Assembly: GCA_903848645.1 (NCBI GenBank)
Contig: CAINGU010000031.1
Span: 1 to 64,000, forward strand
From: an uncultured cyanobacterium
GTDB taxonomy: Bacteria; Cyanobacteriota; Cyanobacteriia; Cyanobacteriales; Nostocaceae
Direction of reading: 5' to 3'
Length of the DNA stretch: 64,000 nucleotides
A program made the position numbers and the translations under genes. The notes below the pieces were generated by a model. It did no database searches and was not told the origin of the DNA. It saw only the letters and a program-made list of their open reading frames with translations. Positions 1 through 64,000 of the stretch are shown piece after piece (positions within the stretch are counted from its first letter, which is position 1; each line of letters starts with the position of its first letter).

Positions 1-438
1 ACCCCAAACCCCAAACCCCTGATAAATGGCAATTTCATTTAAAAAAAAAATTATGTTTTCGAAAATATTTTTATTAATTATTGAAATCATTGAGTAAGAA
101 AAAGGAAAATTCGAATCTAAGCACATCATACATTAAATCAAAACAAAAAGGGACTCAGTCACAAAACTACATTTGCTTACTAAATCATGTAGCTTTTCTT
201 CTGTATATATTATATATATTATTAATTTGTTTTTCATATGTATATTTCCTGATTTAAAGATTTTGGGCAAAGCCCCCCTACCCCCCAATAAAAAATTAGG
301 AGATAAGTGTGCTTTACCGAAATAAAATCAGGATACATTTCCATCATTATGAGTTCCGTAAAAAGCCCCCACAAACCTAAAACGATTGTATCATAAGGAT
401 TTTATATTGTCTACTAAGCATAAAAGTAAGCGTATGGA
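1..438. other. AT-rich gene-free left edge
   Basis: No useful coding frame on either strand. The first 19 bases are two and a half tandem copies of a CCCCAAA heptad, and more C-runs sit at about 264-287 beside a short GGGC-AAA-GCCC hairpin. The rest is AT-rich spacer ahead of the lysis operon promoter. Confidence 0.6.
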
Positions 439-468
439 TTGACAATATATGTTACTTTGTGGTACGAT
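439..468 (+). promoter_or_regulatory. Promoter of the lysis operon
   Basis: TTGACA at 439-444 and TACGAT at 463-468 with an 18 bp spacer, about 30 bp upstream of the strong AGGAGG ribosome site of the first lysis gene. It lacks the TGTCAG element seen in the early-type promoters, so it may belong to a different temporal class. Confidence 0.6.
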
Positions 469-499
469 AAAGGTCTACTCTTTACCCCAGGAGGTACAT

Positions 500-1180
500 A
501 TGAATAATATGAACAAAGCAAGGATAAGAACAACTTGGCTAACAATTAGTACAACAATTCTAATGTTAATCTTCGGACTGAGCAATCATGCCGAAGCGCA
601 AGTTAAAGTGCAACAAGCAGTAGTGTACAGCAAAGAAGTATTATATGTCAATAAATATATTAACCTAGTTAATATAAAACAAATTATTAACATAGATATT
701 AAAAAAAAGAATTCAAACAATATCGTTTATACTGTAAATGATCTTGCTACAAATAATTCTTTTGTAATGCCCTCATATAGCAAATTGCTAAATTTAAAAT
801 CAAGAGTAGACAACAGGGTAATAATATCAAGATTAGCGAATGCTATTCTAAATCAGGAAACTGGTGGAGTGAATGCATATTATCGCAAATCTTATTCCAG
901 TAGTGCATGTGGAGCTTTCCAATACATGACAACATCATGGAATAACTTTATGGGTTATAAAAGTGCATGTGATGCACCAGAATGGGTACAGGATCAGCGT
1001 ATGATAGATGAACTTCAATCTTCGTTTAATAAGTACCACGATTGGCGTAAAGCAATTGCAGCACACTTATATCCATCAAGAGCAGGCAATCCAAATACAT
1101 GGTTCTTACCAGTTCCAGGTAATCCGACTGTCTTTCAATATGTCAAATCTGTATTTCAGAAGGCAAAAATAGCATACTGA
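500..1180 (+). CDS. Secreted lysozyme/lytic transglycosylase-like protein
   Basis: A 226-residue protein with a basic N-terminus, a hydrophobic stretch (about residues 12-27) and an AEAQ signal-peptidase-like site, so it is probably exported. The C-terminal half (about residues 105-215) looks like a soluble-lytic-transglycosylase/lysozyme fold: a glutamate in NQETGG (residue 120) followed by SSSACGAFQYM, the usual layout of the catalytic Glu and the GxxQ substrate motif. The start at 500 was chosen because AGGAGG lies 5 bp upstream; an in-frame ATG at 449 has no such site. It would cleave peptidoglycan glycan strands. It is first in a lysis operon and its stop overlaps the next start (TGATG). 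It could instead be a virion-associated entry enzyme, but the operon context favours lysis. Confidence 0.75.
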   Translation: MNNMNKARIRTTWLTISTTILMLIFGLSNHAEAQVKVQQAVVYSKEVLYVNKYINLVNIKQIINIDIKKKNSNNIVYTVNDLATNNSFVMPSYSKLLNLKSRVDNRVIISRLANAILNQETGGVNAYYRKSYSSSACGAFQYMTTSWNNFMGYKSACDAPEWVQDQRMIDELQSSFNKYHDWRKAIAAHLYPSRAGNPNTWFLPVPGNPTVFQYVKSVFQKAKIAY

Positions 1181-1416
1181 TGAAAATACAAGTATTCTCA
1201 CAGTATTACAATTTAGCACAGGAAGGGCGGGTAGAACCGCTCTCCTGTCCTATGCATAAAGAGTATGAACCAGCAATATACCCTTTAATTCACAAAGAAA
1301 TAAATAACAGGATAATTTTAGAATGCCTTGCCTGTGGCTATAAAAACTTAGTTGGTCAGCAACTATATGAACTTATTATTAAAAAAATAGAAAAGGTAGA
1401 AAATGGCAAAATTTAA
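1180..1416 (+). CDS. Small CxxH/CxxC putative zinc protein
   Basis: 78 residues with C23-x2-H26 and C49-x2-C52, a probable zinc-binding knuckle, then a lysine-rich helix. The start overlaps the stop of the transglycosylase-like gene (TGATG), indicating translational coupling. No family recognised; its position in the lysis operon is the only functional hint. Confidence 0.7.
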   Translation: MKIQVFSQYYNLAQEGRVEPLSCPMHKEYEPAIYPLIHKEINNRIILECLACGYKNLVGQQLYELIIKKIEKVENGKI

Positions 1417-1648
1417 AAAATTAGAGGTACAATTTGGTGGACTTGCATTATTTGCATGGTTTACATCAATAGTTTTAAGCATATTTAATTTAATTGCACT
1501 TGTTCACAATTTACAACACCCTGCAATAACAGTTGCGGGAATTATTATTGCAATTATTTATTTTATATTGCGTAATTTTTGTATCTTTGCAGGGTTGTCA
1601 GCACTTATAGCAATATTTGCGTTTATTGTTGCCTTATTTGATAACTAA
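1403..1648 (+). CDS. Two-helix membrane protein, candidate holin
   Basis: 81 residues, nearly all hydrophobic, with two predicted membrane helices (about 13-36 and 42-78), a charged N-terminus (MAKFKKLE) and a short acidic tail. Size, topology and position between two peptidoglycan hydrolase genes match a phage holin, which would form the inner-membrane lesion that releases the lysins. Holins share little sequence, so this is a context-based call. It overlaps the preceding gene by 14 bp and its TAATG stop/start couples it to the next. Confidence 0.55.
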   Translation: MAKFKKLEVQFGGLALFAWFTSIVLSIFNLIALVHNLQHPAITVAGIIIAIIYFILRNFCIFAGLSALIAIFAFIVALFDN

Positions 1649-2091
1649 TGTCTGAAAGAATAGATAATGTAAATAACAATTGGTATTCTATTGTAAATAC
1701 CATTAAAATGCCATATGGGGCATTGTTATCAAAAGAAGAAATTGCTAATAAAAATTTTTCTCAAAATGATTATTACGAAATTATAGAGTCTTTATATGGA
1801 ATGATTAATTATTTATCAGAAGGCATTGACTCAAAAATTAGAAAAGCTCATGGGGCATCACGAGATAGTATTTTTAATATTCCCAAGCAACCAGGAAGCC
1901 GTTGGTGGGCGATAGAGGGAGACCCATTATTTCTTGGAAAAGTAAACAATGAAGATAATTTTTCTTTGCTTACATTTAAAGACGGGTATTACCAATATCT
2001 TTGTCCCCGAGAAGGTTCAGCGTATACTACTATTAAAGATATCCAGCCAATAGATATCGTGAAAAGGAATCAAAATGACAACAACAGCTAA
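1648..2091 (+). CDS. Hypothetical protein of the lysis operon
   Basis: 147 residues, mixed alpha/beta composition, with a Trp-rich patch (GSRWWAIEGDP) around the middle. No signal peptide or recognised domain. Coupled to the upstream gene (TAATG) and overlapping the downstream amidase by 17 bp, so co-expressed with the lysis genes. Confidence 0.65.
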   Translation: MSERIDNVNNNWYSIVNTIKMPYGALLSKEEIANKNFSQNDYYEIIESLYGMINYLSEGIDSKIRKAHGASRDSIFNIPKQPGSRWWAIEGDPLFLGKVNNEDNFSLLTFKDGYYQYLCPREGSAYTTIKDIQPIDIVKRNQNDNNS

Positions 2092-2617
2092 AAATTATAC
2101 AAAAGGTAGAGAAGGACACCACATTCAAGTTCTTATTCTTCACTCTGCAGAAAATCAAGAACTTCCAGGACAAGCCGAGCACTTAGCTCAGTGGTTTGCA
2201 GGAGAAAATGCTCCAGAAGCAAGTGCTAACGAAATGATTGATAATAAAGTTATTGTCACTTCGGTAGATGATGTAGACACCCCTTGGGCAACAGATGATT
2301 TTCCAATTAACTTAGTTTCTGAGAATTATGAATTAACTGGACATGCGGCAAATACTGCAGCACAATGGCAAGATGCTTATGAAACAAGTGTTATACATCT
2401 TGCAGAGGGTGAATTTAAAAAAGATATGGTTAAATATGGAATTCCAGCAAAGCACTTAACAGACTCTGAAATTGTTGCAATTCATAAAGGAAATACCGCA
2501 CTTAAAGGTATCGCAACCCATGCTGATATTACAAGAGCACTAAAAATTTCTGGAGGTCACACCGATCCTGGAGTAAACTTCCCCTTAGCAGATTTTATGA
2601 AAGCAATTTCTGCATAA
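2075..2617 (+). CDS. N-acetylmuramoyl-L-alanine amidase (Amidase_2/PGRP type) endolysin
   Basis: 180 residues forming a single Amidase_2-like domain: first-strand His (LILHSAE, H23), the THADITRAL segment (H149) and the diagnostic GGHTDPGVNFP ending (H162, with D164), which together supply zinc ligands and catalytic contacts in this family. It should cleave the bond between MurNAc and the stem peptide. There is no separate cell-wall-binding domain and no signal peptide, so export would rely on a holin, consistent with the small membrane protein two genes upstream. Ribosome site AAAAGG lies about 7 bp before the ATG. Confidence 0.82.
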   Translation: MTTTAKNYTKGREGHHIQVLILHSAENQELPGQAEHLAQWFAGENAPEASANEMIDNKVIVTSVDDVDTPWATDDFPINLVSENYELTGHAANTAAQWQDAYETSVIHLAEGEFKKDMVKYGIPAKHLTDSEIVAIHKGNTALKGIATHADITRALKISGGHTDPGVNFPLADFMKAISA

Positions 2618-3112
2618 ATGGTTCAGCCAAATATTGGAGATTTTTTTGTAGTTCGAACTACTGGAATTGCAGCAAGGTGCATACAAGTAGGCACTTGGTC
2701 TAAATGGAACCATGCAGGTATTTATATAGGCAATAATCAGATAATTGAAGCAACTCCTCATGGAGTTCAAATTAATTATTTATACAAATATAATCATGAT
2801 GAAATTATGTGGAGTACAGGTATAGAGCCTCCGTTTACTGAGGCCGAAGCGGAAGAATTAGTAAAATTTCTTAAAACATTTGTTGGTGATCCGTATGGAT
2901 TTTGGAGTATTGTAGGAATAGGCTTTAAATGCCTTGGAATTAGCCTTCTACCCGCCATTAGACGGGCTGAAAACGAGAAGCAGGTAATATGTTCTCAACT
3001 CGTAGCTTGGGGCTGGTCTCACATGCATAGAAAGCTTTCTGATAAACAACACGCTTTAACTACACCCAAAATACTCGCCCAAAAATTGAGCCGAGATGGA
3101 ACCACTCCTTGA
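2618..3112 (+). CDS. Permuted papain-like (YiiX/NlpC-P60-type) hydrolase
   Basis: 164 residues. A His in WNHAGIYIG (H32) precedes the nucleophile-like Cys in VICSQLVAWGW (C125), the permuted His-then-Cys order of YiiX/YaeF-type NlpC/P60 relatives. GDFF near the N-terminus and GDPYGF near residue 91 also fit. The start follows the amidase stop with no gap. Its likely role is amide-bond cleavage in peptidoglycan or lipid-linked substrates, giving a third wall-active enzyme in the operon. A hydrophobic segment (about 97-113) could contact membrane. Confidence 0.7.
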   Translation: MVQPNIGDFFVVRTTGIAARCIQVGTWSKWNHAGIYIGNNQIIEATPHGVQINYLYKYNHDEIMWSTGIEPPFTEAEAEELVKFLKTFVGDPYGFWSIVGIGFKCLGISLLPAIRRAENEKQVICSQLVAWGWSHMHRKLSDKQHALTTPKILAQKLSRDGTTP

Positions 3113-3133
3113 ATTTATTGAATTTTATGTATA

Positions 3134-3391
3134 ATGGCTAAAATATACATTGAAAGATCCTATATTGAAGATTGTCCCGAAGAGGATAATAATAAAATAT
3201 TGTTTCACATGAAACAATTAGACGATAATGGTTATTATGACCATATTTTAATTGGAGTTGTTGAATTAGACCGCCCCTTGCCTTGGTTACATATGCAAAC
3301 TGCAGAAAATGGGGACTTGCTCATTAATAATTCGGCGGGGCTGGAAGATAATAAATGGAATCATATAACAAAGGAGATAATCGGTGAATAA
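3134..3391 (+). CDS. Hypothetical small acidic protein
   Basis: 85 residues, acidic, no cysteine cluster or membrane segment apart from one Cys near the start. Starts 21 bp after the hydrolase gene and is followed by an overlapping GTG-start gene. Function not recognisable. Confidence 0.6.
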   Translation: MAKIYIERSYIEDCPEEDNNKILFHMKQLDDNGYYDHILIGVVELDRPLPWLHMQTAENGDLLINNSAGLEDNKWNHITKEIIGE

Positions 3392-3557
3392 AGATCTTAT
3401 TAAATGGAGGCACCAATCTGCCGCAAGCCCAAATGGTCAAATATGGACTTGTTATTGCAGAGAAACATTTACTACGGGATATCAATGTCCTGCTTATGTT
3501 AGAGAGATGGCATTAGTAAGGAAAGAAAGAATATGGAGAGCTAGGATAAAGATATGA
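3384..3557 (+). CDS. Small basic protein (GTG start)
   Basis: 57 residues starting at GTG, 7 bp downstream of AAGGAG inside the end of the preceding gene. The product is basic, with CYC and a later Cys, and ends in an Arg/Lys-rich helix. Its stop overlaps the next start (ATATGATAA). Short, but tightly packed between overlapping neighbours. Confidence 0.5.
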   Translation: MNKDLIKWRHQSAASPNGQIWTCYCRETFTTGYQCPAYVREMALVRKERIWRARIKI

Positions 3558-3691
3558 TAATTTTAAAAGGCTCCCGCCATTGCTGCATTTGCAATAATTT
3601 TTGCAATCATATAAAGGAATCTACAAATTTTTGTAATAAGCATAAGGTTTTATCAGGTTGGGAAGTAGAAATGGTAACTAGGAGTGCGTAG
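3554..3691 (+). CDS. 45-residue Cys/His-rich knuckle protein
   Basis: Starts at an ATG overlapping the previous stop. The product has HCCICNNFCNH then a later C-x3-H, five Cys and two or three His in the first 35 residues, which strongly suggests a zinc knuckle. The next gene starts 3 bp after its stop. Confidence 0.5.
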   Translation: MIILKGSRHCCICNNFCNHIKESTNFCNKHKVLSGWEVEMVTRSA

Positions 3692-3693
3692 CC

Positions 3694-3918
3694 ATGAGTG
3701 AATTAAAAGATCCTAAACAAGAAACACTAAGAGATATTGCAGAAAATATTAGAGAAATTACTGGAGCATTATTCATTCAATCCCAGAGGAATTATGATGT
3801 TCTTATTATGATTGCTGATAAGCTAGGAGGAGATACTGACTCTCTCATAAAGCTTCATGAAGCAGGACAGATACTTGCTCCCGCCCCATCTTTTATTTTT
3901 GAATCAACTGATCAATAA
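3694..3918 (+). CDS. Hypothetical helical protein, last gene of the lysis operon
   Basis: 74 residues, largely helical (RDIAENIREITGAL...), acidic, start 3 bp after the previous stop with GGAG nearby. It is followed 16 bp later by a hairpin terminator. No family recognised. Confidence 0.6.
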   Translation: MSELKDPKQETLRDIAENIREITGALFIQSQRNYDVLIMIADKLGGDTDSLIKLHEAGQILAPAPSFIFESTDQ

Positions 3919-3927
3919 CATTTAGAT

Positions 3928-4148
3928 ACTAAAAAAACCTCACCATAAGGTAAGGTTTTAATAAGTGTGTAGGTGAATTACGTTTTCATCACCAATGCCA
4001 AGTTACAGTAGGTTCATAGTACCGTTTTTGAGCATATTATGAGTTTAGCTTACTAAACTTACCTGTGAAGGCCTCATATGCGTTATCCCCCGATTGTAAC
4101 GTCTAAGGATATTCCGCCATACACCAACTTGATCGTCATCTTGTTGTT
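3928..4148 (-). ncRNA. Candidate structured non-coding RNA, about 220 nt
   Basis: Framed by a canonical promoter on the right and the intrinsic terminator on the left, with no credible protein (longest frame 18 codons). The transcript can form several hairpins: GTTTAG-TAAG-CTAAAC, CCT-TCAC-AGG, a longer helix closing both (GCATATGAG with CTCATA-ATATGC), and GGTGA...TCACC near the 3' end. The class is unknown; it does not match tmRNA, RNase P or 6S layouts that I can recognise. Being antisense-oriented to the flanking genes, it is an independent transcription unit. Confidence 0.6.
3934..3959. terminator. Bidirectional intrinsic terminator
   Basis: An 11 bp stem with ATAA loop and one mismatch, AAAACCTCACC paired with GGTAAGGTTTT. 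A T-run follows on both strands (TTTT on +, seven Ts on -), so it can end the + strand lysis operon and the - strand RNA transcribed toward it. Confidence 0.75.
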
Positions 4149-4154
4149 ATATTT

Positions 4155-4184
4155 ATTATAGCATAGTGATTTTTATCTTGTCAA
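4155..4184 (-). promoter_or_regulatory. Promoter of the 3.9-4.15 kb RNA
   Basis: On the - strand, TTGACA (4184-4179) and TATAAT (4160-4155) separated by 18 bp: both boxes match consensus exactly. Transcription would start near 4148 and run to the terminator at 3934. Confidence 0.75.
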
Positions 4185-4397
4185 GTCCAATTCCCGCCTT
4201 TTTATAATATTTTTAATAGTTGTCATTCTTATCTCATTTTGGATCATTCCACGCTTACAAAATATACAAAAGTGACAACTCTTTCAGCTAATTCACAGTT
4301 TCAAATTTGATCAAAATGTTAATAAATTTTTATGATGTATGATACGGGTTTTGCAACAATAAATGCATTTGGAATAGACCGCCCGAAATATCCTATA

Positions 4398-4409
4398 TGT
4401 CCGATTTAT
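4398..4409 (+). promoter_or_regulatory. Asymmetric 12-mer site, TGTCCGATTTAT variant
   Basis: One of six near-identical TGTCCGATTTGT sites in early-region spacers. This copy has A for G at position 11. Possible binding site of a phage repressor, by analogy with asymmetric stoperators. Confidence 0.45.
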
Positions 4410-4419
4410 ACCCTAAAAA

Positions 4420-4435
4420 TGTGACCCACTTCACA
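4420..4435. promoter_or_regulatory. CRP/GlxR-like palindrome
   Basis: TGTGACCCACTTCACA matches the TGTGA-N6-TCACA consensus of CRP-family regulators perfectly. Its centre lies 72.5 bp upstream of the first base of the -10 box at 4500, the same distance as at 7235. Confidence 0.6.
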
Positions 4436-4451
4436 AAGATTTTTTTTAAAA

Positions 4452-4463
4452 TGTCCGATTTGT
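4452..4463 (+). promoter_or_regulatory. Asymmetric 12-mer site TGTCCGATTTGT
   Basis: Exact copy of the repeated 12-mer, between the palindrome at 4420 and the promoter at 4484. The next bases (GTACA) resemble those after the copy at 5396. Confidence 0.5.
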
Positions 4464-4476
4464 GTACATTTTGAAG

Positions 4477-4505
4477 TTGATAATGTCAGACCCCTCTGTT
4501 ATAGT
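4477..4505 (+). promoter_or_regulatory. TGTCAG-class promoter
   Basis: TTGATA-A-TGTCAG (4477-4489) and a -10 TATAGT at 4500-4505, with exactly 10 bp between TGTCAG and the -10. TTGATA lies at the normal -35 distance (17 bp). Drives the 4558 operon. Confidence 0.7.
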
Positions 4506-4557
4506 TACACTATAAGCAGTTGAGAAAGACTTAACACTTTAACGAAAGGTTCAGACT

Positions 4558-4737
4558 ATGAACACTAATAACGATTTGATATACAGAGAGATTTCTGTAG
4601 AATTTGGTATTAACAAGCCACTATCTCATAAAGAGATAGTCAGTAATGTAGAGGCATATGGTATGCTACCTAAAGAGGAAAGAGATAATCTTATCCTTAA
4701 CTCCCGCCGTCCTAACAAGATGGGATTTATACTCTAA
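4558..4737 (+). CDS. Small hypothetical early protein
   Basis: 59 residues. GAAAGG lies 8 bp upstream of the ATG and a TGTCAG-class promoter lies about 50 bp upstream, making it the first gene of an early-type operon. The stop overlaps the next start (TAATG). No recognised domain. Confidence 0.6.
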   Translation: MNTNNDLIYREISVEFGINKPLSHKEIVSNVEAYGMLPKEERDNLILNSRRPNKMGFIL

Positions 4738-4889
4738 TGTCATACTTATTTGATAAGCCCCGCTCTGCATGGGAAGACCAAGCAGACCAGTACACTAGTG
4801 TTATAGATGAACTATATGCAGATAGTGATGATGTAGAGGCTGGTATACTAGTACCAGTAGACAATTTTGATGTAGAGGAGATATTGTAA
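4737..4889 (+). CDS. Small acidic hypothetical protein
   Basis: 50 residues, strongly acidic (EDQADQY...DSDDVEAG...DVEEIL). Start and stop both overlap neighbours by TAATG, which supports translation despite the size. Function unknown. Confidence 0.55.
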   Translation: MSYLFDKPRSAWEDQADQYTSVIDELYADSDDVEAGILVPVDNFDVEEIL

Positions 4890-5113
4890 TGTCTAAAATG
4901 ACAGAGTATGAAATCGAAGAGTCGTATGACATGATGCTAGATGATGCCTATGGTACTGTAACTATTGCAGGACTAAATTTTGATACTAGTCGTGCATTAA
5001 AAGAGTTAGACCCTATTGCCTACCGTGTAGGTATGTCAGACTATGAATCGTGGGCTAGTTGTGGTGGTTGTGGTAACACAATCGCAGATTGTGAGTGTGA
5101 AGAAGATGAATAA
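4889..5113 (+). CDS. Small acidic protein with CGGCGNTIADCEC zinc-like tail
   Basis: 74 residues. The C-terminal 17 residues contain four Cys (CGGCGNT...CEC) followed by an acidic tail, a probable metal-binding knuckle. Coupled to the upstream gene (TAATG) and overlapping the downstream membrane-protein start. Confidence 0.6.
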   Translation: MSKMTEYEIEESYDMMLDDAYGTVTIAGLNFDTSRALKELDPIAYRVGMSDYESWASCGGCGNTIADCECEEDE

Positions 5114-5336
5114 GCAAGATAGACTACTTATAACATATGTTCTATGTGTTGTATGTTTTATTGCTGGCATTGGTGTAGGTACAGCAGGACACAGCAATAA
5201 CGGTTTTTATATAGATAGCAATAAGGCATGTCATGTGCCTGCTACATATAAGCCTATTACATTAACGGATAAACACGGATTTAAATATTTAAAATCTGAT
5301 TTGTGTTCCCCGCAAATTGTAATCTATGATAAATAA
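5106..5336 (+). CDS. Small membrane-anchored protein
   Basis: 76 residues starting at MNKQDRLL, preceded by GAAGAAG at the end of the upstream gene. One hydrophobic segment (about 8-27) is followed by an extracytoplasmic-looking domain with two Cys that could form a disulphide. An ATG further upstream (5043) only reads a shadow frame of the previous gene. Confidence 0.55.
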   Translation: MNKQDRLLITYVLCVVCFIAGIGVGTAGHSNNGFYIDSNKACHVPATYKPITLTDKHGFKYLKSDLCSPQIVIYDK

Positions 5337-5344
5337 ATAAAAAT

Positions 5345-5376
5345 AAATTCGCAGAATTAAAAAGCTGCGAATTTTT
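5345..5376 (+). terminator. Intrinsic terminator
   Basis: Perfect 10 bp stem AAATTCGCAG / CTGCGAATTT with a 10-base loop and a following T-run; ends the 4558-5336 operon. Confidence 0.75.
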
Positions 5377-5395
5377 GGCGCAGATCCAGCGCAAA

Positions 5396-5407
5396 TGTCC
5401 GATTTGT
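5396..5407 (+). promoter_or_regulatory. Asymmetric 12-mer site TGTCCGATTTGT
   Basis: Exact copy of the repeated 12-mer, just after the terminator and upstream of the 5466 promoter. Confidence 0.5.
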
Positions 5408-5418
5408 ACACATATTAA

Positions 5419-5434
5419 TGTGACATAAAACACA
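5419..5434. promoter_or_regulatory. Degenerate CRP/GlxR-like palindrome
   Basis: TGTGACATAAAACACA: perfect left half, degenerate right half. Its centre is 62.5 bp from the -10 box at 5489, one helical turn from the 51.5 and 72.5 spacings at other promoters. Confidence 0.4.
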
Positions 5435-5450
5435 TAAAATAATTTGCAAA

Positions 5451-5462
5451 TGTCCGATTTGT
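5451..5462 (+). promoter_or_regulatory. Asymmetric 12-mer site TGTCCGATTTGT
   Basis: Exact copy ending 4 bp before the -35 box of the promoter at 5466, so a bound protein would probably contact or block RNA polymerase. Confidence 0.5.
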
Positions 5463-5465
5463 CCA

Positions 5466-5494
5466 TTGACTTTTCCAATTTAGTGTGCTAGAAT
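5466..5494 (+). promoter_or_regulatory. Promoter with near-consensus -35 and no TGTCAG
   Basis: TTGACT (5466-5471), 17 bp, TAGAAT (5489-5494). It drives the 5546 operon and lacks the TGTCAG spacer element, having instead a stronger -35. Confidence 0.65.
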
Positions 5495-5545
5495 ACCAGT
5501 ATTAAAGAAATTGAAAAAGGTTTTCAATAAAGAAAGGTAGTTAAA

Positions 5546-5737
5546 ATGACTACACTAGTTAAAGAGTGCGAAAAGCACACACCTCATAATGAGGCTATCT
5601 CCTACTATGTCTCTAACCTAATTGACTTAGGCACAGAATTTACTTTCTGTGAAAATTGTGAACAAGACATTTCACGATTTTGCTATGATGATGACGAACG
5701 AGGACTTCGTTGGTCGAATTGGAGTGTGACCAAATAA
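5546..5737 (+). CDS. Small CxxC zinc-like protein
   Basis: 63 residues with FCENCEQ...RFC, a partial zinc-ribbon pattern, and an Asp/Glu-rich C-terminal half. AGAAAGG lies about 8 bp upstream. First gene of its operon. Confidence 0.6.
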   Translation: MTTLVKECEKHTPHNEAISYYVSNLIDLGTEFTFCENCEQDISRFCYDDDERGLRWSNWSVTK

Positions 5738-5949
5738 TGATGACTAGAAAAGATTATGTTGCCACCGCCAAAATTATTAACGCTTATTTTGATTTAGCAG
5801 ACCAGCATGATGGTCTTGTGGCTAATGTCCACGATTATTTAATTCATCCGTTTATTGAATTGTTTAAAGCAGACAATCCAAATTTCAATGAAGAAATTTT
5901 TTGGGAGGCTTGCACAAAAGAAGGGAAGAAACAAATTGAATTTAATTAA
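5737..5949 (+). CDS. MMTRKDYV-family small protein (copy 1)
   Basis: 70 residues, starting at the ATG overlapping the preceding stop. It shares MMTRKDYV at the N-terminus, a TAxIxNxY segment and a C-terminal DNPNF...IFW motif with the gene at 6963, so the two are paralogues. Mostly helical; function unknown. Confidence 0.6.
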   Translation: MMTRKDYVATAKIINAYFDLADQHDGLVANVHDYLIHPFIELFKADNPNFNEEIFWEACTKEGKKQIEFN

Positions 5950-6040
5950 AGAACAAAAGTACCGCACTTGCGAATTTTGTGGAAATGAATTTACTGGAAT
6001 TTGCGGAGTGTGCATTCTAAAATTTGGTAACTTAGATTAG
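5936..6040 (+). CDS. 34-residue CxxC...CxxC peptide (TTG start)
   Basis: Proposed start TTG at 5936, 7 bp after GAAGGGAAG. The product has CEFCGNEFTGICGVC, a compact four-Cys zinc knuckle. It overlaps the previous gene by 14 bp, and its stop lies inside the terminator stem. Confidence 0.45.
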   Translation: MNLIKEQKYRTCEFCGNEFTGICGVCILKFGNLD

Positions 6041-6055
6041 CGAAAGCTAATTTTT
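6037..6055 (+). terminator. Intrinsic terminator overlapping a stop codon
   Basis: TTAGC-GAAA-GCTAA followed by five Ts; the GNRA loop stabilises the short stem, whose left arm contains the stop region of the preceding peptide gene. Confidence 0.7.
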
Positions 6056-6079
6056 GCGCGGGATTCGAACAGATGTTCG

Positions 6080-6095
6080 TGTGATTAAGATCACA
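6080..6095. promoter_or_regulatory. CRP/GlxR-like palindrome
   Basis: TGTGATTAAGATCACA, a perfect TGTGA-N6-TCACA site centred 51.5 bp upstream of the -10 box at 6139. Confidence 0.65.
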
Positions 6096-6115
6096 TAGAA
6101 AGTGCCCGTTTGGGC

Positions 6116-6144
6116 TTGATAATGTCAGTAGGGTATGCTATACT
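6116..6144 (+). promoter_or_regulatory. TGTCAG-class promoter
   Basis: TTGATA-A-TGTCAG (6116-6128), 10 bp, TATACT (6139-6144). Drives the operon from 6175. Confidence 0.75.
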
Positions 6145-6174
6145 ACCATTATTGAACAAAAGAAAGGGTCTAAA

Positions 6175-6267
6175 ATGACTACTAAAAACAAATGCTTGCT
6201 CTGCAAGTCCACCGACCTACCTCGCACTTGGCTGTTATGCCATAAGTGCTTGAAGGCAGGTAAATAA
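6175..6267 (+). CDS. 30-residue zinc-ribbon-like peptide
   Basis: CLLCKST...LLCHKCLKAGK: two CxxC pairs in a 30-residue product, a minimal zinc ribbon. GAAAGGG lies 8 bp before the ATG, behind a strong promoter, so it is probably expressed. Confidence 0.55.
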   Translation: MTTKNKCLLCKSTDLPRTWLLCHKCLKAGK

Positions 6268-6381
6268 GTGATTATTGTTACTCTCATTACCCGCATATTT
6301 TTAGGCGGGTTGTTTATAGTTGGTCTGTCAGTGCTAGGTGCTATACTAGGACAATTAGCAGATAAGGAACAGTGGAAATGA
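6268..6381 (+). CDS. 37-residue single-helix membrane peptide
   Basis: GTG start directly after the previous stop. Hydrophobic across about residues 2-29 (IIVTLITRIFLGG...GAILG) with a charged tail; one membrane helix. Overlaps the next start (AAATGACA). Confidence 0.45.
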   Translation: MIIVTLITRIFLGGLFIVGLSVLGAILGQLADKEQWK

Positions 6382-6521
6382 CAATTAAATTACAGGTATC
6401 TTCTGAAAATAATGAAGAATTAGTTAAATACATTGAGTTTATTGTTTTGCCTTCACTAAGACAAGATACTAAACATGGTTGGATGGATTTTGAAACCTAT
6501 TGGGAGACTAATGAAATCTAA
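6378..6521 (+). CDS. 47-residue hypothetical protein
   Basis: Starts at an ATG overlapping the preceding stop. Acidic with several aromatic residues; no motif recognised. Overlaps the next gene by 11 bp. Confidence 0.45.
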   Translation: MTIKLQVSSENNEELVKYIEFIVLPSLRQDTKHGWMDFETYWETNEI

Positions 6522-6648
6522 GATAATTCTATTAGTAATTTTATTTGCTATCCTTAGCCCCGCCGATTCTTATGCTAAATCCTATCGTGCTCATAACATT
6601 AAAGGATTTAGTGTACATTATAATTTTTATACACACAGAAAGCACTAG
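6511..6648 (+). CDS. Small exported peptide
   Basis: 45 residues with a Lys-containing N-terminus, hydrophobic core (IILLVILFAIL) and SYAKS-type cleavage region, leaving a basic, aromatic peptide of about 22 residues. Probable signal peptide; role unknown, perhaps envelope-directed. Confidence 0.5.
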   Translation: MKSKIILLVILFAILSPADSYAKSYRAHNIKGFSVHYNFYTHRKH

Positions 6649-6675
6649 ACAAATGTCAGTGGCTTATGCTACAAT
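6647..6675 (+). promoter_or_regulatory. TGTCAG-class promoter, weak -35
   Basis: TGTCAG at 6654-6659 and TACAAT at 6670-6675, exactly 10 bp apart; no clear TTGATA upstream. Drives the gene at 6719. Confidence 0.6.
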
Positions 6676-6718
6676 AGAGTTCTAAAGCAAGTAAATCAAC
6701 TAATAGAAAAAGGAAAAT

Positions 6719-6877
6719 ATGTCTAAGACACTAACTTATCAGGTAGGCGACCTTTACACCACACAGAAGTCAAAGGTCACAGGTACAATCAAGGAGATTG
6801 TCGAAGCAGAGGGCACTCGTGCACTGTTGCTTCTTGATGTAAACGGTCAAGACCGTTACACGACTTGGGTGTTCTAA
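6719..6877 (+). CDS. 52-residue beta-rich hypothetical protein
   Basis: Residues alternate as in a small beta barrel (YQVGDLYTTQKSKVTGTIKE...RALLLLDVNG), resembling an SH3-like fold, but no family is claimed. AAAAAGG lies upstream of the ATG. Single-gene unit followed by two hairpins. Confidence 0.55.
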   Translation: MSKTLTYQVGDLYTTQKSKVTGTIKEIVEAEGTRALLLLDVNGQDRYTTWVF

Positions 6878-6879
6878 GT

Positions 6880-6932
6880 TTAGGATTTTTATCCTAAAGA
6901 GACCTTAGTGGGCAAGTCTTAAAACTGCCCAC
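6880..6932 (+). terminator. Two consecutive hairpins after the 6719 gene
   Basis: TTAGGAT-TTTT-ATCCTAA (6880-6897) and GTGGGCA...TGCCCAC (6908-6932). Neither has a good T-run, so they may attenuate or stabilise RNA rather than terminate cleanly. Confidence 0.4.
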
Positions 6933-6962
6933 ACTTATTAAAGAATAGGAAATAATAATCAA

Positions 6963-7136
6963 ATGATGACCCGCAAGGATTATGTTCAAACTGCTGATAT
7001 TCTAAACAGTTATTCAAAAGACATAAAGCAAGAAGTATTGGAAGACATGGCACAAGATTTTATTGACATGTTTGCAAAAGATAATCCGAATTTCCGAAAT
7101 GATATTTTTTGGAATTCAGTTTTTGAAGAAGAATAA
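6963..7136 (+). CDS. MMTRKDYV-family small protein (copy 2)
   Basis: 57 residues, paralogue of the protein at 5737 (MMTRKDYV start, FAKDNPNF...IFW end) but about 13 residues shorter in the middle and tail. No promoter is obvious; it may be read through from 6654. Confidence 0.55.
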   Translation: MMTRKDYVQTADILNSYSKDIKQEVLEDMAQDFIDMFAKDNPNFRNDIFWNSVFEEE

Positions 7137-7152
7137 ATAATAAAATAAAGTT

Positions 7153-7210
7153 GTGAGTGGGCTTATTAATTATAAGACTCTAGAGTGGCCCACTCACTGC
7201 TAGGTTTTTT
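7153..7210 (+). terminator. Intrinsic terminator with long loop
   Basis: GTGAGTGGGC / GCCCACTCAC, a 10 bp perfect stem with a 25-base loop, followed shortly by six Ts at 7205-7210. Confidence 0.6.
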
Positions 7211-7234
7211 GCGCCAGGCTCGGGCGTGTCGTGA

Positions 7235-7250
7235 TGTGATATTTATCACA
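7235..7250. promoter_or_regulatory. CRP/GlxR-like palindrome
   Basis: TGTGATATTTATCACA, a perfect palindromic consensus, centred 72.5 bp from the -10 box at 7315. It is preceded by a CGGGCGTGT block shared with the sites at 8789 and 11149. Confidence 0.65.
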
Positions 7251-7266
7251 AAAATACTTTACAAAA

Positions 7267-7278
7267 TGTCCGATTTGT
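7267..7278 (+). promoter_or_regulatory. Asymmetric 12-mer site TGTCCGATTTGT
   Basis: Exact copy between the palindrome and the promoter, the same order as at 4420-4505. Confidence 0.5.
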
Positions 7279-7291
7279 TACGATTTTGGAT

Positions 7292-7320
7292 TTGATAATG
7301 TCAGTTGAAACTGCTATACT
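7292..7320 (+). promoter_or_regulatory. TGTCAG-class promoter
   Basis: TTGATA-A-TGTCAG (7292-7304), 10 bp, TATACT (7315-7320). Drives the operon from 7350. Confidence 0.75.
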
Positions 7321-7349
7321 TCCGTTATTAAGAAGAAAGAAGGCCTAAG

Positions 7350-7460
7350 ATGAACTTAGAGCAATTTAGGGAGCAAGTCCTCGCTACTCGCAAGGAAACA
7401 ACAATGTCAGCCGTGTCTGCTATACTACAGGCTACAGAAAAGAAAGTAGGTAGCAACTAA
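7350..7460 (+). CDS. 36-residue peptide with an internal promoter
   Basis: ATG after AAGAAGG; ends with the start of the next gene (TAATG). A complete second TGTCAG-class promoter lies inside codons 19-25. The peptide is helical (LEQFREQVLATRKET) and unrecognised; the leader may exist mainly to carry the second promoter. Confidence 0.45.
   Translation: MNLEQFREQVLATRKETTMSAVSAILQATEKKVGSN
7398..7426 (+). promoter_or_regulatory. TGTCAG-class promoter inside a reading frame
   Basis: TGTCAG at 7405-7410, 10 bp, TATACT at 7421-7426, entirely within the 7350-7460 frame. It would give an extra start for the operon beginning at 7460. Confidence 0.6.
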
Positions 7461-7672
7461 TGCTATTATCAGAAGCCCTAGAAGGTAAGCGATATTATTC
7501 GCTATCCCGTCATATTGAAGGCTGTATCCAATTTGCCGAACGCCGTGAGAGTGTAGAAAAATACGATAATGTATTTGCCTATGTCTGCCTCCTCCGTCCG
7601 TATTGGAACGGTGAGGGAATTCCTAAGCCTGATTTCTATTCAACAATTTATGTAAAAGTGGACGGTGACTAA
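7460..7672 (+). CDS. Hypothetical 70-residue protein
   Basis: Coupled by TAATG to the upstream peptide. Contains YYSLSRHIEGCIQFAERR...RPYWNGEGIPKPDF; no family recognised. First full gene of a small operon running to 8750. Confidence 0.6.
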   Translation: MLLSEALEGKRYYSLSRHIEGCIQFAERRESVEKYDNVFAYVCLLRPYWNGEGIPKPDFYSTIYVKVDGD

Positions 7673-7879
7673 ATGTATACACTTACAGTAACTTATGATG
7701 AAAATTTGGCAACCCGCCAAACATGGAAAATTCAAGATTCACTTGAAGCCTTCTCACACTTTCTAAGTTTTAAGGATTGGGGATTCGCTAATGAATTTTC
7801 AACTGTTAATCTTGAAATGCCTAATGGCAAGATGTATACAAAAATATTTTATCGTGGTGGACGGGTGGTAACAAAATAA
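7673..7879 (+). CDS. Hypothetical 68-residue protein
   Basis: Starts immediately after the previous stop. Beta-rich (MYTLTVTYDENLATRQTWKI) with aromatic residues; the stop overlaps the next start (TAATG). Function unknown. Confidence 0.6.
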   Translation: MYTLTVTYDENLATRQTWKIQDSLEAFSHFLSFKDWGFANEFSTVNLEMPNGKMYTKIFYRGGRVVTK

Positions 7880-8007
7880 TGTCTAAGTTTCGCATAACTT
7901 TCGAAATTGAAACTCCTTCAGACCCCAACGCATGGGATTGGGATAATTTGATAGAACCAACAGAAAATGAGTCTTATTCAATTCTAGACATTGTGGAGGT
8001 TAAATAA
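7879..8007 (+). CDS. 42-residue acidic protein
   Basis: Fits between overlapping stop/start pairs on both sides (TAATG). Strongly acidic (WDWDNLIEPTENES). Function unknown. Confidence 0.5.
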   Translation: MSKFRITFEIETPSDPNAWDWDNLIEPTENESYSILDIVEVK

Positions 8008-8225
8008 TGTCAAGAAAGCCGCTTGTATCTACTGCCAATTGGGAAAAGATTATAGATACAGATACAGTTACTATCTATAAAGATTCTAACCCTGAAAATT
8101 GGGAATACTATAAGGTTGTAATCACGGGGGAACGCCCTAAGTATTTTTATGGAGAAACTGCTTGGTCAGATTACCGCCGTTATGTCTATGACAAAGACAA
8201 CCTTTATTTACAGTATTCATTATGA
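8007..8225 (+). CDS. Hypothetical 72-residue Tyr/Trp-rich protein
   Basis: Coupled start (TAATG). Twelve Tyr and four Trp in 72 residues, beta-rich. No family recognised. Confidence 0.6.
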   Translation: MSRKPLVSTANWEKIIDTDTVTIYKDSNPENWEYYKVVITGERPKYFYGETAWSDYRRYVYDKDNLYLQYSL

Positions 8226-8236
8226 TGGGAAAGATA

Positions 8237-8359
8237 ATGGATAAAGTACACCGTATTCAAGAATTAAGGCGTAGTAATGCTGCAACGCCTATCAAGAATA
8301 AAAAGAAATATCAACGTAAGCCAAAATATAAGGACAAAAATTATGACAATGAAATTTGA
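8237..8359 (+). CDS. 40-residue very basic protein
   Basis: ATG at 8237 lies 5 bp after GGGAAAG; an ATG at 8225 is an alternative. The product is Lys/Arg-rich with a KNKKKYQRKPKYKDK core, so it probably binds nucleic acid. It overlaps the next gene by 17 bp. Confidence 0.45.
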   Translation: MDKVHRIQELRRSNAATPIKNKKKYQRKPKYKDKNYDNEI

Positions 8360-8750
8360 TATCCCAGAAGATGTAGTCTTTACTGTTCATGAGCCTGAAA
8401 TTTTTAATGAAGACAAACAATTCCCAGAGTGGTACTGCTGGGATATTCCTGATTTAATTGCAACACTTGAATATAAAGGAACCACCGCAGAAATTCGTAC
8501 TTGTGGTGAAATGAAAATTTGTGCACCAGAGGGTGCAGTTATTCGTTATAGTAATGCATTTGCAGACTATGATATAAAAACTGATAGTGACATTACTGCT
8601 GCTATTGAATCTGGTGAGTGGTACTATGACATGAATAATTGGTTTGAAGTTTGGGTAGGTGAATTTGGCTATGATGATGCACCAATCGCTGATGATATGA
8701 CTAATGCAATTGAAATTGCAATTCGTTATTTGAAAAAAGAAACGGAGTAA
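8343..8750 (+). CDS. Hypothetical acidic protein
   Basis: 135 residues from MTMKFDIP; upstream residues in this frame belong to the shadow of the basic gene. Acidic, Trp-rich and probably alpha/beta, with no recognised family. Last gene of its operon. Confidence 0.6.
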   Translation: MTMKFDIPEDVVFTVHEPEIFNEDKQFPEWYCWDIPDLIATLEYKGTTAEIRTCGEMKICAPEGAVIRYSNAFADYDIKTDSDITAAIESGEWYYDMNNWFEVWVGEFGYDDAPIADDMTNAIEIAIRYLKKETE

Positions 8751-8788
8751 AAGTCGCGCAGCTTGCGCCCCGTTCGGGCGTGTCGCAA

Positions 8789-8804
8789 TGTGATTAAGAT
8801 CATA
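8789..8804. promoter_or_regulatory. CRP/GlxR-like palindrome
   Basis: TGTGATTAAGATCATA, one mismatch in the right half, centred exactly 51.5 bp before the -10 box at 8848. It follows a GCGCA-GCT-TGCGC hairpin and the CGGGCGTGT block. Confidence 0.6.
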
Positions 8805-8824
8805 CTCTAAAATGTCCTGCAAAC

Positions 8825-8853
8825 TTGATAGTGTCAGTCCATTGTGTTATAAT
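8825..8853 (+). promoter_or_regulatory. TGTCAG-class promoter
   Basis: TTGATA-G-TGTCAG (8825-8837), 10 bp, consensus TATAAT (8848-8853). Drives the 8880-9853 operon. Confidence 0.75.
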
Positions 8854-8879
8854 TCAGGTATTAAAGAAAGGGGCAACTA

Positions 8880-9041
8880 ATGCCTAGATTAGCCTGTATC
8901 ATCTGTCCACCTTCCCACCCTAATCTCTCCGAAGAGATTTCAATTTATGACATTCCTTATACTTGGGATTATGTCTGCCATTCTTGTGAAGAGGCAGAGC
9001 GTCTTGAACAATTTAAGGCAGATTATGCAGGTCTAAGATAA
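8880..9041 (+). CDS. Zinc-ribbon-like protein
   Basis: 53 residues with CIICPP near the N-terminus and CHSCEE near residue 33: two C-x2-C pairs. AAAGGGG lies 6 bp upstream of the ATG; the stop overlaps the Gp88-like start. Confidence 0.6.
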   Translation: MPRLACIICPPSHPNLSEEISIYDIPYTWDYVCHSCEEAERLEQFKADYAGLR

Positions 9042-9763
9042 TGTCACAATTAAAACGCTCTAATGACCGTAAGGTTGCTAATAAAGTTTCACCTAATGGT
9101 AAGACTGCTACTATGGCTAATACTTTCGGATTACCCGCAGGTAAAGCATTCTCATGTCCAGGAGCCACTAGTGTATGTGAGTCTGTCTGTTATGCAGGAA
9201 AACTTGAAAAGTTATTCAAGGGTGTAAAGGCTAATTTGCTTCATAATTGGGATTTATTAAAAGACGCTAACTATGAAACTATGGTTGCATTGCTTGCTGA
9301 AATGATTAATGAATTTAGCATGGAGTGCGATAAGAAAAATGCTCCTAAGTTATTTCGTATTCATTGGGACGGCGATTTCTTTAACGATACTTATACTTAT
9401 GCTTGGAAGAGTGTAATTGAACTTCACCCTGATATTCAATTTTGGGTATATACTCGTGTTAAAGAGTCTGCAATTATTTTGAAAGATATTCCTAATCTTT
9501 CATTATATTATTCAACTGATGATGATAATTCTGCTATCGGTCACGATTTGAAAATTAATCATAGTATTCGCCTTGCATATCTTGGAAAGACATTCGCTGC
9601 AACTGAAAATAAAATGAAAGAACTAACGGGCAAGGTTGGTGCAAAGTGTCCTGAAAATAATAAACAGATTCCATTAATTTCAACTAATGGCTCTGCTTGT
9701 GTATCATGTGGATTATGTGTATTTGGTAAAGCAGATATTCGATTTAGTGCTAGTAAAAAATAA
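9041..9763 (+). CDS. Gp88-family protein
   Basis: 240 residues. The N-terminal half has the conserved FGLPAGKAFSCPGATSVC pattern followed by ESVCYAGKL, and the C-terminus has a CVSCGLCVF cluster, the layout of the actinophage/bacterial Gp88-like family named after a mycobacteriophage product. The eight or so Cys suggest a metal or iron-sulphur site. Biochemical role of the family is not established to my knowledge. Coupled (TAATG) to the zinc-ribbon gene upstream and followed by a tiny membrane peptide. Confidence 0.7.
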   Translation: MSQLKRSNDRKVANKVSPNGKTATMANTFGLPAGKAFSCPGATSVCESVCYAGKLEKLFKGVKANLLHNWDLLKDANYETMVALLAEMINEFSMECDKKNAPKLFRIHWDGDFFNDTYTYAWKSVIELHPDIQFWVYTRVKESAIILKDIPNLSLYYSTDDDNSAIGHDLKINHSIRLAYLGKTFAATENKMKELTGKVGAKCPENNKQIPLISTNGSACVSCGLCVFGKADIRFSASKK

Positions 9764-9769
9764 TGGGCT

Positions 9770-9853
9770 ATGCTAAATAAAATATTAATGAATTGGGTTA
9801 TTGTAATTACAGTAACCCTTATTGCTAAAATTAAATCGTTATTTAAAAAATAG
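9770..9853 (+). CDS. 27-residue membrane peptide
   Basis: A single hydrophobic helix (ILMNWVIVITVTLIA) with a Lys-rich tail, 6 bp after the Gp88-like stop. Very short, so uncertain. Confidence 0.35.
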   Translation: MLNKILMNWVIVITVTLIAKIKSLFKK

Positions 9854-9891
9854 CTGGTGCGCCCCGTCAAACCGACACGCCGTAGTTACGA

Positions 9892-9907
9892 AGTGATTTT
9901 TATCACT
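9892..9907. promoter_or_regulatory. CRP/GlxR-like palindrome, AGTGA variant
   Basis: AGTGATTTTTATCACT keeps the GTGA-N6-TCAC core as a perfect inverted repeat. Centre is 84.5 bp from the -10 box at 9984, close to one further helical turn. Confidence 0.5.
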
Positions 9908-9911
9908 CTGG

Positions 9912-9923
9912 ACAAATCGGACA
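9912..9923 (-). promoter_or_regulatory. Asymmetric 12-mer site, inverted
   Basis: ACAAATCGGACA, the reverse complement of TGTCCGATTTGT and the only clear copy pointing left. A partial copy follows at about 9929. Confidence 0.45.
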
Positions 9924-9960
9924 TAACGGACAAATCATTGTTTAACTTAGTATTAAGAAT

Positions 9961-9989
9961 GGACAAGTGTCAGTCCATAGTGCTATAAT
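9961..9989 (+). promoter_or_regulatory. TGTCAG-class promoter
   Basis: TGTCAG (9968-9973), 10 bp, consensus TATAAT (9984-9989). The -35 position reads GGACAA. Drives the gene at 10023. Confidence 0.7.
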
Positions 9990-10022
9990 AAGACTAATCA
10001 ACTAAAGAAAGAAGTATAAATA

Positions 10023-11030
10023 ATGGCTCACGATTTAGAACAGCAAGACGGTAAAGTAACTTTCGCTCTTCGCGGTGCACCTGCATGGCACAACCTCGCT
10101 CAAAAGATTTTTGGTGAGGATGAAGATGTATCAACAGCAACAATGCTAAAGGAAGCACTATTGGATAATTGGAATGTCCGATTGGAGCCAGTTAGTGATT
10201 TGGTTCCCTCTTATCGTGATGTATCTAATGCACAATTAGTTCTTCGCACTAACCCATTTGATGGTGGCACAGATGTGCTCGCAACAGTAGGCAAGCGATA
10301 CAAGCCTGTTCAAAATGAAGAGTTGTTTGATTTTGCAGACGCTATTCATGATACAGACCCAAATTGCCGTTGGGAGTCTGCTGGCTCTATTAAAAAGGGT
10401 AAAGTAGTTTTTGGTTCCGTTGCGATTCCTCGCACTATGGTACTAGACCCAAAGGGTGCTAATGATGAAACTAAATTGTATTTGGTTATCTCAACCTCTC
10501 ATGACGGTTCAAGTGCAGTTCAAGCAGCAATCACGCCTGTTCGTGTAGTATGTCAAAATACTCTTAACCTTGCCATGAATTCTGCAAAGCAATCTTTCAA
10601 GATTCGCCATACTCAGACAGTAGAAGGCAAAATCGCAATCGCTCGCCAGACTCTTGGATTAACTCTCGGTTATTTTGACGAGTTTGAAAAGCAAGCACAA
10701 GAATTGTTCAACATTGAAATTACTAATGCTAAGTTCAATGACATTATCAACAAGATGTATCCAAAGCCTGATGAAGACAAGAAGGGTTCACTAAAGAAGT
10801 GGGAGAACAAAGTCATTTTGATTAACGACTTGTATCACACTAGCCCTACTAATGAAAATATCAAGGGAACTGCATGGGGTGTAGTTAATGCACTTACTGA
10901 GCGACTTGATTACTATCGCACAGCCCGTAAGGGTGGCGAATCTCTATTGCAGGGTGCAAGTGGTTTTGACCCAGTTGTAACTGCTGAAAAAAATAAAATT
11001 GTGAAGCAGGTTCTCGCTCTCGCAAAGTAA
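10023..11030 (+). CDS. DUF932/TIGR03299-family phage-plasmid protein
   Basis: 335 residues, the largest product in the early-type region. RGAPAWHNLAQKIF near the start, a central VAIPRTMVLDPKG...LVISTSHDGSSAVQAAITPVRVVCQNTLNLA and a C-terminal WGVVNALTERLDYYRTARKG match the DUF932 family found in many phages and plasmids. Function is unknown in the family; similar proteins are often abundant early products. Strong AGAAAG ribosome site and its own promoter, palindrome and terminator suggest a highly expressed single-gene unit. The last 23 bases of coding sequence recur exactly at 19083-19105. Confidence 0.8.
   Translation: MAHDLEQQDGKVTFALRGAPAWHNLAQKIFGEDEDVSTATMLKEALLDNWNVRLEPVSDLVPSYRDVSNAQLVLRTNPFDGGTDVLATVGKRYKPVQNEELFDFADAIHDTDPNCRWESAGSIKKGKVVFGSVAIPRTMVLDPKGANDETKLYLVISTSHDGSSAVQAAITPVRVVCQNTLNLAMNSAKQSFKIRHTQTVEGKIAIARQTLGLTLGYFDEFEKQAQELFNIEITNAKFNDIINKMYPKPDEDKKGSLKKWENKVILINDLYHTSPTNENIKGTAWGVVNALTERLDYYRTARKGGESLLQGASGFDPVVTAEKNKIVKQVLALAK
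11004..11026. repeat. 23 bp exact repeat, copy A
   Basis: Identical, in the same orientation, to 19083-19105. Here it encodes the end of the DUF932 protein (QVLALAK region) on the + strand; there it lies on the non-coding strand of another gene. Confidence 0.7.
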
Positions 11031-11034
11031 AATA

Positions 11035-11060
11035 GTGGGGCAAAAGCCCCACTTCATTTT
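11035..11060 (+). terminator. Intrinsic terminator of the DUF932 gene
   Basis: GTGGGGC-AAAA-GCCCCAC then TTCATTTT; 7 bp GC-rich perfect stem. Confidence 0.8.
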
Positions 11061-11148
11061 GTGCACGTTCGTCCACATGTAATAGTGTGGGCGTTCGTCC
11101 ACAATTTCGGGGCGCAAGCTGCGCCACATTCGGGCGTGTTGCTACGAA

Positions 11149-11164
11149 TGTGATTAAAATCACC
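11149..11164. promoter_or_regulatory. CRP/GlxR-like palindrome upstream of tRNA-Asp
   Basis: TGTGATTAAAATCACC, one mismatch, centred exactly 51.5 bp before the -10 box at 11208. Preceded by GGCGCA-AGC-TGCGCC hairpin and CGGGCGTGT. Confidence 0.6.
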
Positions 11165-11184
11165 TCTGAATATGCCATTTGGAT

Positions 11185-11213
11185 TTGATTTGCAGATTCA
11201 TTTATGGTATTAT
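11185..11213 (+). promoter_or_regulatory. Promoter of tRNA-Asp
   Basis: TTGATT (11185-11190), 17 bp, TATTAT (11208-11213); no TGTCAG element. Start expected about 4 bases before the tRNA. Confidence 0.65.
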
Positions 11214-11223
11214 TCTCTTACTT

Positions 11224-11298
11224 GGGTATATAGTGTAAAGGTAACACATTTGATTGTCAATCAACTGTTGGGGGTTCAACTTCCCCCTATACCCGCCA
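11224..11298 (+). tRNA. tRNA-Asp (anticodon GTC)
   Basis: Acceptor GGGTATA/TATACCC, D-arm GTGT...ACAC, anticodon loop TTGTCAA, T-arm GGGGG-TTCAAC..., discriminator G and an encoded CCA. It is the only tRNA on the + strand and supplies the one amino acid missing from the 43-50 kb array. The encoded CCA ends 2 bp before the next promoter's TGTCAG. Confidence 0.85.
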
Positions 11299-11322
11299 AG
11301 TGTCAGTGGTATAAGGTATACT
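11294..11322 (+). promoter_or_regulatory. TGTCAG-class promoter abutting tRNA-Asp
   Basis: TGTCAG (11301-11306), 10 bp, TATACT (11317-11322). Drives the 11348 operon; its -35 position overlaps the tRNA 3' end. Confidence 0.7.
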
Positions 11323-11347
11323 ACTGTATCTAAACAGATAGGACACT

Positions 11348-11650
11348 ATGAATACAACAGATATAAGTGTTGAAGAATCGTTAAAAAATTGCAAAGGAAT
11401 TGCATGGGATGAATGCCACAAGATCTATATTCTTATGGATGATGAACAAATGGAACTAATGAAAGAATATGGGTATGACCCAATAATTCCCGCCACTGGT
11501 GATAATTATGAGAAATTGCTATCTAATCTAATTGATTGGTATGATAACTCATGTGGACTTAGATTTATTCAATCTGTTAGAACTAATCTAATTGACCCAA
11601 ACGAAGGATTTATTAATCTTGTTGGTCAATTTGAGGAATGGTTTATTTAA
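11348..11650 (+). CDS. Hypothetical 100-residue protein
   Basis: Acidic alpha/beta protein with no recognised family. ATG about 26 bp after the -10 box; stop overlaps the next start (TAATG). Confidence 0.6.
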   Translation: MNTTDISVEESLKNCKGIAWDECHKIYILMDDEQMELMKEYGYDPIIPATGDNYEKLLSNLIDWYDNSCGLRFIQSVRTNLIDPNEGFINLVGQFEEWFI

Positions 11651-11829
11651 TGTCTAATTCTGGTATGAAAGATATTTGGGATTATTCCTCAACCCGTTGC
11701 CAATGTGGTCACAAAGCACAATTTTTAACACACTCTGATCGCTATTTATGTTGGGATTGTGCCCAAGCATGGAGACAAGGCTGGAATGATTCTGTTAGTG
11801 ATACTTTAAGGAGAACAGTTCGTGGTTGA
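11650..11829 (+). CDS. Small zinc-ribbon-like protein
   Basis: 59 residues from MSNSGMKD (an earlier in-frame ATG at 11638 lies inside the previous gene). RCQCGHKAQF...YLCWDCAQAW forms a CxCxH/CxxC zinc pattern. Confidence 0.6.
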   Translation: MSNSGMKDIWDYSSTRCQCGHKAQFLTHSDRYLCWDCAQAWRQGWNDSVSDTLRRTVRG

Positions 11830-12022
11830 GAAATGGTTTAAGCATACATATGTATGTTCTAATAGTGATTGTGATGCTCTATGGGAGATTAGTAGCAAGG
11901 AGTCTAAGACTCCCTCTTGTTTTGAGCCTCAGTGCCAAGTGTGTAGCACTTACAAACTATTCCTAGTGTCAGTGGTAGATGTTACAATAAGCCAAGGAAC
12001 AACAGACGATTTAGAGGAGTAA
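11822..12022 (+). CDS. Small Cys-rich protein (GTG start)
   Basis: 66 residues with CSNSDC and CFEPQCQVC, a four- or five-Cys zinc pattern; Trp-rich N-terminus. Overlaps the previous gene by 8 bp. A TGTCAG-class promoter for the next gene lies inside its 3' end. Confidence 0.6.
   Translation: MVEKWFKHTYVCSNSDCDALWEISSKESKTPSCFEPQCQVCSTYKLFLVSVVDVTISQGTTDDLEE
11960..11988 (+). promoter_or_regulatory. TGTCAG-class promoter inside the end of a gene
   Basis: TGTCAG (11967-11972), 10 bp, TACAAT (11983-11988), within the last 20 codons of the 11822 gene; drives 12026. Confidence 0.65.
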
Positions 12023-12025
12023 GAA

Positions 12026-12529
12026 ATGATTGATGAAGATTCAATTGAAACAACTATTGATACATACAACCCACACCAAATTGTTACTTATAAAGTAATT
12101 AAGGGTGAGTACCCAAATGAATACTCAGAATTCCAAAGTGCAAAAGTAACAAGCATTGAAGGATATTTGGACGAAGGTCGCAAAGCAGTAGAAGCCCTTG
12201 AATTTAAGCGACAAGAGTTATCTACATATCGTAATCAGCAAGCAAGCAAGATTGATAGCCTTCGTGAGCATATTCTTGAAGAGTGGCAACGTGTAGAAGA
12301 TAATGAAAAGGAATCACTCCGTTGGATTGCAGACCTTTTTGATATCTCGCTTGAACGCACTATTTCTTTTACTGCCCGTGTTGAAGTTCGTGGGGACTTC
12401 CGAGCAGAGATTGATTTCAGCATTGATGATTTGTCTTGGGAAGTAGAACAAGGTATTTCAATTGATGGAAACAGAGATGTTATCATTGATAACTATGAAG
12501 TCATTAGAGTTAATGAGATTGATGGATAA
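12026..12529 (+). CDS. Coiled-coil hypothetical protein
   Basis: 167 residues. A long charged helix around residues 52-105 (EALEFKRQELSTYRNQ...EEWQRVEDNEKESLRW) looks coiled coil, followed by a beta-rich acidic tail. GAGGAG lies upstream of the ATG. Function unknown. Confidence 0.65.
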   Translation: MIDEDSIETTIDTYNPHQIVTYKVIKGEYPNEYSEFQSAKVTSIEGYLDEGRKAVEALEFKRQELSTYRNQQASKIDSLREHILEEWQRVEDNEKESLRWIADLFDISLERTISFTARVEVRGDFRAEIDFSIDDLSWEVEQGISIDGNRDVIIDNYEVIRVNEIDG

Positions 12530-12629
12530 TCAGTGTGATGTGTGTGAGGCTCCTGATGGGGAGCCTCATTGTAATTGTGGGAACTGTGACTGTGGAGGTC
12601 TAATTGATAATAACACTCAAAGCACCTAA
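12522..12629 (+). CDS. Metallothionein-like 35-residue Cys-rich peptide
   Basis: Overlaps the preceding stop. Contains CDVC and HCNCGNCDCGG: six Cys and one His in 24 residues, a metal-cluster pattern. A perfect GAGGCTCC...GGAGCCTC hairpin lies inside the frame (12546-12567). Overlaps the next gene by 26 bp, so it needs experimental support. Confidence 0.4.
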   Translation: MDNQCDVCEAPDGEPHCNCGNCDCGGLIDNNTQST

Positions 12630-12897
12630 TCGTGCACAATTTGCATATGGCATGGGTAAAGCAATTACTTATGGTGTAGAGTATGAAGTTCTAGACAATG
12701 AAAATATGATTGTTGAATTGACTTCATCAGATGAAATTCGTCTTACCAAAATGTGTGTAGCATTTAGGGCAAAGCCTTTAACTATATCTCATACTAAAGA
12801 AGTTAAGGGGGATTTGCCAAAGAGTGAAGTTCAATATGCCAAAACTCATAGAAAAATTCCTACACAAAAGCGTGTAGGGAGATGGGAATCTTCTTAA
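12604..12897 (+). CDS. Hypothetical basic protein (TTG start)
   Basis: 97 residues; TTG start 6 bp after GGAGG. N-terminal half beta-rich (IITLKAPNRAQFAYG...), C-terminal 30 residues basic. No family recognised. Followed by a strong terminator. Confidence 0.55.
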   Translation: MIITLKAPNRAQFAYGMGKAITYGVEYEVLDNENMIVELTSSDEIRLTKMCVAFRAKPLTISHTKEVKGDLPKSEVQYAKTHRKIPTQKRVGRWESS

Positions 12898-12907
12898 TTA
12901 AATAGCT

Positions 12908-12945
12908 GGGCGGGAGTTGATTATCCCGCCCTTTTGTGATAGGAT
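12908..12945 (+). terminator. Terminator whose loop contains the next -35 box
   Basis: Stem GGGCGGGA/TCCCGCCC (12908-12931) then TTTT. The 8-base loop GTTGATTA carries TTGATT (12917-12922), which with TAGGAT (12940-12945, 17 bp spacer) forms a promoter. Termination and initiation signals are therefore interleaved. Confidence 0.75.
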
Positions 12946-12951
12946 ACGGTC

Positions 12952-13035
12952 ATGGACGGAATAGATGCATTTTTAATAGTTGTAGGAATTTTAGTTATTT
13001 TGTTAATTGTGGGGGTAATTTCTAGTCATGAATAA
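12952..13035 (+). CDS. 27-residue membrane peptide, leaderless
   Basis: ATG begins 6 bp after the -10 box TAGGAT, so the mRNA should start at or next to the A of ATG. The product is a single hydrophobic helix (AFLIVVGILVILLIVGVIS) with acidic ends. It overlaps the next start. Confidence 0.5.
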   Translation: MDGIDAFLIVVGILVILLIVGVISSHE

Positions 13036-13345
13036 TCAATCAATTAGTTGGGGAGAGTTATCACAATTAACTCATGCCACACAGGTGGCAGAATTTGGGT
13101 GGTGTGCTTGTGAAGATATGTTTGACAGCACAATAATGCCTTATGCAGATTGTCCTCATGTTTGCTGTGTAGATCATATCTATGAATCTTATTGTGATTG
13201 CTGCACAGGTCAGTGTAATGGTAATCTAGTTTGTGAGAATTGCACCTATGAGGTATCTGAAACAAATATCTATACTGGATTCTGCCAAAATTGCCAAAAG
13301 GCATATAACATAGGAAGAGACCATGCCCTCTATGGTCGTACCTGA
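13028..13345 (+). CDS. Cys-rich putative multi-zinc protein
   Basis: 105 residues with 16 Cys, including WCACEDMF, CPHVCCVDH, CDCCTGQC, CENC and CQNC. The spacing suggests two or three zinc or iron-sulphur sites, as in ring-like or rubredoxin-like knuckles. No known family identified. Confidence 0.6.
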   Translation: MNNQSISWGELSQLTHATQVAEFGWCACEDMFDSTIMPYADCPHVCCVDHIYESYCDCCTGQCNGNLVCENCTYEVSETNIYTGFCQNCQKAYNIGRDHALYGRT

Positions 13346-13445
13346 CCCCCGCGCAAATCAGACATTTCGGACATGTTACGAACACTCCATAAATTCTCTG
13401 CATTACGATGTATGATAAATTCTCTGGACATTTTTTATTTAAGAA

Positions 13446-13474
13446 TTGACAGCACGATTTATTTCTGATAGAAT
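13446..13474 (+). promoter_or_regulatory. Consensus promoter of a leaderless operon
   Basis: TTGACA (13446-13451), 17 bp, TAGAAT (13469-13474), then CTCCCT and ATG. No ribosome-binding site can fit, so translation is probably leaderless. Confidence 0.7.
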
Positions 13475-13480
13475 CTCCCT

Positions 13481-13660
13481 ATGATAAAAATGCTAATAGA
13501 AAATATTGACCCAATTGCTCTAATTAGGCAAGTTAATCTAGTTAAAGATGCTGTCTATCAAGATGATTATTATGTTAGTTTATCTGAAGAACAAAAAGCA
13601 GAAGTTGAAGCATTACTTGACCTGCTAGATGATATGAAATCTGGAGATTTTAATGTCTAA
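13481..13660 (+). CDS. Hypothetical 59-residue protein, leaderless start
   Basis: ATG lies 6 bp after the -10 box. Helical acidic protein (LSEEQKAEVEALLDLLDDM). Overlaps the next small gene by 8 bp. Confidence 0.55.
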   Translation: MIKMLIENIDPIALIRQVNLVKDAVYQDDYYVSLSEEQKAEVEALLDLLDDMKSGDFNV

Positions 13661-13739
13661 TAAACCTATTCGACTCTTACGCTCAATTATAGATTACAAC
13701 CTATTAAATAGTTGTCATATTATAGGTTTTGAACTATAA
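13653..13739 (+). CDS. 28-residue peptide
   Basis: Overlaps the end of the previous gene; GGAG upstream of its ATG. Product MSNKPIRLLRSIIDYN... is mildly basic. Short and uncertain. Confidence 0.35.
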   Translation: MSNKPIRLLRSIIDYNLLNSCHIIGFEL

Positions 13740-13751
13740 TTGGAGATTTCA

Positions 13752-14003
13752 ATGTATAAAGAACCTATTGGATTTTATGCTAGTATAACCTGGAGAAACC
13801 ATGACCATATGGACTGGATGTATTTCTCTTTTGGTGAGTATGATGAAGAAACTGGATTAGATAGTTATGGAGTAAATGATGAAAGAGTATTCTTTTATAC
13901 ATCTCCCGCCGAGATACAACTACTGGCAAATGGACAGGAAGATTGGATTTTATATCCCGCCTCTATTGAATATGTCTATAAGAAAGAAGAAGTAAATGCA
14001 TAA
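13752..14003 (+). CDS. Hypothetical 83-residue protein
   Basis: Start MYKEPIGF chosen because TTGGAG lies 7 bp upstream. Beta-rich with many aromatics; no family recognised. Stop overlaps the next gene. Confidence 0.6.
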   Translation: MYKEPIGFYASITWRNHDHMDWMYFSFGEYDEETGLDSYGVNDERVFFYTSPAEIQLLANGQEDWILYPASIEYVYKKEEVNA

Positions 14004-14133
14004 GCATTATTGGGTATGTACAGACATTCCTGGAGATTATTCTTGTGAGTGTGGTCACACTGCTTATTACGCTCGTGAGCTTAAAGAACTAATTATAGAT
14101 ATATGTGAGTGTCACACTGTCAGTCCTGTCTGA
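13996..14133 (+). CDS. 45-residue CxCxH zinc-like peptide
   Basis: YWVCTDIPGDYSCECGH and a C-terminal CECH give five Cys and several His. Its last eight codons contain the TGTCAG of the next promoter. Overlaps the preceding gene by 8 bp. Confidence 0.5.
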   Translation: MHKHYWVCTDIPGDYSCECGHTAYYARELKELIIDICECHTVSPV

Positions 14134-14139
14134 TACAAT
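14111..14139 (+). promoter_or_regulatory. TGTCAG-class promoter inside the end of a gene
   Basis: TGTCAG (14118-14123), 10 bp, TACAAT (14134-14139). Drives 14163-14773. Confidence 0.65.
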
Positions 14140-14162
14140 ACAATCCTAACAAGGGAGCAATA

Positions 14163-14366
14163 ATGGGTCATAGAGATTTGAAGTCAGTGTCAGAGCGACT
14201 TGCAGACGACTTAGTTGAACTACATAATGATACTGGCATTGAACTAGAGTATTGGGAGAATGCCCGTCTATTTGTAGAGCATTATTATAAAGTTGAAAGT
14301 CAAGTAAAGGTTATCCGTAAATATACGGATGAAGAGCGTGAAGAGCGAAAGAAGCGTGGCTACTAA
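14163..14366 (+). CDS. Hypothetical 67-residue helical protein
   Basis: Starts at MGHRDLKS, 7 bp after AAGGGAG and about 24 bp after the -10 box. Very charged helices (YTDEEREERKKRGY tail). Coupled to the next gene (TAATG). Confidence 0.6.
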   Translation: MGHRDLKSVSERLADDLVELHNDTGIELEYWENARLFVEHYYKVESQVKVIRKYTDEEREERKKRGY

Positions 14367-14773
14367 TGGGATATACACATTACTTTCAACTACACCAAAC
14401 GCCCACAGATGAACAATGGTATGTGTTTACTAATGATATAGACGCATTGTTACTTGCCAATGATGTACCATTAGATAATAAATCTACACCTAACTGTGTT
14501 TTCCTTAATGGTGTAGGTGATGATTCTCATGAGACATTTGTCATTGACCGTAATTCAACTCGGTGGGATTTTTGTAAGACCGCCCGTAAGCCTTATGATA
14601 AGATAGTTACTGCTATCCTTATTGCAGCCCGATATGATTTTGGAGATAACTTTTCCTTATCCTCTGACGGTAATTGGGAAGATTGGCAAGCAGGTTGCAA
14701 TTTAGTTAAACATACATTAGGGTATTATGCCGAAGAATCTGAAGTCTTTGGTAATACAGACCATAAGTATTAG
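14366..14773 (+). CDS. Conserved MGYTHYF-type phage protein
   Basis: 135 residues. MGYTHYF at the start, NG.GDDSHETF in the middle and FCKTARKPYDKIVTAILIAA are hallmarks of a widespread phage/bacterial family of unknown function that I recognise by pattern only. Single domain, no membrane segment. Confidence 0.65.
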   Translation: MGYTHYFQLHQTPTDEQWYVFTNDIDALLLANDVPLDNKSTPNCVFLNGVGDDSHETFVIDRNSTRWDFCKTARKPYDKIVTAILIAARYDFGDNFSLSSDGNWEDWQAGCNLVKHTLGYYAEESEVFGNTDHKY

Positions 14774-14779
14774 ATAATC

Positions 14780-14808
14780 AGTCCAATGTCAGTCCCTAAT
14801 GGTACAAT
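14780..14808 (+). promoter_or_regulatory. TGTCAG-class promoter
   Basis: TGTCAG (14787-14792), 10 bp, TACAAT (14803-14808). Drives the 14833-17205 operon. Confidence 0.65.
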
Positions 14809-14832
14809 ACAACTCTAAACGAAAGGAATATC

Positions 14833-14994
14833 ATGCCTAAGTATATTGTTTATTCTAAGCACACAGAGCATTTTGTTGATGAAGTTGAAGCCGATTCTGT
14901 TGAACAGGCTCGTGCTATCATTAGTGACCGAGACCTTGACTCTCTCGCCTTAGACACTGTTGAATTTGAGGTTTATGATGTGGAGCAAGCCTAA
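14833..14994 (+). CDS. MPKY-family small protein (copy 1)
   Basis: 53 residues, beta-alpha pattern (MPKYIVYSKHTEHFVDEVEADSVEQARAII), paralogous to the protein at 16300. Small domain of unknown function; GAAAGG upstream. Confidence 0.55.
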   Translation: MPKYIVYSKHTEHFVDEVEADSVEQARAIISDRDLDSLALDTVEFEVYDVEQA

Positions 14995-15416
14995 TGCTTC
15001 TTGAATTAAATTATGATGAGTGGTTTGATAAATTCAAGCCACTTATCAATACTCTTGATGATAATGCTAACTATGACGGATGTATGTTTGAAACTTATGG
15101 GGCAGAAGCAGAGCACGTTTCTGTTGCACCCGCCAATAAGATTTGGACTCTCGTAGATTGTGACGGGGAACTATTTATATCTGAGGGTTGGCATTTTGTA
15201 AATCGTATGGGCTATTTCATAACTGAAATTCCATTTGATTCAAAGATTGAATATAACATTTATGTTTCTTATGATAAGGAATATGATGAAGAATGGAAGC
15301 CATGTGATATGTGTGGTTTACATGAAATGGATTGGAATATGTCACCTAACGACAATCTAATCTGTAATACTTGTGAAGAAGAAATGCTAGAGGAAATGGA
15401 GCAAGAGCATGCCTAA
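14994..15416 (+). CDS. Hypothetical protein with C-terminal zinc ribbon
   Basis: 140 residues; N-terminal acidic alpha/beta domain, C-terminal CDMCGLHE...LICNTCEEE two-CxxC ribbon, acidic tail. Coupled by TAATG to copy 1 of the MPKY family. Confidence 0.6.
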   Translation: MLLELNYDEWFDKFKPLINTLDDNANYDGCMFETYGAEAEHVSVAPANKIWTLVDCDGELFISEGWHFVNRMGYFITEIPFDSKIEYNIYVSYDKEYDEEWKPCDMCGLHEMDWNMSPNDNLICNTCEEEMLEEMEQEHA

Positions 15417-15585
15417 GTGTTTGGATTGTGGTAATTCAACTGTTTTTACTCACCAAGTAAGTGGTTATGCAACAGTTGTTTATGAAGCAGACGGTAGCTG
15501 GTATTCCCGAAATGAAGAAACTGAAATTGATTTCAGTGATTCACCTGCTTGCGGGGACTGCACTAGTTACAATGTGCTTGAATAA
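15409..15585 (+). CDS. Zinc-ribbon protein
   Basis: 58 residues: CLDCGN at the start and CGDCTSY at the end, separated by a beta-rich stretch; classical zinc-ribbon spacing. Overlaps upstream and downstream genes. Confidence 0.55.
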   Translation: MPKCLDCGNSTVFTHQVSGYATVVYEADGSWYSRNEETEIDFSDSPACGDCTSYNVLE

Positions 15586-15743
15586 TGAACTGCCTTAATT
15601 TTAGCCATTGCGGGAACACAATGGCAAGCCAAGGACATATTGAAGATGATATTCAATTATGCCACCATTGTTACAACAGACATTTTGGAGAATTTAAAGA
15701 TGTTATTCTTCCTGAGTTATGGAAAATGGTTGATAGTCAATGA
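15585..15743 (+). CDS. Small Cys/His protein
   Basis: 52 residues with C3, HCGN and CHHCYNRH: a C/H-rich zinc-binding arrangement. Coupled start (TAATG), overlapping stop (AATGA). Confidence 0.55.
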   Translation: MNCLNFSHCGNTMASQGHIEDDIQLCHHCYNRHFGEFKDVILPELWKMVDSQ

Positions 15744-15994
15744 TTGATGTACCTGATATTCATGGATATGAAAGATTACCTATTCATGTTAAAAAGGCAA
15801 TAGCAGGTGGCATAGAGCCATTTGAAATCCTTCATGGAGAGATTCTTAATACCATGATTGAATTTCAAGATAAAAAGTTTAAAGATGTAAGTTGGGGAGA
15901 AGGCTACCAAGAGGCCTTGACAGACATGAGGGTATTAGGATATAATATCCTATTCACTGTTGAAGAATGGAAGAAGTTAAATGGAAAAGCCTAA
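15740..15994 (+). CDS. Hypothetical 84-residue helical protein
   Basis: Mostly helical, without cysteines; overlaps both neighbours. No family recognised. Confidence 0.55.
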   Translation: MIDVPDIHGYERLPIHVKKAIAGGIEPFEILHGEILNTMIEFQDKKFKDVSWGEGYQEALTDMRVLGYNILFTVEEWKKLNGKA

Positions 15995-16307
15995 AGAAGA
16001 AGTAATCCTTGATACATATAATGAATTAAATAGTATTCTTGGAGATATCCAAAAGTTAAAGGTTTACCCACCTTTGGTTTGGGTATGGACTTGGGATGTT
16101 CTTCGTTCTAAGTTAGATGATTACTCTCCTGAAATGGGGGAAGTCCACATTGTTAATCCCGCATTAACTGAATTAGATATATTTACTATGTTTTATAATT
16201 CATCAGACTTTACTTTAGAGTATGGTCTAGATGACCTTGACAACCAAATGATGAATTGGCTTTACAAGAATGTTCTTATAGAATACACGGAGGAAGAAAA
16301 TGCCTAA
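15981..16307 (+). CDS. Hypothetical 108-residue acidic protein
   Basis: Acidic, Trp-rich centre (PPLVWVWTWDVLRSKL). Overlaps the previous gene by 14 bp and the next by 8 bp. Function unknown. Confidence 0.55.
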   Translation: MEKPKEEVILDTYNELNSILGDIQKLKVYPPLVWVWTWDVLRSKLDDYSPEMGEVHIVNPALTELDIFTMFYNSSDFTLEYGLDDLDNQMMNWLYKNVLIEYTEEENA

Positions 16308-16473
16308 GTATCTAGTTAGTTATACAGAAACTAATATCTGGTCTATTATTGTAGAAGCAGATAGCGAAGAGGAGGCAGAGCAGTCGGTACGGGAAGAGAT
16401 TTCAATCAATGATACCCAGTCCCTTGATTTGGCAGACATCAAATCCTTTATTCAAGTAGAGGATAAATTGTAA
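16300..16473 (+). CDS. MPKY-family small protein (copy 2)
   Basis: 57 residues sharing MPKYxVxY, VEADSxEEA and the DxxSLxL segment with the product at 14833, so a tandem-type duplication within one operon. AGGAAG upstream. Confidence 0.55.
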   Translation: MPKYLVSYTETNIWSIIVEADSEEEAEQSVREEISINDTQSLDLADIKSFIQVEDKL

Positions 16474-16691
16474 TGTCCACTGATATCCCACCAATTACTT
16501 TTACATTATCTCAAACCTATGAATGGGACGAAGGTCATAGGGAAGAGATGGAAGAAATCTATGGCGAAGATTGGATCGCAGAAGACTTCTATGAACTCAT
16601 GGAAGGCTATTTTGACAACTATGTGCATAGTGCGGTAGAATCAGACAATGTTCGCATTTGGGCGAAGAATAATAGAAAGAGGTTTCTATAA
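16473..16691 (+). CDS. Hypothetical 72-residue acidic protein
   Basis: Coupled by TAATG on both sides. Acidic, with EEMEEIYGEDW. No family recognised. Confidence 0.55.
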   Translation: MSTDIPPITFTLSQTYEWDEGHREEMEEIYGEDWIAEDFYELMEGYFDNYVHSAVESDNVRIWAKNNRKRFL

Positions 16692-16906
16692 TGGAATTCC
16701 TAGAGGGCTTAAACCAAATGGTTCAAGATTCTATAGATGAAGATATCAAAGACTATTTGATTGAGCAATGGGCTTATGATAAAGCACAGGAGGGAGTTGA
16801 TTATCTAGAGCATGAGATAATCGCTTTCGCTTCCCCCGAAATTCAGCAGCAATACAATGAGTATTACAAGTTAAACAAAGATGACGATTTCTATTTTGAG
16901 GTATAA
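16691..16906 (+). CDS. Hypothetical 71-residue acidic protein
   Basis: Coupled start (ATAATGG); helical acidic product. Function unknown. Confidence 0.55.
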   Translation: MEFLEGLNQMVQDSIDEDIKDYLIEQWAYDKAQEGVDYLEHEIIAFASPEIQQQYNEYYKLNKDDDFYFEV

Positions 16907-16920
16907 GGAGATGAAAGAGA

Positions 16921-17205
16921 ATGGAGAAGTTACATAAGGCAATAGCCAAAGGGCTGGGACATTCAGAAATCTCACCTGCCACCCTAGCATATAAAATGCT
17001 TAAAGAATCAAGATATGTAAATGAATCATTCCTTCAATATGCAATAAATTACATAGTCATTATGGCAAATGAACCTGTAATTCCCTTCTATTTGAAGAGT
17101 GTTCAAGATGAATGTAAGATTATTTATACATGTCTGCAGGAGTTGGGCTTGACAGACACAGTGGGGCGGGAAGGTATTGACAAAACCGAGTTCACTGTAG
17201 TATAA
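16921..17205 (+). CDS. Hypothetical 94-residue helical protein
   Basis: Last gene of the + strand block. AAGGAG lies about 12 bp upstream. Helical with no recognised motif. Confidence 0.55.
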   Translation: MEKLHKAIAKGLGHSEISPATLAYKMLKESRYVNESFLQYAINYIVIMANEPVIPFYLKSVQDECKIIYTCLQELGLTDTVGREGIDKTEFTVV

Positions 17206-17260
17206 TAATAGAGCGAATAAAAAAGGGCGTTCAGGCACCTCCAGCCAAGTCCAAACATAT

Positions 17261-17295
17261 AAAGACCCCAGTTGCCAATCTCCTGGGGTCTTTTT
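17261..17295. terminator. Strong terminator at the end of the + strand block
   Basis: AAAGACCCCAG / CTGGGGTCTTT, 11 bp perfect stem, 11-base loop, then a T-run. An A-run on the left also permits function on the - strand. Confidence 0.8.
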
Positions 17296-17338
17296 CTTAT
17301 GTCAAAAATTTCACCGCAAAACGCAATATGATAAAATA

Positions 17339-17408
17339 AAGATTACGAAGGAGCTTAAAAATCTCTGGGTCAGCGCGGGAAGCCCAAGCTGATCCCAATT
17401 TTTTTTAA
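17339..17408 (+). ncRNA. Possible small RNA or second terminator
   Basis: GGGTCAGC (17367-17374) pairs with GCTGATCCC (17388-17396) around a 13-base loop, followed by a run of T's. A -10-like TAAAAT lies near 17332. The 5' part (GATTACGAAG) recurs at about 17422. A short independent RNA is possible; a back-up terminator is the simpler reading. Confidence 0.35.
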
Positions 17409-17750
17409 TATACCTATATAGATTACGAAGAGAGTCCAATTTCTCTGGACATTTTAAAAAATATATAAAATTGATTCATTTTACTTTAATTTTAATTAAA
17501 ATATAGACAAAATATCTAGAAATGTATATAAAATCTGATAAAATTTGATAAAATATGGGCATATTTATTGTTATTAAAATGTTATGTAATGCTATTGACA
17601 TTACGAATGCCAATATGGTATGGTCTATATCATGCTAGAATCACTATCTATTTATTAGATGATTTTAATTACTTTTCTTATGACACTTTACTCCACATTA
17701 CTCCACTATGCTCCACTAAAAAGGCCGTAGAATGCCCTGTAAAGCCCTTA
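17409..17750. other. AT-rich convergent intergenic region
   Basis: Separates the + strand and - strand gene blocks. Very AT-rich, with short repeated ATAAAATTTGATAAAAT-like words at about 17530-17565 but no supported gene. A GC-richer hairpin-like patch at about 17720-17752 may terminate the - strand operon. Confidence 0.5.
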
Positions 17751-17873
17751 TTAATCTAGGATGATGTGGTATATGGGCATTCCTTTATCTTCCATAGATA
17801 TAAGATATTTGAGTAACCATTCCTTATCTATACTGTTATATAGGTCTTTTCTTATATAGATTTTAGAGAGCAT
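17751..17873 (-). CDS. 40-residue hypothetical protein
   Basis: Basic-acidic helical product (MLSKIYIRKDLYNSID...), ATG overlapping the preceding gene by 11 bp. Terminal gene of the - strand block. Confidence 0.4.
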   Translation of the reverse strand: MLSKIYIRKDLYNSIDKEWLLKYLISMEDKGMPIYHIILD

Positions 17874-17979
17874 CTTTATCCTCTCCCGCCTTTTCTTTAC
17901 GATCTAGTATACAAAATCTGCATGAGCAACTTTCTGTACCATCTTGTGAATCTAGTATTATTCTCCACCAATCTGTCAC
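17863..17979 (-). CDS. 38-residue Cys-rich peptide (GTG start)
   Basis: GTG overlaps the TAG of the upstream gene. CSCRFC motif in the centre suggests metal binding; Trp pair at the start. Confidence 0.4.
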   Translation of the reverse strand: MTDWWRIILDSQDGTESCSCRFCILDRKEKAGEDKDAL

Positions 17980-18209
17980 TATTTATCCCTTCTCATAAAA
18001 TATGCAGAAATAGCTCCATATGCCGTAATATGCATCTCAGGCCAACCCATTAGAAATCTCCATTTATCTTCATCTAATTCATTATAAACATAAGAATTAG
18101 GCATTTGGTCAAATATATTATAGAACAACTCATAGGTCATTCCAGCGATATCTTTTCCTTCACTATTGACATATTCTATACACTGGGTCTTATCATTAAG
18201 AATTACCAT
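17979..18209 (-). CDS. Hypothetical 76-residue protein
   Basis: Aromatic-rich alpha/beta product with no recognised family; 2 bp from the stop of the preceding gene. Confidence 0.55.
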   Translation of the reverse strand: MVILNDKTQCIEYVNSEGKDIAGMTYELFYNIFDQMPNSYVYNELDEDKWRFLMGWPEMHITAYGAISAYFMRRDK

Positions 18210-18211
18210 CT

Positions 18212-18388
18212 TTATTCCCGCCCCAAAGCTTTATTTAAAGCATCTTTCTGTTCTTGAGTTATTTCTTTAGAAACCCATTTATCATGATCAATACCATGAT
18301 AAGCAGCATTTTTACCACATTTTAAACATGGCCCTAGAATGTATCTTAAACTCTCTATACAGTATATATGGTCTGCTTGATTAATCAT
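18212..18388 (-). CDS. 58-residue protein with CxxC
   Basis: MINQADHIYCIESL...PCLKCGKNAAYHGIDH: single CxxC plus nearby Cys/His, a probable zinc site. Sits 2 bp after the preceding stop. Confidence 0.5.
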   Translation of the reverse strand: MINQADHIYCIESLRYILGPCLKCGKNAAYHGIDHDKWVSKEITQEQKDALNKALGRE

Positions 18389-18390
18389 CT

Positions 18391-18663
18391 TTAGGTTCCC
18401 CCACCAGCCAGTGCAGCATATATAGTTTCATATTCCTTTATTTTAGTAAAAGTCACATAGCCTATAAGCTCTTCGGAAATAATTTCAATGCAGCCTTTTA
18501 ATGAAATTCTTGAACTAGGCGAATAACCATTTTTCCATCTATAGATATGCTGTGCCCAATTTAAAATTTCATCACCTCGCATAATACAAGAGTCAATTTT
18601 TTCTTCATTAATCACATTAAATTGTTCTATTTTAAAATAGGTTTTTAAATCCTTAGCGTTCAC
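18391..18663 (-). CDS. Hypothetical 90-residue basic protein (GTG start)
   Basis: GTG start chosen because GGGAGAAAA precedes it within the upstream gene; longer forms only read that gene's other frame. Mixed alpha/beta; no family recognised. Confidence 0.5.
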   Translation of the reverse strand: MNAKDLKTYFKIEQFNVINEEKIDSCIMRGDEILNWAQHIYRWKNGYSPSSRISLKGCIEIISEELIGYVTFTKIKEYETIYAALAGGGT

Positions 18664-18877
18664 TTTTCTCCCTAACGGTGGCTGCAGCATCATCAAAACT
18701 TCTTTCAATAATTTCACGATAAAAATCAGCTTCTTCTGGTTGCAAACCTACCTTGCTTTGTTCAATTACAATTAATTTTCTTGTTTCAATGTCCTGTGCT
18801 ATCTGCTCGCGTTGTTTAGCCAGTTCTTCCTCAACTTCTTCAAAACTGAATAAAGGTTTACGAGTTATTTCACTCAC
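18653..18877 (-). CDS. Charged helical protein, possible coiled coil
   Basis: 74 residues, GTG start after GAGGTGTAGAA. Glu/Lys/Arg-rich helices (EEVEEELAKQREQIAQDIETRK) typical of a coiled coil. Confidence 0.55.
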   Translation of the reverse strand: MSEITRKPLFSFEEVEEELAKQREQIAQDIETRKLIVIEQSKVGLQPEEADFYREIIERSFDDAAATVREKSER

Positions 18878-18879
18878 TT

Positions 18880-19014
18880 CTACACCTCGCTTTGTTGTAG
18901 TACATTTACGCGAATCCTCATGTCTGCGCTTTGCAGTTCAGACGAACCTGATTCAACGACATTTTTAACATTATCCATTTGTTCTTTGTATAATTTTTCG
19001 CGTATCCACTTCAC
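18880..19014 (-). CDS. 44-residue protein (GTG start)
   Basis: GTG directly after the preceding stop. Begins the more GC-rich block. MKWIREKLYKEQMDNVKNVV then a Gln/Val-rich tail. Function unknown. Confidence 0.45.
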   Translation of the reverse strand: MKWIREKLYKEQMDNVKNVVESGSSELQSADMRIRVNVLQQSEV

Positions 19015-19431
19015 CTACATCACCTCCGCAATACGTTGGAGTATGTCTAGGTAGGTAGGGCAGGGGAAAGATTTGTGATGATAAGCAGGTTCTCGCTCTC
19101 GCAAAATCTCAGTGCAACCTTCACAGATTTCAATTCGCGTAATACGATTAACTTGTGATTCAACTGGCTTAGTTGCTGTTGCCTCATAAGCAAGAGTCGC
19201 TTCTGTTGCCGTTTCTAAAGTTTCGTATTCAAGCCCGTTCCATTGGTCGTGAGGGCAAAGATAATAAACTTTGGGCTTATGCCTCTCCAACACATCTCGG
19301 TTGGCGTTGTATGAAGCACAATTAACGCATTTATTACAAGGATAATCCGCGTATTCATCGCTAGTAACACAACGAAATCCCTTTTGCTTGTCAATCCACG
19401 CTATAACTTCATCGTGAGTGGGCTGGGTCAT
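19015..19431 (-). CDS. Cys-rich protein with MTQP start
   Basis: 138 residues. Cysteines in YPCNKCVNC, YLCPH, EICEGC and FPCP suggest two zinc sites. One of three products in this block that start MTQP, with ATGA-type coupling to the upstream stop. More GC-rich codon use than neighbours. Function unknown. Confidence 0.6.
   Translation of the reverse strand: MTQPTHDEVIAWIDKQKGFRCVTSDEYADYPCNKCVNCASYNANRDVLERHKPKVYYLCPHDQWNGLEYETLETATEATLAYEATATKPVESQVNRITRIEICEGCTEILREREPAYHHKSFPCPTYLDILQRIAEVM
19083..19105. repeat. 23 bp exact repeat, copy B
   Basis: Identical to 11004-11026. Here it is the antisense of codons for ILREREPAY, so protein conservation cannot explain the identity. Confidence 0.7.
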
Positions 19432-19760
19432 TCTGGAACTTCCGTAAAATCAACATAGTAATCGTGACCCGTTCTGAATTGACTAGCAGTATCACTGCCG
19501 ACTACCTGTAACTCGATTTTACCTCCTGGCGTAAAAGCGAAAAACTTACGATTCTCTTCGCTTCCCGAATAGACGGGAGTCATAACTATTTTGTATTCTC
19601 CGCCATGTGGCTCGATTTGTACGCAACTGAATTTTGCTCTTGTATTACTCATTTGTTTCTCCTTTTTCTTTGTATGAGTGGGTTGGGGTTTAGGGTTACT
19701 GCCGACAAAGACTTCACCTAAAACTGGGAAGGTCTGTCCATCGTTAGTGGGTTGGGTCAT
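19428..19760 (-). CDS. Protein with C-terminal YYVDFTE domain
   Basis: 110 residues from MTQPTNDG, whose ATG overlaps the preceding TGA. The last 74 residues (from MSNTRAKF) match the C-terminal part of the protein at 36143: RAKF..., a W/FTPxGxIxLxVV segment and YYVDFTE. A strong AAGGAG before MSNT (19652) could allow internal initiation of that domain alone. Function unknown. Confidence 0.6.
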   Translation of the reverse strand: MTQPTNDGQTFPVLGEVFVGSNPKPQPTHTKKKEKQMSNTRAKFSCVQIEPHGGEYKIVMTPVYSGSEENRKFFAFTPGGKIELQVVGSDTASQFRTGHDYYVDFTEVPE

Positions 19761-19924
19761 TTGATTGCCTTCAAGATTTCTTTTACGCTTGCCATTTGCC
19801 AAGATTGCGTACCCTTTGCCAACTGAATCCGCGCTTGAAGTTCCAAGCAATCGGCAATTCGCTCCAATTCGCTTGCTACCTTAGATTGAAAATAGTTTTC
19901 ATAAAGTTCATTCTCTTTTTCCAC
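19757..19924 (-). CDS. 55-residue helical protein (GTG start)
   Basis: GTG follows the HNH stop with no gap; stop overlaps the next ATG. Helical (SELERIADCLELQARIQLAKG), ending in KAIK. Same packing style as the other genes of this block. Confidence 0.5.
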   Translation of the reverse strand: MEKENELYENYFQSKVASELERIADCLELQARIQLAKGTQSWQMASVKEILKAIK

Positions 19925-20383
19925 TTACTCCACCCCCATAATCGCTTTGGCTTGTCGCCGTGATTTTCTTAGTTCTTGATGTGCCTTTTGACAAGTTCTG
20001 CAAAGGCGTTGATTTCTCCACCTGTAAGTATTTTCAGGAGAAAACTCGTGTCCTTGAGGACAATGGGTTTTTAAGAGCATGGCATTGACATAGCGACCTT
20101 TGGAAACCATGTCATCTGTGTTATCTCTAGCCGTTCCAAGAAAAAGATGGTCGGGGTTGATACAGGCGCGAAAATCGCACTTATGCAAAACCCACAAACC
20201 ATTTGGTATCTCTCCATTTGCCAAAATCCAAGAAAGTCTATGAGTGGTACAAATCTTTCCTTCATAGCCTATTTGCCCGTAACCATTTGGATTTGTAGAG
20301 CCAACCCATTGAACGCAACCATTTTCAAGTTGAACCGTTTTAGCAAACAACCGTTCCCTAATTGGTAGGTTCGCCTTAGTCAT
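19925..20383 (-). CDS. HNH endonuclease
   Basis: 152 residues. THRLSWILANGEIPNGLWVLHKC then CINPDHLFLGTARDN is the HNH_3-type pattern: His of the first strand, Asn in the loop and His in NPDHL. A C-terminal CPQGHEF...LCRTCQ zinc knuckle is typical of phage HNH proteins. It would make metal-dependent DNA cuts; free-standing HNH genes often act as homing elements. Lies in the GC-richer block, consistent with recent acquisition. Confidence 0.8.
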   Translation of the reverse strand: MTKANLPIRERLFAKTVQLENGCVQWVGSTNPNGYGQIGYEGKICTTHRLSWILANGEIPNGLWVLHKCDFRACINPDHLFLGTARDNTDDMVSKGRYVNAMLLKTHCPQGHEFSPENTYRWRNQRLCRTCQKAHQELRKSRRQAKAIMGVE

Positions 20384-20726
20384 TTGCCACTCCTAAAATA
20401 AGCCGTGCTTGTGCTACTAATTCAGGGCAGGGGTAGGGAACAAGATACTCGAAGTCCGTTATCGCGCTACACGCACCGCAAGACCACTCGCCAGCGTCAA
20501 AGCCATCCCATTGCGTATGCCTCTCAAAGAACGCTTTGTGGGCGAGCCATGAGAGCCAGTTGGTCTTAGCATCTTGAAAACCAATTCCGTAAATAGACTC
20601 AAAAACCTCCATAAGACTTTCGGTAACCTCTGAGGCATTTTCATCAAACAAAAGAGACAGGTAAGTTTCATCTACTTTGCGCTCTATAAGTTCTTGCGCC
20701 TCTTGAACAATCTCTAGGTCGGTCAT
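20376..20726 (-). CDS. Hypothetical acidic protein with CGAC
   Basis: 116 residues from MTDLEIVQ, ATG overlapping the TGA of the repeat protein upstream, with GAGGG before it. SCGAC and a later PCP are the only Cys. Probably alpha-helical. Function unknown. Confidence 0.55.
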   Translation of the reverse strand: MTDLEIVQEAQELIERKVDETYLSLLFDENASEVTESLMEVFESIYGIGFQDAKTNWLSWLAHKAFFERHTQWDGFDAGEWSCGACSAITDFEYLVPYPCPELVAQARLILGVAND

Positions 20727-21301
20727 AGTCCCTCGCTTAGAATTGTTGGGTTGTTCAACTCTGACCATTGGTAGAAATTGTTGTTTAATGGCTCAAACCA
20801 CTCTTTTCTTGGAGATTCGTAAAGTCGAGCCAACTTAAAACGAGTGTTACCTCTTGCGTTGGCAAGTCTCAAGTCAGCCTCAACTATCGCCCCGAATCCA
20901 GTTGGTTCAGTGACGGGTGGATTGAGAACTTCATCCCAATCCTCTGCAAAGAGCGAGAGTCCACAACTTGTCCAAGGTTTAGTCAAAATCTCAAATTGTT
21001 CTGTGGTGATTTTGTCTTTGACTAATACTGCTAAATCCGCATCCCGAGCCGCATACCGAGCCGCATCCCGAGCCGCATCCCAAGCCGCATACCAAGCCGC
21101 ATACCAAGCCGCATACCGAGCCGCATCCCAAGCCGCATCCCAAGCCGCTGACCAAGCCGCATAACTCCGAGCCGCTGGGATATGAGCCGCATCCCGAGCC
21201 GCTGACAACTTTTTAATTTTGGCATCATCAAGAGATTTCCAAACTTTGATGAATTGCTCGGTTGTTAGGTAGGTCTTGGTGACGGGAAGGGGTTGGGTCA
21301 T
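20723..21301 (-). CDS. Ala/Trp/Asp tandem-repeat protein
   Basis: 192 residues. Residues about 40-88 are tetrapeptide-like repeats of the form AAWD/AARD/AARY/AAWY, flanked by non-repetitive domains. The repeats should form an amphipathic Ala-rich helix. Similar repeat segments occur in scattered phage and bacterial proteins without a defined role. Starts MTQP and is coupled to a 22-residue upstream frame. GC-rich compared with the genome. Confidence 0.65.
   Translation of the reverse strand: MTQPLPVTKTYLTTEQFIKVWKSLDDAKIKKLSAARDAAHIPAARSYAAWSAAWDAAWDAARYAAWYAAWYAAWDAARDAARYAARDADLAVLVKDKITTEQFEILTKPWTSCGLSLFAEDWDEVLNPPVTEPTGFGAIVEADLRLANARGNTRFKLARLYESPRKEWFEPLNNNFYQWSELNNPTILSEGL
21037..21205. 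repeat. 12 bp tandem repeats inside the AAWD protein gene
   Basis: More than ten units of GC(A/T)(T/G)(A/C)CC(A/G)AGCC read on the + strand, varying at the codon for W/R and D/Y. Unit number could change by slippage in steps of four residues. Confidence 0.8.
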
Positions 21302-21366
21302 TTGATTACCTCATATTGAGCTAATTCTCTTTGGTAATCTGGGTTCGGGCCAGAAAATCTACTCAT
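21298..21366 (-). CDS. 22-residue peptide
   Basis: MSRFSGPNPDYQRELAQYEV..., stop overlapping the next ATG (AAATGACC) in the same way as the 55-residue gene at 19757. Possibly a translation-coupling leader. Confidence 0.35.
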   Translation of the reverse strand: MSRFSGPNPDYQRELAQYEVIK

Positions 21367-21629
21367 GAAAGTGCCTTTCTTATAGTTATAATGATACTAC
21401 AATTTTGCCATTTAATTCCTGGTAAACCCATTTTCTCACAACCATTACAATTACCAATTACATCTCTAGGATAATCAGGAAGAGTTGTTCCAAACACATT
21501 AGGAAAATGTGTATCTACTAATTTTGTTAATGCTTCATTCCAATTATGAGGATACCATTCATCTATTTTTTCTCGCAAATCATCATATGGCTGTACAGCA
21601 GTTCTACGGATATGATCTTCATAACTCAT
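21363..21629 (-). CDS. Hypothetical 88-residue protein
   Basis: Contains DEWYPHNWNEALTKLVDTHFP and a GNCNGCEKMG Cys pair. Overlaps the following 22-residue frame. No family recognised. Confidence 0.55.
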   Translation of the reverse strand: MSYEDHIRRTAVQPYDDLREKIDEWYPHNWNEALTKLVDTHFPNVFGTTLPDYPRDVIGNCNGCEKMGLPGIKWQNCSIIITIRKALS

Positions 21630-21858
21630 TTGTTCCCCTTATAACAGAAATAACATCATCAACAGAAATTACTTTCCAAGTCTCGTACTCCCCACGAACT
21701 TCTGGATAAATTAATTGTTCAAAAACTCTTGAAGAATTTTTAATATCATTAATTAATTTTTCACGAAGGTATGAATCTTTAAATGGTTGGGAATAATAAT
21801 GCATTTGCTCTATGTGCCGTCCAGCTAACGAGCAACAAACATGATCCCCAGTAGCCAT
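21619..21858 (-). CDS. Hypothetical 79-residue protein
   Basis: ATG at 21858 overlaps the previous stop (TAATG). MATGDHVCCSLAGRHIEQMHYY has a Cys pair and three His. Function unknown. Confidence 0.55.
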   Translation of the reverse strand: MATGDHVCCSLAGRHIEQMHYYSQPFKDSYLREKLINDIKNSSRVFEQLIYPEVRGEYETWKVISVDDVISVIRGTNEL

Positions 21859-22043
21859 TATTGAATTATGCCCATTTCTCTTGCTTGGTTCTTTGAAATA
21901 AGAATTTTTCCTGTGATGCAGTGGCATTGAACTTGCATGGGAGTCATTCCTGTAGGGTCACTTGGGTCGGGCTGACTAGGTGCTTCCCCTGTCCCATTAC
22001 AATCTGGGCAGTAAATTTCAAGATTTAAATCATCATCACTCAT
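21858..22043 (-). CDS. DnaJ-like zinc-finger protein
   Basis: 61 residues: CPDCNGTGEA then CHCITGK, the CxxCxGxG repeat of DnaJ zinc fingers in a minimal form. It lies directly behind a TGTCAG-class promoter. Might be an adaptor for host chaperone or RNA, but that is guesswork. Confidence 0.6.
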   Translation of the reverse strand: MSDDDLNLEIYCPDCNGTGEAPSQPDPSDPTGMTPMQVQCHCITGKILISKNQAREMGIIQ

Positions 22044-22068
22044 TGTTTTTATCCTTTATCATAATAGT

Positions 22069-22097
22069 ATTATATCATTCAGCACTGACATTATCTC
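22069..22097 (-). promoter_or_regulatory. TGTCAG-class promoter (- strand)
   Basis: On the - strand GATAATGTCAG (TGTCAG at 22090-22085), exactly 10 bp, TATAAT at 22074-22069. Same architecture as the + strand family. Confidence 0.7.
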
Positions 22098-22141
22098 GTC
22101 TAAAACACTAACATTATCTCGTCTAAAACACTAACATTATC
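22083..22141. repeat. 2.5 tandem copies of a 23 bp promoter-upstream unit
   Basis: Units 22083-22105, 22106-22128 and partial 22129-22141. Each holds GATAATGTYAGTG on the - strand, but only the promoter-proximal one keeps TGTCAG and a -10 box. Confidence 0.75.
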
Positions 22142-22589
22142 CGTAGAAAGGTAGCAGTAACCATGAAGGTTTACGAAATTCAGACTTTAAAACTAATCCT
22201 TTTGAATCAAGGAATTCAATAAATTTATTTAATTTATCAATTTCAGATTGTGGGGGATTTTCAAGTGAATCAATTTTACGTGCTTCCCATGAACTTCTAT
22301 ATCGGTAATTACTTAAATTAATAACATGACCACTATAACTATATGTCCCATATCTATTTTGATCTAAACCAGATTCTCTTACAAGATCCCATTTATTTTG
22401 TGATTCATCCTTATATCCAGCAAACTCTGCAAATAGATCATCTATTATTTCGTCTAATTCAATATAAGCATCTTCATCTTCTAGCTCTGGAGAATGATAA
22501 TTTTTTAAACCATCTTTAAAATGCCATTCGCTCTCTTCACCGCCAATATCAATTCCAAAAGCCAAGATTGCATCTGGATCCATACCCAT
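22137..22589 (-). CDS. Hypothetical 150-residue acidic protein
   Basis: Acidic, with DPDAILAFGIDIGGEESEW near the start, a pattern seen in many phage hypotheticals. No catalytic motif recognised. Its 3' end runs into the tandem repeat. Confidence 0.6.
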   Translation of the reverse strand: MGMDPDAILAFGIDIGGEESEWHFKDGLKNYHSPELEDEDAYIELDEIIDDLFAEFAGYKDESQNKWDLVRESGLDQNRYGTYSYSGHVINLSNYRYRSSWEARKIDSLENPPQSEIDKLNKFIEFLDSKGLVLKSEFRKPSWLLLPFYG

Positions 22590-22898
22590 TTATTTACCCA
22601 ATTTCTTTCTCATGTTAAAATCATGCTCTAGCTCTAAAACATAATGATCTACAAATATTTCATTATCTTTAAATCCTTGATTCTTATAAACATCTGCAAC
22701 TTTGCCATGACCGTTATAAATAAGCCAAGATACTCTTTTATAATCCCCACCTAATTGAACAAAAACCATCTTAAATGAAGAAATTTGGTGGTAAGTACCA
22801 ATTATTGCAATATTCGCAAAAGGATTTTTTGTTTGATATGCTGCAGCCAATTTTAACATATTGGTTGTTCTGCCAGTTCCTCTAAGTCTATTTGACAT
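22590..22898 (-). CDS. Protein with degenerate P-loop
   Basis: 102 residues. GTGRTTNML at residues 7-15 resembles a P-loop lacking the usual GK pair, followed by beta-alpha alternation. Possibly a truncated or inactive NTPase-like fold. Directly follows the upstream gene. Confidence 0.5.
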   Translation of the reverse strand: MSNRLRGTGRTTNMLKLAAAYQTKNPFANIAIIGTYHQISSFKMVFVQLGGDYKRVSWLIYNGHGKVADVYKNQGFKDNEIFVDHYVLELEHDFNMRKKLGK

Positions 22899-23221
22899 TA
22901 GAACCCGCCAAACAAAATCTTTTTTGCTCTATAAACAGATTCAGAGCATGGGTAATCTTCTTCGCAAATACCGCACCATCTATCGTCACTTGTTAATTTT
23001 TTTCCTGTAAGAATAGAAATAGCAACTTTGTTAATTGAAAAAGTATGATCTTGAAAATCTTTTTCAAGAGTTAAAAATGCATTAACTACCATTGGTCGTG
23101 CAAATGCACGATTAGCTTCATTACGACAAAAGTGTTGTGCGTATTCAACTAATTCTATATCAGAATAATCTTCTAATCGTCTATTATCTACAAGTGGGTC
23201 TTTCATGATTTTGTTCTCCAT
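22898..23221 (-). CDS. Hypothetical 107-residue protein
   Basis: CGICEEDYPC near the C-terminus suggests a metal site; N-terminal half helical. Start overlaps the GTP-like neighbour by one base. Confidence 0.55.
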   Translation of the reverse strand: MENKIMKDPLVDNRRLEDYSDIELVEYAQHFCRNEANRAFARPMVVNAFLTLEKDFQDHTFSINKVAISILTGKKLTSDDRWCGICEEDYPCSESVYRAKKILFGGF

Positions 23222-23419
23222 TTATGAAAAATCTGTATTTAAATATTGTCGGCTTGCTTGCAAAACTTGATCAATTTTTCCATTAATAATTAAAGTAATT
23301 GGAGATACCATACCCAATTTTCCAATATTTGGATTTGCTAACCACCAGCCAAATGCATCTGGTTGCAAAACACCTGTTACATTATTAAATATTTCTGTTA
23401 TTTTTTCTTCATTTGTCAT
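23222..23419 (-). CDS. Hypothetical 65-residue protein
   Basis: Start MTNEEK chosen for its overlap with the TGA of the upstream gene. Contains PDAFGWWLANPNIG. Function unknown. Confidence 0.5.
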   Translation of the reverse strand: MTNEEKITEIFNNVTGVLQPDAFGWWLANPNIGKLGMVSPITLIINGKIDQVLQASRQYLNTDFS

Positions 23420-23640
23420 GGTTGGCACTCAGGACTATTAGTGATTGCATTACCTCCACGATCAATAGTGTAAACCAAAGTTGTGCCATCACACTGCTTA
23501 GTAGTCCAACCATTTATATAAACAATACCATTACGGGGGTCTGTATTTGGTGGAGGCATATGATCATCTTTAACAATAACAAAAATTGCCATTGCTGATA
23601 TTGTAAAAACAATACCAAAAACAGTTAATGCATTTCGCAA
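23416..23640 (-). CDS. Small membrane-anchored protein with unclear start
   Basis: 74 residues from a TTG codon, with one membrane helix (LTVFGIVFTISAMAIFVIV) and an exterior domain with two Cys. The frame stays open 17 codons upstream to 23691, where an ATA codon sits 6 bp after AAGGAG, so the real start may be non-standard. Confidence 0.5.
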   Translation of the reverse strand: MRNALTVFGIVFTISAMAIFVIVKDDHMPPPNTDPRNGIVYINGWTTKQCDGTTLVYTIDRGGNAITNSPECQP

Positions 23641-23716
23641 ATTAGGTCTTTTCCTAGATCTTTTTGCTTCCCAAGGATCGTAGTTATCTATTTTAATCTC
23701 CTTTAATTAATACACT

Positions 23717-23746
23717 ATTCTATCACGATAATATAGATTTTGTCAA
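23717..23746 (-). promoter_or_regulatory. Consensus promoter (- strand)
   Basis: TTGACA (23746-23741), 18 bp, TAGAAT (23722-23717); drives the 23416 gene and those downstream. Confidence 0.65.
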
Positions 23747-23752
23747 TACATA

Positions 23753-24283
23753 TTATGCTTGCATAAATGTAACTTCATTTGGAAATACATCTGTAAGTAA
23801 TTTCTCTACTTCTTGTAACCTATTTGAGCCTAGTGTAGACCAATATTCTTTTCCTAAATCTTTCCAATATTCCATAAGCATATATTTAATTCTTAATAAA
23901 TTCTCTTTATCTATTGGAACATATTTATCTGAAACAGGCTCTTGCCCTTTAGAAACCCATTCTTCTGCACATTCCCAATTACAAAATACTAAATCCTCAA
24001 AACTTAGCTCTTCATCAAAATCTGTATAAGTTCTTCGGAGGGGCTTACTACAATTTTCGCAACGGCTGCGGTTTTCTCTTTCAATCCACACAACATCAGT
24101 TGGAACAACTTTTGCGGGGCGTAAAGAATATACTGCATCTTTACTTATAACAGTATTTGCAGTATCGTGATCTTCACGAACAAATATAAGATTATCAAAT
24201 ATTGGATGTTGATACCCAAACATAGGTAAGCCTTTGTATTCAAACATCAAAAAGTTAGGTTCTAATATTTCTTCTTTTTTCAT
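23753..24283 (-). CDS. Hypothetical protein with MYM/TRASH-like zinc site
   Basis: 176 residues. CENCSKPL...VFCNWECAEEW (about residues 78-115) is a CxxC...CxxxC zinc pattern like TRASH/MYM fingers. Flanks are acidic and helical. Function unknown. Confidence 0.6.
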   Translation of the reverse strand: MKKEEILEPNFLMFEYKGLPMFGYQHPIFDNLIFVREDHDTANTVISKDAVYSLRPAKVVPTDVVWIERENRSRCENCSKPLRRTYTDFDEELSFEDLVFCNWECAEEWVSKGQEPVSDKYVPIDKENLLRIKYMLMEYWKDLGKEYWSTLGSNRLQEVEKLLTDVFPNEVTFMQA

Positions 24284-24297
24284 TTTATTCCTTTATC

Positions 24298-24726
24298 TTA
24301 TGGTTCAGTAATTAAATACTTATGATCTTCTACTCTTTGTCCTTTAATTTCTGTAAGACTAAGTTTATTTAAATATTCTTGCCATAGTTTTTCAAATTCA
24401 ATTTTATTATTCCAAAGTTGCCCTTCGGTTACATAAAAATCTTTCAAAAACTTTTTGTGCAAACTTTCAATAAGAGCAAGTGCTCCTTTAAATTCTTCTT
24501 TGTAAATTGCAGAATCAAGATCAATAAATGTTTGAATTTTATCATACTCTTCTGCCAAAATTTTCATAGATTTTAATAGACCTGCTCTATGACCACGAAG
24601 CCAAAGCTTTTTGCTACTATATGCTACCGCATTTTCTTTTTCCCATTGACGGTTTCTTTTATCATTTTCTGAATTATTTTTATTTTTCATATTACTCCAA
24701 ACCCGCTCTGCTTCTAAAGATGCCAT
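24298..24726 (-). CDS. Hypothetical coiled-coil protein
   Basis: 142 residues, highly charged and helical over its whole length (ENDKRNRQWEKENAVAY...). One-base overlap with the upstream gene. Function unknown. Confidence 0.6.
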   Translation of the reverse strand: MASLEAERVWSNMKNKNNSENDKRNRQWEKENAVAYSSKKLWLRGHRAGLLKSMKILAEEYDKIQTFIDLDSAIYKEEFKGALALIESLHKKFLKDFYVTEGQLWNNKIEFEKLWQEYLNKLSLTEIKGQRVEDHKYLITEP

Positions 24727-25034
24727 TACAGTTCACGCCTTTCTGATGGAAGAAGATGAATAAATCCTGGATCTTCATCAAACACAAATCCTGTCTTATC
24801 TCCATGACCATGAATAAAGAGAGCATCTGCATAAGACTTATAAATGGCTACAGAACGAACTGTAGATTGCCACTGAATAACTGTAGTACCATCAGGAAAT
24901 ACCGCTCCAAGGGCTACAATTCCAGTTCCAGAGGTTCCAGAAACGTCTTCTCTGCGAAGTTGCTTAAAAGTTCTTACTTTATCGGCTGGCGATACTGGAT
25001 TAAATATTTCTTCTTTAGTTATTTGCTTTGTCAT
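24726..25034 (-). CDS. Hypothetical 102-residue protein
   Basis: Starts MTKQITKE after GAGGAG. Beta-rich centre (GTGIVALGAVFPDGTTVIQWQSTVRSV). No family recognised. Confidence 0.6.
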   Translation of the reverse strand: MTKQITKEEIFNPVSPADKVRTFKQLRREDVSGTSGTGIVALGAVFPDGTTVIQWQSTVRSVAIYKSYADALFIHGHGDKTGFVFDEDPGFIHLLPSERREL

Positions 25035-25362
25035 ATATCTCCTCAAATATATTTGGCTTGCATGGGTAAAATTCACCTTTTGTGCCTTTAATTACATAAT
25101 CATCAAGAGAGGCTGTAATCCAACCTTCTAAAGTTTTAATACCTAATTGAAATGGAGGCAATCCTTTACCATTTAATCTAATTAGTTCTTCATCCATATG
25201 TTTACATTCTTGACATTGACATCTTGGTTCATATTCAGCATTTGGCTTAAATCCATCAATTTCAGGTGACTTGTTAATCCAATTAAGAATTTCTATTACA
25301 GTGTCAAAATTTAATTGAACTGCTTCAATTATGACAGGCTTTTTTATGTATTTCTTAATCAT
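25015..25362 (-). CDS. PGDYG-like phage protein
   Basis: 115 residues. The N-terminal KKPVIIEAVQLN and the C-terminal GDxxIKGxxGEFYPCKPxIFExxY pattern (here LDDYVIKGTKGEFYPCKPNIFEEIY) belong to a very common phage family of unknown function, sometimes called PGDYG. The middle contains an extra CQCQECKH cysteine insert. Confidence 0.7.
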   Translation of the reverse strand: MIKKYIKKPVIIEAVQLNFDTVIEILNWINKSPEIDGFKPNAEYEPRCQCQECKHMDEELIRLNGKGLPPFQLGIKTLEGWITASLDDYVIKGTKGEFYPCKPNIFEEIYDKANN

Positions 25363-25738
25363 TTAAATTCCTAAACTTTAAATATTTAGTTTCATACAAA
25401 GTTATAAAATCTTTTAAGCCTTCAAAAGTTTCAGATTTTGAAGATAGCATTAATTGGTGAACTTCTTCTAAATCGGAGTCTTTAAGCTGGTTTGAATCAT
25501 TAGCAATCCAATGAATAATTCTATCAACATCAGCAATTTTCTTATTTTTTTCAGCAGTGGGAGCTGAATAATAATTCGCAAAACCATACTTATTTTTATG
25601 AAAAATTTCAATTCTATTAAGAACTACTCTTCCAGTAGGAGTATTTAAAAATTCTTTCCAAGCTTTAAATTCTGCTGCACGACTTTCTACTGTTTCAGTA
25701 TTAAGTGGTTTTTCTTTTTTGCTACGTTTATTAAACAT
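25355..25738 (-). CDS. Hypothetical 127-residue protein
   Basis: Basic N-terminus (MFNKRSKKEKPL), helical body. Overlaps both neighbours by 8 bp. No family recognised. Confidence 0.6.
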   Translation of the reverse strand: MFNKRSKKEKPLNTETVESRAAEFKAWKEFLNTPTGRVVLNRIEIFHKNKYGFANYYSAPTAEKNKKIADVDRIIHWIANDSNQLKDSDLEEVHQLMLSSKSETFEGLKDFITLYETKYLKFRNLND

Positions 25739-25958
25739 TTTTTCTACCTATCTTATTTATAAAATTAAATACTATTTTAATTACTGTTACTATTACCTCT
25801 GTATAAAAGTTAATAATTAAAGTTACCATAAATAAAAATACATCTCCGCCAAAACTATTATTTTTTTGTGCAGCATAGGCTGCTAAAAAAGTCCAGCCAA
25901 TTGATAACAAAAACATAAATAATAATTGTGTATTTGAAAGATGATCTTTTTTAGCCAT
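25731..25958 (-). CDS. Small two-helix membrane protein
   Basis: 75 residues with two hydrophobic helices (about 11-29 and 38-62). Coupled to the upstream small gene (TAATG). Confidence 0.55.
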   Translation of the reverse strand: MAKKDHLSNTQLLFMFLLSIGWTFLAAYAAQKNNSFGGDVFLFMVTLIINFYTEVIVTVIKIVFNFINKIGRKNV

Positions 25959-26086
25959 TAGCTTTCCTCACAATCGCAATTACAACTGCATCTTTTTTCG
26001 GGGAATGGAATAAAACGTAGTATAAAAAATACCCCAAAAATAAAATCCCACCAATGATGGGTTAGCCATGCAGTAAATGTATTCAT
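25958..26086 (-). CDS. 42-residue membrane peptide with CSCNCDC tail, leaderless
   Basis: ATG lies 6 bp after the -10 box, so no leader. A Trp/Phe-rich membrane helix is followed by RCSCNCDCEES, a cytoplasmic-looking four-Cys cluster. Confidence 0.5.
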   Translation of the reverse strand: MNTFTAWLTHHWWDFIFGVFFILRFIPFPEKRCSCNCDCEES

Positions 26087-26092
26087 GGTATT

Positions 26093-26122
26093 ATTCTATC
26101 ACTTTCTTTTTGCTTTTGTCAA
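26093..26122 (-). promoter_or_regulatory. Promoter of a leaderless transcript
   Basis: TTGACA (26122-26117), 18 bp, TAGAAT (26098-26093), then AATACC and ATG. The promoter overlaps the 3' end of the 26099 gene. Confidence 0.7.
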
Positions 26123-26218
26123 TGGATTATTAGTAGTAGTTTCGCAAAATTTGCAAAACCAATAGTTCCCAATTTTTTCAGGAACCCATTTATGTTTACA
26201 GTTGTTCACTTGACTCAT
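26099..26218 (-). CDS. 39-residue zinc-ribbon-like peptide
   Basis: NNCKHKWVPEKIGNYWFCKFCET: C-x-H and CxxC form a minimal zinc ribbon; basic C-terminus. Confidence 0.5.
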   Translation of the reverse strand: MSQVNNCKHKWVPEKIGNYWFCKFCETTTNNPLTKAKRK

Positions 26219-26330
26219 ATTCTATAGGTTTGGACATATTAAACTTTCTTTCCCAGTATTCAGCATCACTTTTTGCTTTATTTAATTCAATAAATAAGCG
26301 TGGAATTAGCCCTTTATAAAATTCAATCAT
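26196..26330 (-). CDS. 44-residue helical peptide
   Basis: MIEFYKGLIPRLFIELNKAKSD...; overlaps the zinc peptide gene by 23 bp. A TTG 15 bp upstream is an alternative start. Uncertain. Confidence 0.4.
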   Translation of the reverse strand: MIEFYKGLIPRLFIELNKAKSDAEYWERKFNMSKPIEYESSEQL

Positions 26331-26345
26331 TTCTTCTTGATTCAA

Positions 26346-26588
26346 TTACTTAGATGCTTCCTGTAATGAAATTAATTTAGCTAACGTGCGGTGTGACATT
26401 GTTTTTTTAAAATGCCCTTCACGCTTCGGATCTGGAATCTCAAATTCCAATTTAAATCCGTTTTGTACTTTACGCCATAGCCAATCAATGTGGCTATCTT
26501 CGGTCTTACGTTTGCGTTTAACAGGGCTAAACGTCATTACTCTATTCTCAGTATTAAACTTTTCGTGACGGCGTTGTGCTCTATTCAC
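26346..26588 (-). CDS. Small basic protein (GTG start)
   Basis: 80 residues starting VNRAQRRHEKF inside the end of ssb. Rich in Arg/Lys (PVKRKRKTED), a likely nucleic-acid binder of unknown role, co-translated with ssb. Confidence 0.5.
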   Translation of the reverse strand: MNRAQRRHEKFNTENRVMTFSPVKRKRKTEDSHIDWLWRKVQNGFKLEFEIPDPKREGHFKKTMSHRTLAKLISLQEASK

Positions 26589-26973
26589 GGGCACCACTCA
26601 GGTCTTGCCACAGGTCGTCTCCAGAATTAAGTACAGAATGTGCTGGCTTATTTGGAAGATCTAAGCCAATTCCAGAAGCTTTGGTTTCATATACATATCG
26701 CTTTGTTCCATCTGCAGCCTCAAAACTACGTTCCTTAATTGTACCCACAACAATAACACTATCGCCTTTCTTGAGGGTATTGTAAGCCTTTTCTGCAAGG
26801 GTTCCCCATGCTTCAATAGTCCAGCCAGATGTATCTCTGCTTTGCCATTCATCTTTATCATCTTTATAAGAATCGCTTGTAATGATACGAAACTTGGACA
26901 CCTTAGTGCTTGATAGTTCGCGTATTTCGGGATCTGCAGCAAGGTTTCCCTTAATTGTTATTTGTGGATTCAT
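26581..26973 (-). CDS. ssb: Single-stranded DNA-binding protein
   Basis: 130 residues with an OB-fold SSB pattern: ITIKGNLAADPEIRE at the start, SKFRIITSD, WTIEAWGTLAEKAYNTLKKGDSVIVVGTIKER and a YETKASGIGLDL strand. It coats single-stranded DNA during replication and recombination. The C-terminal tail is short and lacks the DDDIPF-type peptide used by bacterial SSB to recruit host proteins, ending instead in DLWQDLSGARE. Confidence 0.85.
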   Translation of the reverse strand: MNPQITIKGNLAADPEIRELSSTKVSKFRIITSDSYKDDKDEWQSRDTSGWTIEAWGTLAEKAYNTLKKGDSVIVVGTIKERSFEAADGTKRYVYETKASGIGLDLPNKPAHSVLNSGDDLWQDLSGARE

Positions 26974-27172
26974 TTATTATCTCCTTTAGTTTTGAGTTTT
27001 CTATTTTTAATATTTCATTTTCTAATACTTTTTTGGTAGAAAATTTACCAATTCTTATGCATTCTTCTTGTAGATATTCATAATCATATTTAAGTGTATG
27101 ATATTTTGCCATGTAAATAACTAATGCGGGAATAAGCAAACTAAACCAATTACTATTCAGGACAATATCCAT
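26951..27172 (-). CDS. Membrane-anchored coiled-coil protein
   Basis: 73 residues: N-terminal membrane helix (FSLLIPALVIYMA) then charged helix (ENEILKIENSKLKEIINE). Overlaps the ssb start by 23 bp. Confidence 0.5.
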   Translation of the reverse strand: MDIVLNSNWFSLLIPALVIYMAKYHTLKYDYEYLQEECIRIGKFSTKKVLENEILKIENSKLKEIINESTNNN

Positions 27173-27222
27173 TTCCTAAATATGGCCCGAATAGTGCAAA
27201 CATGGCAATTGCAAAATCTTCA

Positions 27223-27579
27223 TCACTTACGGGGACGGTCTGATTTTTTTCCATTTATTATTACATCTCCACCCATTTGAATATTAATGGAATTTTCTCC
27301 ACTTTTTATTTTTTGCTTTAGCTTTTTGCGTTTAGGTTTAGTAGTAAACAAATTAAAAAATTGTGCAACTCCTTCTGCAAGCAAAAATAATATTGCACCT
27401 ATAAACGCTAGAGGCCATAATATTGTTGATCCACAAGCGATAAAAAATCCTTGACCCACATGCCAGAAATGAAATTTTTCATCTTCTTTATATTCATCAT
27501 CATTACGAGCAAATATAGTACCAGTGATAAGTGCTCCAATAAATACTAATATTGAAATAATTATATATGCTATTTTCAC
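27223..27579 (-). CDS. Small membrane protein, LWP family
   Basis: 118 residues, two membrane segments and a basic C-terminal tail. Shares a TxLWPxxxxxxxxFLLAE-like second helix with the products at 27576 and 29264, so three related membrane proteins occur within 2.3 kb. Function unknown. Confidence 0.6.
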   Translation of the reverse strand: MKIAYIIISILVFIGALITGTIFARNDDEYKEDEKFHFWHVGQGFFIACGSTILWPLAFIGAILFLLAEGVAQFFNLFTTKPKRKKLKQKIKSGENSINIQMGGDVIINGKKSDRPRK

Positions 27580-27854
27580 TTCTTGCCTCTCTTAAATTCT
27601 TTTTTCTGATAATTGCTATTCATAATTTTTGCAACTAGTTCTCCTAGCTGCCAAAAAATAAAATATGTGATTCCCGCAGGCCACAAAAGTGCTGTTAATA
27701 TTGCAAATATAAATCCAATAGCAACATCATCTATTTCTATCTCTTGCTTATAACTGAAAACGGATTTGTTATCTCTAAAAATAATTTTTACCCAAATTGG
27801 GAAAGAAATAAATAAAGTAAGGATACTTACTATTAAGTAAAACCAACCGAACAT
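27576..27854 (-). CDS. Small membrane protein, LWP family
   Basis: 92 residues from MFGWFYL, 6 bp after AGGAGA. Two or three membrane helices including AILTALLWPAGITYFIFWQLGELV; paralogue of the 27223 product. Confidence 0.6.
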   Translation of the reverse strand: MFGWFYLIVSILTLFISFPIWVKIIFRDNKSVFSYKQEIEIDDVAIGFIFAILTALLWPAGITYFIFWQLGELVAKIMNSNYQKKEFKRGKK

Positions 27855-27868
27855 ATTGTTCTCCTTAT

Positions 27869-27907
27869 ATTGTATCAAGAAAAGACGGGATCTGTCAAGA
27901 CCCCGCC
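27869..27907 (-). terminator. Terminator with embedded promoter
   Basis: Stem at 27884-27907 (GGCGGGGTCT with AGATCCCGTC, two G-U pairs) followed on the - strand by TTTTCTT. The loop supplies TTGACA (27898-27893), which pairs with TACAAT (27874-27869) at 18 bp to form the next promoter. Confidence 0.7.
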
Positions 27908-27925
27908 CAATCTATATTTAACTTA

Positions 27926-28081
27926 TTATGCTTTTACTGCTAAGTAAATTGTGCCGAGCACAACCGTAGCAATAAGGAGTGCGGGTGCATACATTGCTAA
28001 TAGGGTTTCTGCTACTACAACCACTACAAGGTCTCTTACAAAACCTTTGCTTTTAGTGTAAACAACAAAGTCTTTTAACAT
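27926..28081 (-). CDS. 51-residue membrane protein
   Basis: Two hydrophobic stretches (VVVVVAETLLAMYAPALLIA and TVVLGTIYLAV). ATG overlaps the stop of the SPFH gene, so probably its partner in the membrane. Confidence 0.55.
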   Translation of the reverse strand: MLKDFVVYTKSKGFVRDLVVVVVAETLLAMYAPALLIATVVLGTIYLAVKA

Positions 28082-29013
28082 TACTTAGCTGACACAATCA
28101 ACGAACTTGAAGTGTTTGAGCAAGGATTTGTGTAAACTGGTACACCCTTTGCTAAACCTGAGTTAATAGTCTGTTGCCAAACCTGAATACATACTGCAGC
28201 AAGTTGTGCAGCCGTTAGGTTAGATACAGCCTTACCAGCAGCATCAATACCTTGTGCTTCAATAAGACGGCGTTGTGCTTCAATTGTGGCTGTCTTAGTA
28301 GCCTCTGTAGCGATACGGGTAGCTTGTTGCTGTGCAGCGTACTGCGAAATAGTTGCAGCAGTGGTAGCATCTGGTTCTACAGAACGCATTGATACAGTAT
28401 CAACAGTAATTCCATAAACAGATAGTTGCTTATTTAATTGAACACGAATTTCTTCCGCAACCTTATCACGGTTAGAAATTGCATCTAGGTTTCCTGTTAC
28501 AGAATAAATTTGACCAACTGCTTGTCGCAAGTTAGGCAAAACAATGTTATCTGTAATTGATTGTAGATCACCTGTTCGTGATTGATAATAAAGTGTAGAT
28601 GCATCTTGTCGCTCTACTCGCCAACGTGCAGCAAGCTGAACAGTCATTTGTCCTGCATCTGCAGTACGAGCAATAACAGCATCTGATGCAGTTAATTGTA
28701 CGGTAATTGGACGAATTGGGTATTCCTCAACAGTTGTCCAAGGTGCTACAAAGTGAACGCCATTATCAAGAGGCTTACCAACATGACCAAAAGCCACTGG
28801 AACTCCAACTTGGGTAGCATTAACTACCGTGAATGACGAGAAGAACAGTGTGATTGCAAACAGTGCAAAAATTCCTGCTCCCGAAGCAAATGCTTTACCG
28901 CGAATTGCGATTTCATCACCATTGTAATCTGTATAGGACTTAAAGAAAATTCCGATACCAAAAGCAATAAGAGCTAGGAATAGAAAAATTCCTGGAAGTA
29001 CTACATTTAACAT
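28081..29013 (-). CDS. SPFH/Band 7 (prohibitin-like) membrane protein
   Basis: 310 residues. Two N-terminal hydrophobic helices (about 1-22 and 45-65), then a Band 7 domain: VNATQVGVPVAFGHVGKPLDNGVHFVAPWTTVEEYPIR, the central NRDKVAEEIRVQLNKQLSVYGITVDTVSM and an Ala/Gln-rich helical oligomerisation region (ATAATISQYAAQQQATRIA...). These proteins assemble into ring or cage-like membrane scaffolds; known relatives help control proteases and membrane domains. Several large actinophages carry such genes. Forms an operon with a 51-residue membrane protein and has its own promoter with a hairpin at the RNA 5' end. Confidence 0.85.
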   Translation of the reverse strand: MLNVVLPGIFLFLALIAFGIGIFFKSYTDYNGDEIAIRGKAFASGAGIFALFAITLFFSSFTVVNATQVGVPVAFGHVGKPLDNGVHFVAPWTTVEEYPIRPITVQLTASDAVIARTADAGQMTVQLAARWRVERQDASTLYYQSRTGDLQSITDNIVLPNLRQAVGQIYSVTGNLDAISNRDKVAEEIRVQLNKQLSVYGITVDTVSMRSVEPDATTAATISQYAAQQQATRIATEATKTATIEAQRRLIEAQGIDAAGKAVSNLTAAQLAAVCIQVWQQTINSGLAKGVPVYTNPCSNTSSSLIVSAK

Positions 29014-29032
29014 TTTTCTCCTTATTTATAGG

Positions 29033-29053
29033 TTGATAGCCATTTGCTATCAA
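29033..29053 (-). promoter_or_regulatory. 5' UTR hairpin or operator of the SPFH gene
   Basis: TTGATAGC/GCTATCAA perfect 8 bp inverted repeat with 5-base loop, starting at or just after the transcription start. It could be an RNA stability hairpin or a DNA operator. Confidence 0.5.
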
Positions 29054-29060
29054 TAGTTAT

Positions 29061-29090
29061 ATTTTACTCTATCATTTACTTATTTGTCAA
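29061..29090 (-). promoter_or_regulatory. Promoter of the SPFH operon
   Basis: TTGACA (29090-29085), 18 bp, TAAAAT (29066-29061). Confidence 0.65.
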
Positions 29091-29096
29091 GAATGG

Positions 29097-29264
29097 CTAT
29101 TTCCATATTCCATTCAAAGTAAATATTCCATCTTTATATATTTTATATATTTCTTCATTAGTTTGTTTTACAGGGGGAGGATCTAATCTTAATTTAATTT
29201 TTATTCTTTTTATTAAACTAAGTTTTTGGGGTTCACGATAAGGCCTTGTCACTATCCCACCCAT
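29097..29264 (-). CDS. 55-residue basic protein
   Basis: Lys/Arg/Ile-rich (LIKRIKIKLRLDPPP), ATG overlapping the upstream stop. Function unknown. Confidence 0.45.
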   Translation of the reverse strand: MGGIVTRPYREPQKLSLIKRIKIKLRLDPPPVKQTNEEIYKIYKDGIFTLNGIWK

Positions 29265-29533
29265 TATTTACGACCAAACTTTGAATCTTTTTTATATTGC
29301 AAGCGTTTTGCCTCAGATTTAAAAATTCCCTTAAAAGAAAATCCAATTAAATATATTGTTAAAAATGCAGGCCACATAAAAGTTGCTACAGCAGCAAAAA
29401 AATATACCACTGCAATATCTGAAAAATCAACATCTAAATACTCAAAATCTAAAATCATTATTTTAATCAAAAATTTACGAGCAAACAAAAAAAATGGAAT
29501 AATTCCCAAAAAATATAAAACTGTAAATATCAT
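29264..29533 (-). CDS. Small membrane protein, LWP family
   Basis: 89 residues with two or three hydrophobic helices; AAVATFMWPAFLTIYLIG resembles the helices of the 27223 and 27576 products. Basic cytoplasmic tail. Confidence 0.55.
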   Translation of the reverse strand: MIFTVLYFLGIIPFFLFARKFLIKIMILDFEYLDVDFSDIAVVYFFAAVATFMWPAFLTIYLIGFSFKGIFKSEAKRLQYKKDSKFGRK

Positions 29534-29688
29534 TTTTCTACTCCATATCCAATTGTTTCTTGATGATTAAATACATAAGATATTGAACCAAATTTATCAT
29601 AAACAATTACTGTATTCCAAGACTTTTCCATATGGTAAGCATTAGGAATATCTACAACTAAAACATTTTTAAATCTAACTTTAAACAT
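29530..29688 (-). CDS. 52-residue beta-rich protein
   Basis: MFKVRFKNVLVVDIP...SWNTVIVYDKFGSISYV; coupled by ATGA to the downstream membrane protein. Function unknown. Confidence 0.45.
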   Translation of the reverse strand: MFKVRFKNVLVVDIPNAYHMEKSWNTVIVYDKFGSISYVFNHQETIGYGVEK

Positions 29689-29865
29689 TTAATTCTTTAT
29701 TCCTTGTACAAATTGTGCTGCTTCACCAATAGTTATAGCCCTGCCTGGGGTCGGCCCAATTGACAAAAGCTCTTCTGAAATGGCCTTACGCCAATATTTT
29801 TCAGTGTCTTTTAGTTTACTTTCCCATGCTTCTTGATTTAACTTTCTTTCAAAATCAGTAGGCAT
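29689..29865 (-). CDS. 58-residue helical protein
   Basis: Charged N-terminal helix then GPTPGRAITIGEAAQFV. Start overlaps the upstream stop. No family recognised. Confidence 0.45.
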   Translation of the reverse strand: MPTDFERKLNQEAWESKLKDTEKYWRKAISEELLSIGPTPGRAITIGEAAQFVQGIKN

Positions 29866-30161
29866 TAATCTTCAAGCTTTTCAATTTTAACAACGTCAGT
29901 AGTACTTCTCCAAGTGTACCAATCATCATTACGAATTCCCCGCACATTCATATTAATTGGAAGCCCTACTTTAATAGCATCAAGTCCATTAACGCGAAAC
30001 CAATCATTATCTGCTTGCAAAGGGTTACGCCCTTCGGCTGGGACACGCATAGCGATATTTTTTTCCTCTGAAAATTCAAAGATATAATATGTGCCATGTG
30101 AAGTTGTTACTTTGTACTTGCCAGATTTAAAATCTGTTATTTCATTTAATTCATTACTCAT
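29865..30161 (-). CDS. Hypothetical 98-residue protein
   Basis: Beta-rich with Trp residues (WFRVNGLDAIKVG...DDWYTW). Coupled to both neighbours by TAATG. Confidence 0.55.
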   Translation of the reverse strand: MSNELNEITDFKSGKYKVTTSHGTYYIFEFSEEKNIAMRVPAEGRNPLQADNDWFRVNGLDAIKVGLPINMNVRGIRNDDWYTWRSTTDVVKIEKLED

Positions 30162-30277
30162 TATTTATGCTCTTTCTTTTTGTGATTAGATAGTGTTTGA
30201 TGGGCAAACATATTGCTACGAACTTCTATATCCCGCCCACAATCTGAACAATTTACTGTACGCTTTTCAACCGCCAT
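30161..30277 (-). CDS. 38-residue C2H2-like zinc finger
   Basis: VNCSDCGRDIEVRSNMFAHQ...H: CxxC followed by two His at finger-like spacing. AGGAG lies 7 bp upstream, inside the preceding gene (25 bp overlap). Confidence 0.5.
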   Translation of the reverse strand: MAVEKRTVNCSDCGRDIEVRSNMFAHQTLSNHKKKEHK

Positions 30278-30480
30278 ACTTCAACTCCTATAATCTCTAG
30301 AATATCTTTTAGTGCGGGAGTTATTTCAGGATTTTCCCGAAATAAATAGTGCTCTACAGGATTTTTAAAATCTTTAAAATCTTCTTTTTTTACCCAACCT
30401 TCATCTTCAAGATCATCTTCATGAATGTATCCATGATCTTTAAGTTCCCAAGCATCAATATCAACTGTAAATGAAGGCAT
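30253..30480 (-). CDS. Hypothetical 75-residue acidic protein
   Basis: Acidic N-terminal half (EDDLEDEGWVKKEDFKDF), helical C-terminal half. Adjacent to, and co-oriented with, the 30480 gene. Confidence 0.55.
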   Translation of the reverse strand: MPSFTVDIDAWELKDHGYIHEDDLEDEGWVKKEDFKDFKNPVEHYLFRENPEITPALKDILEIIGVEVWRLKSVQ

Positions 30481-30674
30481 TATTCTGCACCAATTTCTTT
30501 TCTAATTCTACGAAGTTGAGATTTTGTAAGTTTTTCTTGTGCCATTCTTTCTTTAATCATAGCATCAAGAGTTTCACGAAACATTTCTTCTCTTTTTGCA
30601 GCATCCCACCCATGCTCAAGAGCAGTAGAGGCTACCGCTTCTTTAATCATAAATAGGTCGGTTAAGGTAATCAT
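30480..30674 (-). CDS. 64-residue helical protein
   Basis: Charged helices with a possible helix-turn-helix-like end (EKLTKSQLRRIRKEIGAE). First gene after a TGTCAG-class promoter, so perhaps an early regulator. Confidence 0.5.
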   Translation of the reverse strand: MITLTDLFMIKEAVASTALEHGWDAAKREEMFRETLDAMIKERMAQEKLTKSQLRRIRKEIGAE

Positions 30675-30704
30675 TTTATTCCTTTGTTAGTTGCTTATAA
30701 ATAT

Positions 30705-30733
30705 ATTGTACCAGAGGGCACTGACATTATGCA
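30705..30733 (-). promoter_or_regulatory. TGTCAG-class promoter (- strand)
   Basis: TGTCAG (30726-30721), 10 bp, TACAAT (30710-30705). It overlaps the end of the Rnl2-like ligase gene. Confidence 0.65.
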
Positions 30734-31287
30734 GCACCCTTTGGCTTTTCATCATCAATACATGTTACTTTAAATAAAGAATTAGATGCTGTATGGAAAA
30801 CAACAATTCCTTCTGGATTCATGTATCCTGGAACAGCTAGAGATCCACTTGCTTTTAATACATTAATTGCATAGTCAGCATCTTGTAATTGATTTTGACC
30901 ATTAGCACGAACGCTTGGAATTACTGGAACTAGACCGACATTAGGTAGTAGAGAAAAATCTACATCTTTGTAACGATTAAGATTAAATAAAGAAAAACGC
31001 TTGTCATTTCCCTTTAGCCCATAATTACGTTGAATACCCGCTCCCCACCATTCTCCAAAATGGCGACCTTCGCCAAGCATTTCAATAAGGGCTTCCTTAT
31101 TATCGTGTGCCCAGCGAGAGAACCCATAGTTATCATCTTCTGGAGTAATCAGGCGATTTCGTGATTGTGTTCCAAATTCACCATCTTCAATAATAATTGC
31201 AGCATTTGTACCATCAAGCTTCTCAGTAATAATAACTTCACGGTTTAAACGAGCAATTTTAGGCCATGCCTTAAATTCAATAGTCAT
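30727..31287 (-). CDS. RNA ligase, Rnl2-like, short form
   Basis: 186 residues containing the nucleotidyltransferase motifs: EKLDGTN (motif I, Lys23 is the expected AMP acceptor), SRNR (motif Ia-like), FGEWWG, and PEGIVVFH (motif IV). It lacks most of the C-terminal domain of T4 Rnl2 (334 residues). It should seal 3'-OH/5'-phosphate nicks in RNA. Lies directly downstream of a second ligase and a polynucleotide kinase/phosphatase, forming an RNA-repair cassette. Confidence 0.8.
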   Translation of the reverse strand: MTIEFKAWPKIARLNREVIITEKLDGTNAAIIIEDGEFGTQSRNRLITPEDDNYGFSRWAHDNKEALIEMLGEGRHFGEWWGAGIQRNYGLKGNDKRFSLFNLNRYKDVDFSLLPNVGLVPVIPSVRANGQNQLQDADYAINVLKASGSLAVPGYMNPEGIVVFHTASNSLFKVTCIDDEKPKGAA

Positions 31288-31295
31288 TTTATTCC

Positions 31296-32414
31296 TTAAT
31301 CTGCATCAGGGCTAACTTCACGAATTGATCGCAAAGCATCACCAGTTGGTTTTAATTGTTTCCAAATTACTTCATCAATTGGTTTTCCATCAAGCATTTT
31401 GAAAAACATTGGACGATAGGGGTTTCCCTCAGTTGAAAGAGCAAATTCTTTTCTATTAATAGGCTCACTCATATTAGTATTTGGATTAAGAACAATCTTA
31501 GAAAATTGGCTTCTTACATCCAAGAAAATTCTTGCAAATTCTTTTCTAAACTCTTCTGTAATTGTTTTAAGCCAAGTGTGGAATTCATCTGGAGCATTAG
31601 CAAACACAACATCTGGATTTTCTCCAGCAGCCAAAACTTCCCAAACGTGCTTAGGATTAATGCGAGTCATAAATTTATGAAGTAAAACATATTCTTCAAA
31701 TTTAATTTTAATTCTTTCGCAATCCATAGTACGAATTACAAAACCTTCACGATTTGGTTCTTGTGGTGCTTCTAAAACTTCCCGTAAAGTTTTATAAGGA
31801 TGAATTTCAACTACAGGAATATTAGGAAAACACTCTTTTAAAGTTTCTACAGAAACATCTGCTCCAGAACTTATTTGGATTGCACCAATTAAAACTAATC
31901 CTTCTTGACCTTTATAATCAACAACAATTCTATTTTCTGGATAAATTATTTCAAATAAATGAGTAAATTCATCTTCAATCCACTCAAGTTGTGAGTAACC
32001 ATTATCATTAAAATATTTAGTTGCCCAACGTGCTTGGTCTGAATCCATAGACCCACGAGTAGAAATAGCAAGTTCACCATTAGGAAGGGGATAAATAATA
32101 CCCAACGAACCGTCCATTTTTTCTGTAACTTCAATTTTTTGATCTAAATCAATTACAGGTGCTCCCTCTTGACCATAATTAAAAAATTTATGAAATGGAC
32201 GAGCTAATACTTCTTGTGTATCTGCATTAAAGATTAATCCACGACATTGCAAAGTTGAATTGTTCCAAATACCCTCCCAAGCACAAGACTCGCTATAGTT
32301 AGCTATCTTAATTTGTGGAAATTCAGGATGTGAACGCTCGCGGATGTAACCTTTGAGTACCATTTCTGCATACTCTTCAAGGTCTAACACATCCGACAAC
32401 TTTGTGTCTGACAT
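31296..32414 (-). CDS. RNA ligase, T4 Rnl1-like
   Basis: 372 residues, close to the 374 of T4 Rnl1. Motif I is EKMDGSLG (Lys99), preceded by CRGLIFN and FHKFFNYGQE as in Rnl1; motif IV is EGFVIRT and motif V IKIKFEEY. Rnl1-type enzymes rejoin tRNA anticodon loops cut by host nucleases, working with a kinase/phosphatase that heals the ends; that enzyme is encoded immediately upstream with overlapping codons. Together with the phage's own tRNAs this points to tRNA repair. Confidence 0.85.
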   Translation of the reverse strand: MSDTKLSDVLDLEEYAEMVLKGYIRERSHPEFPQIKIANYSESCAWEGIWNNSTLQCRGLIFNADTQEVLARPFHKFFNYGQEGAPVIDLDQKIEVTEKMDGSLGIIYPLPNGELAISTRGSMDSDQARWATKYFNDNGYSQLEWIEDEFTHLFEIIYPENRIVVDYKGQEGLVLIGAIQISSGADVSVETLKECFPNIPVVEIHPYKTLREVLEAPQEPNREGFVIRTMDCERIKIKFEEYVLLHKFMTRINPKHVWEVLAAGENPDVVFANAPDEFHTWLKTITEEFRKEFARIFLDVRSQFSKIVLNPNTNMSEPINRKEFALSTEGNPYRPMFFKMLDGKPIDEVIWKQLKPTGDALRSIREVSPDAD

Positions 32415-33313
32415 TAAAAATCTCCTTCTGCTACTTGATATGTTTTTAATTTAAGTTTGTTTCTCCAGAGATCAACTACTTGGTCTCTGTCGTCAAATAC
32501 ACCTAAAACATTATATTTATCACGGATGTATTCATTGAATATGTCATATTTTACCAGATAATCGGCTCTTTCGTCAAGAGACCCACGCATATATAAATGT
32601 TCATATTGAATTCCATTATCTGATAGCCACTCTACCGTATCTTGGTATGCCGTAGCTTTTCTTCCAGATACAATAAGGATTACAGACTCACTTAATGACC
32701 ATAATATTTCACGAACTCCGATATCTACAGTATCGGTAGATACTAAATTGATATCATAAGGGCTACGATTATGCATATGAGCAAGAGTACCATCAATATC
32801 AAAAATATACGCTCTATCCAAATCAGGGCGAGGCACATAAGGTTCAAATGTAACTAATTCAGCAGTCTTGTAAGGCTTTAACTTAATTGCTTCTGTATAC
32901 ATAGAACGAATTGCCTTTTCGCCAACTGGAACCTCACGCTTAGAATCCCGCTCTAAGCAAGTTTCAAGAGGAACAGACAAAAAGCTATCATCAATAGTTA
33001 CTGTTGCTCCAAATTTATTAGCAATTTTTTCCAAAGATCTAACTGTTCTAATATTCAAATTAGTGTTATCAACAATAATTTTTTCAATTAAATCAGATTT
33101 AAGATAGACTTCCAAAAGCTTTTCACGAGTTGCTTGTAGCACATCAGATATTCCTGGCTGTCTGCGCCACCCTTTTCCAAAAGTCATAGCAACTATATCA
33201 TCATTGTTAATACGGGCTACAGTGCCCTCTGTACGGGCTTTAATGTAGTTAAAAGCAGCAGTGCTCTTCCCAGATGCTGGTATACCTCTAGGTATAATTA
33301 CTTCTTTAATCAT
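32414..33313 (-). CDS. Polynucleotide kinase/3'-phosphatase
   Basis: 299 residues in T4 Pnkp order: N-terminal kinase with P-loop GIPASGKST (residues 10-18) and a C-terminal HAD phosphatase with FDIDGTL (D172, D174). It would add 5'-phosphate and remove 3' or 2',3'-cyclic phosphate to prepare RNA ends for ligation. Start MIKEV chosen because GAGGAAAA lies just upstream within the preceding gene. One-base overlap with the Rnl1-like gene. Confidence 0.87.
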   Translation of the reverse strand: MIKEVIIPRGIPASGKSTAAFNYIKARTEGTVARINNDDIVAMTFGKGWRRQPGISDVLQATREKLLEVYLKSDLIEKIIVDNTNLNIRTVRSLEKIANKFGATVTIDDSFLSVPLETCLERDSKREVPVGEKAIRSMYTEAIKLKPYKTAELVTFEPYVPRPDLDRAYIFDIDGTLAHMHNRSPYDINLVSTDTVDIGVREILWSLSESVILIVSGRKATAYQDTVEWLSDNGIQYEHLYMRGSLDERADYLVKYDIFNEYIRDKYNVLGVFDDRDQVVDLWRNKLKLKTYQVAEGDF

Positions 33314-33743
33314 CTTTTTCCTCTTCATCTACTGGATAACCTGCTATAATAGCACAATCATTACATAATGTTTTGTACCAATAATTTCTACATCTTACTT
33401 TTACACTATTATCATATCTTGTACGAATTGTACCGTATCTAGCTGCACCACATATTTCACATATATTTTCAGAAAGCTGTTCTGCATATGAAATTAAATC
33501 ATTAATGATATCTGCAGCCTTTGTGTCTATTTCTGTGCCTGCTCCGCCAACATAAAACCTTAATGTTCCAAATTTTTCTTTTACTTGATGAATTTCATAA
33601 TTTGGAGCCAAGTATGCAATTTTATCATCTAAATCATTGATTAGTTCATACCAGCCAGAGTCCATGCTAATCCACTTCCCCCACCCTCTAGGTATTCGGG
33701 AAGTAATTTTTTCTCTAATTTCTGCAATTCTATTTTGATCCAT
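33306..33743 (-). CDS. Hypothetical protein with zinc-ribbon
   Basis: 145 residues; QVKEKFGTLRFYVGG in the centre and a C-terminal CEICGAA...VRCRNYW..LCNDC four-Cys site. The QVKEKFGTLRFY motif occurs in many phage proteins of unknown role. Overlaps the kinase gene start. Confidence 0.65.
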   Translation of the reverse strand: MDQNRIAEIREKITSRIPRGWGKWISMDSGWYELINDLDDKIAYLAPNYEIHQVKEKFGTLRFYVGGAGTEIDTKAADIINDLISYAEQLSENICEICGAARYGTIRTRYDNSVKVRCRNYWYKTLCNDCAIIAGYPVDEEEKDD

Positions 33744-33744
33744 T

Positions 33745-34002
33745 TTAATCTTTCATATCCCTAAAATAAAAAATATGCTCTTCTTTAAGAGCTTTTTTTG
33801 TGTATTTTAAAATTTTCTTTCTTGCTTCTTTTGCAGATCGCTCAGGCAAAATTTCTGATGCATATTGAATATTATTTAAATAAACTGACCAGCACCATCC
33901 ATCATATTCGCAAATACGATCATCTGGACGAGCAGGATGAAAAGATATGCTGCTTGATATATCTCTATCAATTCTATTTCTTGGCTTATGTTTATTTTTC
34001 AT
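33745..34002 (-). CDS. Hypothetical basic protein
   Basis: 85 residues, Lys/Arg-rich at both ends with a YDGWCWSVYLNNIQYAS core. Function unknown. Confidence 0.55.
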   Translation of the reverse strand: MKNKHKPRNRIDRDISSSISFHPARPDDRICEYDGWCWSVYLNNIQYASEILPERSAKEARKKILKYTKKALKEEHIFYFRDMKD

Positions 34003-34030
34003 TCATTATCCTTTAAAGTTGAATTTTTGC

Positions 34031-34237
34031 TTAAATACTGGTATCATTTCTCTCTTTAATTTCTTTTACTTTGTCTTGAAATATTGGTAGTCGGGAATCA
34101 TTATAAAATGGATCCGCCAGCGTTCCCCGAATTTCGTTAGCAATATCTGGATTAGTTTGATGTAGGTCATTAAAAGCTTTTTGCCCTTTACGCCATTGTG
34201 ATTTATTTAATTTTTCGTATTCTTCATCTGTAATCAT
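34031..34237 (-). CDS. Hypothetical 68-residue protein, leaderless
   Basis: ATG lies 6 bp downstream of TAGAAT, implying a leaderless mRNA. Charged helical product (MITDEEYEKLNKSQWRKGQKAF). Confidence 0.55.
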   Translation of the reverse strand: MITDEEYEKLNKSQWRKGQKAFNDLHQTNPDIANEIRGTLADPFYNDSRLPIFQDKVKEIKERNDTSI

Positions 34238-34243
34238 AGATGT

Positions 34244-34273
34244 ATTCTACCAGAAGGGTAGAAGTTTTGTCAA
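34244..34273 (-). promoter_or_regulatory. Promoter of a leaderless transcript
   Basis: TTGACA (34273-34268), 18 bp, TAGAAT (34249-34244), then ACATCT and ATG. Confidence 0.7.
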
Positions 34274-34276
34274 TAG

Positions 34277-34546
34277 TTAATCTTCTTGTGGTTCAAATGT
34301 TTCTGGAATTTTATCATCAATAAATTGATCTTTCATTTTTCCAGTGGCAGGTTTTACATATTTTGGAGGATTATAGATAGTATGTATAGTTCCAACATCT
34401 GGTAAATTTCCTACTACCTCAAAGGCATACTGCTCTGCTTTTTCTAAATCGGACTGCACTCCTTGTGCCCGATATTTTCCCTTTTCAATAGACCATAACC
34501 ACGAACCGTTAATTCTATCAAAATGTATTGTTACATCTTCTCTCAT
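34277..34546 (-). CDS. Hypothetical 89-residue protein
   Basis: DRINGSWLWSIEKGKYRAQG, then helix and Pro-rich tail; coupled by ATGA to the upstream small gene. No family recognised. Confidence 0.55.
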   Translation of the reverse strand: MREDVTIHFDRINGSWLWSIEKGKYRAQGVQSDLEKAEQYAFEVVGNLPDVGTIHTIYNPPKYVKPATGKMKDQFIDDKIPETFEPQED

Positions 34547-34686
34547 GCTATCCCTCTTACTCTATTTGCACATTTCATAATCCACATTAACGCAAACACA
34601 GAAGGCAAATGTTTACCATTTTGATCAAGCATTAATTTTTCAACTTCTAGAGCGAGGTGCTCTCTTATTTCTGGATCAATCTCCAT
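34543..34686 (-). CDS. 47-residue helical protein
   Basis: MEIDPEIREHLALEVEKLMLDQNG...; begins inside the end of thyX (11 bp overlap) and ends with ATGA coupling. Small but well packed. Confidence 0.5.
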   Translation of the reverse strand: MEIDPEIREHLALEVEKLMLDQNGKHLPSVFALMWIMKCANRVRGIA

Positions 34687-35386
34687 TATTTATTTTCTTT
34701 CTTTCATACATAATATTTGGAAAAGCAATTGTCGTAAATTCATTAATGGCTTTAGCATATTCTTGGATTTCAACTTGTGCATCATGCTCTAAACGCTGGT
34801 CTAGGAAAGTAATTACTGATTGGAGGCTGGCTGTCCATCTATACCTTACATACATACCATATGCTGGCAAAAATAATCTTGCTAATTCTGGAGCAATTCC
34901 ATCTGTTAATGCTTTATCATATAGATTTAAAGAGTATGCAATTAAATCATCAAGCTTTTCTGAATAAAACTCTCCTGTCCCCGCATCAACGGGTTCCCCA
35001 GATCCTTGTTTAGAGTTTGCTGGAGCAGAACGCCATTTATTCTTATTTGGAATATAGAATTCTTCTTTTTCAGTGATATATCTACGAGATGATTCATTCC
35101 AACCATTTTGATCATCAATATGGGTAGATGCCACAACATATTTCCAGTGCTGCCTAGCCACCATAAGTGGTGCATAAATTTCAAAAGTAATTGCAGTATG
35201 GCGTAATGGAGAAGTGTGACCTTCTCTTAATAAGAAATTAATTAATTTTATATCTTTTGGGGATATCTCTTTAGATTCTTTGTCATATGACACACGGGCT
35301 GCATTAGCAACAGAAAGATCAGTTCCTAAAACTTCAATTAAACGAACATACCCTTTGTCTAACACGTCTATTTTTGTAAGATCCAT
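34676..35386 (-). CDS. thyX: Flavin-dependent thymidylate synthase ThyX
   Basis: 236 residues. The signature R-H-R-x7-S/N-E-x-S-x-R-Y region appears as RQHWKYVV...NGWNESSRRY (residues 78-103), with GHTSPLRH (57-63) before it and RYRWTASLQSVITFLDQR after, as expected for FAD and dUMP binding. ThyX methylates dUMP using methylenetetrahydrofolate and FAD, supplying dTTP for AT-rich phage DNA. Actinobacteria and their phages commonly use ThyX. The -10 box lies 7 bp before the ATG, so translation is leaderless or nearly so. Confidence 0.88.
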   Translation of the reverse strand: MDLTKIDVLDKGYVRLIEVLGTDLSVANAARVSYDKESKEISPKDIKLINFLLREGHTSPLRHTAITFEIYAPLMVARQHWKYVVASTHIDDQNGWNESSRRYITEKEEFYIPNKNKWRSAPANSKQGSGEPVDAGTGEFYSEKLDDLIAYSLNLYDKALTDGIAPELARLFLPAYGMYVRYRWTASLQSVITFLDQRLEHDAQVEIQEYAKAINEFTTIAFPNIMYERKKINNGD

Positions 35387-35393
35387 AAGACCA

Positions 35394-35423
35394 ATTCTAT
35401 CATCTAGTAGTTATTTTTGTCAA
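35394..35423 (-). promoter_or_regulatory. Promoter of thyX
   Basis: TTGACA and TAGAAT (35399-35394) 18 bp apart; 7 bp then ATG. Confidence 0.65.
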
Positions 35424-35510
35424 TTATAATTTATGTTTACGAGCATTATGGGCTTTGAACGATAATGCCATAATAACAAGCATACTGGCATACATCAAAA
35501 TACTTTGCAT
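35424..35510 (-). CDS. 28-residue membrane peptide
   Basis: ILMYASMLVIMALSF helix with basic HNARKHKL tail; ATG overlaps the stop of the DUF1003-like gene. Confidence 0.4.
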   Translation of the reverse strand: MQSILMYASMLVIMALSFKAHNARKHKL

Positions 35511-35893
35511 TAGATATCCTCCTCTTCATCTCTAAGTAAGCGAACATCTTCCGCCATATCTCTAAGAGTTTCTAGGATTTCTTCTGTCATGATATTAGTT
35601 TCACTAGAAGCGTTTAATGTTTTTCTAGCTATTCTTTTTTCTACTTCTGCTTCTCTGTTACCCGAAGATAAGATTAAAGATGATAGAATAATTGCTTCTA
35701 ATGACACAATAAGAGTTAATAAACCAAAGGGAAATTTTTCTACCTTAAATCCAATCCAACAAGACCACCATATTATATGGGAGATAAGGAACCAAGGGCT
35801 GGCAGAAACTTCTGCCGTCCAATCAGACACTTCATTGACTTTATTCTCAAAGTGTGTAAATAAGTGTTTAGATTTCAATATTAACTTTTTCAT
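35510..35893 (-). CDS. DUF1003-like membrane protein
   Basis: 127 residues. SPWFLISHIIWWSCWIGF and FPFGLLTLIVSLEAIILSSLIL are the two conserved helices of DUF1003/low-affinity-iron-permease-like proteins, followed by a charged coiled-coil tail. Function in this family is poorly defined. Confidence 0.65.
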   Translation of the reverse strand: MKKLILKSKHLFTHFENKVNEVSDWTAEVSASPWFLISHIIWWSCWIGFKVEKFPFGLLTLIVSLEAIILSSLILSSGNREAEVEKRIARKTLNASSETNIMTEEILETLRDMAEDVRLLRDEEEDI

Positions 35894-35921
35894 GGCATAG
35901 TAATTATACCATTATACTTAT

Positions 35922-36143
35922 TTAAATAAGTCTTTTTTGTTCTGCTTCTGCTGACATAGTTTCATTAAATAAAGACATAAATGTGTCAATTACAAAAATT
36001 GAATCATTTAATGCATTTTTCTTAGCATTTTCTAAATCTTCTTCTGAAAATCTATCATTTAGTGCCCATTCTTCTAATAAATCTGTTGCAACAATTTCAA
36101 CAATTTTTTCTAATTGTGCTACTGATAGTGGTACTGATGCCAT
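35922..36143 (-). CDS. Hypothetical 73-residue acidic protein
   Basis: Helical and acidic; one-base overlap with the upstream gene. No family recognised. Confidence 0.5.
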   Translation of the reverse strand: MASVPLSVAQLEKIVEIVATDLLEEWALNDRFSEEDLENAKKNALNDSIFVIDTFMSLFNETMSAEAEQKRLI

Positions 36144-36706
36144 TAGTTAGCCTCTGTAAAATCTACATAGTATTGTTTTCCTACTACAAATTTTTCTGCT
36201 ACTGCGGGGGAAACCACAGATAGTTGAATTTGTCCAGATGGAGTCCATTTGTAGAATGATTCATTCTCTGGGCTGCCATTTACGACTGCCTGTAAACGAA
36301 TTGAGTGACCATTCGTAGGATTTGCTGAGTCAATATTATTTGATGAAACTTCAAACTTTGCTCTTACTGATGCAATGTCAGATACACTTAATTCTGTATA
36401 TTTCTTTGAAATTTCTTCCTCAGAGTAAACATACAAAAATATGTCCCCATCCTTAAAATCTTCAATTTTTATCCATTCATTTTCTTTTACTATAGTAAAA
36501 TTAGTAGGATTAAGATTTTCGTTACTCCATTTATCTGAAATAAATAAGGTTTTGATTTCATCAAGTGTTCCAGTATATGCATAAGCACCACGATCACGAA
36601 TATATTTAATTACTTCAACATAATTTTCGCCGTCAAATTTAATAAAATCATAAACAGTTTCTGATTTCCAAGGGGAACTTTTGTATTGCTTTATTTCTAA
36701 TGCCAT
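36143..36706 (-). CDS. Two-domain protein with C-terminal YYVDFTE domain
   Basis: 187 residues. The N-terminal half is beta-rich; the C-terminal 85 residues (SVRAKFEVSS... FYKWTPSGQIQLSVVSPAVAEKFVVGKQYYVDFTEAN) are homologous to the smaller protein at 19428. The shared domain is probably a small beta-barrel that occurs alone there and fused here. Confidence 0.6.
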   Translation of the reverse strand: MALEIKQYKSSPWKSETVYDFIKFDGENYVEVIKYIRDRGAYAYTGTLDEIKTLFISDKWSNENLNPTNFTIVKENEWIKIEDFKDGDIFLYVYSEEEISKKYTELSVSDIASVRAKFEVSSNNIDSANPTNGHSIRLQAVVNGSPENESFYKWTPSGQIQLSVVSPAVAEKFVVGKQYYVDFTEAN

Positions 36707-36707
36707 T

Positions 36708-37079
36708 TTATCTCCATAACATAATTAAATAAACTATTAACGTATAGGTTAATAGATGGGCGAGTTGGTCATAGCCAAAGTGTCGCCAATGCTGTTTTTG
36801 TGATGGGTCGGGATTACCGAACCTCTTCTTTATATAATCTACATGATAGTGAACTACACCATCTAAAAGTCCTAAACCTACTAAAATGTCAGGATTTAAA
36901 CTACTTGTCCATACTAAACACACAAGAGCTATATAAGTACCCATAAAATGCTTATAACTATGCATTATTCCTGTAAGGTTTCCATATTTGCCCTTATTAG
37001 CAATTTCTTCATCAGTTTGCCAACAAAAATCAACTATTGTATGCTTAATAAAAAGCAGAATAAAGATTAAATAGGACAT
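36708..37079 (-). CDS. DUF3307-like membrane protein
   Basis: 123 residues, three or four hydrophobic helices. HTIVDF near the start, GLLDGVVHYHVDYIKKRFG and FGYDQLAHLLTYT match the DUF3307 family, whose histidines and aspartates line the membrane. Role unknown. Confidence 0.65.
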   Translation of the reverse strand: MSYLIFILLFIKHTIVDFCWQTDEEIANKGKYGNLTGIMHSYKHFMGTYIALVCLVWTSSLNPDILVGLGLLDGVVHYHVDYIKKRFGNPDPSQKQHWRHFGYDQLAHLLTYTLIVYLIMLWR

Positions 37080-37363
37080 TAATTTCCTTTTTTGTAGTTA
37101 TGTAATAAATTAATTGTAAACATATTACGAATTTTGTTTTTGTTTGCTTCGGAGAGCCATTTTTTAATATTAAATAAATAAGCAGATATATAAATAGTAG
37201 ATCCAAAAATAAATCCATATTGTTTAGTATCAAGACTATATGCTACCCAAGCGAATTCTGTTATAATTCCAACAAGGTAGCCTTTCCAGTTTTTGTGACC
37301 GACCATTAATAGACCTATTACGCCTATTATAGATAATCCCCAAGACCACAATTCATTACTCAT
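37079..37363 (-). CDS. Small multi-helix membrane protein
   Basis: 94 residues with three hydrophobic helices; NWKGYLVGIITEFAWVAYSLDTKQYGF resembles the repeat unit of PnuC-like transporters but is far too short for one. Coupled to the DUF3307-like gene. Confidence 0.55.
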   Translation of the reverse strand: MSNELWSWGLSIIGVIGLLMVGHKNWKGYLVGIITEFAWVAYSLDTKQYGFIFGSTIYISAYLFNIKKWLSEANKNKIRNMFTINLLHNYKKGN

Positions 37364-37384
37364 ATATCTCCATTATACCAAATA

Positions 37385-37407
37385 GGGCGAGTTTATTCAA
37401 CCCGCCC
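37385..37407 (-). terminator. Hairpin after the secreted protein gene
   Basis: GGGCG.GTT...AAC.CGCCC inverted repeat, weak T-rich tail on the - strand; ends the 37426 transcription unit. Confidence 0.5.
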
Positions 37408-37425
37408 CACCCAGTTGTATTAGTG

Positions 37426-38562
37426 CTACTTAGTTGTAGCGAACTTGTACTTCTTTGCCTTAGCGTTGTAAAGCTTTACAAGTGCATTGTACTTTGCAGT
37501 ACTTGCATTAGTATTAGCTGTGAGCAATGCTTGTGCATTAGCCACATCAGAAGCATGGGCTGCCTTTTCATTTGCAAGAGCAGTATTTGCTGTTGCAAGT
37601 GATGTGTTTGCAGTGCTAAGGGCTGTAGCAGCATTTGCTACATCAGAAGCGTGTGCAGACTTTTCTGCTGCAAGGGCTGTTGCATCAGCAGCAACTTGTG
37701 CGTTAAGTGTTGCCACTTGTGCAGTCAATGTTGCAATTTGTGCATTAAGTCCAGAGATTTGTGCATTAAGATCTGATACAGAAAATGTTCCGATTGCAGT
37801 CTTAATTGGTGCAGGCAAACCTACAGCATTTGTTCCAATTGCAGTGTCTGTTGCAACAATTGTTACTGTTCCTGCAGATACTGCAGAAAGTGAACCTGTT
37901 GCTGAACCTAGAACTGTTACTGGGATTACACCTACTGCAGAAGTAACTGCAGAAGTAGTAAGTGTCTTAGTAATTGATGCATCAGAAAATGTAGCATTAA
38001 TCAATGTTACAGAAACTGGTACGTTTGCTACTGCATTTCCAAATACGTCAGTTGCTGAAACTGAAAATGTTGGAGCAGTATTTACTGCAGCAGATACTGG
38101 TGCATTTACATATACGTTGGAGACTACTCCTGCTGTACCTTGAATGTAAACAATTGTTGAATATGCACCATTAGTAATTGTAACGGAGCCAGTATTAACA
38201 GATGTTGTATAAGCGTATACAGTAGTAGCAACACCCGTAGATGTTACTGAAACAGTTGAAACACCACTTGTAGTTGTTACAGGTGCTGTTGCTGTAGCAA
38301 GTGTTGAAACAAGCTTTACGCCTGATGCAACGAAATTAACGACTGTGCCAGTGTCGGCAGTAGCTGTAAGAGCAACTGTATTTGTAGCATCAATTGAATT
38401 TGATACTGGTACTGCAACCGTCTTTGGTGCTACAGAAGTTGTAGCATTAGCCACTCCTGCTACTGTAACCGCGAGCGGTGTAGCATTTGCTGGAAGGGCA
38501 GAAACGCCAACGAGTGCAAGGGCTGCAGCGATTGCAAGGGCGATCTTTTTATTTGTCTTCAT
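37426..38562 (-). CDS. Secreted Ala/Thr/Val-rich surface protein with C-terminal coiled coil
   Basis: 378 residues. Residues 1-27 are a classical signal peptide (KTNKKIALAIAAALALVG...ALPANA). Residues about 28-265 are Ser/Thr/Val-rich and probably contain an Ig-like beta domain (SVSATDVFGNAVANVPVSVTL). Residues about 268-350 form coiled coil with near-repeats LNAQIATLTAQVA and AAEKSAHASDVANA. No LPXTG or membrane anchor. It resembles secreted proteins of the presumed host more than a phage tail protein, and its GC-rich codons differ from neighbours, so it is probably captured from a host. It has its own promoter and a structured leader. It may alter the infected-cell surface or act in superinfection control; both are guesses. 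Confidence 0.7.
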   Translation of the reverse strand: MKTNKKIALAIAAALALVGVSALPANATPLAVTVAGVANATTSVAPKTVAVPVSNSIDATNTVALTATADTGTVVNFVASGVKLVSTLATATAPVTTTSGVSTVSVTSTGVATTVYAYTTSVNTGSVTITNGAYSTIVYIQGTAGVVSNVYVNAPVSAAVNTAPTFSVSATDVFGNAVANVPVSVTLINATFSDASITKTLTTSAVTSAVGVIPVTVLGSATGSLSAVSAGTVTIVATDTAIGTNAVGLPAPIKTAIGTFSVSDLNAQISGLNAQIATLTAQVATLNAQVAADATALAAEKSAHASDVANAATALSTANTSLATANTALANEKAAHASDVANAQALLTANTNASTAKYNALVKLYNAKAKKYKFATTK

Positions 38563-38625
38563 GTTTTCCTATCTAGTTAGTTATCCCTGTACAGGATAGT
38601 GACTACATTATGTAGCCAATAATAT

Positions 38626-38655
38626 ATTGTAACTTATTAGTTATAATTTTGTCAA
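38626..38655 (-). promoter_or_regulatory. Promoter and structured leader of the secreted protein
   Basis: TTGACA (38655-38650), 18 bp, TACAAT (38631-38626). The roughly 55-base leader contains ATCC-TGTAC-AGGGAT and other short inverted repeats before GATAGGAAA and ATG. Confidence 0.65.
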
Positions 38656-39206
38656 ATATATCTTGACTTTATTTCTTTTTTACTTTGTTTTACTACTTGA
38701 AATGGGCCAGATGTATAAATATCGTTTTTAGCAGCCAATTCAAGTGCCTCTTCCACCGTCTTCCCCGAAGCCAACGCACCAATGGCAATATTTCCACCAC
38801 TTCCAATCCCGTATATGCCCTCACCATTAAGCAATACACTAAAGTCACTATCAATTTGGAAGATTTCTCCATTGTATGCAAAAAGCATACTAAATCCACC
38901 GTCAGGATTAGAATTATCAATTTTATAATCATTATCTGCTAGTACTCTTCGCATAGCTGGAACAAATTCAGTAATCATAAATTTATATAAATCTTTTTTT
39001 TCTGCTGCTGTTGGAATTGGAGGATTAAAGATATGTTGTAATATATCACAAGGAGTGGAATCTCCACTACCTGCAATTAAATATCCATTGTTATCAGTAA
39101 TTTTTTGCATTCTTGGATGATTATTTGGTCTAGCATTGCTAGTAACTTGAGAATCTGCTCCGATAATTGCAAGACCATTTTTTACTACACCTACAATTGT
39201 TGTCAT
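38652..39206 (-). CDS. Proteasome beta/HslV-like Ntn hydrolase
   Basis: 184 residues. MTTIVGVVKNGLAIIGADSQVT fits the N-terminus of HslV and proteasome beta subunits: Thr2/Thr3 would be the nucleophile after Met removal, D18 follows in GADS, a short basic segment supplies the usual Lys region, and GIGSGGNIAIGALASG matches the GSGG...A-x-GAL segment. No partner ATPase (HslU, Mpa/ARC) is seen in the window, so it may use a host ATPase or act alone. Thioredoxin, GroES and WhiB genes lie upstream, suggesting a proteostasis/stress group. Confidence 0.75.
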   Translation of the reverse strand: MTTIVGVVKNGLAIIGADSQVTSNARPNNHPRMQKITDNNGYLIAGSGDSTPCDILQHIFNPPIPTAAEKKDLYKFMITEFVPAMRRVLADNDYKIDNSNPDGGFSMLFAYNGEIFQIDSDFSVLLNGEGIYGIGSGGNIAIGALASGKTVEEALELAAKNDIYTSGPFQVVKQSKKEIKSRYI

Positions 39207-39532
39207 TCAATTATCTCCCTAAGTATTTCTTCTGCAGTTTTGGCATCAATTTTTTTAATAATTTCGCCTTTTTCCATAACGAAAACTTGTGGAATGCTTT
39301 TAATACTATAATATTCTAGGTGCTCTGCACCTACATCATCAACATCAACTAAGTAATAATTTAATTCTGGATTCATTACTGCTGCTCGCCCATAATGTGG
39401 CTTTAACTGTTTACAAGGATTACACCATTGTGCTGTAAAGTAAACTACGCAGCGATCTTCATTTTTAAATTCTTGTGCATTATTTGTAATTTTAAGCAAC
39501 GATTTCACTTCCCGAAATATCTCTTCCGACAT
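39203..39532 (-). CDS. Thioredoxin-like protein
   Basis: 109 residues, thioredoxin fold: VVYFTAQWCNPCKQLKP with the redox pair C37-x2-C40, DVDD before the third strand and the cis-proline strand SIPQVFV. The active site CNPC differs from CGPC. Could supply electrons for phage or host reductases. Four-base ATGA-type overlap with the protease gene downstream. Confidence 0.82.
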   Translation of the reverse strand: MSEEIFREVKSLLKITNNAQEFKNEDRCVVYFTAQWCNPCKQLKPHYGRAAVMNPELNYYLVDVDDVGAEHLEYYSIKSIPQVFVMEKGEIIKKIDAKTAEEILREIIE

Positions 39533-39722
39533 AACGGTGCTTGATTATATAATCTCTTACATATTCAGTACCAAACTGTCTTCCCGCCATAATAATTGTA
39601 TATCGTGGCTCAAATTTGCTGTCAATACAAACCTGGCACATAAATAAATCTACACCTTTTAATAGTGCTGATTTTACTGTATGTAATTTTTCTCTTTGTT
39701 TTCCGCAAGAATAACATAGCAT
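39492..39722 (-). CDS. Zinc-finger protein
   Basis: 76 residues, MLCYSCGKQ...LFMCQVCIDSKF two-CxxC site then YEYVRDYIIKHRYVG-like basic helix. Overlaps the thioredoxin start by 41 bp. Confidence 0.6.
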   Translation of the reverse strand: MLCYSCGKQREKLHTVKSALLKGVDLFMCQVCIDSKFEPRYTIIMAGRQFGTEYVRDYIIKHRYVGRDISGSEIVA

Positions 39723-39937
39723 TAATTATCCTCCTCCTGTTCTTCTTCTGAGACATAACCAATGCCTATTTCATTAACCGTTTCATATTCATCATTTGGC
39801 ACTTCAATAGTATATTTAAATCCGCCATCATAGTATTCTATTAAAGAAAACCATGCTCCGTATCTAATAACAGTTCCGTATATACCTTCATTGGGTAAAT
39901 ATACATACTCTACTATTTCTTCTTCGTCATGAGCCAT
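39722..39937 (-). CDS. Hypothetical 71-residue acidic protein
   Basis: Tyr/Glu-rich beta product (IVEYVYLPNEGIYGTVIRYGAWFS). One-base overlaps; function unknown. Confidence 0.5.
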   Translation of the reverse strand: MAHDEEEIVEYVYLPNEGIYGTVIRYGAWFSLIEYYDGGFKYTIEVPNDEYETVNEIGIGYVSEEEQEEDN

Positions 39938-40178
39938 TGCCAGCCAACCCTTCTATTTCACACGGCGTTCCATAAGCTTTAATTAAATCTCTGACTAGTA
40001 ATAGGTATTCCATCACTTGCCACCTTTGAGATTCATTCATCTCCATGATGTTGTCTTCATATACTGTAAGTGCAAGATAATTAGGTCTTGCTCTAATATC
40101 CATTTTTAGATTTTTAACGGGAACTTTAATCGCCCGAATATCTTTTGCCATTTTTAAAGTATATTTAATTTTTTCCAT
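39927..40178 (-). CDS. Hypothetical 83-residue protein
   Basis: KYTLKMAKDIRAIKVPVKNLKMDIRARPNYLALTVYE, basic N-terminal half. Overlaps the WhiB gene end by 14 bp. No family recognised. Confidence 0.5.
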   Translation of the reverse strand: MEKIKYTLKMAKDIRAIKVPVKNLKMDIRARPNYLALTVYEDNIMEMNESQRWQVMEYLLLVRDLIKAYGTPCEIEGLAGNGS

Positions 40179-40479
40179 GAAGTTTTTTCAACTGCTTCCA
40201 TATCTCTGTATCTTTATGAGAGTTGTGTTGCTTATCTGGTCTACCAAGATCCATATAGACTCCACCCCAAACACCTTTTTCTTTGTTAGTAACACCTTCA
40301 TCATGACACTGTTTAATTACAGGACAATGTAAGCATATTTGGTCTACTTGTTTTGCAACTTCTTTATCATTTTCATAATCATCATAAAACCAATTTATTG
40401 GCATATTTTTACATGCTGCAAGGTGGTACCATTTTACATCCTGTTCATCCAAACCTAGATTGTTAAATAAGGTTGGCAT
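40165..40479 (-). CDS. WhiB-family iron-sulphur transcription regulator
   Basis: 104 residues from MPTLFNNLG. Four cysteines C23, C49-x2-C52 and C58 match the WhiB [4Fe-4S] pattern (C...CxxCPVxxxC), followed by GVWGG, the family's beta-turn. A basic tail (KKLHGKN) could contact DNA. WhiB proteins are restricted to Actinobacteria and their phages and typically bind the primary sigma factor region 4 to redirect promoters. A phage WhiB could explain phage-specific promoter patterns, but that link is not shown here. Confidence 0.85.
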   Translation of the reverse strand: MPTLFNNLGLDEQDVKWYHLAACKNMPINWFYDDYENDKEVAKQVDQICLHCPVIKQCHDEGVTNKEKGVWGGVYMDLGRPDKQHNSHKDTEIWKQLKKLHGKN

Positions 40480-40693
40480 ATTTATCGCTAATTTCCCACG
40501 TCCCACTGGAAGTTAGATTATAGCGATTTGAGTATCCCCACTTATTATTTCTAAATAAACCATTAGGTTGCATGAAGCCGTTATTACTTGGAGACCATTT
40601 CACAATAGTAAAACCATCCCAAAAAAATCCTTTATCTTTATTTTTATCAACAAATTCATGTGCTGATTCGTAATTTAATGTGATCTTAGGCAC
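40463..40693 (-). CDS. Hypothetical 76-residue protein (GTG start)
   Basis: GTG start with GGAAGAG 6 bp upstream, inside the groES-like end. FFWDGFTIVKWSPSNNGFMQPNG, aromatic-rich. Overlaps WhiB start. Confidence 0.5.
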   Translation of the reverse strand: MPKITLNYESAHEFVDKNKDKGFFWDGFTIVKWSPSNNGFMQPNGLFRNNKWGYSNRYNLTSSGTWEISDKYANLI

Positions 40694-40991
40694 GTTGCTC
40701 TCTTCCAAATAGGTTACGCCAATTAACAAACTCGTATTTTTCTCCTACAGAATCTTTAACTTCTGTTCCATGATTATCAGAATAATAAACGATATCTCCA
40801 ACATCTAATGGAATTGGGTGTGTTGTTCCGTATTGGTCTCTTTCCCCTGGCCCGACTACAATAACTTCACCGCGTTGTAGATCAGATTCTAAAGTTGATG
40901 CAGTCATGATTAAGCCAGTCGGTGTAACTTTTTCAGTTACCTCTATCTTTTTTACTAAAATTAACCCGCCGAGCGGTAAAATATTTGTCAT
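40686..40991 (-). CDS. GroES/Cpn10-like co-chaperonin
   Basis: 101 residues: ILPLGGLILVKKIEVTEKVTPTGLIM at the N-terminus, GEVIVVGPGER, and DVGDIVYYSDNHGTEVKDSVGEKYEFV, the order of a Cpn10 beta-barrel. The mobile loop region (TPTGLIMTASTLES) is present. It would cap host GroEL during folding of phage proteins, as T4 Gp31 does. Own consensus promoter upstream (TTGACA, 18 bp, TATAAT at about 41021-41051). Confidence 0.82.
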   Translation of the reverse strand: MTNILPLGGLILVKKIEVTEKVTPTGLIMTASTLESDLQRGEVIVVGPGERDQYGTTHPIPLDVGDIVYYSDNHGTEVKDSVGEKYEFVNWRNLFGREQRA

Positions 40992-41056
40992 TCATTTCCT
41001 TTGTTAGTAGTTACCTATTGATATATTATATCAGTTTATTTAGGTGTATGTCAAGT

Positions 41057-41425
41057 CTATTTTGGAAAATACCTATATGGCACGTCTAATGCTTCTAAAA
41101 GCTTGATGCATTGCCTATTTCTTGGAGAATCCCCAAAAACTAAAGCAATACTTGGGTTACTTTCAATCATTGTAACATCAGAATAAGAAGATTTATCTCT
41201 AATTATTTCTTCTGTAATTTTATAACCTTTTTGCCTAAGTAACTTTTCTGATTTACCAATAAATTCAGTAATCATGTTTTCTGCACCTGCTACCCCTTTA
41301 TGAATAAAAGTAAATTCTTTATCCTCTGGATACAAATGTTTAATATCTTCAAGAAGTAATACAACTTGTCTAATTAAATCATTATAATCAGTCCAATCTT
41401 TACTTCCAAATACTAGTGCTTTCAA
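41057..41425 (-). CDS. SLOG-domain protein (YspA/DprA-like)
   Basis: 122 residues with a Rossmann-like pattern: MKALVFGSKDWTDY at the start, FIHKGVAGAENMITEF in the nucleotide-binding loop position and PSIALVFGDSPRNRQCIKLL. Resembles SLOG/cpYpsA proteins that bind nucleotides or ADP-ribose-like ligands. Exact ligand unknown. Confidence 0.65.
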   Translation of the reverse strand: MKALVFGSKDWTDYNDLIRQVVLLLEDIKHLYPEDKEFTFIHKGVAGAENMITEFIGKSEKLLRQKGYKITEEIIRDKSSYSDVTMIESNPSIALVFGDSPRNRQCIKLLEALDVPYRYFPK

Positions 41426-41571
41426 TCTAACTCCTTCAATTGCTCTTTAAGTGATTCTTTTTTGCTTGTGCCTCTTTTACATTTCCATTCAGATTTTTTA
41501 TTACCTGTGCAGTTCCAGCACCAGCACGATCTTGGGTTTTGCCAACCGCGATCTTTATCTGTTCTGCTCAT
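41422..41571 (-). CDS. 49-residue Cys-rich basic protein
   Basis: From MSRTDKDRGW, 6 bp after AAAGG. SCWCWNCTGNKKSEWKCKRG: four Cys with basic surroundings, likely zinc and nucleic-acid binding. Confidence 0.55.
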   Translation of the reverse strand: MSRTDKDRGWQNPRSCWCWNCTGNKKSEWKCKRGTSKKESLKEQLKELD

Positions 41572-41590
41572 AGTTGCCTTTCTAAATGCA

Positions 41591-41612
41591 CAAGGACGGT
41601 TTCCCGTCCTTG
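41591..41612. terminator. GNRA-capped hairpin
   Basis: CAAGGACGG/CCGTCCTTG 9 bp perfect stem with a GAAA loop on the - strand, between the 41639 and 41422 genes. No T-run, so perhaps an RNA-processing or stability element. Confidence 0.5.
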
Positions 41613-41638
41613 CAAATATATATACATGTATATAGTTA

Positions 41639-42235
41639 TTAATTAAGTTTTGGGAGAGAGAATGAACCCTTCCAAATCTTACTAACTTGTGTGTTTTCTG
41701 TAGCATCTACTGATTTTTCAGTTTTTTCATCATCTGCTGATGTTTCTGAAATTTCATCATCTGCTGCAGCTTTTTCAACTTTTGATTCATCTGTTGAATC
41801 ATCTGCTTTATTAATTGCTTGACCGCAAGTTTCGCACTTACCGTCTACACCTTTATAAACTCCTGCTCCACCTGTTGCAACTGCTTCGGCAAGGCTATCG
41901 TTATTTGGTGCATCTGAAACAGATACATTAGTATCTGGACTTGTTTGTTGATCAACTAAATCTGCTGCTGCTGGGCGAGATGCATTAGGAAGATCCTTTT
42001 GAACTGCAGTTGCACCCTTTGGATCTGGTTCTGTTGTGTTATCTGACATATTATTACCTCCAATCGTGTAGTCATTAGATTTTGCTGGAATTGTATTAAC
42101 ATTGCCAGACTCTCTAACATAGTTTTCTACGGTTCTTTCATCCCGCTCTTGGTTTGCCGAAGATGAAGTGCCAATTGCTTTTTCAAAGGCATCTTTTACA
42201 TCATCAATAAACTTTTTAATATTTTGTTTTTCCAT
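41639..42235 (-). CDS. Disordered acidic protein with single CxxC
   Basis: 198 residues, mostly Ser/Asp/Glu/Ala/Thr-rich and probably unfolded; KCETCGQAI at about 142. Ends in a basic FSLPKLN tail. Could be a virion-associated or scaffolding-type protein, but no motif supports that. Confidence 0.55.
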   Translation of the reverse strand: MEKQNIKKFIDDVKDAFEKAIGTSSSANQERDERTVENYVRESGNVNTIPAKSNDYTIGGNNMSDNTTEPDPKGATAVQKDLPNASRPAAADLVDQQTSPDTNVSVSDAPNNDSLAEAVATGGAGVYKGVDGKCETCGQAINKADDSTDESKVEKAAADDEISETSADDEKTEKSVDATENTQVSKIWKGSFSLPKLN

Positions 42236-42471
42236 TACTTTGACCCTACTTCTGTCGTAGTGATATTTCCTCCAGCATATTGTGGAGTGGTCATTGAAAC
42301 ATCACTTCCCGTTAAAGGGGATGGTACATTAACTATAGAAGGAGAGTTTACTCCAAGGTCAGTCTTTGGGAATGCACTAATTGCAACTTCTGGGCCTGCT
42401 GCTTCTGCAACGTGCTGAGATGATGCTGGTTGTGTAATTCCGCCTTCTTTTGTTTGTTGGTTATTATCCAT
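42235..42471 (-). CDS. Disordered 78-residue protein
   Basis: Gln/Ser/Pro/Thr-rich, low complexity; one-base overlap with the gene downstream. Function unknown. Confidence 0.5.
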   Translation of the reverse strand: MDNNQQTKEGGITQPASSQHVAEAAGPEVAISAFPKTDLGVNSPSIVNVPSPLTGSDVSMTTPQYAGGNITTTEVGSK

Positions 42472-42497
42472 TGTTTTTAAATCACCGCCTTATTAAA

Positions 42498-42821
42498 TTA
42501 TTCAATACTTTCTGATTTATCTAATTTAAATCCCATTTCTTCTAAAACCAATTCGGCTTCATCTGAAATAGCAACTACTGCATTTAGATCTTCATCATAA
42601 GTTATATCTACTAAACCTTTTTCAAATAAGCCAAGTAGAATTTTGTCTATATCTTCTTGCATTACTGCATGTAATTCTGGAGCAATTTCTTCCAAAATGT
42701 CCATATCAAACTTGTAGATGGTATTGCCTTCATCATCCAAACCTTCTGTCCACGCTGCACCTTCTGAAATCAGAAAATTCATGTATTCTTTGTGTTCTTC
42801 ATTAGTAGGATCAATTTCCAT
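42498..42821 (-). CDS. Hypothetical acidic protein
   Basis: 107 residues from MEIDPTNEEH, with GAGGAAG upstream. Very acidic; the C-terminal half resembles a winged-helix-like alpha/beta domain (IDKILLGLFEKGLVDITYDEDLNAVV). No family recognised. Confidence 0.55.
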   Translation of the reverse strand: MEIDPTNEEHKEYMNFLISEGAAWTEGLDDEGNTIYKFDMDILEEIAPELHAVMQEDIDKILLGLFEKGLVDITYDEDLNAVVAISDEAELVLEEMGFKLDKSESIE

Positions 42822-42870
42822 TTGCACTTCCTCACTTTAAAGTATATCAGATATTGCCTATTTTTAAGAA

Positions 42871-42947
42871 TGGTGCCAATGAAGGGATTCGAACCCCCAG
42901 CCTAACGGGTAGAAACCGTTCGCTCTAATCCGTTGAGCTACATTGGC
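42871..42947 (-). tRNA. tRNA-Arg (TCT)
   Basis: Acceptor GCCAATG/CATTGGC, loop TTTCTAC, T-loop TTCGAAT, discriminator A and encoded CCA. Reads AGA, common in AT-rich genomes. Confidence 0.92.
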
Positions 42948-42951
42948 ATAG

Positions 42952-43023
42952 TGTGACATAAGAGAATTGAACTCTTGTATGCGGTACCACAAACCGCCGT
43001 TCTTCCATTGAACTAATGCCACC
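42952..43023 (-). tRNA. tRNA-His (GTG)
   Basis: Acceptor GTGGCAT/ATGTCAC, loop TTGTGGT. A G directly precedes the stem, supplying the G-1 identity base required by HisRS. Confidence 0.88.
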
Positions 43024-43034
43024 ACGATCTTGCG

Positions 43035-43106
43035 TACCCCTAGTTGGAATCGAACCAACAACATTTCGGTTAAGAGCCGAAAGCTCTGCCATTGAGCTAC
43101 AGAGGC
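43035..43106 (-). tRNA. tRNA-Lys (CTT)
   Basis: Loop CTCTTAA, T-arm GTTGG-TTCGATT-CCAAC. The acceptor stem uses several G-U pairs; no encoded CCA. Confidence 0.85.
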
Positions 43107-43107
43107 T

Positions 43108-43183
43108 TGGTAGGTTGCATGGGATTCGAACCCACAGTCTCACGCCTTAAAAGGGCGGGGTTTTACCGTTAAACTAACAACCC
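43108..43183 (-). tRNA. tRNA-Lys (TTT)
   Basis: Loop CTTTTAA, T-loop TTCGAAT, discriminator A and encoded CCA; starts 2 bp from the tRNA-Lys(CTT). Confidence 0.88.
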
Positions 43184-43195
43184 ATATTTAAACAC

Positions 43196-43224
43196 AAAAG
43201 GCACTTTATAAAAAGTACCTTTTA
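43196..43224. terminator. Hairpin between membrane gene and tRNAs
   Basis: AAAGGTACTTT/AAAGTGCCTTT with one G-U, T-run on both sides; ends the 43263 gene transcript or separates tRNA units. Confidence 0.6.
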
Positions 43225-43262
43225 TTTAACACTTGCAGACCAAGAATATTATTATAGCACTT

Positions 43263-43562
43263 TTACACAGATATATCAATATCTCTATGTTTATGCTTTA
43301 ATTTAACCATTTCTTCTATCTCCTCGTAATCCTTTTTCTTGGGATCATTATCTTTATATAATGCATCAATTGTCTTTCTATCTTCAAGTCTTTGTGCACC
43401 TTCACCCATACCAATAAATAACATTGCAATAGGAATTAAAATACCCATTGGAATAGTTTGCCAGTATTTAATTCCATTAAGACTAATTGCAGATAAATAA
43501 CCAGTAACTCTTGCTGGATATTTTTCAAAATAAAAAGATACAATTGCCCAATATTTTTTCAT
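43263..43562 (-). CDS. Membrane protein inside the tRNA array, leaderless
   Basis: 99 residues from MKKYWAIV. TATAAT lies exactly 6 bp upstream of this ATG, so the message is probably leaderless. One or two hydrophobic segments (about 20-55), charged C-terminal tail with KKKDYEEIEEMVKLKHKH. Function unknown. Confidence 0.6.
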   Translation of the reverse strand: MKKYWAIVSFYFEKYPARVTGYLSAISLNGIKYWQTIPMGILIPIAMLFIGMGEGAQRLEDRKTIDALYKDNDPKKKDYEEIEEMVKLKHKHRDIDISV

Positions 43563-43579
43563 AGTTCTATTATACATCA

Positions 43580-43653
43580 TGGTAGTCCTAGAGGGTAACG
43601 CTCCCTCTTCTCCAGGGTGAAAACCTGGTATCCTGCTTCTAGACGATAAGACC
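43580..43653 (-). tRNA. tRNA-Glu (TTC), unusual T-loop
   Basis: Acceptor GGTCTTA/TAGGACT, loop TTTTCAC, encoded CCA. The T-arm is GAGGG-AGCGTTA-CCCTC: the loop lacks the universal TTC, a trait shared with tRNA-Phe and (as GGCAGTA) tRNA-Gly. Confidence 0.85.
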
Positions 43654-43657
43654 AGAG

Positions 43658-43729
43658 TGTTCTATATAGGATTTGAACCTATACTGTGTAGCTTTTGAAA
43701 CTACCGCCTCTGCATTGGGCTAATAGAAC
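43658..43729 (-). tRNA. tRNA, anticodon CAA (Leu) with short variable loop
   Basis: Acceptor GTTCTAT/ATAGAAC, anticodon stem GTAGT/GCTAC with loop TTCAAAA, T-loop TTCAAAT. The variable region is only five bases, unlike normal tRNA-Leu. Confidence 0.75.
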
Positions 43730-43730
43730 T

Positions 43731-43806
43731 TGGTGCACTAGGTAAGAGTCGAACTTACAACACTACGGGTCTAAGCCGTATTTCTCTACCATTGGAATAC
43801 TAGTGC
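43731..43806 (-). tRNA. tRNA, anticodon TAG (Leu) with short variable loop
   Basis: Perfect acceptor GCACTAG/CTAGTGC, loop CTTAGAC, T-loop TTCGACT, encoded CCA. Also lacks the long variable arm expected for Leu. Confidence 0.8.
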
Positions 43807-43807
43807 T

Positions 43808-43889
43808 TGGTACTATGTGTTGGAATCGAACCAACCTGCCGTAGCCAGAGTTTTACAGACTCCTAACACACCTTGTGTTCTACATAGTA
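43808..43889 (-). tRNA. tRNA-Tyr (GTA)
   Basis: Loop CTGTAAA and a variable arm of about 10-11 bases (GC-TACG-GC), the class II form typical of bacterial Tyr. Encoded CCA. Acceptor alignment is off by one base. Confidence 0.82.
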
Positions 43890-43963
43890 TGGTACCCAAA
43901 GAGGGATTCGAACCCCCGTCCACTCCTTCGTAGGGAGGCATTCATCCTCTGAACTATTTGGGT
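43890..43963 (-). tRNA. tRNA-Arg (ACG)
   Basis: Acceptor ACCCAAA/TTTGGGT, loop CTACGAA (A34 would be deaminated to inosine), T-loop TTCGAAT, encoded CCA; abuts tRNA-Tyr. Confidence 0.9.
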
Positions 43964-43967
43964 AAAG

Positions 43968-44039
43968 CTCTCCGCTCTGGATTCGAACCAAAATTTCTAG
44001 GGCCAAAACCTAGCGTCCTTCCTGTTGGACGAACAGAGA
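43968..44039 (-). tRNA. tRNA-Gln (TTG)
   Basis: Acceptor TCTCTGT/GCGGAGA with two G-U pairs, loop TTTTGGC, T-loop TTCGAAT; no encoded CCA. Confidence 0.85.
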
Positions 44040-44040
44040 A

Positions 44041-44128
44041 TGGCGGAAAAAACAGGATTCGAACCTGTGGAACTTTTACATTCAACGGTTTAGCAAACCG
44101 TCACAATAAACCACTCTGTCATTTTTCC
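44041..44128 (-). tRNA. tRNA-Ser (GCT)
   Basis: Class II: loop TTGCTAA, long variable arm, acceptor GGAAAAA/TTTTTCC, discriminator G, encoded CCA. Confidence 0.9.
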
Positions 44129-44133
44129 TTGCG

Positions 44134-44204
44134 TACCTAATGAGAGAATCGAACTCCCGCAATTGGTATGTAACACCAATGTTCTTCCATTAAACTAATC
44201 AGGT
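44134..44204 (-). tRNA. tRNA-Val (TAC)
   Basis: Acceptor ACCTGAT/ATTAGGT, loop GTTACAT, T-arm GGGAG-TTCGATT-CTCTC. Confidence 0.87.
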
Positions 44205-44205
44205 T

Positions 44206-44279
44206 TGGAACCCCATGTCGGTACTGCCCCGACTTCGCCAGTTTGGAAGACTGGTACATTACTTTTATGCTAATGAAGT
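44206..44279 (-). tRNA. tRNA-Gly (TCC), unusual T-loop
   Basis: Anticodon arm CCAGT-CTTCCAA-ACTGG, acceptor ACTTCAT/ATGGGGT with G-U pairs, encoded CCA. T-arm GTCGG-GGCAGTA-CCGAC lacks TTC in its loop. Confidence 0.82.
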
Positions 44280-44280
44280 G

Positions 44281-44368
44281 TGGAAGATGTAGGATTCGAA
44301 CCCACGAGAGATTTTACCTCTTCTAGTTTTCAAGACTAGTGCGATCAGCCAGACTCTGCCAATCTTCC
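44281..44368 (-). tRNA. tRNA-Ser (TGA)
   Basis: Class II: loop CTTGAAA, long variable arm (AGAGG...CTCTC), acceptor GGAAGAT/ATCTTCC. No encoded CCA. Confidence 0.87.
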
Positions 44369-44369
44369 T

Positions 44370-44444
44370 TGGTTGATGTAAATAGAGTTGAACTATTGCT
44401 TCCTACTTATCAGATAGGTGTGCTAACCGTTACACAATACATCA
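44370..44444 (-). tRNA. tRNA-Ile (GAT)
   Basis: Acceptor TGATGTA/TACATCA, loop CTGATAA, T-loop TTCAACT, encoded CCA. Confidence 0.88.
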
Positions 44445-44445
44445 G

Positions 44446-44516
44446 TGGGAAAACACGGTAACGCTCCGCATTCTACTGGGCTTCAACCAGTCGCTTTTCT
44501 TTTAAGCTATTAACCC
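44446..44516 (-). tRNA. tRNA-Phe (GAA), unusual T-loop and acceptor
   Basis: Anticodon arm ACTGG-TTGAAGC-CCAGT. T-arm TGCGG-AGCGTTA-CCGTG has the same odd loop as tRNA-Glu. The acceptor GGGTTAA/TTTTCCC contains two U-U mismatches, so it may be defective or need tolerance by the synthetase. Confidence 0.75.
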
Positions 44517-44517
44517 T

Positions 44518-44591
44518 TGGTGGAGAATAAGAGAATCGAACTCTTATCGCTACATTGCAAATGTAGCATTCTTCCATTAAACTAATCCCCC
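44518..44591 (-). tRNA. tRNA-Ala (TGC)
   Basis: Loop TTTGCAA in stem CTACA/TGTAG, T-loop TTCGATT, encoded CCA. The canonical G3-U70 identity pair of Ala is present. Confidence 0.9.
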
Positions 44592-44595
44592 AATT

Positions 44596-44669
44596 TGGAG
44601 GGGCAGGAAAGTATTTCAGTTTCATCTATGGAATTGCATTTGACCATAGCCCTCTATGAGAACTGCCCC
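44596..44669 (-). other. tRNA-like element of unclear identity
   Basis: Perfect 7 bp acceptor GGGGCAG/CTGCCCC, T discriminator and encoded CCA at normal tRNA length (74), and a T-arm-like GAAA...TTTC. The D-arm is a three-pair CTC-ATA-GAG and no regular anticodon arm forms. It may be a degenerate tRNA or a mimic. Confidence 0.5.
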
Positions 44670-44670
44670 G

Positions 44671-44743
44671 AGATTATGGTGAGAATTGCACTCACGAACA
44701 GATGCTTTGCAGGCACCGACAATTACTATTCTGTCACATAACC
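44671..44743 (-). tRNA. tRNA-Cys (GCA)
   Basis: Anticodon arm GGTGC-CTGCAAA-GCATC, T-arm GTGAG-TGCAATT-CTCAC, acceptor GGTTATG/CATAATC, U73 as required for CysRS. Confidence 0.82.
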
Positions 44744-44749
44744 AAATAA

Positions 44750-44782
44750 AAAACCCGCCTATTTTTTATATAGACGGGTTTT
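44750..44782 (-). terminator. Terminator downstream of the Ro60 gene and its 25-codon follower
   Basis: AAACCCGTCTA/TAGGCGGGTTT stem (one G-U on the - strand) followed by a T-run; separates the Ro60 transcript from the tRNA-Cys group. Confidence 0.7.
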
Positions 44783-44799
44783 AGATAAATTTCAACCCG

Positions 44800-44877
44800 T
44801 TATTTTAGGTACGCCGAAAAAATCACTTGGCGTGATTCAAAACTGCCTTGTCCTTGGAGACATTGTGCTTGTTTCAT
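44800..44877 (-). CDS. 25-residue peptide after the Ro60 gene
   Basis: MKQAQCLQGQGSFESRQV..., ATG 6 bp after AAAGGAAG, stop just before the terminator. Gln-rich and short, but the ribosome site is among the best in the area. Might be a small partner of Ro60, or fortuitous. Confidence 0.4.
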   Translation of the reverse strand: MKQAQCLQGQGSFESRQVIFSAYLK

Positions 44878-44941
44878 TTTCGACTTCCTTTCCATAACTG
44901 TTTGTTTAATAAGTATATCTTACCATATTGCTAGTAAGATG

Positions 44942-46561
44942 TCAAATTCTTCCTGCGGAAAAATCTGCTAGAATCTTTGGAGCATTTGAGTCAAATCCAA
45001 CAAAGTCCATCATTCCTTGATCTTCTGGATCAGCAATCGTGAAACCTGTAGAAGAAACTCCAAGCACTGCTAACTTTGCATTAATACCAGTCTTATTACG
45101 ATATTCCTTCAATGCTTGGAAAGGCTTTACTTTTCCATCATATGTTTCATTATCTGTAATAATAACAAATGTATCAACTTCAATATTATTCTTTGCTGCA
45201 TAAAGCATTGGCAAAGAGCAATCTGTTGCACCAAAATTAGATAGTCGTACTTTCTCCATAGCACTAGACAAGCTTGTGCGAGAAGAAATTCCAAGATCTG
45301 TCATTCCCGTCTCGTAACGATTATATCCAGCACTAGTAAATCCCATAATTGTATGAGCAGGTTCTGTGCGAGCAATTGTCATTGCCATTGCACCAGAAAC
45401 TTGTGCACAACTTAGGTCAATTCCTAGAGCACTTGAACTCATGGAACCAGATACATCTACGCCGATAAAAGTACGCTTTCCTGCAGACTCAACTGCTTTG
45501 AAAGAAAGAATGTATCCATCATTAAGTGCATCAATGATAACACTAGATGTAGTCCAATCCTTATTTCTTGCATACCCATGAAAGCCGCCGTATCCTTTAC
45601 GATCAACTTGACCCTCTTCATAAGTAACTACTGTGTTTAAGTAATTAATTGGATGAAGCTTAGTACGCTTAATCATTTCAAGATCAGTTAATTTAGCAGC
45701 ATAATCTTTAGCAAAATTTATATCATTTAATGCACCATTGCGAGCAAGGCGGACAATGTTACGAATTAATGCTTGACCGTTTAGTTGTCCATTGTAAAAC
45801 AATGTCTTCCAAACATCTGCATCTGTTAAGAATTGTGTAGGAATTGCTTCCCAAGGTAGGTTCTTGTTTGTATTAAGGATTGAAAGAACATCCTTAACAG
45901 ATCCCGCCTTTTGTAATGATTCAAATCCCTTAATTGTTTCGTTATTAGACTCATGGGCCTTACCCAAAACAAAGTTACCAATTTCTTGATTAATTCCAAC
46001 TGGGTGAGACAAACGGAACAAGTCACGGTGTGTCCAGCCATCACGTTGGCGATACTTAATTGCTTGATATGACAAATCATTTTCAGATTTATTTGTGTAC
46101 CAATCAGCAATAGCACCCTTTTTAGCACGACCCCAACCACCAAGATTTTCGATATATTGTGCAAATTCAAATACATGAGTAGATGTACGAGCAATATTAT
46201 CAAAAATAGAACGAGTTGCAGCCTTATTCTTACCTTCTGTAAACAAAAGAGCAAGAGCAAATAATGCAGGGCTATTCTTGTATGCACGACCATTTGTAGA
46301 TACTTCTACAATAGTGTTGCGAACTAGATCTTCATCTGCATGAATTAGATCAGTTAAAAATTTTACGCTTTCGCCTGTAATTTTCTTTTCATTGGCGTAA
46401 TATGTACCACCATCAGTTCCTAAAATTAAGAATCTTTCAAGACGCGACTTATCAGATACTTGAAAAACATATCCTCCAGCGTTGTTCTTAATTTCATCTG
46501 TGCGTGAACGCTCTGTTTGAGCAGTTACTTTCTTATTTACATTCTTTAGTGCATTTGACAT
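44942..46561 (-). CDS. Ro60-like TROVE/vWA RNA-binding protein
   Basis: 539 residues from MSNALKNV, 7 bp after AAGGAG; the frame stays open further upstream only because it runs into Y RNA sequence. Residues about 30-330 form the TROVE ring of HEAT-like helices (YIENLGGWGRAKKGAIADWY, DGWTHRDLFRLSHP). Residues about 355-539 are a vWA domain with MIDAS GVDVSGSMSS (about 366), T in GATDCS and D in IITDNE. Ro60 binds Y RNAs on its outer rim and 3' ends of misfolded RNA in its cavity; bacterial versions work with exonucleases in RNA turnover. Five candidate Y RNAs lie directly upstream on the same strand. Confidence 0.9.
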   Translation of the reverse strand: MSNALKNVNKKVTAQTERSRTDEIKNNAGGYVFQVSDKSRLERFLILGTDGGTYYANEKKITGESVKFLTDLIHADEDLVRNTIVEVSTNGRAYKNSPALFALALLFTEGKNKAATRSIFDNIARTSTHVFEFAQYIENLGGWGRAKKGAIADWYTNKSENDLSYQAIKYRQRDGWTHRDLFRLSHPVGINQEIGNFVLGKAHESNNETIKGFESLQKAGSVKDVLSILNTNKNLPWEAIPTQFLTDADVWKTLFYNGQLNGQALIRNIVRLARNGALNDINFAKDYAAKLTDLEMIKRTKLHPINYLNTVVTYEEGQVDRKGYGGFHGYARNKDWTTSSVIIDALNDGYILSFKAVESAGKRTFIGVDVSGSMSSSALGIDLSCAQVSGAMAMTIARTEPAHTIMGFTSAGYNRYETGMTDLGISSRTSLSSAMEKVRLSNFGATDCSLPMLYAAKNNIEVDTFVIITDNETYDGKVKPFQALKEYRNKTGINAKLAVLGVSSTGFTIADPEDQGMMDFVGFDSNAPKILADFSAGRI

Positions 46562-46594
46562 AATCGGCTCCTTCCAGAGCATAGTTGGTTGTAT

Positions 46595-46733
46595 AAAAAA
46601 AATAACGAATGTGTTATAGATTTCGGGTTTTACCTGCTTTACCATTAAGCTACATCCCTTGCGGGACAGGTGGGAATCGAACCCTCCAACTGGTCGTTAT
46701 AAGCGATAACCGAAAGTCTGCCGACTCGTTATT
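46595..46733 (-). ncRNA. Candidate Y RNA 5, with permuted tRNA-like domain
   Basis: 5' AATAACGA pairs with 3' TTCGTTATT; then GTCGG..., and ACTTTCGG pairs with CCGAAAT in front of the UUAUC motif. Between the strands lie a T-arm (46669-46687, loop TTCGATT), an acceptor-like stem TGTCCC/GGGATG capped by a GCAA tetraloop (46659-46662), and a D-arm (46636-46650). T-arm before D-arm is the reverse of tRNA order and matches bacterial YrlA RNAs. An oligo-U tract follows the last helix, so the terminal stem doubles as a terminator, about 30 bases before the Ro60 ribosome site. Confidence 0.8.
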
Positions 46734-46746
46734 CATTGTTAATTTT

Positions 46747-46898
46747 AAAAGTACAAATGTGTGGTAGAAATAGTTTGGTTGTTGTTTTTTGGCGGATGCT
46801 CTACCGACTGAGCTAACAAAAGTCCCTGGGACAATTGTGTTGGATTCGAACCAACGGCACTCTGCTTGAAGGTAAACTAATTCAATCGACTCGTACTT
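46747..46898 (-). ncRNA. Candidate Y RNA 4, with permuted tRNA-like domain
   Basis: Terminal stem AAGTACGA/TTGTACTT; GAGTCGA strand; helix GAATTAGTTT with AAACTATTTC (nine of ten pairs); motif variant GTTTACC. Internal domain: T-arm 46839-46855 (loop TTCGAAT), acceptor-like hairpin 46816-46838 (ACAA..GTCC-CAG-GGAC..TTGT), D-arm 46798-46813. Again T-arm precedes D-arm. About 150 nt. Confidence 0.75.
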
Positions 46899-46908
46899 AT
46901 TTAATTTT

Positions 46909-46982
46909 AATTATGAATATGTTGTGTAAAACGGTGATTTTCTGAAATGATAACCGTAATACTCCGACTCATATATTTAATT
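46909..46982 (-). ncRNA. Candidate Y RNA 3, short form
   Basis: AATTA...ATATG pairs with CATAT...TAATT; GAGTCGGA in the internal loop; GTA-TT-ACGG with CCGT-TT-TAC; then GGTTATC opens the terminal loop. 74 nt, no tRNA-like domain. Confidence 0.75.
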
Positions 46983-46986
46983 GTAG

Positions 46987-47076
46987 CATATGGATATGTT
47001 ATTGTCAATAGAGAGCCAGCTCACTGGCAGTTTGTCATTGATTGATAAGATAACTATCGAACATTCGGCCCATATG
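46987..47076 (-). ncRNA. Candidate Y RNA 2, short form with extra hairpin
   Basis: CATATGG/CCATATG terminal stem; GCCGA internal strand; ATGTT and CGATAG pair with AACAT and CTATTG; GTTATC follows; the loop carries a GCCAG...CTGGC hairpin. 90 nt. Confidence 0.75.
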
Positions 47077-47083
47077 TAATTTT

Positions 47084-47152
47084 AAAGATAAGCATAAAAT
47101 GTATAACGAGTTTTTCATCCCTTTGATAATCGTAATACTTCGGCTCACCTTT
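47084..47152 (-). ncRNA. Candidate Y RNA 1, short form
   Basis: AAAGGTGAG pairs with CTTATCTTT (G-U pairs included); CCGAA internal strand; GTATTACGA with TCGTTATAC (one U-U); then TTATC at the loop entry. 69 nt, starting 4 bases after tRNA-Pro. Confidence 0.75.
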
Positions 47153-47156
47153 TTTG

Positions 47157-47227
47157 TCTGAATAGAAGGAATCGAACCTTCACCCCATGCTCCCAAAGCA
47201 CGAGTTCTACCATTAAACTACATCCAG
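47157..47227 (-). tRNA. tRNA-Pro (TGG)
   Basis: Anticodon arm CGTGC-TTTGGGA-GCATG, acceptor CTGGATG/TATTCAG, T-loop TTCGATT. Confidence 0.87.
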
Positions 47228-47261
47228 TCAATATTGCATTTTAAATAGATGCAAAAACTAT

Positions 47262-47332
47262 TGGCACCCCGTCAAGGAATTGAACCTTGCAAGACAAGTT
47301 TTGGAGGCTCGTCCGTTCCCAGAACCCAGGAT
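47262..47332 (-). tRNA. tRNA-Trp (CCA), truncated D-arm
   Basis: Anticodon loop CTCCAAA, T-arm CAAGG-TTCAATT-CCTTG, acceptor ATCCTGG/ACGGGGT, G73 and encoded CCA. The D-arm is reduced to GTTC-TGG-GAAC and the body is about five bases short. Confidence 0.75.
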
Positions 47333-47333
47333 T

Positions 47334-47407
47334 TGGTTGGAATACTAGGAATTGAACCTAGATATACGGCGTATGAAACCGTTGTTCTGCCCTTGAACTA
47401 TACTCCA
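47334..47407 (-). tRNA. tRNA-Met (CAT), elongator-like or tRNA-Ile2
   Basis: Acceptor TGGAGTA/TATTCCA, loop TTCATAC, T-loop TTCAATT, encoded CCA. A lysidine-modified Ile2 cannot be excluded from sequence. Confidence 0.85.
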
Positions 47408-47408
47408 G

Positions 47409-47481
47409 TAGCGTGGGGTCGGATTCGAACCGACATTGTTAGGCTTATGAGACCCGTGAGTTACCAGTACTCTACCCCGCT
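47409..47481 (-). tRNA. tRNA-Met (CAT), initiator-like
   Basis: Body AGCGGGG-TA-GAG...CTC, loop CTCATAA, T-arm GTCGG-TTCGAAT-CCGAC strongly resembles bacterial initiator tRNA. The 3' acceptor strand has one bulged A. Confidence 0.75.
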
Positions 47482-47489
47482 ATATGAAG

Positions 47490-47612
47490 CATTTTAAATC
47501 CGCTCCAAAGATTAGGCAACTCTATTGAGTCCGTCCACCACTAAACTTTTAACGTATTGTTTAGAACTACGGCAGTAACTACTTGGTTACGAGTCCAAGT
47601 TTTCTCCGCGTA
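47490..47612 (-). ncRNA. Structured RNA at the head of the tRNA/Y RNA operon
   Basis: No tRNA fold, but several hairpins: CTTGG-...-CCAAG, CCGT...CTAAAC/GTTTAG...ACGG and ACTC-AATA-GAGT. Core words TAACCAAGTA, TAGTTCT and GACTC...GCC recur in the same order in the RNA at 49775-49895. Starts at the operon promoter. Confidence 0.45.
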
Positions 47613-47618
47613 ATATAT

Positions 47619-47658
47619 ATTATATACCATACGGGGAACTTTTGTCAAATTCCCCGTA
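47619..47658 (-). promoter_or_regulatory. Operon promoter enclosed by a perfect inverted repeat
   Basis: TTGACA (47648-47643), 18 bp, TATAAT (47624-47619). TACGGGGAA and TTCCCCGTA (47630-47638 and 47650-47658) form a 9 bp perfect repeat with an 11 bp centre containing most of the -35 box; a likely operator for the tRNA/Y RNA/Ro60 operon, although a hairpin terminator for hsp20 is an alternative. Confidence 0.65.
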
Positions 47659-47721
47659 CAATATTTAGGTTCGCTCCGTGAAAGGACAGTCACGGGATTC
47701 TCTGCGTATTATTATTATATC

Positions 47722-48294
47722 TTATTTGATGGTGATTTGTCTAGCTTGTTCTTCTTCTGGAAGGTTTCTAACTAATTTAATAGTTAAAATTCCATCCTTA
47801 AATGCAGCAGATTCAACTTCTACATATTCGGCTAAAGCGAAAGCTCTAGTAAATGATCGGGTTGCAATACCTTTATAACTATATTTCTTTTCTTTTTCTT
47901 TATCTTCTTCAATTGAACCTTCAATTAAAAGAGCATTTTTTTCTTGTTTAATTGAAATATCTTTTTTGCTAAATCCAGCAACTGCCAATTCAACTAAAAT
48001 TGTATTTTCATCTTCTGGGAAAATATTGTATGGAGGAAATGTTCCAGAATTTTTAATAATTCTTTCACCTAGCAATTCTAGATTTTCTAATTGCTTATCC
48101 CACCCAATAAAGTTTTTTGAGATATCTATTCCATTATATTGTGTGTAAACTGCGGGAATAGTATTTAATCCATTCCAAAGTACGGAACTAGTTGGTAGTG
48201 TACTTGTTAATGTAGATTGTAATGCACCACTAAATGTTGCGGAATTTGCTGATGCTGCATAATTAATTGTAATTCCATTTGTTTTTTTTGTCAT
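47722..48294 (-). CDS. Hsp20/alpha-crystallin small heat-shock protein
   Basis: 190 residues from MTKKTNGI, 6 bp after AAAGGGG. Variable N-terminal 90 residues, then an alpha-crystallin domain (about 92-175) with YNIFPEDENTILVELAVAGFSKKDISI, and GIATRSFTRAFALAEYVEVESAAFKDGILTIKL near its end. It binds unfolded proteins as an oligomer. Its leader contains a perfect UUCG-type hairpin. Promoter not certain. Confidence 0.85.
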   Translation of the reverse strand: MTKKTNGITINYAASANSATFSGALQSTLTSTLPTSSVLWNGLNTIPAVYTQYNGIDISKNFIGWDKQLENLELLGERIIKNSGTFPPYNIFPEDENTILVELAVAGFSKKDISIKQEKNALLIEGSIEEDKEKEKKYSYKGIATRSFTRAFALAEYVEVESAAFKDGILTIKLVRNLPEEEQARQITIK

Positions 48295-48321
48295 TTTAAC
48301 CCCTTTCAGCGAGTTATATTT

Positions 48322-48350
48322 TATATAGATTCCCGAAGGCAATCTATATA
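48322..48350 (-). promoter_or_regulatory. Leader hairpin of hsp20
   Basis: TATATAGATT/AATCTATATA, 10 bp perfect, capped by GCC-TTCG-GG; sits 27 bases before the start codon, close to the ribosome site. Candidate RNA thermometer or terminator of the upstream gene. Confidence 0.5.
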
Positions 48351-48381
48351 TATTATAATACTTACTGATTTTAGAGCAAAA

Positions 48382-48792
48382 TTACTGGTTTGATTTACCT
48401 TTTGGACTAGAAGAATTACCGTATCCTACTGATGGTTTCCCGTCATTTTGTGTAGGGGAATTATAGGTAGATTTCCATCCAGCATCCCCGTTTTGGATAC
48501 CAAATACGGGAGATAAAGAGCCACCCCAAAAACTTAACGAACCAATACCTTCTTGTTCATCTTGTTTAGTTTGACCATATTGTTCATCTTTAATTAATGG
48601 TTCATCTGAACCTAGTGCTTCAAATGCTTTAATTGCTTCTTCTTCTGTTAAATAGCAGCCAATAGACTGACCAGTTCCCGCTTTTGTCAATGACCAACCA
48701 TGCTGACAATCGGGGGTACTAAATTCAATTTTCCAGCCGACTCCGCCACTTATACGACCAGAGTATGCTCCAACATCTTTTTCAGTTTCCAT
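48382..48792 (-). CDS. Hypothetical Gly/Ser-rich protein
   Basis: 136 residues. N-terminal compact domain (VGWKIEFSTPDCQHGWSLTKAGTGQ...), C-terminal half low-complexity and disordered. Possibly virion-associated; no motif. Confidence 0.55.
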   Translation of the reverse strand: METEKDVGAYSGRISGGVGWKIEFSTPDCQHGWSLTKAGTGQSIGCYLTEEEAIKAFEALGSDEPLIKDEQYGQTKQDEQEGIGSLSFWGGSLSPVFGIQNGDAGWKSTYNSPTQNDGKPSVGYGNSSSPKGKSNQ

Positions 48793-48796
48793 TTAA

Positions 48797-48886
48797 TTAC
48801 TTCTTTTTATAAATAGAAGCAGCAGCTTTTGCTAAACTGCTTACGTTTAGTCTGATGCGTTTCTTCTTTTTTGCCTTTGGTGTCAT
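48797..48886 (-). CDS. 29-residue highly basic peptide
   Basis: MTPKAKKKKRIRLNVSSLAKAAASIYKKK: ten Lys and three Arg; probable nucleic-acid binder. Overlaps the preceding gene end. Confidence 0.45.
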   Translation of the reverse strand: MTPKAKKKKRIRLNVSSLAKAAASIYKKK

Positions 48887-49191
48887 ATAGATTCTATCGC
48901 AAATACTGCAAGTTTTGGTGTTCCTGATGCTGCAATTGCATAAACTTGATCGTCTGCTCCAAGTTCATAGGCTACTGCTTGAGCAAATGGAAGTTGGTAC
49001 CCATAAGAAGTTGCAGATAAAATATTACCATTAACATCTTTATAAGACCCAAGATAGATAGTTATTGCTGCGTCTGTATTTAAAAAACTTGTTGCTGCGG
49101 TACGTTCGTATCCCATTTCATTTGCCTGTGCAATGCTTACAAGTGTTGGGGTTGTAGCATTAAGTGTTACTAGTTGGTGTGCTGTTGCCAT
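48883..49191 (-). CDS. Hypothetical protein, possible structural
   Basis: 102 residues, Ala/Thr-rich, beta-strand pattern (HQLVTLNATTPTLVSIAQ). Such sequences are frequent among small head-decoration proteins, but no family is identified. Confidence 0.5.
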   Translation of the reverse strand: MATAHQLVTLNATTPTLVSIAQANEMGYERTAATSFLNTDAAITIYLGSYKDVNGNILSATSYGYQLPFAQAVAYELGADDQVYAIAASGTPKLAVFAIESI

Positions 49192-49675
49192 TTGTTTTTC
49201 CTCCTGAATTAATTACTTTCTTTAAAGATATATTTTTCATATCTGCTTGCGTTAAAACTTCTGCAGCAGCAGGTGTTCCATTTTTTCTAAATCTTAGTGT
49301 TTCCCATAATGCATGGGGTAAAGAGTGAACTCCATAGTGTGTTCTATGATGATTAGTGCATAAAACTTCAAGATTTCCTGGACTCTCTAACCATTCTTGA
49401 AATTCTTGATCATTTTGAAAATGTAATCCAAAATATGCTTCAACTTTTTCTTCGGAAGTATTGTTAAGTTGGGAAAATTCTATATGAGTGTGATGTAATT
49501 CTGGTTCTCCACCACAAAGATCATCATTAATAACACATTTCCAAAGACCAGCTTTTTTGATTTTTTCTTTAGCTTGTTCAAAATATTTATAATTTGGATC
49601 ATCTTCGCGTGGGTCATGCTCTGGGATATGTGCCAGAATGTGAAGTTCTATATTTTGATCGTGTGCATCAGTCAT
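49160..49675 (-). CDS. HNH-type endonuclease
   Basis: 171 residues. ELHHTHIEF (first His pair) and NLEVLCTNHHRTHYG (Asn and final HH) form an HNH motif, with CVINDDLCGG as a possible zinc pair. C-terminal low-complexity tail. May be a homing nuclease or, near terminase genes, a packaging-associated nuclease; distance from terL (about 1.6 kb) leaves both open. Confidence 0.75.
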   Translation of the reverse strand: MTDAHDQNIELHILAHIPEHDPREDDPNYKYFEQAKEKIKKAGLWKCVINDDLCGGEPELHHTHIEFSQLNNTSEEKVEAYFGLHFQNDQEFQEWLESPGNLEVLCTNHHRTHYGVHSLPHALWETLRFRKNGTPAAAEVLTQADMKNISLKKVINSGGKTNGNSTPTSNT

Positions 49676-49696
49676 GATAGTTTAATTATACACTAT

Positions 49697-49770
49697 TGGA
49701 GCCACATGTAGGAATCGAACCCACAACATCTGATTACAAGACAGAAGTTTTACCGTTAAACTAATGTGAC
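49697..49770 (-). tRNA. tRNA-Thr (TGT)
   Basis: Acceptor GTCACAT/ATGTGGC, loop CTTGTAA, T-loop TTCGATT, encoded CCA. Last anticodon-stem pair is a U-U. Confidence 0.87.
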
Positions 49771-49774
49771 GTGA

Positions 49775-49895
49775 AGACCATATACGAATTCCAGCACATT
49801 GAATGGCTGCCCTAAGAGTCTCCCGCAGAACTAGTCTCACGGGTTACTTGGTTATTCGTAACTATATCCATACTAAGGTGTGTCGTATATAGTCT
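49775..49895 (-). ncRNA. Structured RNA within the tRNA array
   Basis: A 13 bp terminal helix (AGACTATATACGA with TCGTATATGGTCT, one G-U) encloses about 95 bases with hairpins GTTA-CGAA-TAAC, CCCG...CGGG and CAGC...GCTG. Not a tRNA. Shares ordered core words with the RNA at 47490-47612, suggesting one RNA family. Confidence 0.55.
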
Positions 49896-49897
49896 AG

Positions 49898-49979
49898 TGC
49901 CCTGGATCAGATTTGAACTGATACATCTTGCGATAGCAAATTTTAAGTCTGCCGTGTCTGCCGATTCCACCACAAGGGC
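49898..49979 (-). tRNA. tRNA-Leu (TAA)
   Basis: Normal class II Leu: long variable arm (TATCGCAAGATGT region), loop CTTAAAA, T-loop TTCAAAT, acceptor GCCCTTG/CCAGGGC. Confidence 0.87.
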
Positions 49980-49983
49980 TTAG

Positions 49984-50057
49984 TAGAACAATTGGGAATT
50001 GAACCCAACTCTAGGGAGGATATAAGCCACCATCTGACCACCAGCCAGCCCTGTTCT
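49984..50057 (-). tRNA. tRNA-Ile (TAT)
   Basis: Anticodon loop CTTATAT in stem GGTGG/CCTCC, T-loop TTCAATT, acceptor AGAACAG/TTGTTCT. Reads ATA directly. Confidence 0.78.
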
Positions 50058-50061
50058 ATAT

Positions 50062-50307
50062 TTAGTTAGCTGAACCTATTGCTTTGTTCTGAACTAACTT
50101 TTCTCGCTCGTCTAAAATTTCATAAGCGAATTCTTTTAATGCAGTTTCATTTTTTGCGAAATGGTGTCCACAGAACATCAATTCTCCTGAAACTCCTTTA
50201 ACCAAAACTAATGCTTCTGCAGAACAAGCATCACAACGATTTATTGGCCCTAAAACATACTCTTTTTCAATTGGTTTATTTTCAGTTGTTTCTATCGTCA
50301 TATTCAT
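50062..50307 (-). CDS. DUF7455-like zinc protein
   Basis: 81 residues. RCDACSAEALVLVKGVSGELMFCGHHFAKNETAL matches the Cys/His pattern (RCDxC...FCxHH) of a short zinc protein common in actinobacteria and their phages. Function unknown. Lies between tRNA-Ile and tRNA-Asn. Confidence 0.7.
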   Translation of the reverse strand: MNMTIETTENKPIEKEYVLGPINRCDACSAEALVLVKGVSGELMFCGHHFAKNETALKEFAYEILDEREKLVQNKAIGSAN

Positions 50308-50342
50308 ATTATACTCTCTTTGTTAGATGGTTAATAGTTTTG

Positions 50343-50415
50343 CTGGAATGGCTAGGCTCGAACTAGCGACTTGAGAATTAACAGTTCTCCACTCTACCGA
50401 CTGAGTTACACTCCA
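50343..50415 (-). tRNA. tRNA-Asn (GTT)
   Basis: Acceptor TGGAGTG/CATTCCA, anticodon arm GAGAA-CTGTTAA-TTCTC, T-arm GCTAG-TTCGAGC-CTAGC, G73. First tRNA of the array; its first ten bases overlap the endonuclease gene upstream. Confidence 0.9.
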
Positions 50416-50849
50416 ATGTGTTCATCTATATATTGTAACATAAAATTAAGGTTTTGTCTATTTTTTTCTAAAACCCCCAGTGCGGTATTACAATTATTAC
50501 ATAATATTCCACGAATACATTTACCACAAGACTTTGCACCATTACAGCAATTATGGTTATGGTCTATATCTGTTGCATTTTTATTTTTACAAATATAGCA
50601 CTTGCCTTCATATAAAGATAACATTTCGTTATATTTTTCTTCTGAAATATGATGGGATTTCCAATTTGTTTTAGATATCCTATCTTTTTTTTTCTTTTCT
50701 AATTTCTTTTCAGGGTTGTCAAGATAGTATCTTGTTACTTGCTCAGTTTTGCATTTTTTGCAAACACCACTTCTACCATCAATACAATCAACTGCCTTAA
50801 CAAAAAGATCAAGACTTTTATTTTCACTACATTTTATACATATTTTCAT
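50406..50849 (-). CDS. Recombination endonuclease VII-like HNH protein
   Basis: 147 residues. EKYNEMLSLYEGKCYICKN then DIDHNHNCCNG...CIRGILCNNCNTALG is the endonuclease VII family pattern (zinc Cys pairs, DHxH catalytic centre). An N-terminal CIKC...CKKC ribbon is added. Its stop codon TAA is formed by bases of the tRNA-Asn acceptor/D-arm junction, suggesting insertion at the tRNA. It could resolve branched DNA or home into tRNA genes. Confidence 0.8.
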   Translation of the reverse strand: MKICIKCSENKSLDLFVKAVDCIDGRSGVCKKCKTEQVTRYYLDNPEKKLEKKKKDRISKTNWKSHHISEEKYNEMLSLYEGKCYICKNKNATDIDHNHNCCNGAKSCGKCIRGILCNNCNTALGVLEKNRQNLNFMLQYIDEHIGV

Positions 50850-50885
50850 AACATTAGTTTAACAGGCATTTTAACAGGAGCAAAA

Positions 50886-51197
50886 CTATTCTATCACACT
50901 CTCTGGTGTGTTGTCAAATATATCTAACAGCTCTTCAATGCTATCAAATTGACTAGACATTTGTCTACGTTGTGCTTCATATTTACCTAATTCAGATAAC
51001 TCAACTGCATATTCGTGAGCCATATCATATAGACCTTTGACATATTTTAAATCAAGAGCAGGATCTTGTTTTCTTGCTGTTCTTATTTCCCGTCCAATTT
51101 GCGAAGAGGCTTTTGCAAAAAAATCAACAAGTTCATATAAATTAATATAAATGTCCTCTTCATGCTCAATTGTCCGAATTGCACCATCTGCTAACAT
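50886..51197 (-). CDS. Hypothetical helical protein downstream of terL
   Basis: 103 residues, charged helices throughout (KASSQIGREIRTARKQDPALDLKYVKGLYD). Likely co-transcribed with the terminase genes. Confidence 0.6.
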   Translation of the reverse strand: MLADGAIRTIEHEEDIYINLYELVDFFAKASSQIGREIRTARKQDPALDLKYVKGLYDMAHEYAVELSELGKYEAQRRQMSSQFDSIEELLDIFDNTPESVIE

Positions 51198-51229
51198 TTG
51201 TTCTCTTTTCTATTCATAAAGGTATTCTA

Positions 51230-53077
51230 CTATAGAATTCTAATGCTGTCAAGAGGGGATTCATCTTCATCCATCTCTTCCCCGTCACCGAAGAAGTTCC
51301 TGATGCTGTTAGGCATAGTTCTGCGGGGAGGAACCTGAATAACATTCTTTAATCTTTCTTCTGATTCTTGTCTTAATTTTTCTAATTCGTCTTGAAATAC
51401 ACCAGAATAAGTATAGATTTCAACTTCTTTATCCGCGTCTGGTGGAGTTAGGGATACAGCATTAAATACCGCTCCGCAAACTGCGTCTGAAAGGTCTTTA
51501 GAACCCTTTCTAGGGTGATCTACTTTGTCTTTAATAATTCTTAGTTGAAGTAATTCATCAATAAGCAATTGTATTTTTGGGCCATGCAATCTTTCTTCTG
51601 TTATTACAAGAGACATATCTTCATAATGTTTTTTAGCTACTGACAAAATTTCTGTTTTAATTCCATTAACTCCAAGTTGTTGCATCATGTCGTGAGAGTT
51701 CCAACGGTCAAATGTAACCATTTTAAGATTAAAATTACGGTTTCTAATTGATAAAATGTAATCTTTAACTTCTGTAAAGTCTACTGATTTGGATGCTGTA
51801 GGAGTCCAATATCTTATTGCATCTACTACTACTCTTGGGGCAGCTTCTTTAAATTTTCCACCAATTTCCATAGTAACCCATCCATCAACGTGTGCTAATG
51901 CTACTGCACAGTGGTCATGTTTTTGAGCTAAGTCTACATGCATAAAGTATTGAATATCTGGTTTTGGTTTAAAATCATCATCAACTCTACCATCTTTATC
52001 TACATTTATTTTTGGATTACTAAATGCTTTTTCAATTACTGCACGATTTTTAAAAAACGCATCTGTTGCTTCTGGTGGCATACAAGCAAAACGCATGAGT
52101 GCATCAGTTGGATCAGTGTAAAAAGCTTCTGTAAAATCTTCAATTTTTCTAGTAGGGTTAATTTCCCATGTTGGTCTTTTTAATGCAAATATTTTTGGAA
52201 GTTTATAAGAAATAATATGGTCTTCTTCCCATTCAATTTCAAATTCATTTCCTTCTGTTCCGTCTGAAAGATCTGGATTAACTTTAAATAATTTGCTTCT
52301 TAATACTACTTCTTTTTCAGCAATAACTTCATTATATCTTTGTTGGATATAATCATTTTTAAATCTAGGGAATGAAAGTAATACAAGTTTTCCAAAATCT
52401 GGAAAACGAGAAGTAATAGAACCTTTATACATTTTATAAATAGATGATGCAGTTTTTGCTTGTGCATTTCCAGATGTTGATTCTAATTCAAATCCTGAAA
52501 TTTCATCCAAGATAACTACTAATACGTTGTATCCTTCCCAAGCTTCTGATTCAGAGTGACCTGAGTGAACAGTTATTTCTTTATCAAATTCTACCATGCT
52601 GGCTTTTGGGTTATATTTTCCTTGAAACCAAGGTGACTTTTCAATACGTTGATTAAATCCTTTAAAGAAAACTCTGTTAGCTTGTTGGGCGTTGATAGCA
52701 ATGTTAATAATATCAATAGCATCTCCTGGTGGCTTACCGTAATAAACTGCAGGGTCTTTTAGACATAATAATAAATATACTATATAAGCACAAGCAATTG
52801 TAGAAGTGTAGTCTTTACCTGAACCTTTACCTAATTGTAAAATAATTTCAGTACAAGTTTGCTTAAATATTTTTCTGCCTTCTGTATCGCCATATAAATT
52901 AATAAGAGTTTCTTCTTTATATATTTGAGTAGATGCTTTAAGCATTGTATACTGTAAATCAGATAATGGGGGAAGACCGAGATATTTTTTATCAGTAACA
53001 AATTGTTCTAACGGTACTGGCTTTTCTTCAAAATCGTCCCCGCTTAATGCATCTAAAAATATACTAAAATCTTGCAT
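51230..53077 (-). CDS. Terminase large subunit
   Basis: 615 residues. ATPase: Walker A LGKGSGKD (residues 82-89) and Walker B VVILDE (187-192, catalytic Glu192). Nuclease: first acidic residue in MHVDLAQKHD (D382) and later acidic clusters (KDLSDAV near 545). It cuts concatemeric DNA and pumps it into the prohead. The small-subunit candidate gene overlaps its start upstream. Strongest evidence that this is a tailed dsDNA phage. Confidence 0.9.
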   Translation of the reverse strand: MQDFSIFLDALSGDDFEEKPVPLEQFVTDKKYLGLPPLSDLQYTMLKASTQIYKEETLINLYGDTEGRKIFKQTCTEIILQLGKGSGKDYTSTIACAYIVYLLLCLKDPAVYYGKPPGDAIDIINIAINAQQANRVFFKGFNQRIEKSPWFQGKYNPKASMVEFDKEITVHSGHSESEAWEGYNVLVVILDEISGFELESTSGNAQAKTASSIYKMYKGSITSRFPDFGKLVLLSFPRFKNDYIQQRYNEVIAEKEVVLRSKLFKVNPDLSDGTEGNEFEIEWEEDHIISYKLPKIFALKRPTWEINPTRKIEDFTEAFYTDPTDALMRFACMPPEATDAFFKNRAVIEKAFSNPKINVDKDGRVDDDFKPKPDIQYFMHVDLAQKHDHCAVALAHVDGWVTMEIGGKFKEAAPRVVVDAIRYWTPTASKSVDFTEVKDYILSIRNRNFNLKMVTFDRWNSHDMMQQLGVNGIKTEILSVAKKHYEDMSLVITEERLHGPKIQLLIDELLQLRIIKDKVDHPRKGSKDLSDAVCGAVFNAVSLTPPDADKEVEIYTYSGVFQDELEKLRQESEERLKNVIQVPPRRTMPNSIRNFFGDGEEMDEDESPLDSIRIL

Positions 53078-53601
53078 TAATTAATTACAACTGCCTCAAC
53101 ATGACCAGTTACCTCTGATAATCTTTTATTTACTTCCCATTTGCAATGGTCGCAATTTGCTGTAACCTCTTTTAAAATACCAATAAGTAATTCTTGTTTG
53201 CGTTCTGTTTCTAATATTTGGTCTGCCATTTCATTGTTTTGTAATAGCCCTGCTTTTTGTAGCATTTCAATTCTTTTTGTTTCAAGATCCCCAACTATTT
53301 TAATTGCTGAGTTTTTGTTTCCTAATTCTCCTGCATTTCCTGCTTCATTGATAACATCCCAAGCTTCTTGAATAAGCATAGAAAAATGCTGATCTGCACC
53401 AGCCAGTGCCTCTAGTGCACGAGATTTAATATTATTATTATTGTGGGCAAATTCTTTCCAATTATCAATATGATTTTCAACTTGAACGCGAGTTAAATTT
53501 AATGACTTAGCAATAGATGCGACAGTGCTTCCTTTAAGTAGTTCTTCAACTACTTTATTCATTTGATCAAACTGACTTGCAACTTCTATTTCATTAGCCA
53601 T
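53077..53601 (-). CDS. Terminase small subunit candidate
   Basis: 174 residues from MANEIEVA. A helix-turn-helix of STVASIAKSLNLTRVQVENHI (about 25-45) would bind the packaging site; the rest is helical for oligomerisation, with a CDHCKW pair near the C-terminus. Position and one-base overlap with terL support the call. Confidence 0.68.
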   Translation of the reverse strand: MANEIEVASQFDQMNKVVEELLKGSTVASIAKSLNLTRVQVENHIDNWKEFAHNNNNIKSRALEALAGADQHFSMLIQEAWDVINEAGNAGELGNKNSAIKIVGDLETKRIEMLQKAGLLQNNEMADQILETERKQELLIGILKEVTANCDHCKWEVNKRLSEVTGHVEAVVIN

Positions 53602-53770
53602 TATCTGTTTTGTAAAACCCTCCGCCTTTAAATTGTATTCCAAAAGTACTATAAGACCTAATCATTCTATGACCATTAGTACAAGTTGGAATAATTTCTG
53701 GATCATTTATTTTTCTAACTACTTCTGTATCTTCATCACATTCAACACAACTATATTCATAAGTCGGCAT
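53594..53770 (-). CDS. FmdB-family zinc ribbon protein
   Basis: 58 residues: MPTYEYSCVECDEDT, then CTNGHRMIRSYSTFGIQFKGGGFYKTD, the hallmark start and end of FmdB-type regulators, with two Cys pairs (the last as C-x3-H). Overlaps the terS start. Confidence 0.72.
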   Translation of the reverse strand: MPTYEYSCVECDEDTEVVRKINDPEIIPTCTNGHRMIRSYSTFGIQFKGGGFYKTDNG

Positions 53771-53778
53771 CTTTACTC

Positions 53779-54393
53779 CTATTCAAATAAACTGTTTCCC
53801 TCAACATTTTGCGAAACTGCAAGTGCCCAAATAGATTCGGGAATAACTGTTGGATCAACATACCAATCTTCAAAAGGTTTGTTTTCTCCATGATTAATGT
53901 CTTCTGCTACTAACTGGTATCCATAACTCTCAAGAACAAATCTTGCTTTGTTTTTAAATAAATGATTAACTTCACTAAAATACAAATCATGTTCAAAAGT
54001 TATTACAGAAAAACGATATTCTTCTAAAGGCATTAACATCAAAGCAGCAAGTGTATGTTCTGCTGGTTCTATATCTAATTGTAAATAATCAATTTGTTTT
54101 GGAGCATTGTGCTCTATAAACAATTGACGATAATCTGCTATTGTTGCATCTATTGCTAAACAAGGATTACTTCTTATATTTTTAAATTCTGCAGCTTTGT
54201 CTTCTCTGATTTCTACACCAAAGCCTTTCCAGCCGTACTCTTTATCAAGATTAAGAGTATTAGAATCTATAAAGGGATCGAAAGCACCAATTTCAACATA
54301 GTACCCGTCACGCTTCCATTGAAGCATATTTAAAACAAAAGACTCCTGACCCGCTTGGGATTGGGAGCCAATTTGCTTAATTAATTTACTCAT
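53779..54393 (-). CDS. FkbM-family methyltransferase
   Basis: 204 residues. GQESFVLNML, GYYVEIGAFDPFIDSNT (SAM-binding loop) and YLQLDIEPAEHTLAA are FkbM signatures. Such enzymes O-methylate sugars or glycans. Lies in a run with a nucleotidyltransferase and a glycosyltransferase, so it probably finishes a phage- or host-directed glycan. Confidence 0.8.
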   Translation of the reverse strand: MSKLIKQIGSQSQAGQESFVLNMLQWKRDGYYVEIGAFDPFIDSNTLNLDKEYGWKGFGVEIREDKAAEFKNIRSNPCLAIDATIADYRQLFIEHNAPKQIDYLQLDIEPAEHTLAALMLMPLEEYRFSVITFEHDLYFSEVNHLFKNKARFVLESYGYQLVAEDINHGENKPFEDWYVDPTVIPESIWALAVSQNVEGNSLFE

Positions 54394-54399
54394 AATTAA

Positions 54400-54741
54400 T
54401 TATACACCTTTAGTATCACTCTTGTCAAGGGCAATTTTAAGAAGAACAAGATATCCAATTAAATCAACAATATCATTATCCCCAGCAAAGCCTTTTTTGT
54501 TCTTAATTCTATTTAATTTGTCGTCTATTCTTACTTTTAGTTGCTCAACACTATCAGATTGGGCAAATAATCTTGAAGGCTCCAATGCTGAATTTCCATA
54601 AGAAATATTTTTTTCTATAAGAAGTTGAGCAAGTTCATGGCAAGTAGATAAAATTTCATAACCTGCTGGTGCTTTTGTTGCATGCTGGTAAAGATCATCA
54701 CAATTAAAAACTGCTCTGTCTGCATATACTGCTTTTAACAT
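54400..54741 (-). CDS. DUF1599/Nmad1-like protein
   Basis: 113 residues. LLIEKNISYGNSALEP, EQLKVRIDDKLNRIKN and DNDIVDLIGYLVLLKIAL match DUF1599, grouped with nucleotide-modification-associated domains and related to all-alpha NTP pyrophosphatases. It may act on a nucleotide or nucleotide-sugar. Confidence 0.7.
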   Translation of the reverse strand: MLKAVYADRAVFNCDDLYQHATKAPAGYEILSTCHELAQLLIEKNISYGNSALEPSRLFAQSDSVEQLKVRIDDKLNRIKNKKGFAGDNDIVDLIGYLVLLKIALDKSDTKGV

Positions 54742-55403
54742 TATAACTCCTCACGATATAATAGTTTTAAACCGTTTACTGTTCCAATATCTAAGTATTT
54801 ACCTTTTGCAATTACTGCTTTAACATTTTTTTCTTCATTAACCCAATCCATTATTTGTATTCCTGGGTTTGGTAATTCTTCATTTATGTATACATTATTA
54901 AGAGCCATTGCTCCCCACATATAAGAATACCGACAACTAGGGTCTTTGTCAAGGGCATCAATTATATTAAGCTCTCGGTCAAAATCAATTTGTCCCACTC
55001 TACCCATAAGATCTTCATGACATTTAAAAGCAGCTAAAGCAACATCAGCATCAGATTCTGCAAGTTGCTTATAAAATTCTCCATTAGATCCTGGCATATA
55101 AGTATCTGGCATTCCAATTATATATCTAGAATTTGGATTTGCCATCATTTTAACTAATGCGTCAGACATAGTAGAAGGCTCAATTTCATATACTACCGCC
55201 TCTGGGGGTAAGTCCATTTGATTTACAATAGGCATCCAAGATTTTCTTGTAGAAATTTTTACAATATCGCAAACTTTTAACATTTGCTCAACGTGCCATT
55301 GCAAAATATTTTGGGTATCTGTTAATGGTAAACAAAACTTTGGTATTCCGCCTAGTCGTGATGCACTCCCAGATGCTGGCAATAGTCCGATTATCGCAGC
55401 CAT
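54741..55403 (-). CDS. Sugar nucleotidyltransferase-like protein
   Basis: 220 residues. GLLPASGSASRLGGIPKFCLPL is a variant of the GxGxRxxPxTxxxPKxL activation motif of NTP_transferase proteins; GMPDTYMPG supplies a metal-binding Asp. It would make an NDP-sugar for the adjacent glycosyltransferase. Confidence 0.75.
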   Translation of the reverse strand: MAAIIGLLPASGSASRLGGIPKFCLPLTDTQNILQWHVEQMLKVCDIVKISTRKSWMPIVNQMDLPPEAVVYEIEPSTMSDALVKMMANPNSRYIIGMPDTYMPGSNGEFYKQLAESDADVALAAFKCHEDLMGRVGQIDFDRELNIIDALDKDPSCRYSYMWGAMALNNVYINEELPNPGIQIMDWVNEEKNVKAVIAKGKYLDIGTVNGLKLLYREEL

Positions 55404-56053
55404 TCATTTTCCCTTCTTCTATCAATATTCCAAACTCCATTAACTTTAAAGTTTTGTAGTTTTTTTTGTTCAAAATATGCTTGATTAATTCCAAATGTTT
55501 TATTATTTTTGTTAGTTAGATTAACATCACTTTTAATAGTTTGAGATGCACCATGAGGAACATTAACTTCAATAGATCCATTTACATAACCATCTTTAAC
55601 ATTCGAACGCATTACTCTTTCGTAATAATCTGTATCTTCATAATAGATAGGATAAAAAAATTCATCAAATAATCCTACTTCTCTAATAACGTCTTCACCA
55701 ATTGTAAAAGCACCCCAACCTTCGGTGGTCATTACTAATTTACCTTTACCACTTTCTGATGATAACTTTTCTAAAGCTCCTGGAATCCAAAAGGTATCTG
55801 CTGATGAAAACATCCAATATTCTTCATGAGGATATAATTTAATAGTTAAATTCCATGACCCCGACATTCCTAAATTAGAAGGAAGATTTAAAACTCTAAT
55901 ATTTAAATCAGTTCTTTTGGGGGTATAGACCTCTTTTCCATTGTTGATGATAAGAATTTCTCCAACAGGATAATCAATGCTTTCAATGTTTTGATCTAAC
56001 AGGTCGTACCTGTTCAAAACTGGTATTGCTAATACTGGTATCACTTTGTCCAC
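55391..56053 (-). CDS. Glycosyltransferase family 2-like
   Basis: 220 residues. PVLAIPVLNRYDLLDQNIESI, then ILIINNG, FSSADTFWIPGAL (acceptor for the DxD role) and FFYPIYYEDTDYYERV, a GT-A layout. Overlaps the nucleotidyltransferase gene by 13 bp. Donor and acceptor unknown. Confidence 0.75.
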   Translation of the reverse strand: MDKVIPVLAIPVLNRYDLLDQNIESIDYPVGEILIINNGKEVYTPKRTDLNIRVLNLPSNLGMSGSWNLTIKLYPHEEYWMFSSADTFWIPGALEKLSSESGKGKLVMTTEGWGAFTIGEDVIREVGLFDEFFYPIYYEDTDYYERVMRSNVKDGYVNGSIEVNVPHGASQTIKSDVNLTNKNNKTFGINQAYFEQKKLQNFKVNGVWNIDRRRENEWLR

Positions 56054-56214
56054 TTTCTTGGTTTTTTAATTAATCCAAATGTATCTAATGCTCTTTGAAT
56101 GGTCATATGGGAACATTTTGCTTCCATAGCCATTTGTAGAACTGTCTTCTTCTCAACAACATATCTCTTGTAAACCCAATCTTTGTTGTCCCAAAGTTTT
56201 AAACTTTTTGCCAT
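56041..56214 (-). CDS. 57-residue helix-turn-helix protein
   Basis: YVVEKKTVLQMAMEAKCSHMTIQRALDTFGLIKKPR is a compact HTH of the kind attached to homing endonucleases. Sits directly after an HNH gene and overlaps the glycosyltransferase start by 13 bp. Confidence 0.6.
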   Translation of the reverse strand: MAKSLKLWDNKDWVYKRYVVEKKTVLQMAMEAKCSHMTIQRALDTFGLIKKPRKWTK

Positions 56215-56223
56215 TATACCTCC

Positions 56224-56943
56224 TTACACAATCTCATTTACTGCATTTAATTTTAGCCTATTTATCCAAATTATAAATCTATCAAACTCCATAGAATTTT
56301 TTGCTCTATTACAAACATAACAGCAAGAAAGACAATTTTTTATTATATATCCAAGCTTATTATCTTTTCTATCTATACCATTATATTTTAACCCATGTTC
56401 CCCAGATGAGATAGCTTCTGGCTCTACTCCACAATAATAGCATTTACCAGTAAAGAGCGTGACAGCTTCATCAAAAGTTAAAGAAAACTCTCTATTATTT
56501 TTATTAGCATTTCTTTTATAAATTCCATATAATCTTTTATATGGAACAAATTTTTCTTTATTACTATTTATAAAATCAGACTGACTACACTTATAACATT
56601 TTTTACTTTTTCCATATCTTAAATCAGTAAGACCTACTTCACTTATTATGCCACAACTACATAAACACTTATATCTTCTTCCCTTTTGGAATACTTTAAT
56701 TTCTTCAATTATAGTCCATTCTCCATATGTATCTCCAATGTCTAGTGAACTAACACCTTTACATCCACAACTAATATGCTTATTATTTTCAAGCATATAT
56801 TTTCTTGAATAAGATTCTTTCCCGCAAATACATATCACTTTATATTCATAATGATTATTGCCAGACCTTGCTGGGACTATATCTATTACTGTAAAAAACC
56901 CATATTTTTTACCAATATCTTTTTTATTTACATTTTTTGCCAT
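56224..56943 (-). CDS. HNH homing-type endonuclease with zinc ribbons
   Basis: 239 residues. N-terminal repeats with CICGKES...CGCKG and CLCSCG...CYKCS are DNA-binding zinc modules; the C-terminal CYYCGVEPEA...GIDRKDNKLGYIIKNCLSCCYVCNRAKN is an HNH/EndoVII-like catalytic unit. Its AT-rich codons and insertion between ruvC and the glycan genes suggest a mobile element. Confidence 0.75.
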   Translation of the reverse strand: MAKNVNKKDIGKKYGFFTVIDIVPARSGNNHYEYKVICICGKESYSRKYMLENNKHISCGCKGVSSLDIGDTYGEWTIIEEIKVFQKGRRYKCLCSCGIISEVGLTDLRYGKSKKCYKCSQSDFINSNKEKFVPYKRLYGIYKRNANKNNREFSLTFDEAVTLFTGKCYYCGVEPEAISSGEHGLKYNGIDRKDNKLGYIIKNCLSCCYVCNRAKNSMEFDRFIIWINRLKLNAVNEIV

Positions 56944-56965
56944 AATTTATTATACTATAAGATTA

Positions 56966-57529
56966 TTAATAAACCAAATGATCCAAGGCATAAAAACTTA
57001 TTCCAAATGCATCTGCCACATTGTCTGATTCAAGAGATATCCCATATGTATCTTTAACCCAATTTATAGTTTTTTGCTTTCTTTTTTCTCTAATTTTATT
57101 TTTAATCCAGCTATCAGATTTATTAGGAAATTCTAATCTGACTGCTTCTTTTTCAGATTTATTAAAATTTTTATTTCCTAAATAGGACTGCCAAGTAATC
57201 GGATGAATTTCATGAACGGTTACTCCATCACTTAGTAATTCTCCCATTATAGCACCAAATACATATGCCATTTTAATTCCAGTTGCCACAGACCTAACTG
57301 AAATTGCTGCTTCCATAACTACAAAATCAAATTTTAATTCTTCTTTAAAAGCATGAATTTTACGTTTAGCATCAAGAATTCTTTCATAAACATCTGATCC
57401 TTCAAATGTTATTTCCCCCCACTTAACGGCTTCTTTTTCATGCATAAGGCAGAAAGCAAAACTATTTGTGCTGGCATCTATACCTAGCACTCTGTGTGCT
57501 TCTGGACGAGCAAATTTAGCTAGAGACAC
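56966..57529 (-). CDS. RuvC-like Holliday junction resolvase
   Basis: 187 residues. VLGIDASTNS (first catalytic Asp, D18), FVVMEAAIS (Glu) and ESDNVADAFGI (terminal Asp pair) give the RuvC/RNase H-like active site. It would resolve recombination intermediates before packaging. Part of the recombination cluster with RecA and the Cas4-like nuclease. Confidence 0.82.
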   Translation of the reverse strand: MSLAKFARPEAHRVLGIDASTNSFAFCLMHEKEAVKWGEITFEGSDVYERILDAKRKIHAFKEELKFDFVVMEAAISVRSVATGIKMAYVFGAIMGELLSDGVTVHEIHPITWQSYLGNKNFNKSEKEAVRLEFPNKSDSWIKNKIREKRKQKTINWVKDTYGISLESDNVADAFGISFYALDHLVY

Positions 57530-57809
57530 GTTTCACCATATCTATCAAATCTTGTTTTTTCTTTGCTTCTTGTGCAGCAATGCATTTGCTGCATATCATA
57601 CCTTCATTGTATCTACTTAAAATAGATCCGCATTTAGGAGTTTTACAAATTCTTTTTTTGCCAGCTAGTCGTGCTTTATTGTTATAGTATTTTTCTTTTA
57701 GTTGTTCATTAGTTGCAATCCTGCAGCATTCATCAGAACAATATTTTTGATTATGTGTTTTTGGAGTAAATTCTTTTACTCCTTGGCATTTATCGTAAGC
57801 ACAAATCAT
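57516..57809 (-). CDS. Double zinc-ribbon protein
   Basis: 97 residues: CAYDKCQG...KYCSDECC and CKTPKCGS...MICSKC, two four-Cys sites joined by a basic helix. Overlaps ruvC and the nuclease gene; a probable DNA-binding accessory. Confidence 0.65.
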   Translation of the reverse strand: MICAYDKCQGVKEFTPKTHNQKYCSDECCRIATNEQLKEKYYNNKARLAGKKRICKTPKCGSILSRYNEGMICSKCIAAQEAKKKQDLIDMVKRVSS

Positions 57810-58591
57810 TTACCAATCACCAACGGTTCTATAAACACTTCTCCAAGGTCTTTTTTATCCGACCAACATACTTTTTTTACTGCACAATATTTACAAGCAC
57901 TTTGTGATTTAGTAAAAGGTCTTTCTGGCAAAGTGCCTGCTTCATAGTTAGCATAAACTTCACGCATCCAATTCCAAACGTAATCAATTAATTCAGTATT
58001 TTTTTCATCCATATTAATTGGAATAATTAAAAATGAATTATCGTTTTTGTTTTCATAAAAGAAAAATCCTTGTTTTGCTCCGCGAATTTTCATATATGTT
58101 AAAAGTTGAATTTTATGATATGGCAAACCTTGCATCTCTGCAGCACGAAGATCAAAGCTTTCTTGCTTAATAGATTTAATTTCTCCTACAACTTCTTGAC
58201 CATTCCACTCTATGAGAGTATCTACAAATCCACGAATTGGAGGATCATCATGAGTAACTTCAACTTCATTTGCCTTAAATACTGCAGTTTTTGACAAAAT
58301 CTTTTGAATACGGTCATGAACATACGTTCCATTATCCATATTCATCACGCCAAGGGCATCTGTTTCATTTTCAAAATCAGCACCAGTAAATGCTAGGAAC
58401 CAATATCTTGGGCAGTTACCTGCTCCATATCCTACTCCACTTGGGGCAAAAGTTTTCTTTTGAGTAAAAGCATCTGGTCGCTTTTCACTTAAAACTGTTT
58501 TAATATAAATTTCTGCCAACTCAAGAGCATCAAACCCATTTGGATCTGATTTTTTTTGGAACTTTAAATTTGCTACTGCTTTTCTTTCCAA
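57806..58591 (-). CDS. Cas4/RecB-like PD-(D/E)XK nuclease with iron-sulphur cysteines
   Basis: 261 residues. GYGAGNCPRYW (first Cys), VDTLIEWNGQEVVGEIKS (D and ExK of the nuclease core), and CKYCAVKKVCW (three Cys) reproduce the Cas4/AddB-type arrangement. No other CRISPR genes are present, so it is a recombination exonuclease rather than an adaptation factor. Confidence 0.8.
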   Translation of the reverse strand: MERKAVANLKFQKKSDPNGFDALELAEIYIKTVLSEKRPDAFTQKKTFAPSGVGYGAGNCPRYWFLAFTGADFENETDALGVMNMDNGTYVHDRIQKILSKTAVFKANEVEVTHDDPPIRGFVDTLIEWNGQEVVGEIKSIKQESFDLRAAEMQGLPYHKIQLLTYMKIRGAKQGFFFYENKNDNSFLIIPINMDEKNTELIDYVWNWMREVYANYEAGTLPERPFTKSQSACKYCAVKKVCWSDKKDLGEVFIEPLVIGK

Positions 58592-58592
58592 G

Positions 58593-58919
58593 TTAAACCC
58601 CGTATCTTGCTGAATACTTTAGGGCATCCACCAGTTTATTTATTGCTTCTTCTGCTGTAAAATAGACATTCTTTTTCTTACTATTTTCTCCACCTTTTTC
58701 AAAGGTAGTATAGTACCTTGCCATAATAGAAAATTTTGCTGATAGTGCTTGCATTTTTACTATAAGGTCTGGGGCTTTATTTGAAGGTAAGTTAGGCTTT
58801 GCAATTAATTGAATAATATAATTAAGAGCTTCATCTAAATCTTTATCATTCATATAAGCTTTGATATCATTAAACTCTGTTAATTTACTAATTAATTCAA
58901 TTGTTGAATTATCTTCCAC
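58593..58919 (-). CDS. Hypothetical 108-residue helical protein
   Basis: Alpha-helical, no Cys. Between the Cas4-like and RecA genes, hence probably replication-related. One-base overlap upstream. Confidence 0.55.
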   Translation of the reverse strand: MEDNSTIELISKLTEFNDIKAYMNDKDLDEALNYIIQLIAKPNLPSNKAPDLIVKMQALSAKFSIMARYYTTFEKGGENSKKKNVYFTAEEAINKLVDALKYSARYGV

Positions 58920-59101
58920 TATTCAAGAATCCTAACAACAAATTGGCAAGGGTCATTGCCAGCTTCCCATTCTTGTAACTCTTCTTCACTAATCGGGTCT
59001 ATTCCATCATGCGTTGCACAAACAACAGTTGAAATCCACCCACGATTAATTCCACTTTGGAGCCAAATTGAAAATTCATCTACTTCTTCATCTTTTATCA
59101 T
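58919..59101 (-). CDS. 60-residue acidic protein
   Basis: Acidic, Trp-containing (FSIWLQSGINRGWISTVVCATHDG). Overlaps the gene upstream by 14 bp. Function unknown. Confidence 0.5.
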   Translation of the reverse strand: MIKDEEVDEFSIWLQSGINRGWISTVVCATHDGIDPISEEELQEWEAGNDPCQFVVRILE

Positions 59102-59402
59102 TTTGTGTCTCCCAACACTCTACCATTTGTTCGAACAAAGCCCATTCTATTACTGCTAGACGAGTCTTTGTTCCTTCCCCGCCTAAAATTAATTTAAGTA
59201 CAGGATACTTGTCCCTGCTAACTTTAAAAGTATCCGTACAAATTTTTGCCCATATTTCTTTTGAAATGGAGATGGATTTACTATACTCCTTATAATCAAC
59301 CACGAAATCATGCCATTGGCTATCACCTTTTTGATATACGCCTCTACCAGAATTTTTTTGAGCTTTTGCTCCATCACGTTTTATTTCTCCACGCTCTGAC
59401 AT
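59088..59402 (-). CDS. Possible PD-(D/E)XK endonuclease
   Basis: 104 residues. GRGVYQKGDSQWHDFVVDYKEYSKSISIS has the E/D...D-x-K spacing of small phage PD-(D/E)XK resolvase-like enzymes, followed by RDKYPVLKLILGG and RLAVIEW. Tentative. Confidence 0.5.
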   Translation of the reverse strand: MSERGEIKRDGAKAQKNSGRGVYQKGDSQWHDFVVDYKEYSKSISISKEIWAKICTDTFKVSRDKYPVLKLILGGEGTKTRLAVIEWALFEQMVECWETQNDKR

Positions 59403-59599
59403 TAAAATGCTACTGCTGACTCGTGCCCTTGACTACATACCCATTTTAATTTATTATGGCTTCTGTCTACATATCCTTCAAATACAACTTCATTACATGA
59501 AGTATTTTGACACATAAAAGAACCACTTGCAGGTTCCATAGTTGTAGTAGTTTCTGAAACTACTTTTTTGCCGTTTAAAAAATCTTCAAGACTTGTCAT
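59402..59599 (-). CDS. Zinc-ribbon-like protein
   Basis: 65 residues: CQNTSCNEVVFEGYVD...WVCSQGHES, Cys-x4-Cys and C-x3-H. Overlaps recA end by 14 bp. Confidence 0.55.
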   Translation of the reverse strand: MTSLEDFLNGKKVVSETTTTMEPASGSFMCQNTSCNEVVFEGYVDRSHNKLKWVCSQGHESAVAF

Positions 59600-60590
59600 A
59601 TATTTCCTTAATTAATTCATCTGTAAATTCTGGATTGGCTCTTAAATATTCTACTGCTGATTTTCTTCCTTGTATACGGTTTGAATTAATTGTATACCAA
59701 GAACCGCCTTTTTCAATAAGCCCCATCATTTCTGCAACATCTAGGACTTCTCCAACTGTATCAATTCCAACTTTATCTCCTTGAAAATAAAAGTCGTACT
59801 GACCTGTGCCTCCCATTGGCCCTGTTTTATTGAAATCAATTGTCCAATTAACTGGGCGACCAACTTTTTGCTCAAGTACCTTATCACCCACCGCAATTCC
59901 AGACTTGATAGAATTTGCATCAGCCGTTGAAGACCAAAGCTTGATAATTGTGGATGAAAAAAACATAACAGCCATTCCCCCTGTTGGGATGTGGGTTGCA
60001 TGCATACTTCCAAAAGAATTTCGTTGCTGCGAAATAAGTACGAGTAGCGTATTTTTATTTGCGTAGTTGAGCATTTTGACTGCATGAGTCATATCCTTTG
60101 CTTCTGCACCAATTTGTTTGGTGTCTTCTAATTTCTTTAAATCTGTACTATCTTTTTCAAAATAAATTGCTGGAAGTAATGCAGAAATAGAATCCACAAC
60201 AATAATATCAACTCCTGCTTCCATAAGTTGCTGACCAATATCAACCATAGCATTAATACTTTTTGCAGAAGAATAAATTAACTTTTCTGAATCTACACCT
60301 AATCGTGCTGCCCATTCTGGGTCATAAGATGCTTCTGCATCAATCCAAGCACAAGTCTTGCCATTTTTTTGTGCCTCTGCAATCATTTGTAAACAAAAAG
60401 ATGATTTTCCTGCAGATTTATTTCCCCAAATGAGGACTTGTCTTCCAAAACCTATCCCGCCTTTAAGGGACATAGTTAAACCGATACTAGGTGTTCTTTG
60501 CTTTTCGGTGTTTACTGTTGTTGCTAATTGTAGTCTTGCTCTTGTTTTTGGATCTAGCTTTCCCAGTATTTCTTCCGTTATTGTTGTCAT
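59586..60590 (-). CDS. RecA-family recombinase
   Basis: 334 residues. Walker A WGNKSAGKSS (55-64), Walker B DIIVVDSIS (D133), and an N-terminal LDPKTRARLQLATTVNTEK region typical of actinophage RecA proteins. Catalyses strand exchange on SSB-coated DNA. Slightly shorter than bacterial RecA (about 350) and lacks the acidic tail. Confidence 0.87.
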   Translation of the reverse strand: MTTITEEILGKLDPKTRARLQLATTVNTEKQRTPSIGLTMSLKGGIGFGRQVLIWGNKSAGKSSFCLQMIAEAQKNGKTCAWIDAEASYDPEWAARLGVDSEKLIYSSAKSINAMVDIGQQLMEAGVDIIVVDSISALLPAIYFEKDSTDLKKLEDTKQIGAEAKDMTHAVKMLNYANKNTLLVLISQQRNSFGSMHATHIPTGGMAVMFFSSTIIKLWSSTADANSIKSGIAVGDKVLEQKVGRPVNWTIDFNKTGPMGGTGQYDFYFQGDKVGIDTVGEVLDVAEMMGLIEKGGSWYTINSNRIQGRKSAVEYLRANPEFTDELIKEIYDKS

Positions 60591-60747
60591 GCATACTCTT
60601 TTCTAATTCACTTGCTAATTCTTTTATTTGTTCGTTACGGCTGGTTACTAATAAATCTATTATCTGATAGACTATTTTTTCATCTTCTGCTCTAACTACA
60701 AGCAAAATCTCGTTTTCCGTACCTTTAAGTATGTAGGATTGAGCCAT
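60487..60747 (-). CDS. Small protein overlapping recA
   Basis: 86 residues. The first 50 residues form an alpha/beta unit (MAQSYILKGTENEILLVVRAEDEKIVYQII); the last 35 are low-complexity basic sequence encoded by the 104 bp overlap with recA in another frame. TATAAT lies 8 bp before the ATG. Confidence 0.5.
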   Translation of the reverse strand: MAQSYILKGTENEILLVVRAEDEKIVYQIIDLLVTSRNEQIKELASELEKSMHDNNNGRNTGKARSKNKSKTTISNNSKHRKAKNT

Positions 60748-60767
60748 ATACTTCTATTATACACTAT

Positions 60768-60992
60768 TTATTCAGGCTTTTCTTCAAGTTGAATAATGTT
60801 TTCTAAATCTGATAAAAATATTTTAAGAGTTTCAGTTTCTTCATCTGGTTCAATTCCAAGTACTTTGCCTTCGTAATTTTTGAGCAAGCTTTCTAGGGAA
60901 ATCTCTACTGCTCCATGACAATCAATGATTGCTGCAATTACTTGTTGCAAACTTGGTGTAAATTCTGCAACGGATGTTTCTTCTTTTTTCAT
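60768..60992 (-). CDS. Hypothetical 74-residue acidic protein
   Basis: MKKEETSVAEFTPSLQQVIAAIIDCHGAVEI, then acidic helices. Overlaps the dnaE stop by 4 bp. Confidence 0.55.
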   Translation of the reverse strand: MKKEETSVAEFTPSLQQVIAAIIDCHGAVEISLESLLKNYEGKVLGIEPDEETETLKIFLSDLENIIQLEEKPE

Positions 60993-63900
60993 ACTACCTC
61001 CTTTACAAATAGTGTTCCATCTTCCATTTCTTCAATCAATGGGTCACAAACTGTGCCTGTATTCATCTTACCTAAAGCCCTTGCATAATTTTTTGTAAAC
61101 ACTAATACTCTTTCTAAGTTTTTATCAGCATCAGAAAGGATAAGGTGTGCCATCATTTTATTTGCTTTAGTTTTATAATGTGTAAAATCAACTACCAACC
61201 TTTTGCCAGATGGGATATTTAATTTATCTCTATACAGCCATTGAACAAATGTTTCATCAGTCTTATTAACAACATCTTCAATTGTGACATATTTGTGAAT
61301 ACGATTATCTCCAACTAAAAAGAAATACATCATCCCTGGCTCAATTTGAGTATTGGCTTCATGAAAAATACCAATAGACCCAGTATCATCCACTAGCTCT
61401 ACCCGCGACCACGTTGGGCCTTTTTTAATTGACTTAACCATAGCCAAAACAACAAAGCAACCCTCCTCTAGAAAATCAATAAGTGGATTTACTTGAGATT
61501 TAATTTTAGGACTTAGCTTTCCTGTATCAAACTTTGGAATACCAAGATACTCATAAAGGTTTTCATTTTCTTTACCTGTTCTTGGATTATCTTCAAATGC
61601 TGCTGCTCCAATTAAATTAAGAGATTCAACAACATTAGAGTTAATACCACTCCCCTTTGTCTTTGCCTTCTCTATAAATTCTGCATAATTTTTAAATGGG
61701 CGTTGTGTAATTATCTTACTACCAATTTTATCTGAAATAAACTTAATATCAGATAACCCAAATCTTATTGAGTTTCCTTCAATGTTGAAGTCAAGCTCCG
61801 ACTCGTTAATATGAGGAAGCAAGATTTTGATACCCAATCGCTTTGCTTCCAACAAATAGTCAGTGCGACCATCCTTATCTTTTTCATTTTTGAGAATGGC
61901 AAACATAAACTCAAGAGGGTAATAATATTTAAGCCAAGCAGTGTAATAACTAAGCATAGAGTAAGCAATAGCATGCGAACGGTTAAAAGAATAACCTGCG
62001 TGGGCTTCGAAATCGTGCCATAACTTTTCGGCATCTTCTCTTGTAATATGCTGGCTCGCACCTTGGATAAACTTGTCTTTATATTGATCAAATTCTTTAA
62101 CATCCTTTTTCTTACCAATAATTTTTCTTACTTTGTCAGCATCTGCCCATGACATTCCACCTAAATATACACAAGCTTGCATAACTTGCTCTTGGTAAAT
62201 AATCACTCCATACGTTCTAGCTGTAAACTGCTGCATAATAGGATGTGCATAAGTTACCATCTCGTCACCCTTTTTACGTCTTACATACGATCCTCCAACC
62301 GTATTCATGGCTCCTGGACGTACTAAAGCATTAGATGCTGCCAAATCTTCAAAATTATCTACACCCATTTTCATAAGTAAGTTAGTATAAGGTGTTGCTT
62401 CTGCTTGGAATACTCCCTTAGTAAAACCACTAGAAAGCATACCAAAAACATTAGCATCATCTAATGGGATATCTTTTAATACAATTTTTTTCTTTTTAAT
62501 ATGGGCAATTGTTTTAATAGCATCATCAACAACAGATAATGTTTTAAGACCCAAAACATCAAGTTTAATGAGACCTAAATCTGCGGTTTGTTCCATATCA
62601 TATGCCACAACAGGAATACGACCAGATACTGGCTCGCTTGGGTCTACTCGTGTTTCAATAGGAACATACTTACTAATATCGTCTTTTGCTACAACTACAC
62701 CAGATGCATGCATTCCACTACTCCGAATTTTGCCTCGCAACATAGATGCATACTTAGTTATTTCTGGATATTTTTTTCTAAATTCTTCTGTACTTGCAGA
62801 ACTTTCATATTCCTCAAAAGTTTCAATACCTTTAAGTGCTTTATCTACTTCCCCAAGCGGTACCAGAAAAGCCCTTGCTACATCACGGATAACTCCCTTA
62901 TCCTTAAAATAAGTATAAGTAGAGATGGATGCAACATGCTTAAATTTCTTTTTTAAATACTCTTTAACTTCGCCTCTTCTTTTATCTGCAAAGTCACAGT
63001 CAATATCAGGCCAATCTGCTCTTTCCTTATTGATAAATCTAAAGAAAAGTAAATCATATTTAATTGGATCTACATCTGTAATTCCAAGTAAATAGCATAT
63101 TAATGATCCTGCTGCCGATCCTCTTCCTGGCCCAACAAGAATTTCATTCTGTTTAGCCCAATTAACCATATCACTAACAACGAGAAAATAACTAGCAAAC
63201 TTTTTCTCTTTGATAACTTCAAGTTCTTCTTGTAATCTATCTTCATAAGAGCTGTTTCCTACCCATGCTGATGTTAATTTTCTTTCTTCTAACGCTAATA
63301 AACAAATCTCTTCAAGGGATTTGTGAGCATTTCTTTTTGGTACTGGTAATAAATCTAAATTTTCATGAAACTCATAAGTAAGTATCTTATTAGATATTTC
63401 TACTGATGATTTATATATGTCTCTTCTGATAATACCAGCCTTTTCAAAGTCCGCCACAATTTCATCATAGGATTGAATATACACATTGATATCAGCGAAA
63501 GAAATAGGGCGATTGGGGTACAGATGATCAAAGCGATCAAAAATAGAAGATTCTTTACGACCACTTGTATAGTCTGCTTCTTTATTTTGGGCTGGCTTTG
63601 TTGAGAGGATAAGAAGGAGTTCTTCCAAATCCCTCTCCTCTTTCTTTGCAAAATGGCAATCGCCTGTAGCAACTGGTTTCACCCCAAATTCATCTGCTAA
63701 AGACAATAAAGCAGAATTTAATTCATTTGGATTATGAGCTTGTACTTCAATATAAAAATCATCTTTAAAACGATCTTTATACTTTTGTACTAATTCTCTT
63801 GCAACTTCAATATCTCCACGCTCAATAGCTTTAGAAATAAATCCGCCCATGCATCCTGATAATACAATTATACCCTCACCATGTTCAAAAAGAACTTCTG

Positions 63901-64000
63901 TATCAATACGAGGTTTACTATAAAAGCCTTCTGTCCAAGCGATCTGTGATAACTTTTGAAGATTCTTTAATCCAGTATCATCTTTTGCAAGTAAAATAAT
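60989..64000 (-). CDS. dnaE: DNA polymerase III alpha subunit (DnaE type), N-terminus beyond the window
   Basis: At least 1003 residues; the frame is open to the right edge, so the start and first part of the PHP domain are missing (the ATG at 63850 is internal). Visible: end of the PHP domain, GPGRGSAAGSLICYLLGITDVDPIKYDLLFFRF and WPDIDCDFAD (catalytic Asp pair of the C-family palm), KVRKIIGKKKD and HAGYSFNRSHAIAYSMLSYYTAWLKYY (fingers), and a C-terminal OB-like WSRVELVDDTGSIGIFHE. Replicates phage DNA. DnaE-type polymerases occur in several large actinophage groups. Confidence 0.9.
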   Translation of the reverse strand: MILLAKDDTGLKNLQKLSQIAWTEGFYSKPRIDTEVLFEHGEGIIVLSGCMGGFISKAIERGDIEVARELVQKYKDRFKDDFYIEVQAHNPNELNSALLSLADEFGVKPVATGDCHFAKKEERDLEELLLILSTKPAQNKEADYTSGRKESSIFDRFDHLYPNRPISFADINVYIQSYDEIVADFEKAGIIRRDIYKSSVEISNKILTYEFHENLDLLPVPKRNAHKSLEEICLLALEERKLTSAWVGNSSYEDRLQEELEVIKEKKFASYFLVVSDMVNWAKQNEILVGPGRGSAAGSLICYLLGITDVDPIKYDLLFFRFINKERADWPDIDCDFADKRRGEVKEYLKKKFKHVASISTYTYFKDKGVIRDVARAFLVPLGEVDKALKGIETFEEYESSASTEEFRKKYPEITKYASMLRGKIRSSGMHASGVVVAKDDISKYVPIETRVDPSEPVSGRIPVVAYDMEQTADLGLIKLDVLGLKTLSVVDDAIKTIAHIKKKKIVLKDIPLDDANVFGMLSSGFTKGVFQAEATPYTNLLMKMGVDNFEDLAASNALVRPGAMNTVGGSYVRRKKGDEMVTYAHPIMQQFTARTYGVIIYQEQVMQACVYLGGMSWADADKVRKIIGKKKDVKEFDQYKDKFIQGASQHITREDAEKLWHDFEAHAGYSFNRSHAIAYSMLSYYTAWLKYYYPLEFMFAILKNEKDKDGRTDYLLEAKRLGIKILLPHINESELDFNIEGNSIRFGLSDIKFISDKIGSKIITQRPFKNYAEFIEKAKTKGSGINSNVVESLNLIGAAAFEDNPRTGKENENLYEYLGIPKFDTGKLSPKIKSQVNPLIDFLEEGCFVVLAMVKSIKKGPTWSRVELVDDTGSIGIFHEANTQIEPGMMYFFLVGDNRIHKYVTIEDVVNKTDETFVQWLYRDKLNIPSGKRLVVDFTHYKTKANKMMAHLILSDADKNLERVLVFTKNYARALGKMNTGTVCDPLIEEMEDGTLFVKEVV

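What the first reader, a model, noticed from the sequence alone, without database searches (positions are those of the whole stretch)
44942..47152. A phage Ro60-Y RNA particle: five tandem candidate Y RNAs directly upstream of a TROVE gene
Seen in sequence: five consecutive units (47152-47084, 47076-46987, 46982-46909, 46898-46747, 46733-46595) on the Ro60 strand, separated by only 4-13 bp. Each begins with a G(A/G)GYCGR or CCGA strand, continues into a helix and ends it at UUAUC (UUUACC in unit 4), and each has its own complementary 3' strand with different base composition, i.e. compensatory pairing rather than sequence repetition. Established: Y RNAs bind Ro60 through a helix with a YCGA-type strand and a conserved GUUAUC/GUUUAC at the loop side; Ro60 with Y RNA is known in bacteria and reported for a mycobacteriophage. 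Inference: five Y RNAs of two architectures in one phage operon would be an unusually rich Ro60 system, possibly letting one Ro60 present different tRNA-like or loop modules.
Basis: partly seen in the sequence, partly recalled or inferred. Interest (0 to 1): 0.95.

Follow-up and report, generated by a model that had tools for sequence, protein, structure and literature searches.

The report
Phage Ro60 with five Y RNAs
A bacteriophage carries, just in front of its Ro60 gene, five small RNA genes that look like the Y RNAs Ro60 binds in animals and bacteria; two of them imitate part of a tRNA, and related phages carry similar arrays, so the find is real but belongs to a known kind.

Summary
Covariance models built only from other phages' units, with the window left out, recover all five units (E 3e-16 and 3e-10 for units 5 and 4 with R2; 6e-8 to 4e-4 for units 1-3 with R1). 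R1 finds nothing else in the 64 kb; R2's other 12 hits score 22 bits or less and overlap tRNA genes. The gene beside them is a full Ro60 (TROVE plus vWA), and three RNA-contact residues that I recall from Xenopus Ro are invariant in nine phage proteins. The Ro-binding core (outer helix, bulged C, G·U pair, inner helix, GUUAUC) covaries strongly across actinophages. Units 4 and 5 carry a YrlA-type tRNA-like module; units 1-3 do not.

The reading as a phage Ro60-Y RNA particle is supported by comparison; binding and transcription are untested. 'Unusually rich' is overstated: 21 of 80 viral and 8 of 80 bacterial Ro60 loci have five or more such units. Y RNAs near phage Ro60 are already in print, so this is a new member of a known kind. 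The wider pattern, large Y RNA arrays woven into phage tRNA islands with some copies far from Ro60, is the more interesting result.

The parts
44942..46561 (-). Ro60 (TROVE + vWA) gene, 539 aa
   Evidence: Pfam TROVE 1.4e-30 and vWA_Ro60 2.4e-59; PHROG 850 RNA-binding protein 1.3e-95; profile of 9 phage proteins matches solved Rsr 2nvo (1.7e-159) and Xenopus Ro 1yvp (5.6e-152)
47084..47152 (-). Y RNA unit 1, short type without tRNA-like module; 3 bases after tRNA-Pro
   Evidence: R1 31.9 bits E 8.3e-5; R2 23.9 bits E 0.0018; fold z -4.0
46987..47076 (-). Y RNA unit 2, short type with an extra internal hairpin
   Evidence: R1 29.0 bits E 3.7e-4; R2 33.9 bits E 7.7e-6; weak fold z -1.2
46911..46974 (-). 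Y RNA unit 3, short type
   Evidence: R1 46.2 bits E 6e-8; R2 33.3 bits E 1.1e-5
46749..46898 (-). Y RNA unit 4, tRNA-like (YrlA-type) module in the order T arm, acceptor, D arm
   Evidence: R2 52.2 bits E 3.4e-10; Rfam YrlA 25.5 bits, below gathering; T, acceptor and D stems in the MFE fold
46600..46734 (-). Y RNA unit 5, tRNA-like (YrlA-type) module; outer helix followed by a T run, so possibly a terminator
   Evidence: R2 77.9 bits E 2.8e-16; Rfam YrlA 26.4 bits, below gathering; T run seen; not among the terminator-like sites
47156..47227 (-). tRNA-Pro(tgg) directly upstream of unit 1 (part of the tRNA island)
   Evidence: ARAGORN and Rfam
47619..47648 (-). sigma-70-like promoter TTGACA-18-TATAAT upstream of three called tRNAs and the array (weak evidence)
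   Evidence: 12 of 12 match, but promoter-like sites overall are no more than shuffles give (10 found, 10.0 expected)
46980..47008 (-). possible internal promoter TTGACA-17-TACAAT; its start would fall near the first base of unit 3 (weak)
   Evidence: 11 of 12, TG before second hexamer; same caveat
44750..44782 (-). terminator-like stem-loop after Ro60

Best explanation
The five units are Y RNAs that the phage makes for its own Ro60. Shown by comparison: each has the Ro60-binding core (outer helix, bulged C, G-U pair, inner helix, GUUAUC), and the neighbouring protein keeps the residues that I recall as contacting RNA in animal Ro. Inferred: each RNA docks by this core on the outside of the Ro60 ring. 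Units 4 and 5 hold out a tRNA-like module that recruits a host protein recognising tRNA-like or structured RNA, most likely the exonuclease PNPase, as in the Deinococcus RYPER particle. Units 1-3, without that module, occupy or gate the same surface or tether something else. In infection the particle would survey and degrade, or help repair, damaged structured RNA such as cleaved tRNA; this phage also carries 21 called tRNAs in its island, a T4-type RNA ligase and a polynucleotide kinase/phosphatase.
For: Independent model hits to all five. Covariation in the families: 54 doubly changed cells against 20.8 shuffled for the short type, 169 against 62.9 for the tRNA-like type; 84% and 88% of cells paired against 33-45% and 33-49% when slid. 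16 of 16 Ro60-bearing virus records have model hits, though 13 of them supplied training units; 78 of 80 bacterial Ro60 loci, none used in training, also have hits. 17 of 20 contigs found by the 5' motif alone carry TROVE. K169, R173 and H186 align to Xenopus K170, R174 and H187 and are invariant in 9 phage proteins (that these contact RNA is recalled). RYPER and the YrlA-PNPase tether as described in PMC8394870, PMC4726728 and PMC7790460 (passages read). RNA ligase and PNKP at 31296-33328.
Against: No binding or expression data. The partner is unknown, and no search for PNPase or another partner was made in the phage. T4-type RNA ligase is in only 8 of 16 Ro60 records (two of the 16 are IMG/VR contigs that may be fragments), so the link to repair is not general. 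Such units occur at bacterial Ro60 loci too, so nothing ties the array to infection as such. The two training alignments were picked partly by pairing, which inflates their covariation; searches are less biased, and only 24 of 35 units beat 95% of non-cognate arms. One covariation measure in A1 (pairs changed on both sides, 12 against 9.9) was reached by 51 of 500 shuffles.
Confidence: 0.55

Rival explanations
1. The RNAs are Ro60-bound Y RNAs, but the tRNA-like ones act as decoys: they occupy or inhibit host tRNases or tRNA-binding defence proteins and so shield the phage's and host's tRNAs.
For: They sit in the phage tRNA island. PMC7790460 (passages) raises competitive inhibition of an anticodon nuclease by YrlA as an alternative. 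PMC10264068 (passages) argues that tRNAs of cluster C1 mycobacteriophages counter tRNA-cleaving defences; that LinStu (L013, Bixzunavirus) belongs to that cluster is my knowledge.
Against: The tRNA-like modules have no anticodon arm, which is a usual target; PMC7790460 notes that YrlA's domain is not cut by the nuclease it studied, which allows inhibition but does not show it; three of five units have no tRNA-like part; bacterial chromosomes carry the same kind of module.
Confidence: 0.2
2. Y RNAs mainly gate and stabilise Ro60: several RNAs compete for one site to set how much Ro60 is free to bind misfolded RNA, and the loops matter little.
For: Y RNA control of access to Rsr is described for Deinococcus (PMC4726728 passages). 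The Ro-binding core is conserved while loops vary between units.
Against: The tRNA-like arms covary strongly (changes on both sides in 8 of 8 acceptor pairs, 4 of 5 T-arm pairs and 3 of 4 D-arm pairs), so that module is selected for.
Confidence: 0.2
3. The units are decayed tRNA genes or chance hairpins in a tRNA island, not Y RNAs.
For: T-loop and D-loop boxes of real tRNA type are present; single-sequence folding is only moderately better than shuffles for units 2-5.
Against: The T-acceptor-D order is permuted and enclosed by a covarying Ro-binding helix that independent models find in all five window units and in 78 of 80 bacterial Ro60 loci; units 1-3 have no tRNA part but have the core.
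Confidence: 0.03

Closest known systems
Y-RNA-like units of actinophages with Ro60 (Streptomyces phages of Stanwilliamsviridae, Rhodococcus phage Trina, Bixzunavirus LinStu)
   Same: Same core and both architectures, upstream of Ro60 in 15 of the 16 loci I took (all but L016, Atu_ph07), often among tRNA genes
   Different: Different loops and numbers: near Ro60, Trina has 10 R2 hits, TunaTartare 5 with one more 28 kb away, LinStu 3. The window phage has five and none elsewhere on its 110 kb contig
YrlA, Rfam RF02553 (Salmonella-type tRNA-like Y RNA)
   Same: Units 4 and 5: basal helix and T, acceptor and D arms in the same order, full-length sub-threshold alignment
   Different: 26.4 and 25.5 bits against gathering 69; units 1-3 have no such module
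Y RNA arrays at bacterial Ro60 genes (Nocardia, Propionibacteriaceae, Chloroflexi)
   Same: Found by the phage-trained model in 78 of 80 bacterial loci, often several per locus
   Different: In cellular genome assemblies; median 2.5 units per locus; up to 8 in Chloroflexi-type loci
RYPER (Ro60/Rsr, Y RNA, PNPase) of Deinococcus radiodurans
   Same: Ro60 plus Y RNA; the proposed mechanism is borrowed from it (PMC4726728, PMC8394870, passages)
   Different: PNPase association not tested here; D. radiodurans locus not examined

Membership tests
Bacterial/phage Y RNA | Encoded next to a Ro60 gene | tested here: met
   38 bases between unit 5 and the Ro60 start codon; Pfam TROVE and vWA_Ro60
Bacterial/phage Y RNA | Ro-binding core: about 7-bp helix, bulged C, further pair, bulge on the opposite strand | tested here: met
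   In A1: 7 outer pairs, a C at the bulge column in all rows, G-U or G-C next in 16 of 16; window units align to it. Unit 2 has a C/A mismatch at the last outer pair. Vertebrate description from PMC4726728 passages
Bacterial/phage Y RNA | Pairing supported by covariation in relatives | tested here: met
   less biased tests (24 of 35 units in the top 5% against non-cognate arms; 29 of 33)
Bacterial/phage Y RNA | Bound by Ro60 and present as discrete RNA | not testable with these tools
   needs RNA-seq and pull-down
YrlA (RF02553) | tRNA-like domain with T, acceptor and D arms | tested here: met
   units 4 and 5 only; not met by units 1-3
YrlA (RF02553) | Reaches Rfam gathering score | tested here: not met
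   26.4 and 25.5 against 69; the best control hit is 49.1. I call units 4 and 5 YrlA-type, not RF02553 members
Ro60 protein | TROVE ring and vWA domain with MIDAS (DxSxS) | tested here: met
   D369, S371 and S373 invariant in A3; the MIDAS reading is recalled
Ro60 protein | RNA contact residues of animal Ro | tested here: met
   K169, R173, H186 at Xenopus K170, R174, H187 (their role is recalled)
RYPER particle | Y RNA tethers Ro60 to PNPase | not testable with these tools
   no binding data

The most novel reading that the evidence does not exclude
Large tRNA-rich phages of Actinobacteria run an expandable Y RNA repertoire on one Ro60 hub: five to more than ten Y RNAs, spread through the tRNA island and sometimes tens of kilobases from Ro60, with a shared docking core and interchangeable effector modules. 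This would be a phage-made, multi-adaptor RNA surveillance or counter-defence particle rather than a single RNA scaffold.
Probability: 0.25. Interest if true: 0.8.

Novelty: new member of a known kind. Interest (0 to 1): 0.5.

Why it matters
What Ro60 and Y RNAs do in bacteria is still largely open, and I found no experiment on them in phages in the passages I read, beyond highly transcribed regions that PMC12282133 suggests may be Y RNAs in a Listeria phage. Sequenced, cultivable laboratory phages (for example Streptomyces phage Comrade and Rhodococcus phage Trina) turn out to carry sets of Y-RNA-like genes; none is annotated as a Y RNA in the 14 annotated stretches I looked at, and in Trina and Microbacterium phage SM23 such stretches are annotated as tRNA. 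That makes the question 'why several Y RNAs per Ro60' directly testable by deletion. The two models would also help annotators find such RNAs, which Rfam's gathering thresholds miss in the window.

Tried and rejected
Rfam at gathering threshold gave only tRNAs in the window. MFE folding alone was not decisive. The first detector, which demanded a 3' motif, missed unit 1 and gave no hit in 6 of the 16 relatives' loci; the relaxed one brought about four likely spurious hits in relatives (L009 5018, L012 2676, L013 3482 and 6212). The idea that phages use Y RNAs without Ro60: 3 of 20 motif-bearing contigs sent lack TROVE, all short (43.6, 29.1 and 4.7 kb; the shortest has no R2 hit), so it is unproven; one of the 17 TROVE matches has stops inside and at least one runs to its contig's end. 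Of 27 motif stretches 7 were not sent: six lie on contigs already found with Ro60 and one is a second stretch of a contig that was sent. A general link with T4-type RNA ligase was not borne out (8 of 16). Degenerate tRNA genes were considered and rejected. Literature: the key paper (Chen et al. 2014, RNA 20:1715) is not held; I recall that its abstract reports likely Y RNAs near Ro60 in more than 250 bacterial and phage species. [quoted passage not shown] Nine paper searches (listings seen, passages of nine papers read) showed me no description of multi-Y-RNA arrays in phages; the library lacks most subscription papers.

Limits of the survey: it counts locus ids that I copied by hand, full-length R2 hits only (241 of 242 bacterial, 270 of 274 viral), at E<=0.05; R1-only hits were not added. 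Some loci are cut short at contig ends and some weak hits may be tRNA genes.

Full report
What was checked. The minus strand from 47227 to 44942 reads: tRNA-Pro, five candidate Y RNAs, then a 539-residue Ro60. Each unit starts with GRGYCGR; four end the inner strand with UUAUC and unit 4 with UUUACC.

Setting. The window is bases 1-64000 of a 109,918-bp contig (C31) in a 5.4 Mb, 119-contig genome. That genome has psaA and psaB, so the assembly is a cyanobacterium. The contig is a phage: terminase large subunit (about 64% identical to Streptomyces phages Muntaha, Wakanda and Comrade), DNA polymerase III alpha, RecA-like and Cas4-like proteins, a WhiB-like protein and 22 called tRNAs in the window, 21 of them at 42871-50415. 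I infer a phage of an actinobacterium that was co-assembled or binned with the cyanobacterium; this was not tested further. The only TROVE gene found in the assembly is this one.

Relatives. tblastn of the Ro60 finds 342 of 50,697 phage records, mostly Mycobacterium (197) and Streptomyces (115). I took 14 annotated loci and two IMG/VR loci. Upstream of Ro60, 15 of the 16 show such units (for Gordonia phage GMA2 one R1 hit of 33.3 bits); Agrobacterium phage Atu_ph07 shows none there. Trina's annotators marked one such stretch as a pseudo tRNA, and in Microbacterium phage SM23 a tRNA-Asn annotation lies on one.

Structure and covariation. Sixteen short units (A1) and 22 tRNA-like units (A2), none from the window, were aligned. 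For the named structures 83.7% and 88.2% of cells pair, against 66.0% and 64.9% when 3' letters are shuffled and 32.5-44.8% and 32.6-49.0% when strands are slid. Doubly changed cells number 54 (20.8 shuffled) and 169 (62.9 shuffled). One whole-structure measure did not stand out: pairs with a change on both sides in A1, 12 against 9.9, reached by 51 of 500 shuffles. The Y of YCGR pairs as U-A in 12 and C-G in 10 of 22 rows of A2. A C follows it in all rows, then a G that pairs with U or C in all rows. Because units were partly chosen for pairing, two tests with less of that bias matter more. Cognate arms beat at least 95% of non-cognate arms in 24 of 35 units. With no 3' motif demanded, 29 of 33 best-pairing arms show the same 3' motif, against 0.9 on average in shuffles. 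Sequences are related, so these counts are not independent events.

The window units. Models R1 (from A1) and R2 (from A2) were built without the window. In the 64 kb R1 gives three hits only, units 3, 1 and 2; R2 gives units 5, 4, 2, 3 and 1, then 12 hits of 22 bits or less that overlap tRNA genes. The rest of contig C31 has no hit (R1; R2). A whole-assembly R2 search, which scored 150 of 616 candidates, adds only two sites on another contig. In the MFE fold unit 4 forms T, acceptor and D stems and unit 5 forms T and acceptor stems; the D arm of unit 5 appears in the model alignment. The order T-acceptor-D, closed by the basal helix, is that of YrlA as its Rfam model lays it out.

Ro60. A profile of nine phage proteins matches Deinococcus Rsr (2nvo) and Xenopus Ro (1yvp) over nearly their length. 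K169, R173 and H186 are invariant and fall on Xenopus K170, R174 and H187, which I recall as RNA-contact residues.

How rich is five? R2 over 80 bacterial and 80 viral Ro60 loci (at most 5 kb on each side) gives full-length hits in 78 and 75 of them; medians 2.5 and 3, maxima 8 and 10; five or more in 8 and 21. R1 gives 131 and 184 hits in the same sets. The limits of this count are told in Tried and rejected. So five is above the middle but ordinary. Contig G076 (IMG/VR 3300009147_000001, 110 kb) has 14 R2 hits, 11 of them above 34 bits and one on a tRNA gene; nine of the 11 lie at 101-110 kb among tRNA genes and two near the start, where Ro60 is. In LinStu and Phabba further hits lie 33-39 kb from Ro60, and in Atu_ph07 over 100 kb away.

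Mechanism. I commit to a RYPER-like tether as most likely (0.55), from established work on Rsr, Y RNA and PNPase (PMC4726728, PMC8394870 and PMC7790460, passages only). Decoy and gate models remain open. The phage's RNA ligase and PNKP (31296-33328) fit an RNA repair or quality-control theme, but only 8 of 16 Ro60 records carry that ligase family.

Novelty. Y RNAs beside phage Ro60 are known in kind: Chen et al. 2014 (recalled, not held), cited for mycobacteriophages in PMC12282133, which also proposes them for a Listeria phage (passages). The window is a new, well-supported member. What may be new is the scale and layout of the arrays; I saw no account of it in nine searches of the held library, which is incomplete.

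Noticed in passing
L033 4260-4549 minus strand (contig C86 of the cyanobacterial assembly, about 74.26-74.55 kb): Two tandem permuted tRNA-like modules (T arm, acceptor, D arm) that match R2 (33.9 and 28.1 bits); one also matches Rfam YrlA below threshold (27.6 bits). The only TROVE gene found in the assembly is on the phage contig, so these may be Ro60-less YrlA-like RNAs.
   Followed up: partly
window 31296-33328 minus strand: T4-type RNA ligase next to a polynucleotide kinase/phosphatase: an RNA (probably tRNA) repair pair in the same phage.
   Followed up: partly
G076 (IMG/VR 3300009147_000001), L222 1100-10102, with further hits near the contig's start: 11 R2 hits above 34 bits (14 in all, one of them on a tRNA gene) among tRNA genes, most at the far end of the contig from its Ro60 at 6.4 kb; the two ends adjoin only if the contig is circular, which was not tested. 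Largest set seen here.
   Followed up: partly
L092 6692-6757 and L059 4762-4867: Short bacterial Y-RNA-like units near Ro60 in Chloroflexi and Nocardia reach the gathering score of the nematode family RF01656 (42.9 and 38.9 bits, cut-off 38), which I recall as stem-bulge RNAs related to animal Y RNAs.
   Followed up: no
phage records W09 (LinStu) 93-94 kb, W11 (Phabba) 91-94 kb, W12 (Atu_ph07) 447 and 467 kb: Y RNA model hits 33-39 kb (LinStu, Phabba) and over 100 kb (Atu_ph07) away from the phage's Ro60.
   Followed up: no
L223 4259-4792 (G074, 29 kb contig): Four Y-RNA-like units beside tRNAs on a contig with no TROVE match; the contig may be a fragment.
   Followed up: partly
window 28081-29013 and L009 4675-5529: Band-7/SPFH membrane protein in the window phage; in Rhodococcus phage Trina the same family lies directly after Ro60. 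The genes after Ro60 in Comrade and Faust gave no Pfam match.
   Followed up: partly
window 47722-48342 and 40686-40991 minus strand: Phage-borne small chaperones: an Hsp20-like protein upstream of the array and a GroES-like co-chaperonin.
   Followed up: no
window about 47260-47332 minus strand: A stretch between two called tRNA genes with a T-arm-like sequence that neither ARAGORN nor Rfam calls; perhaps a divergent or broken tRNA.
   Followed up: no
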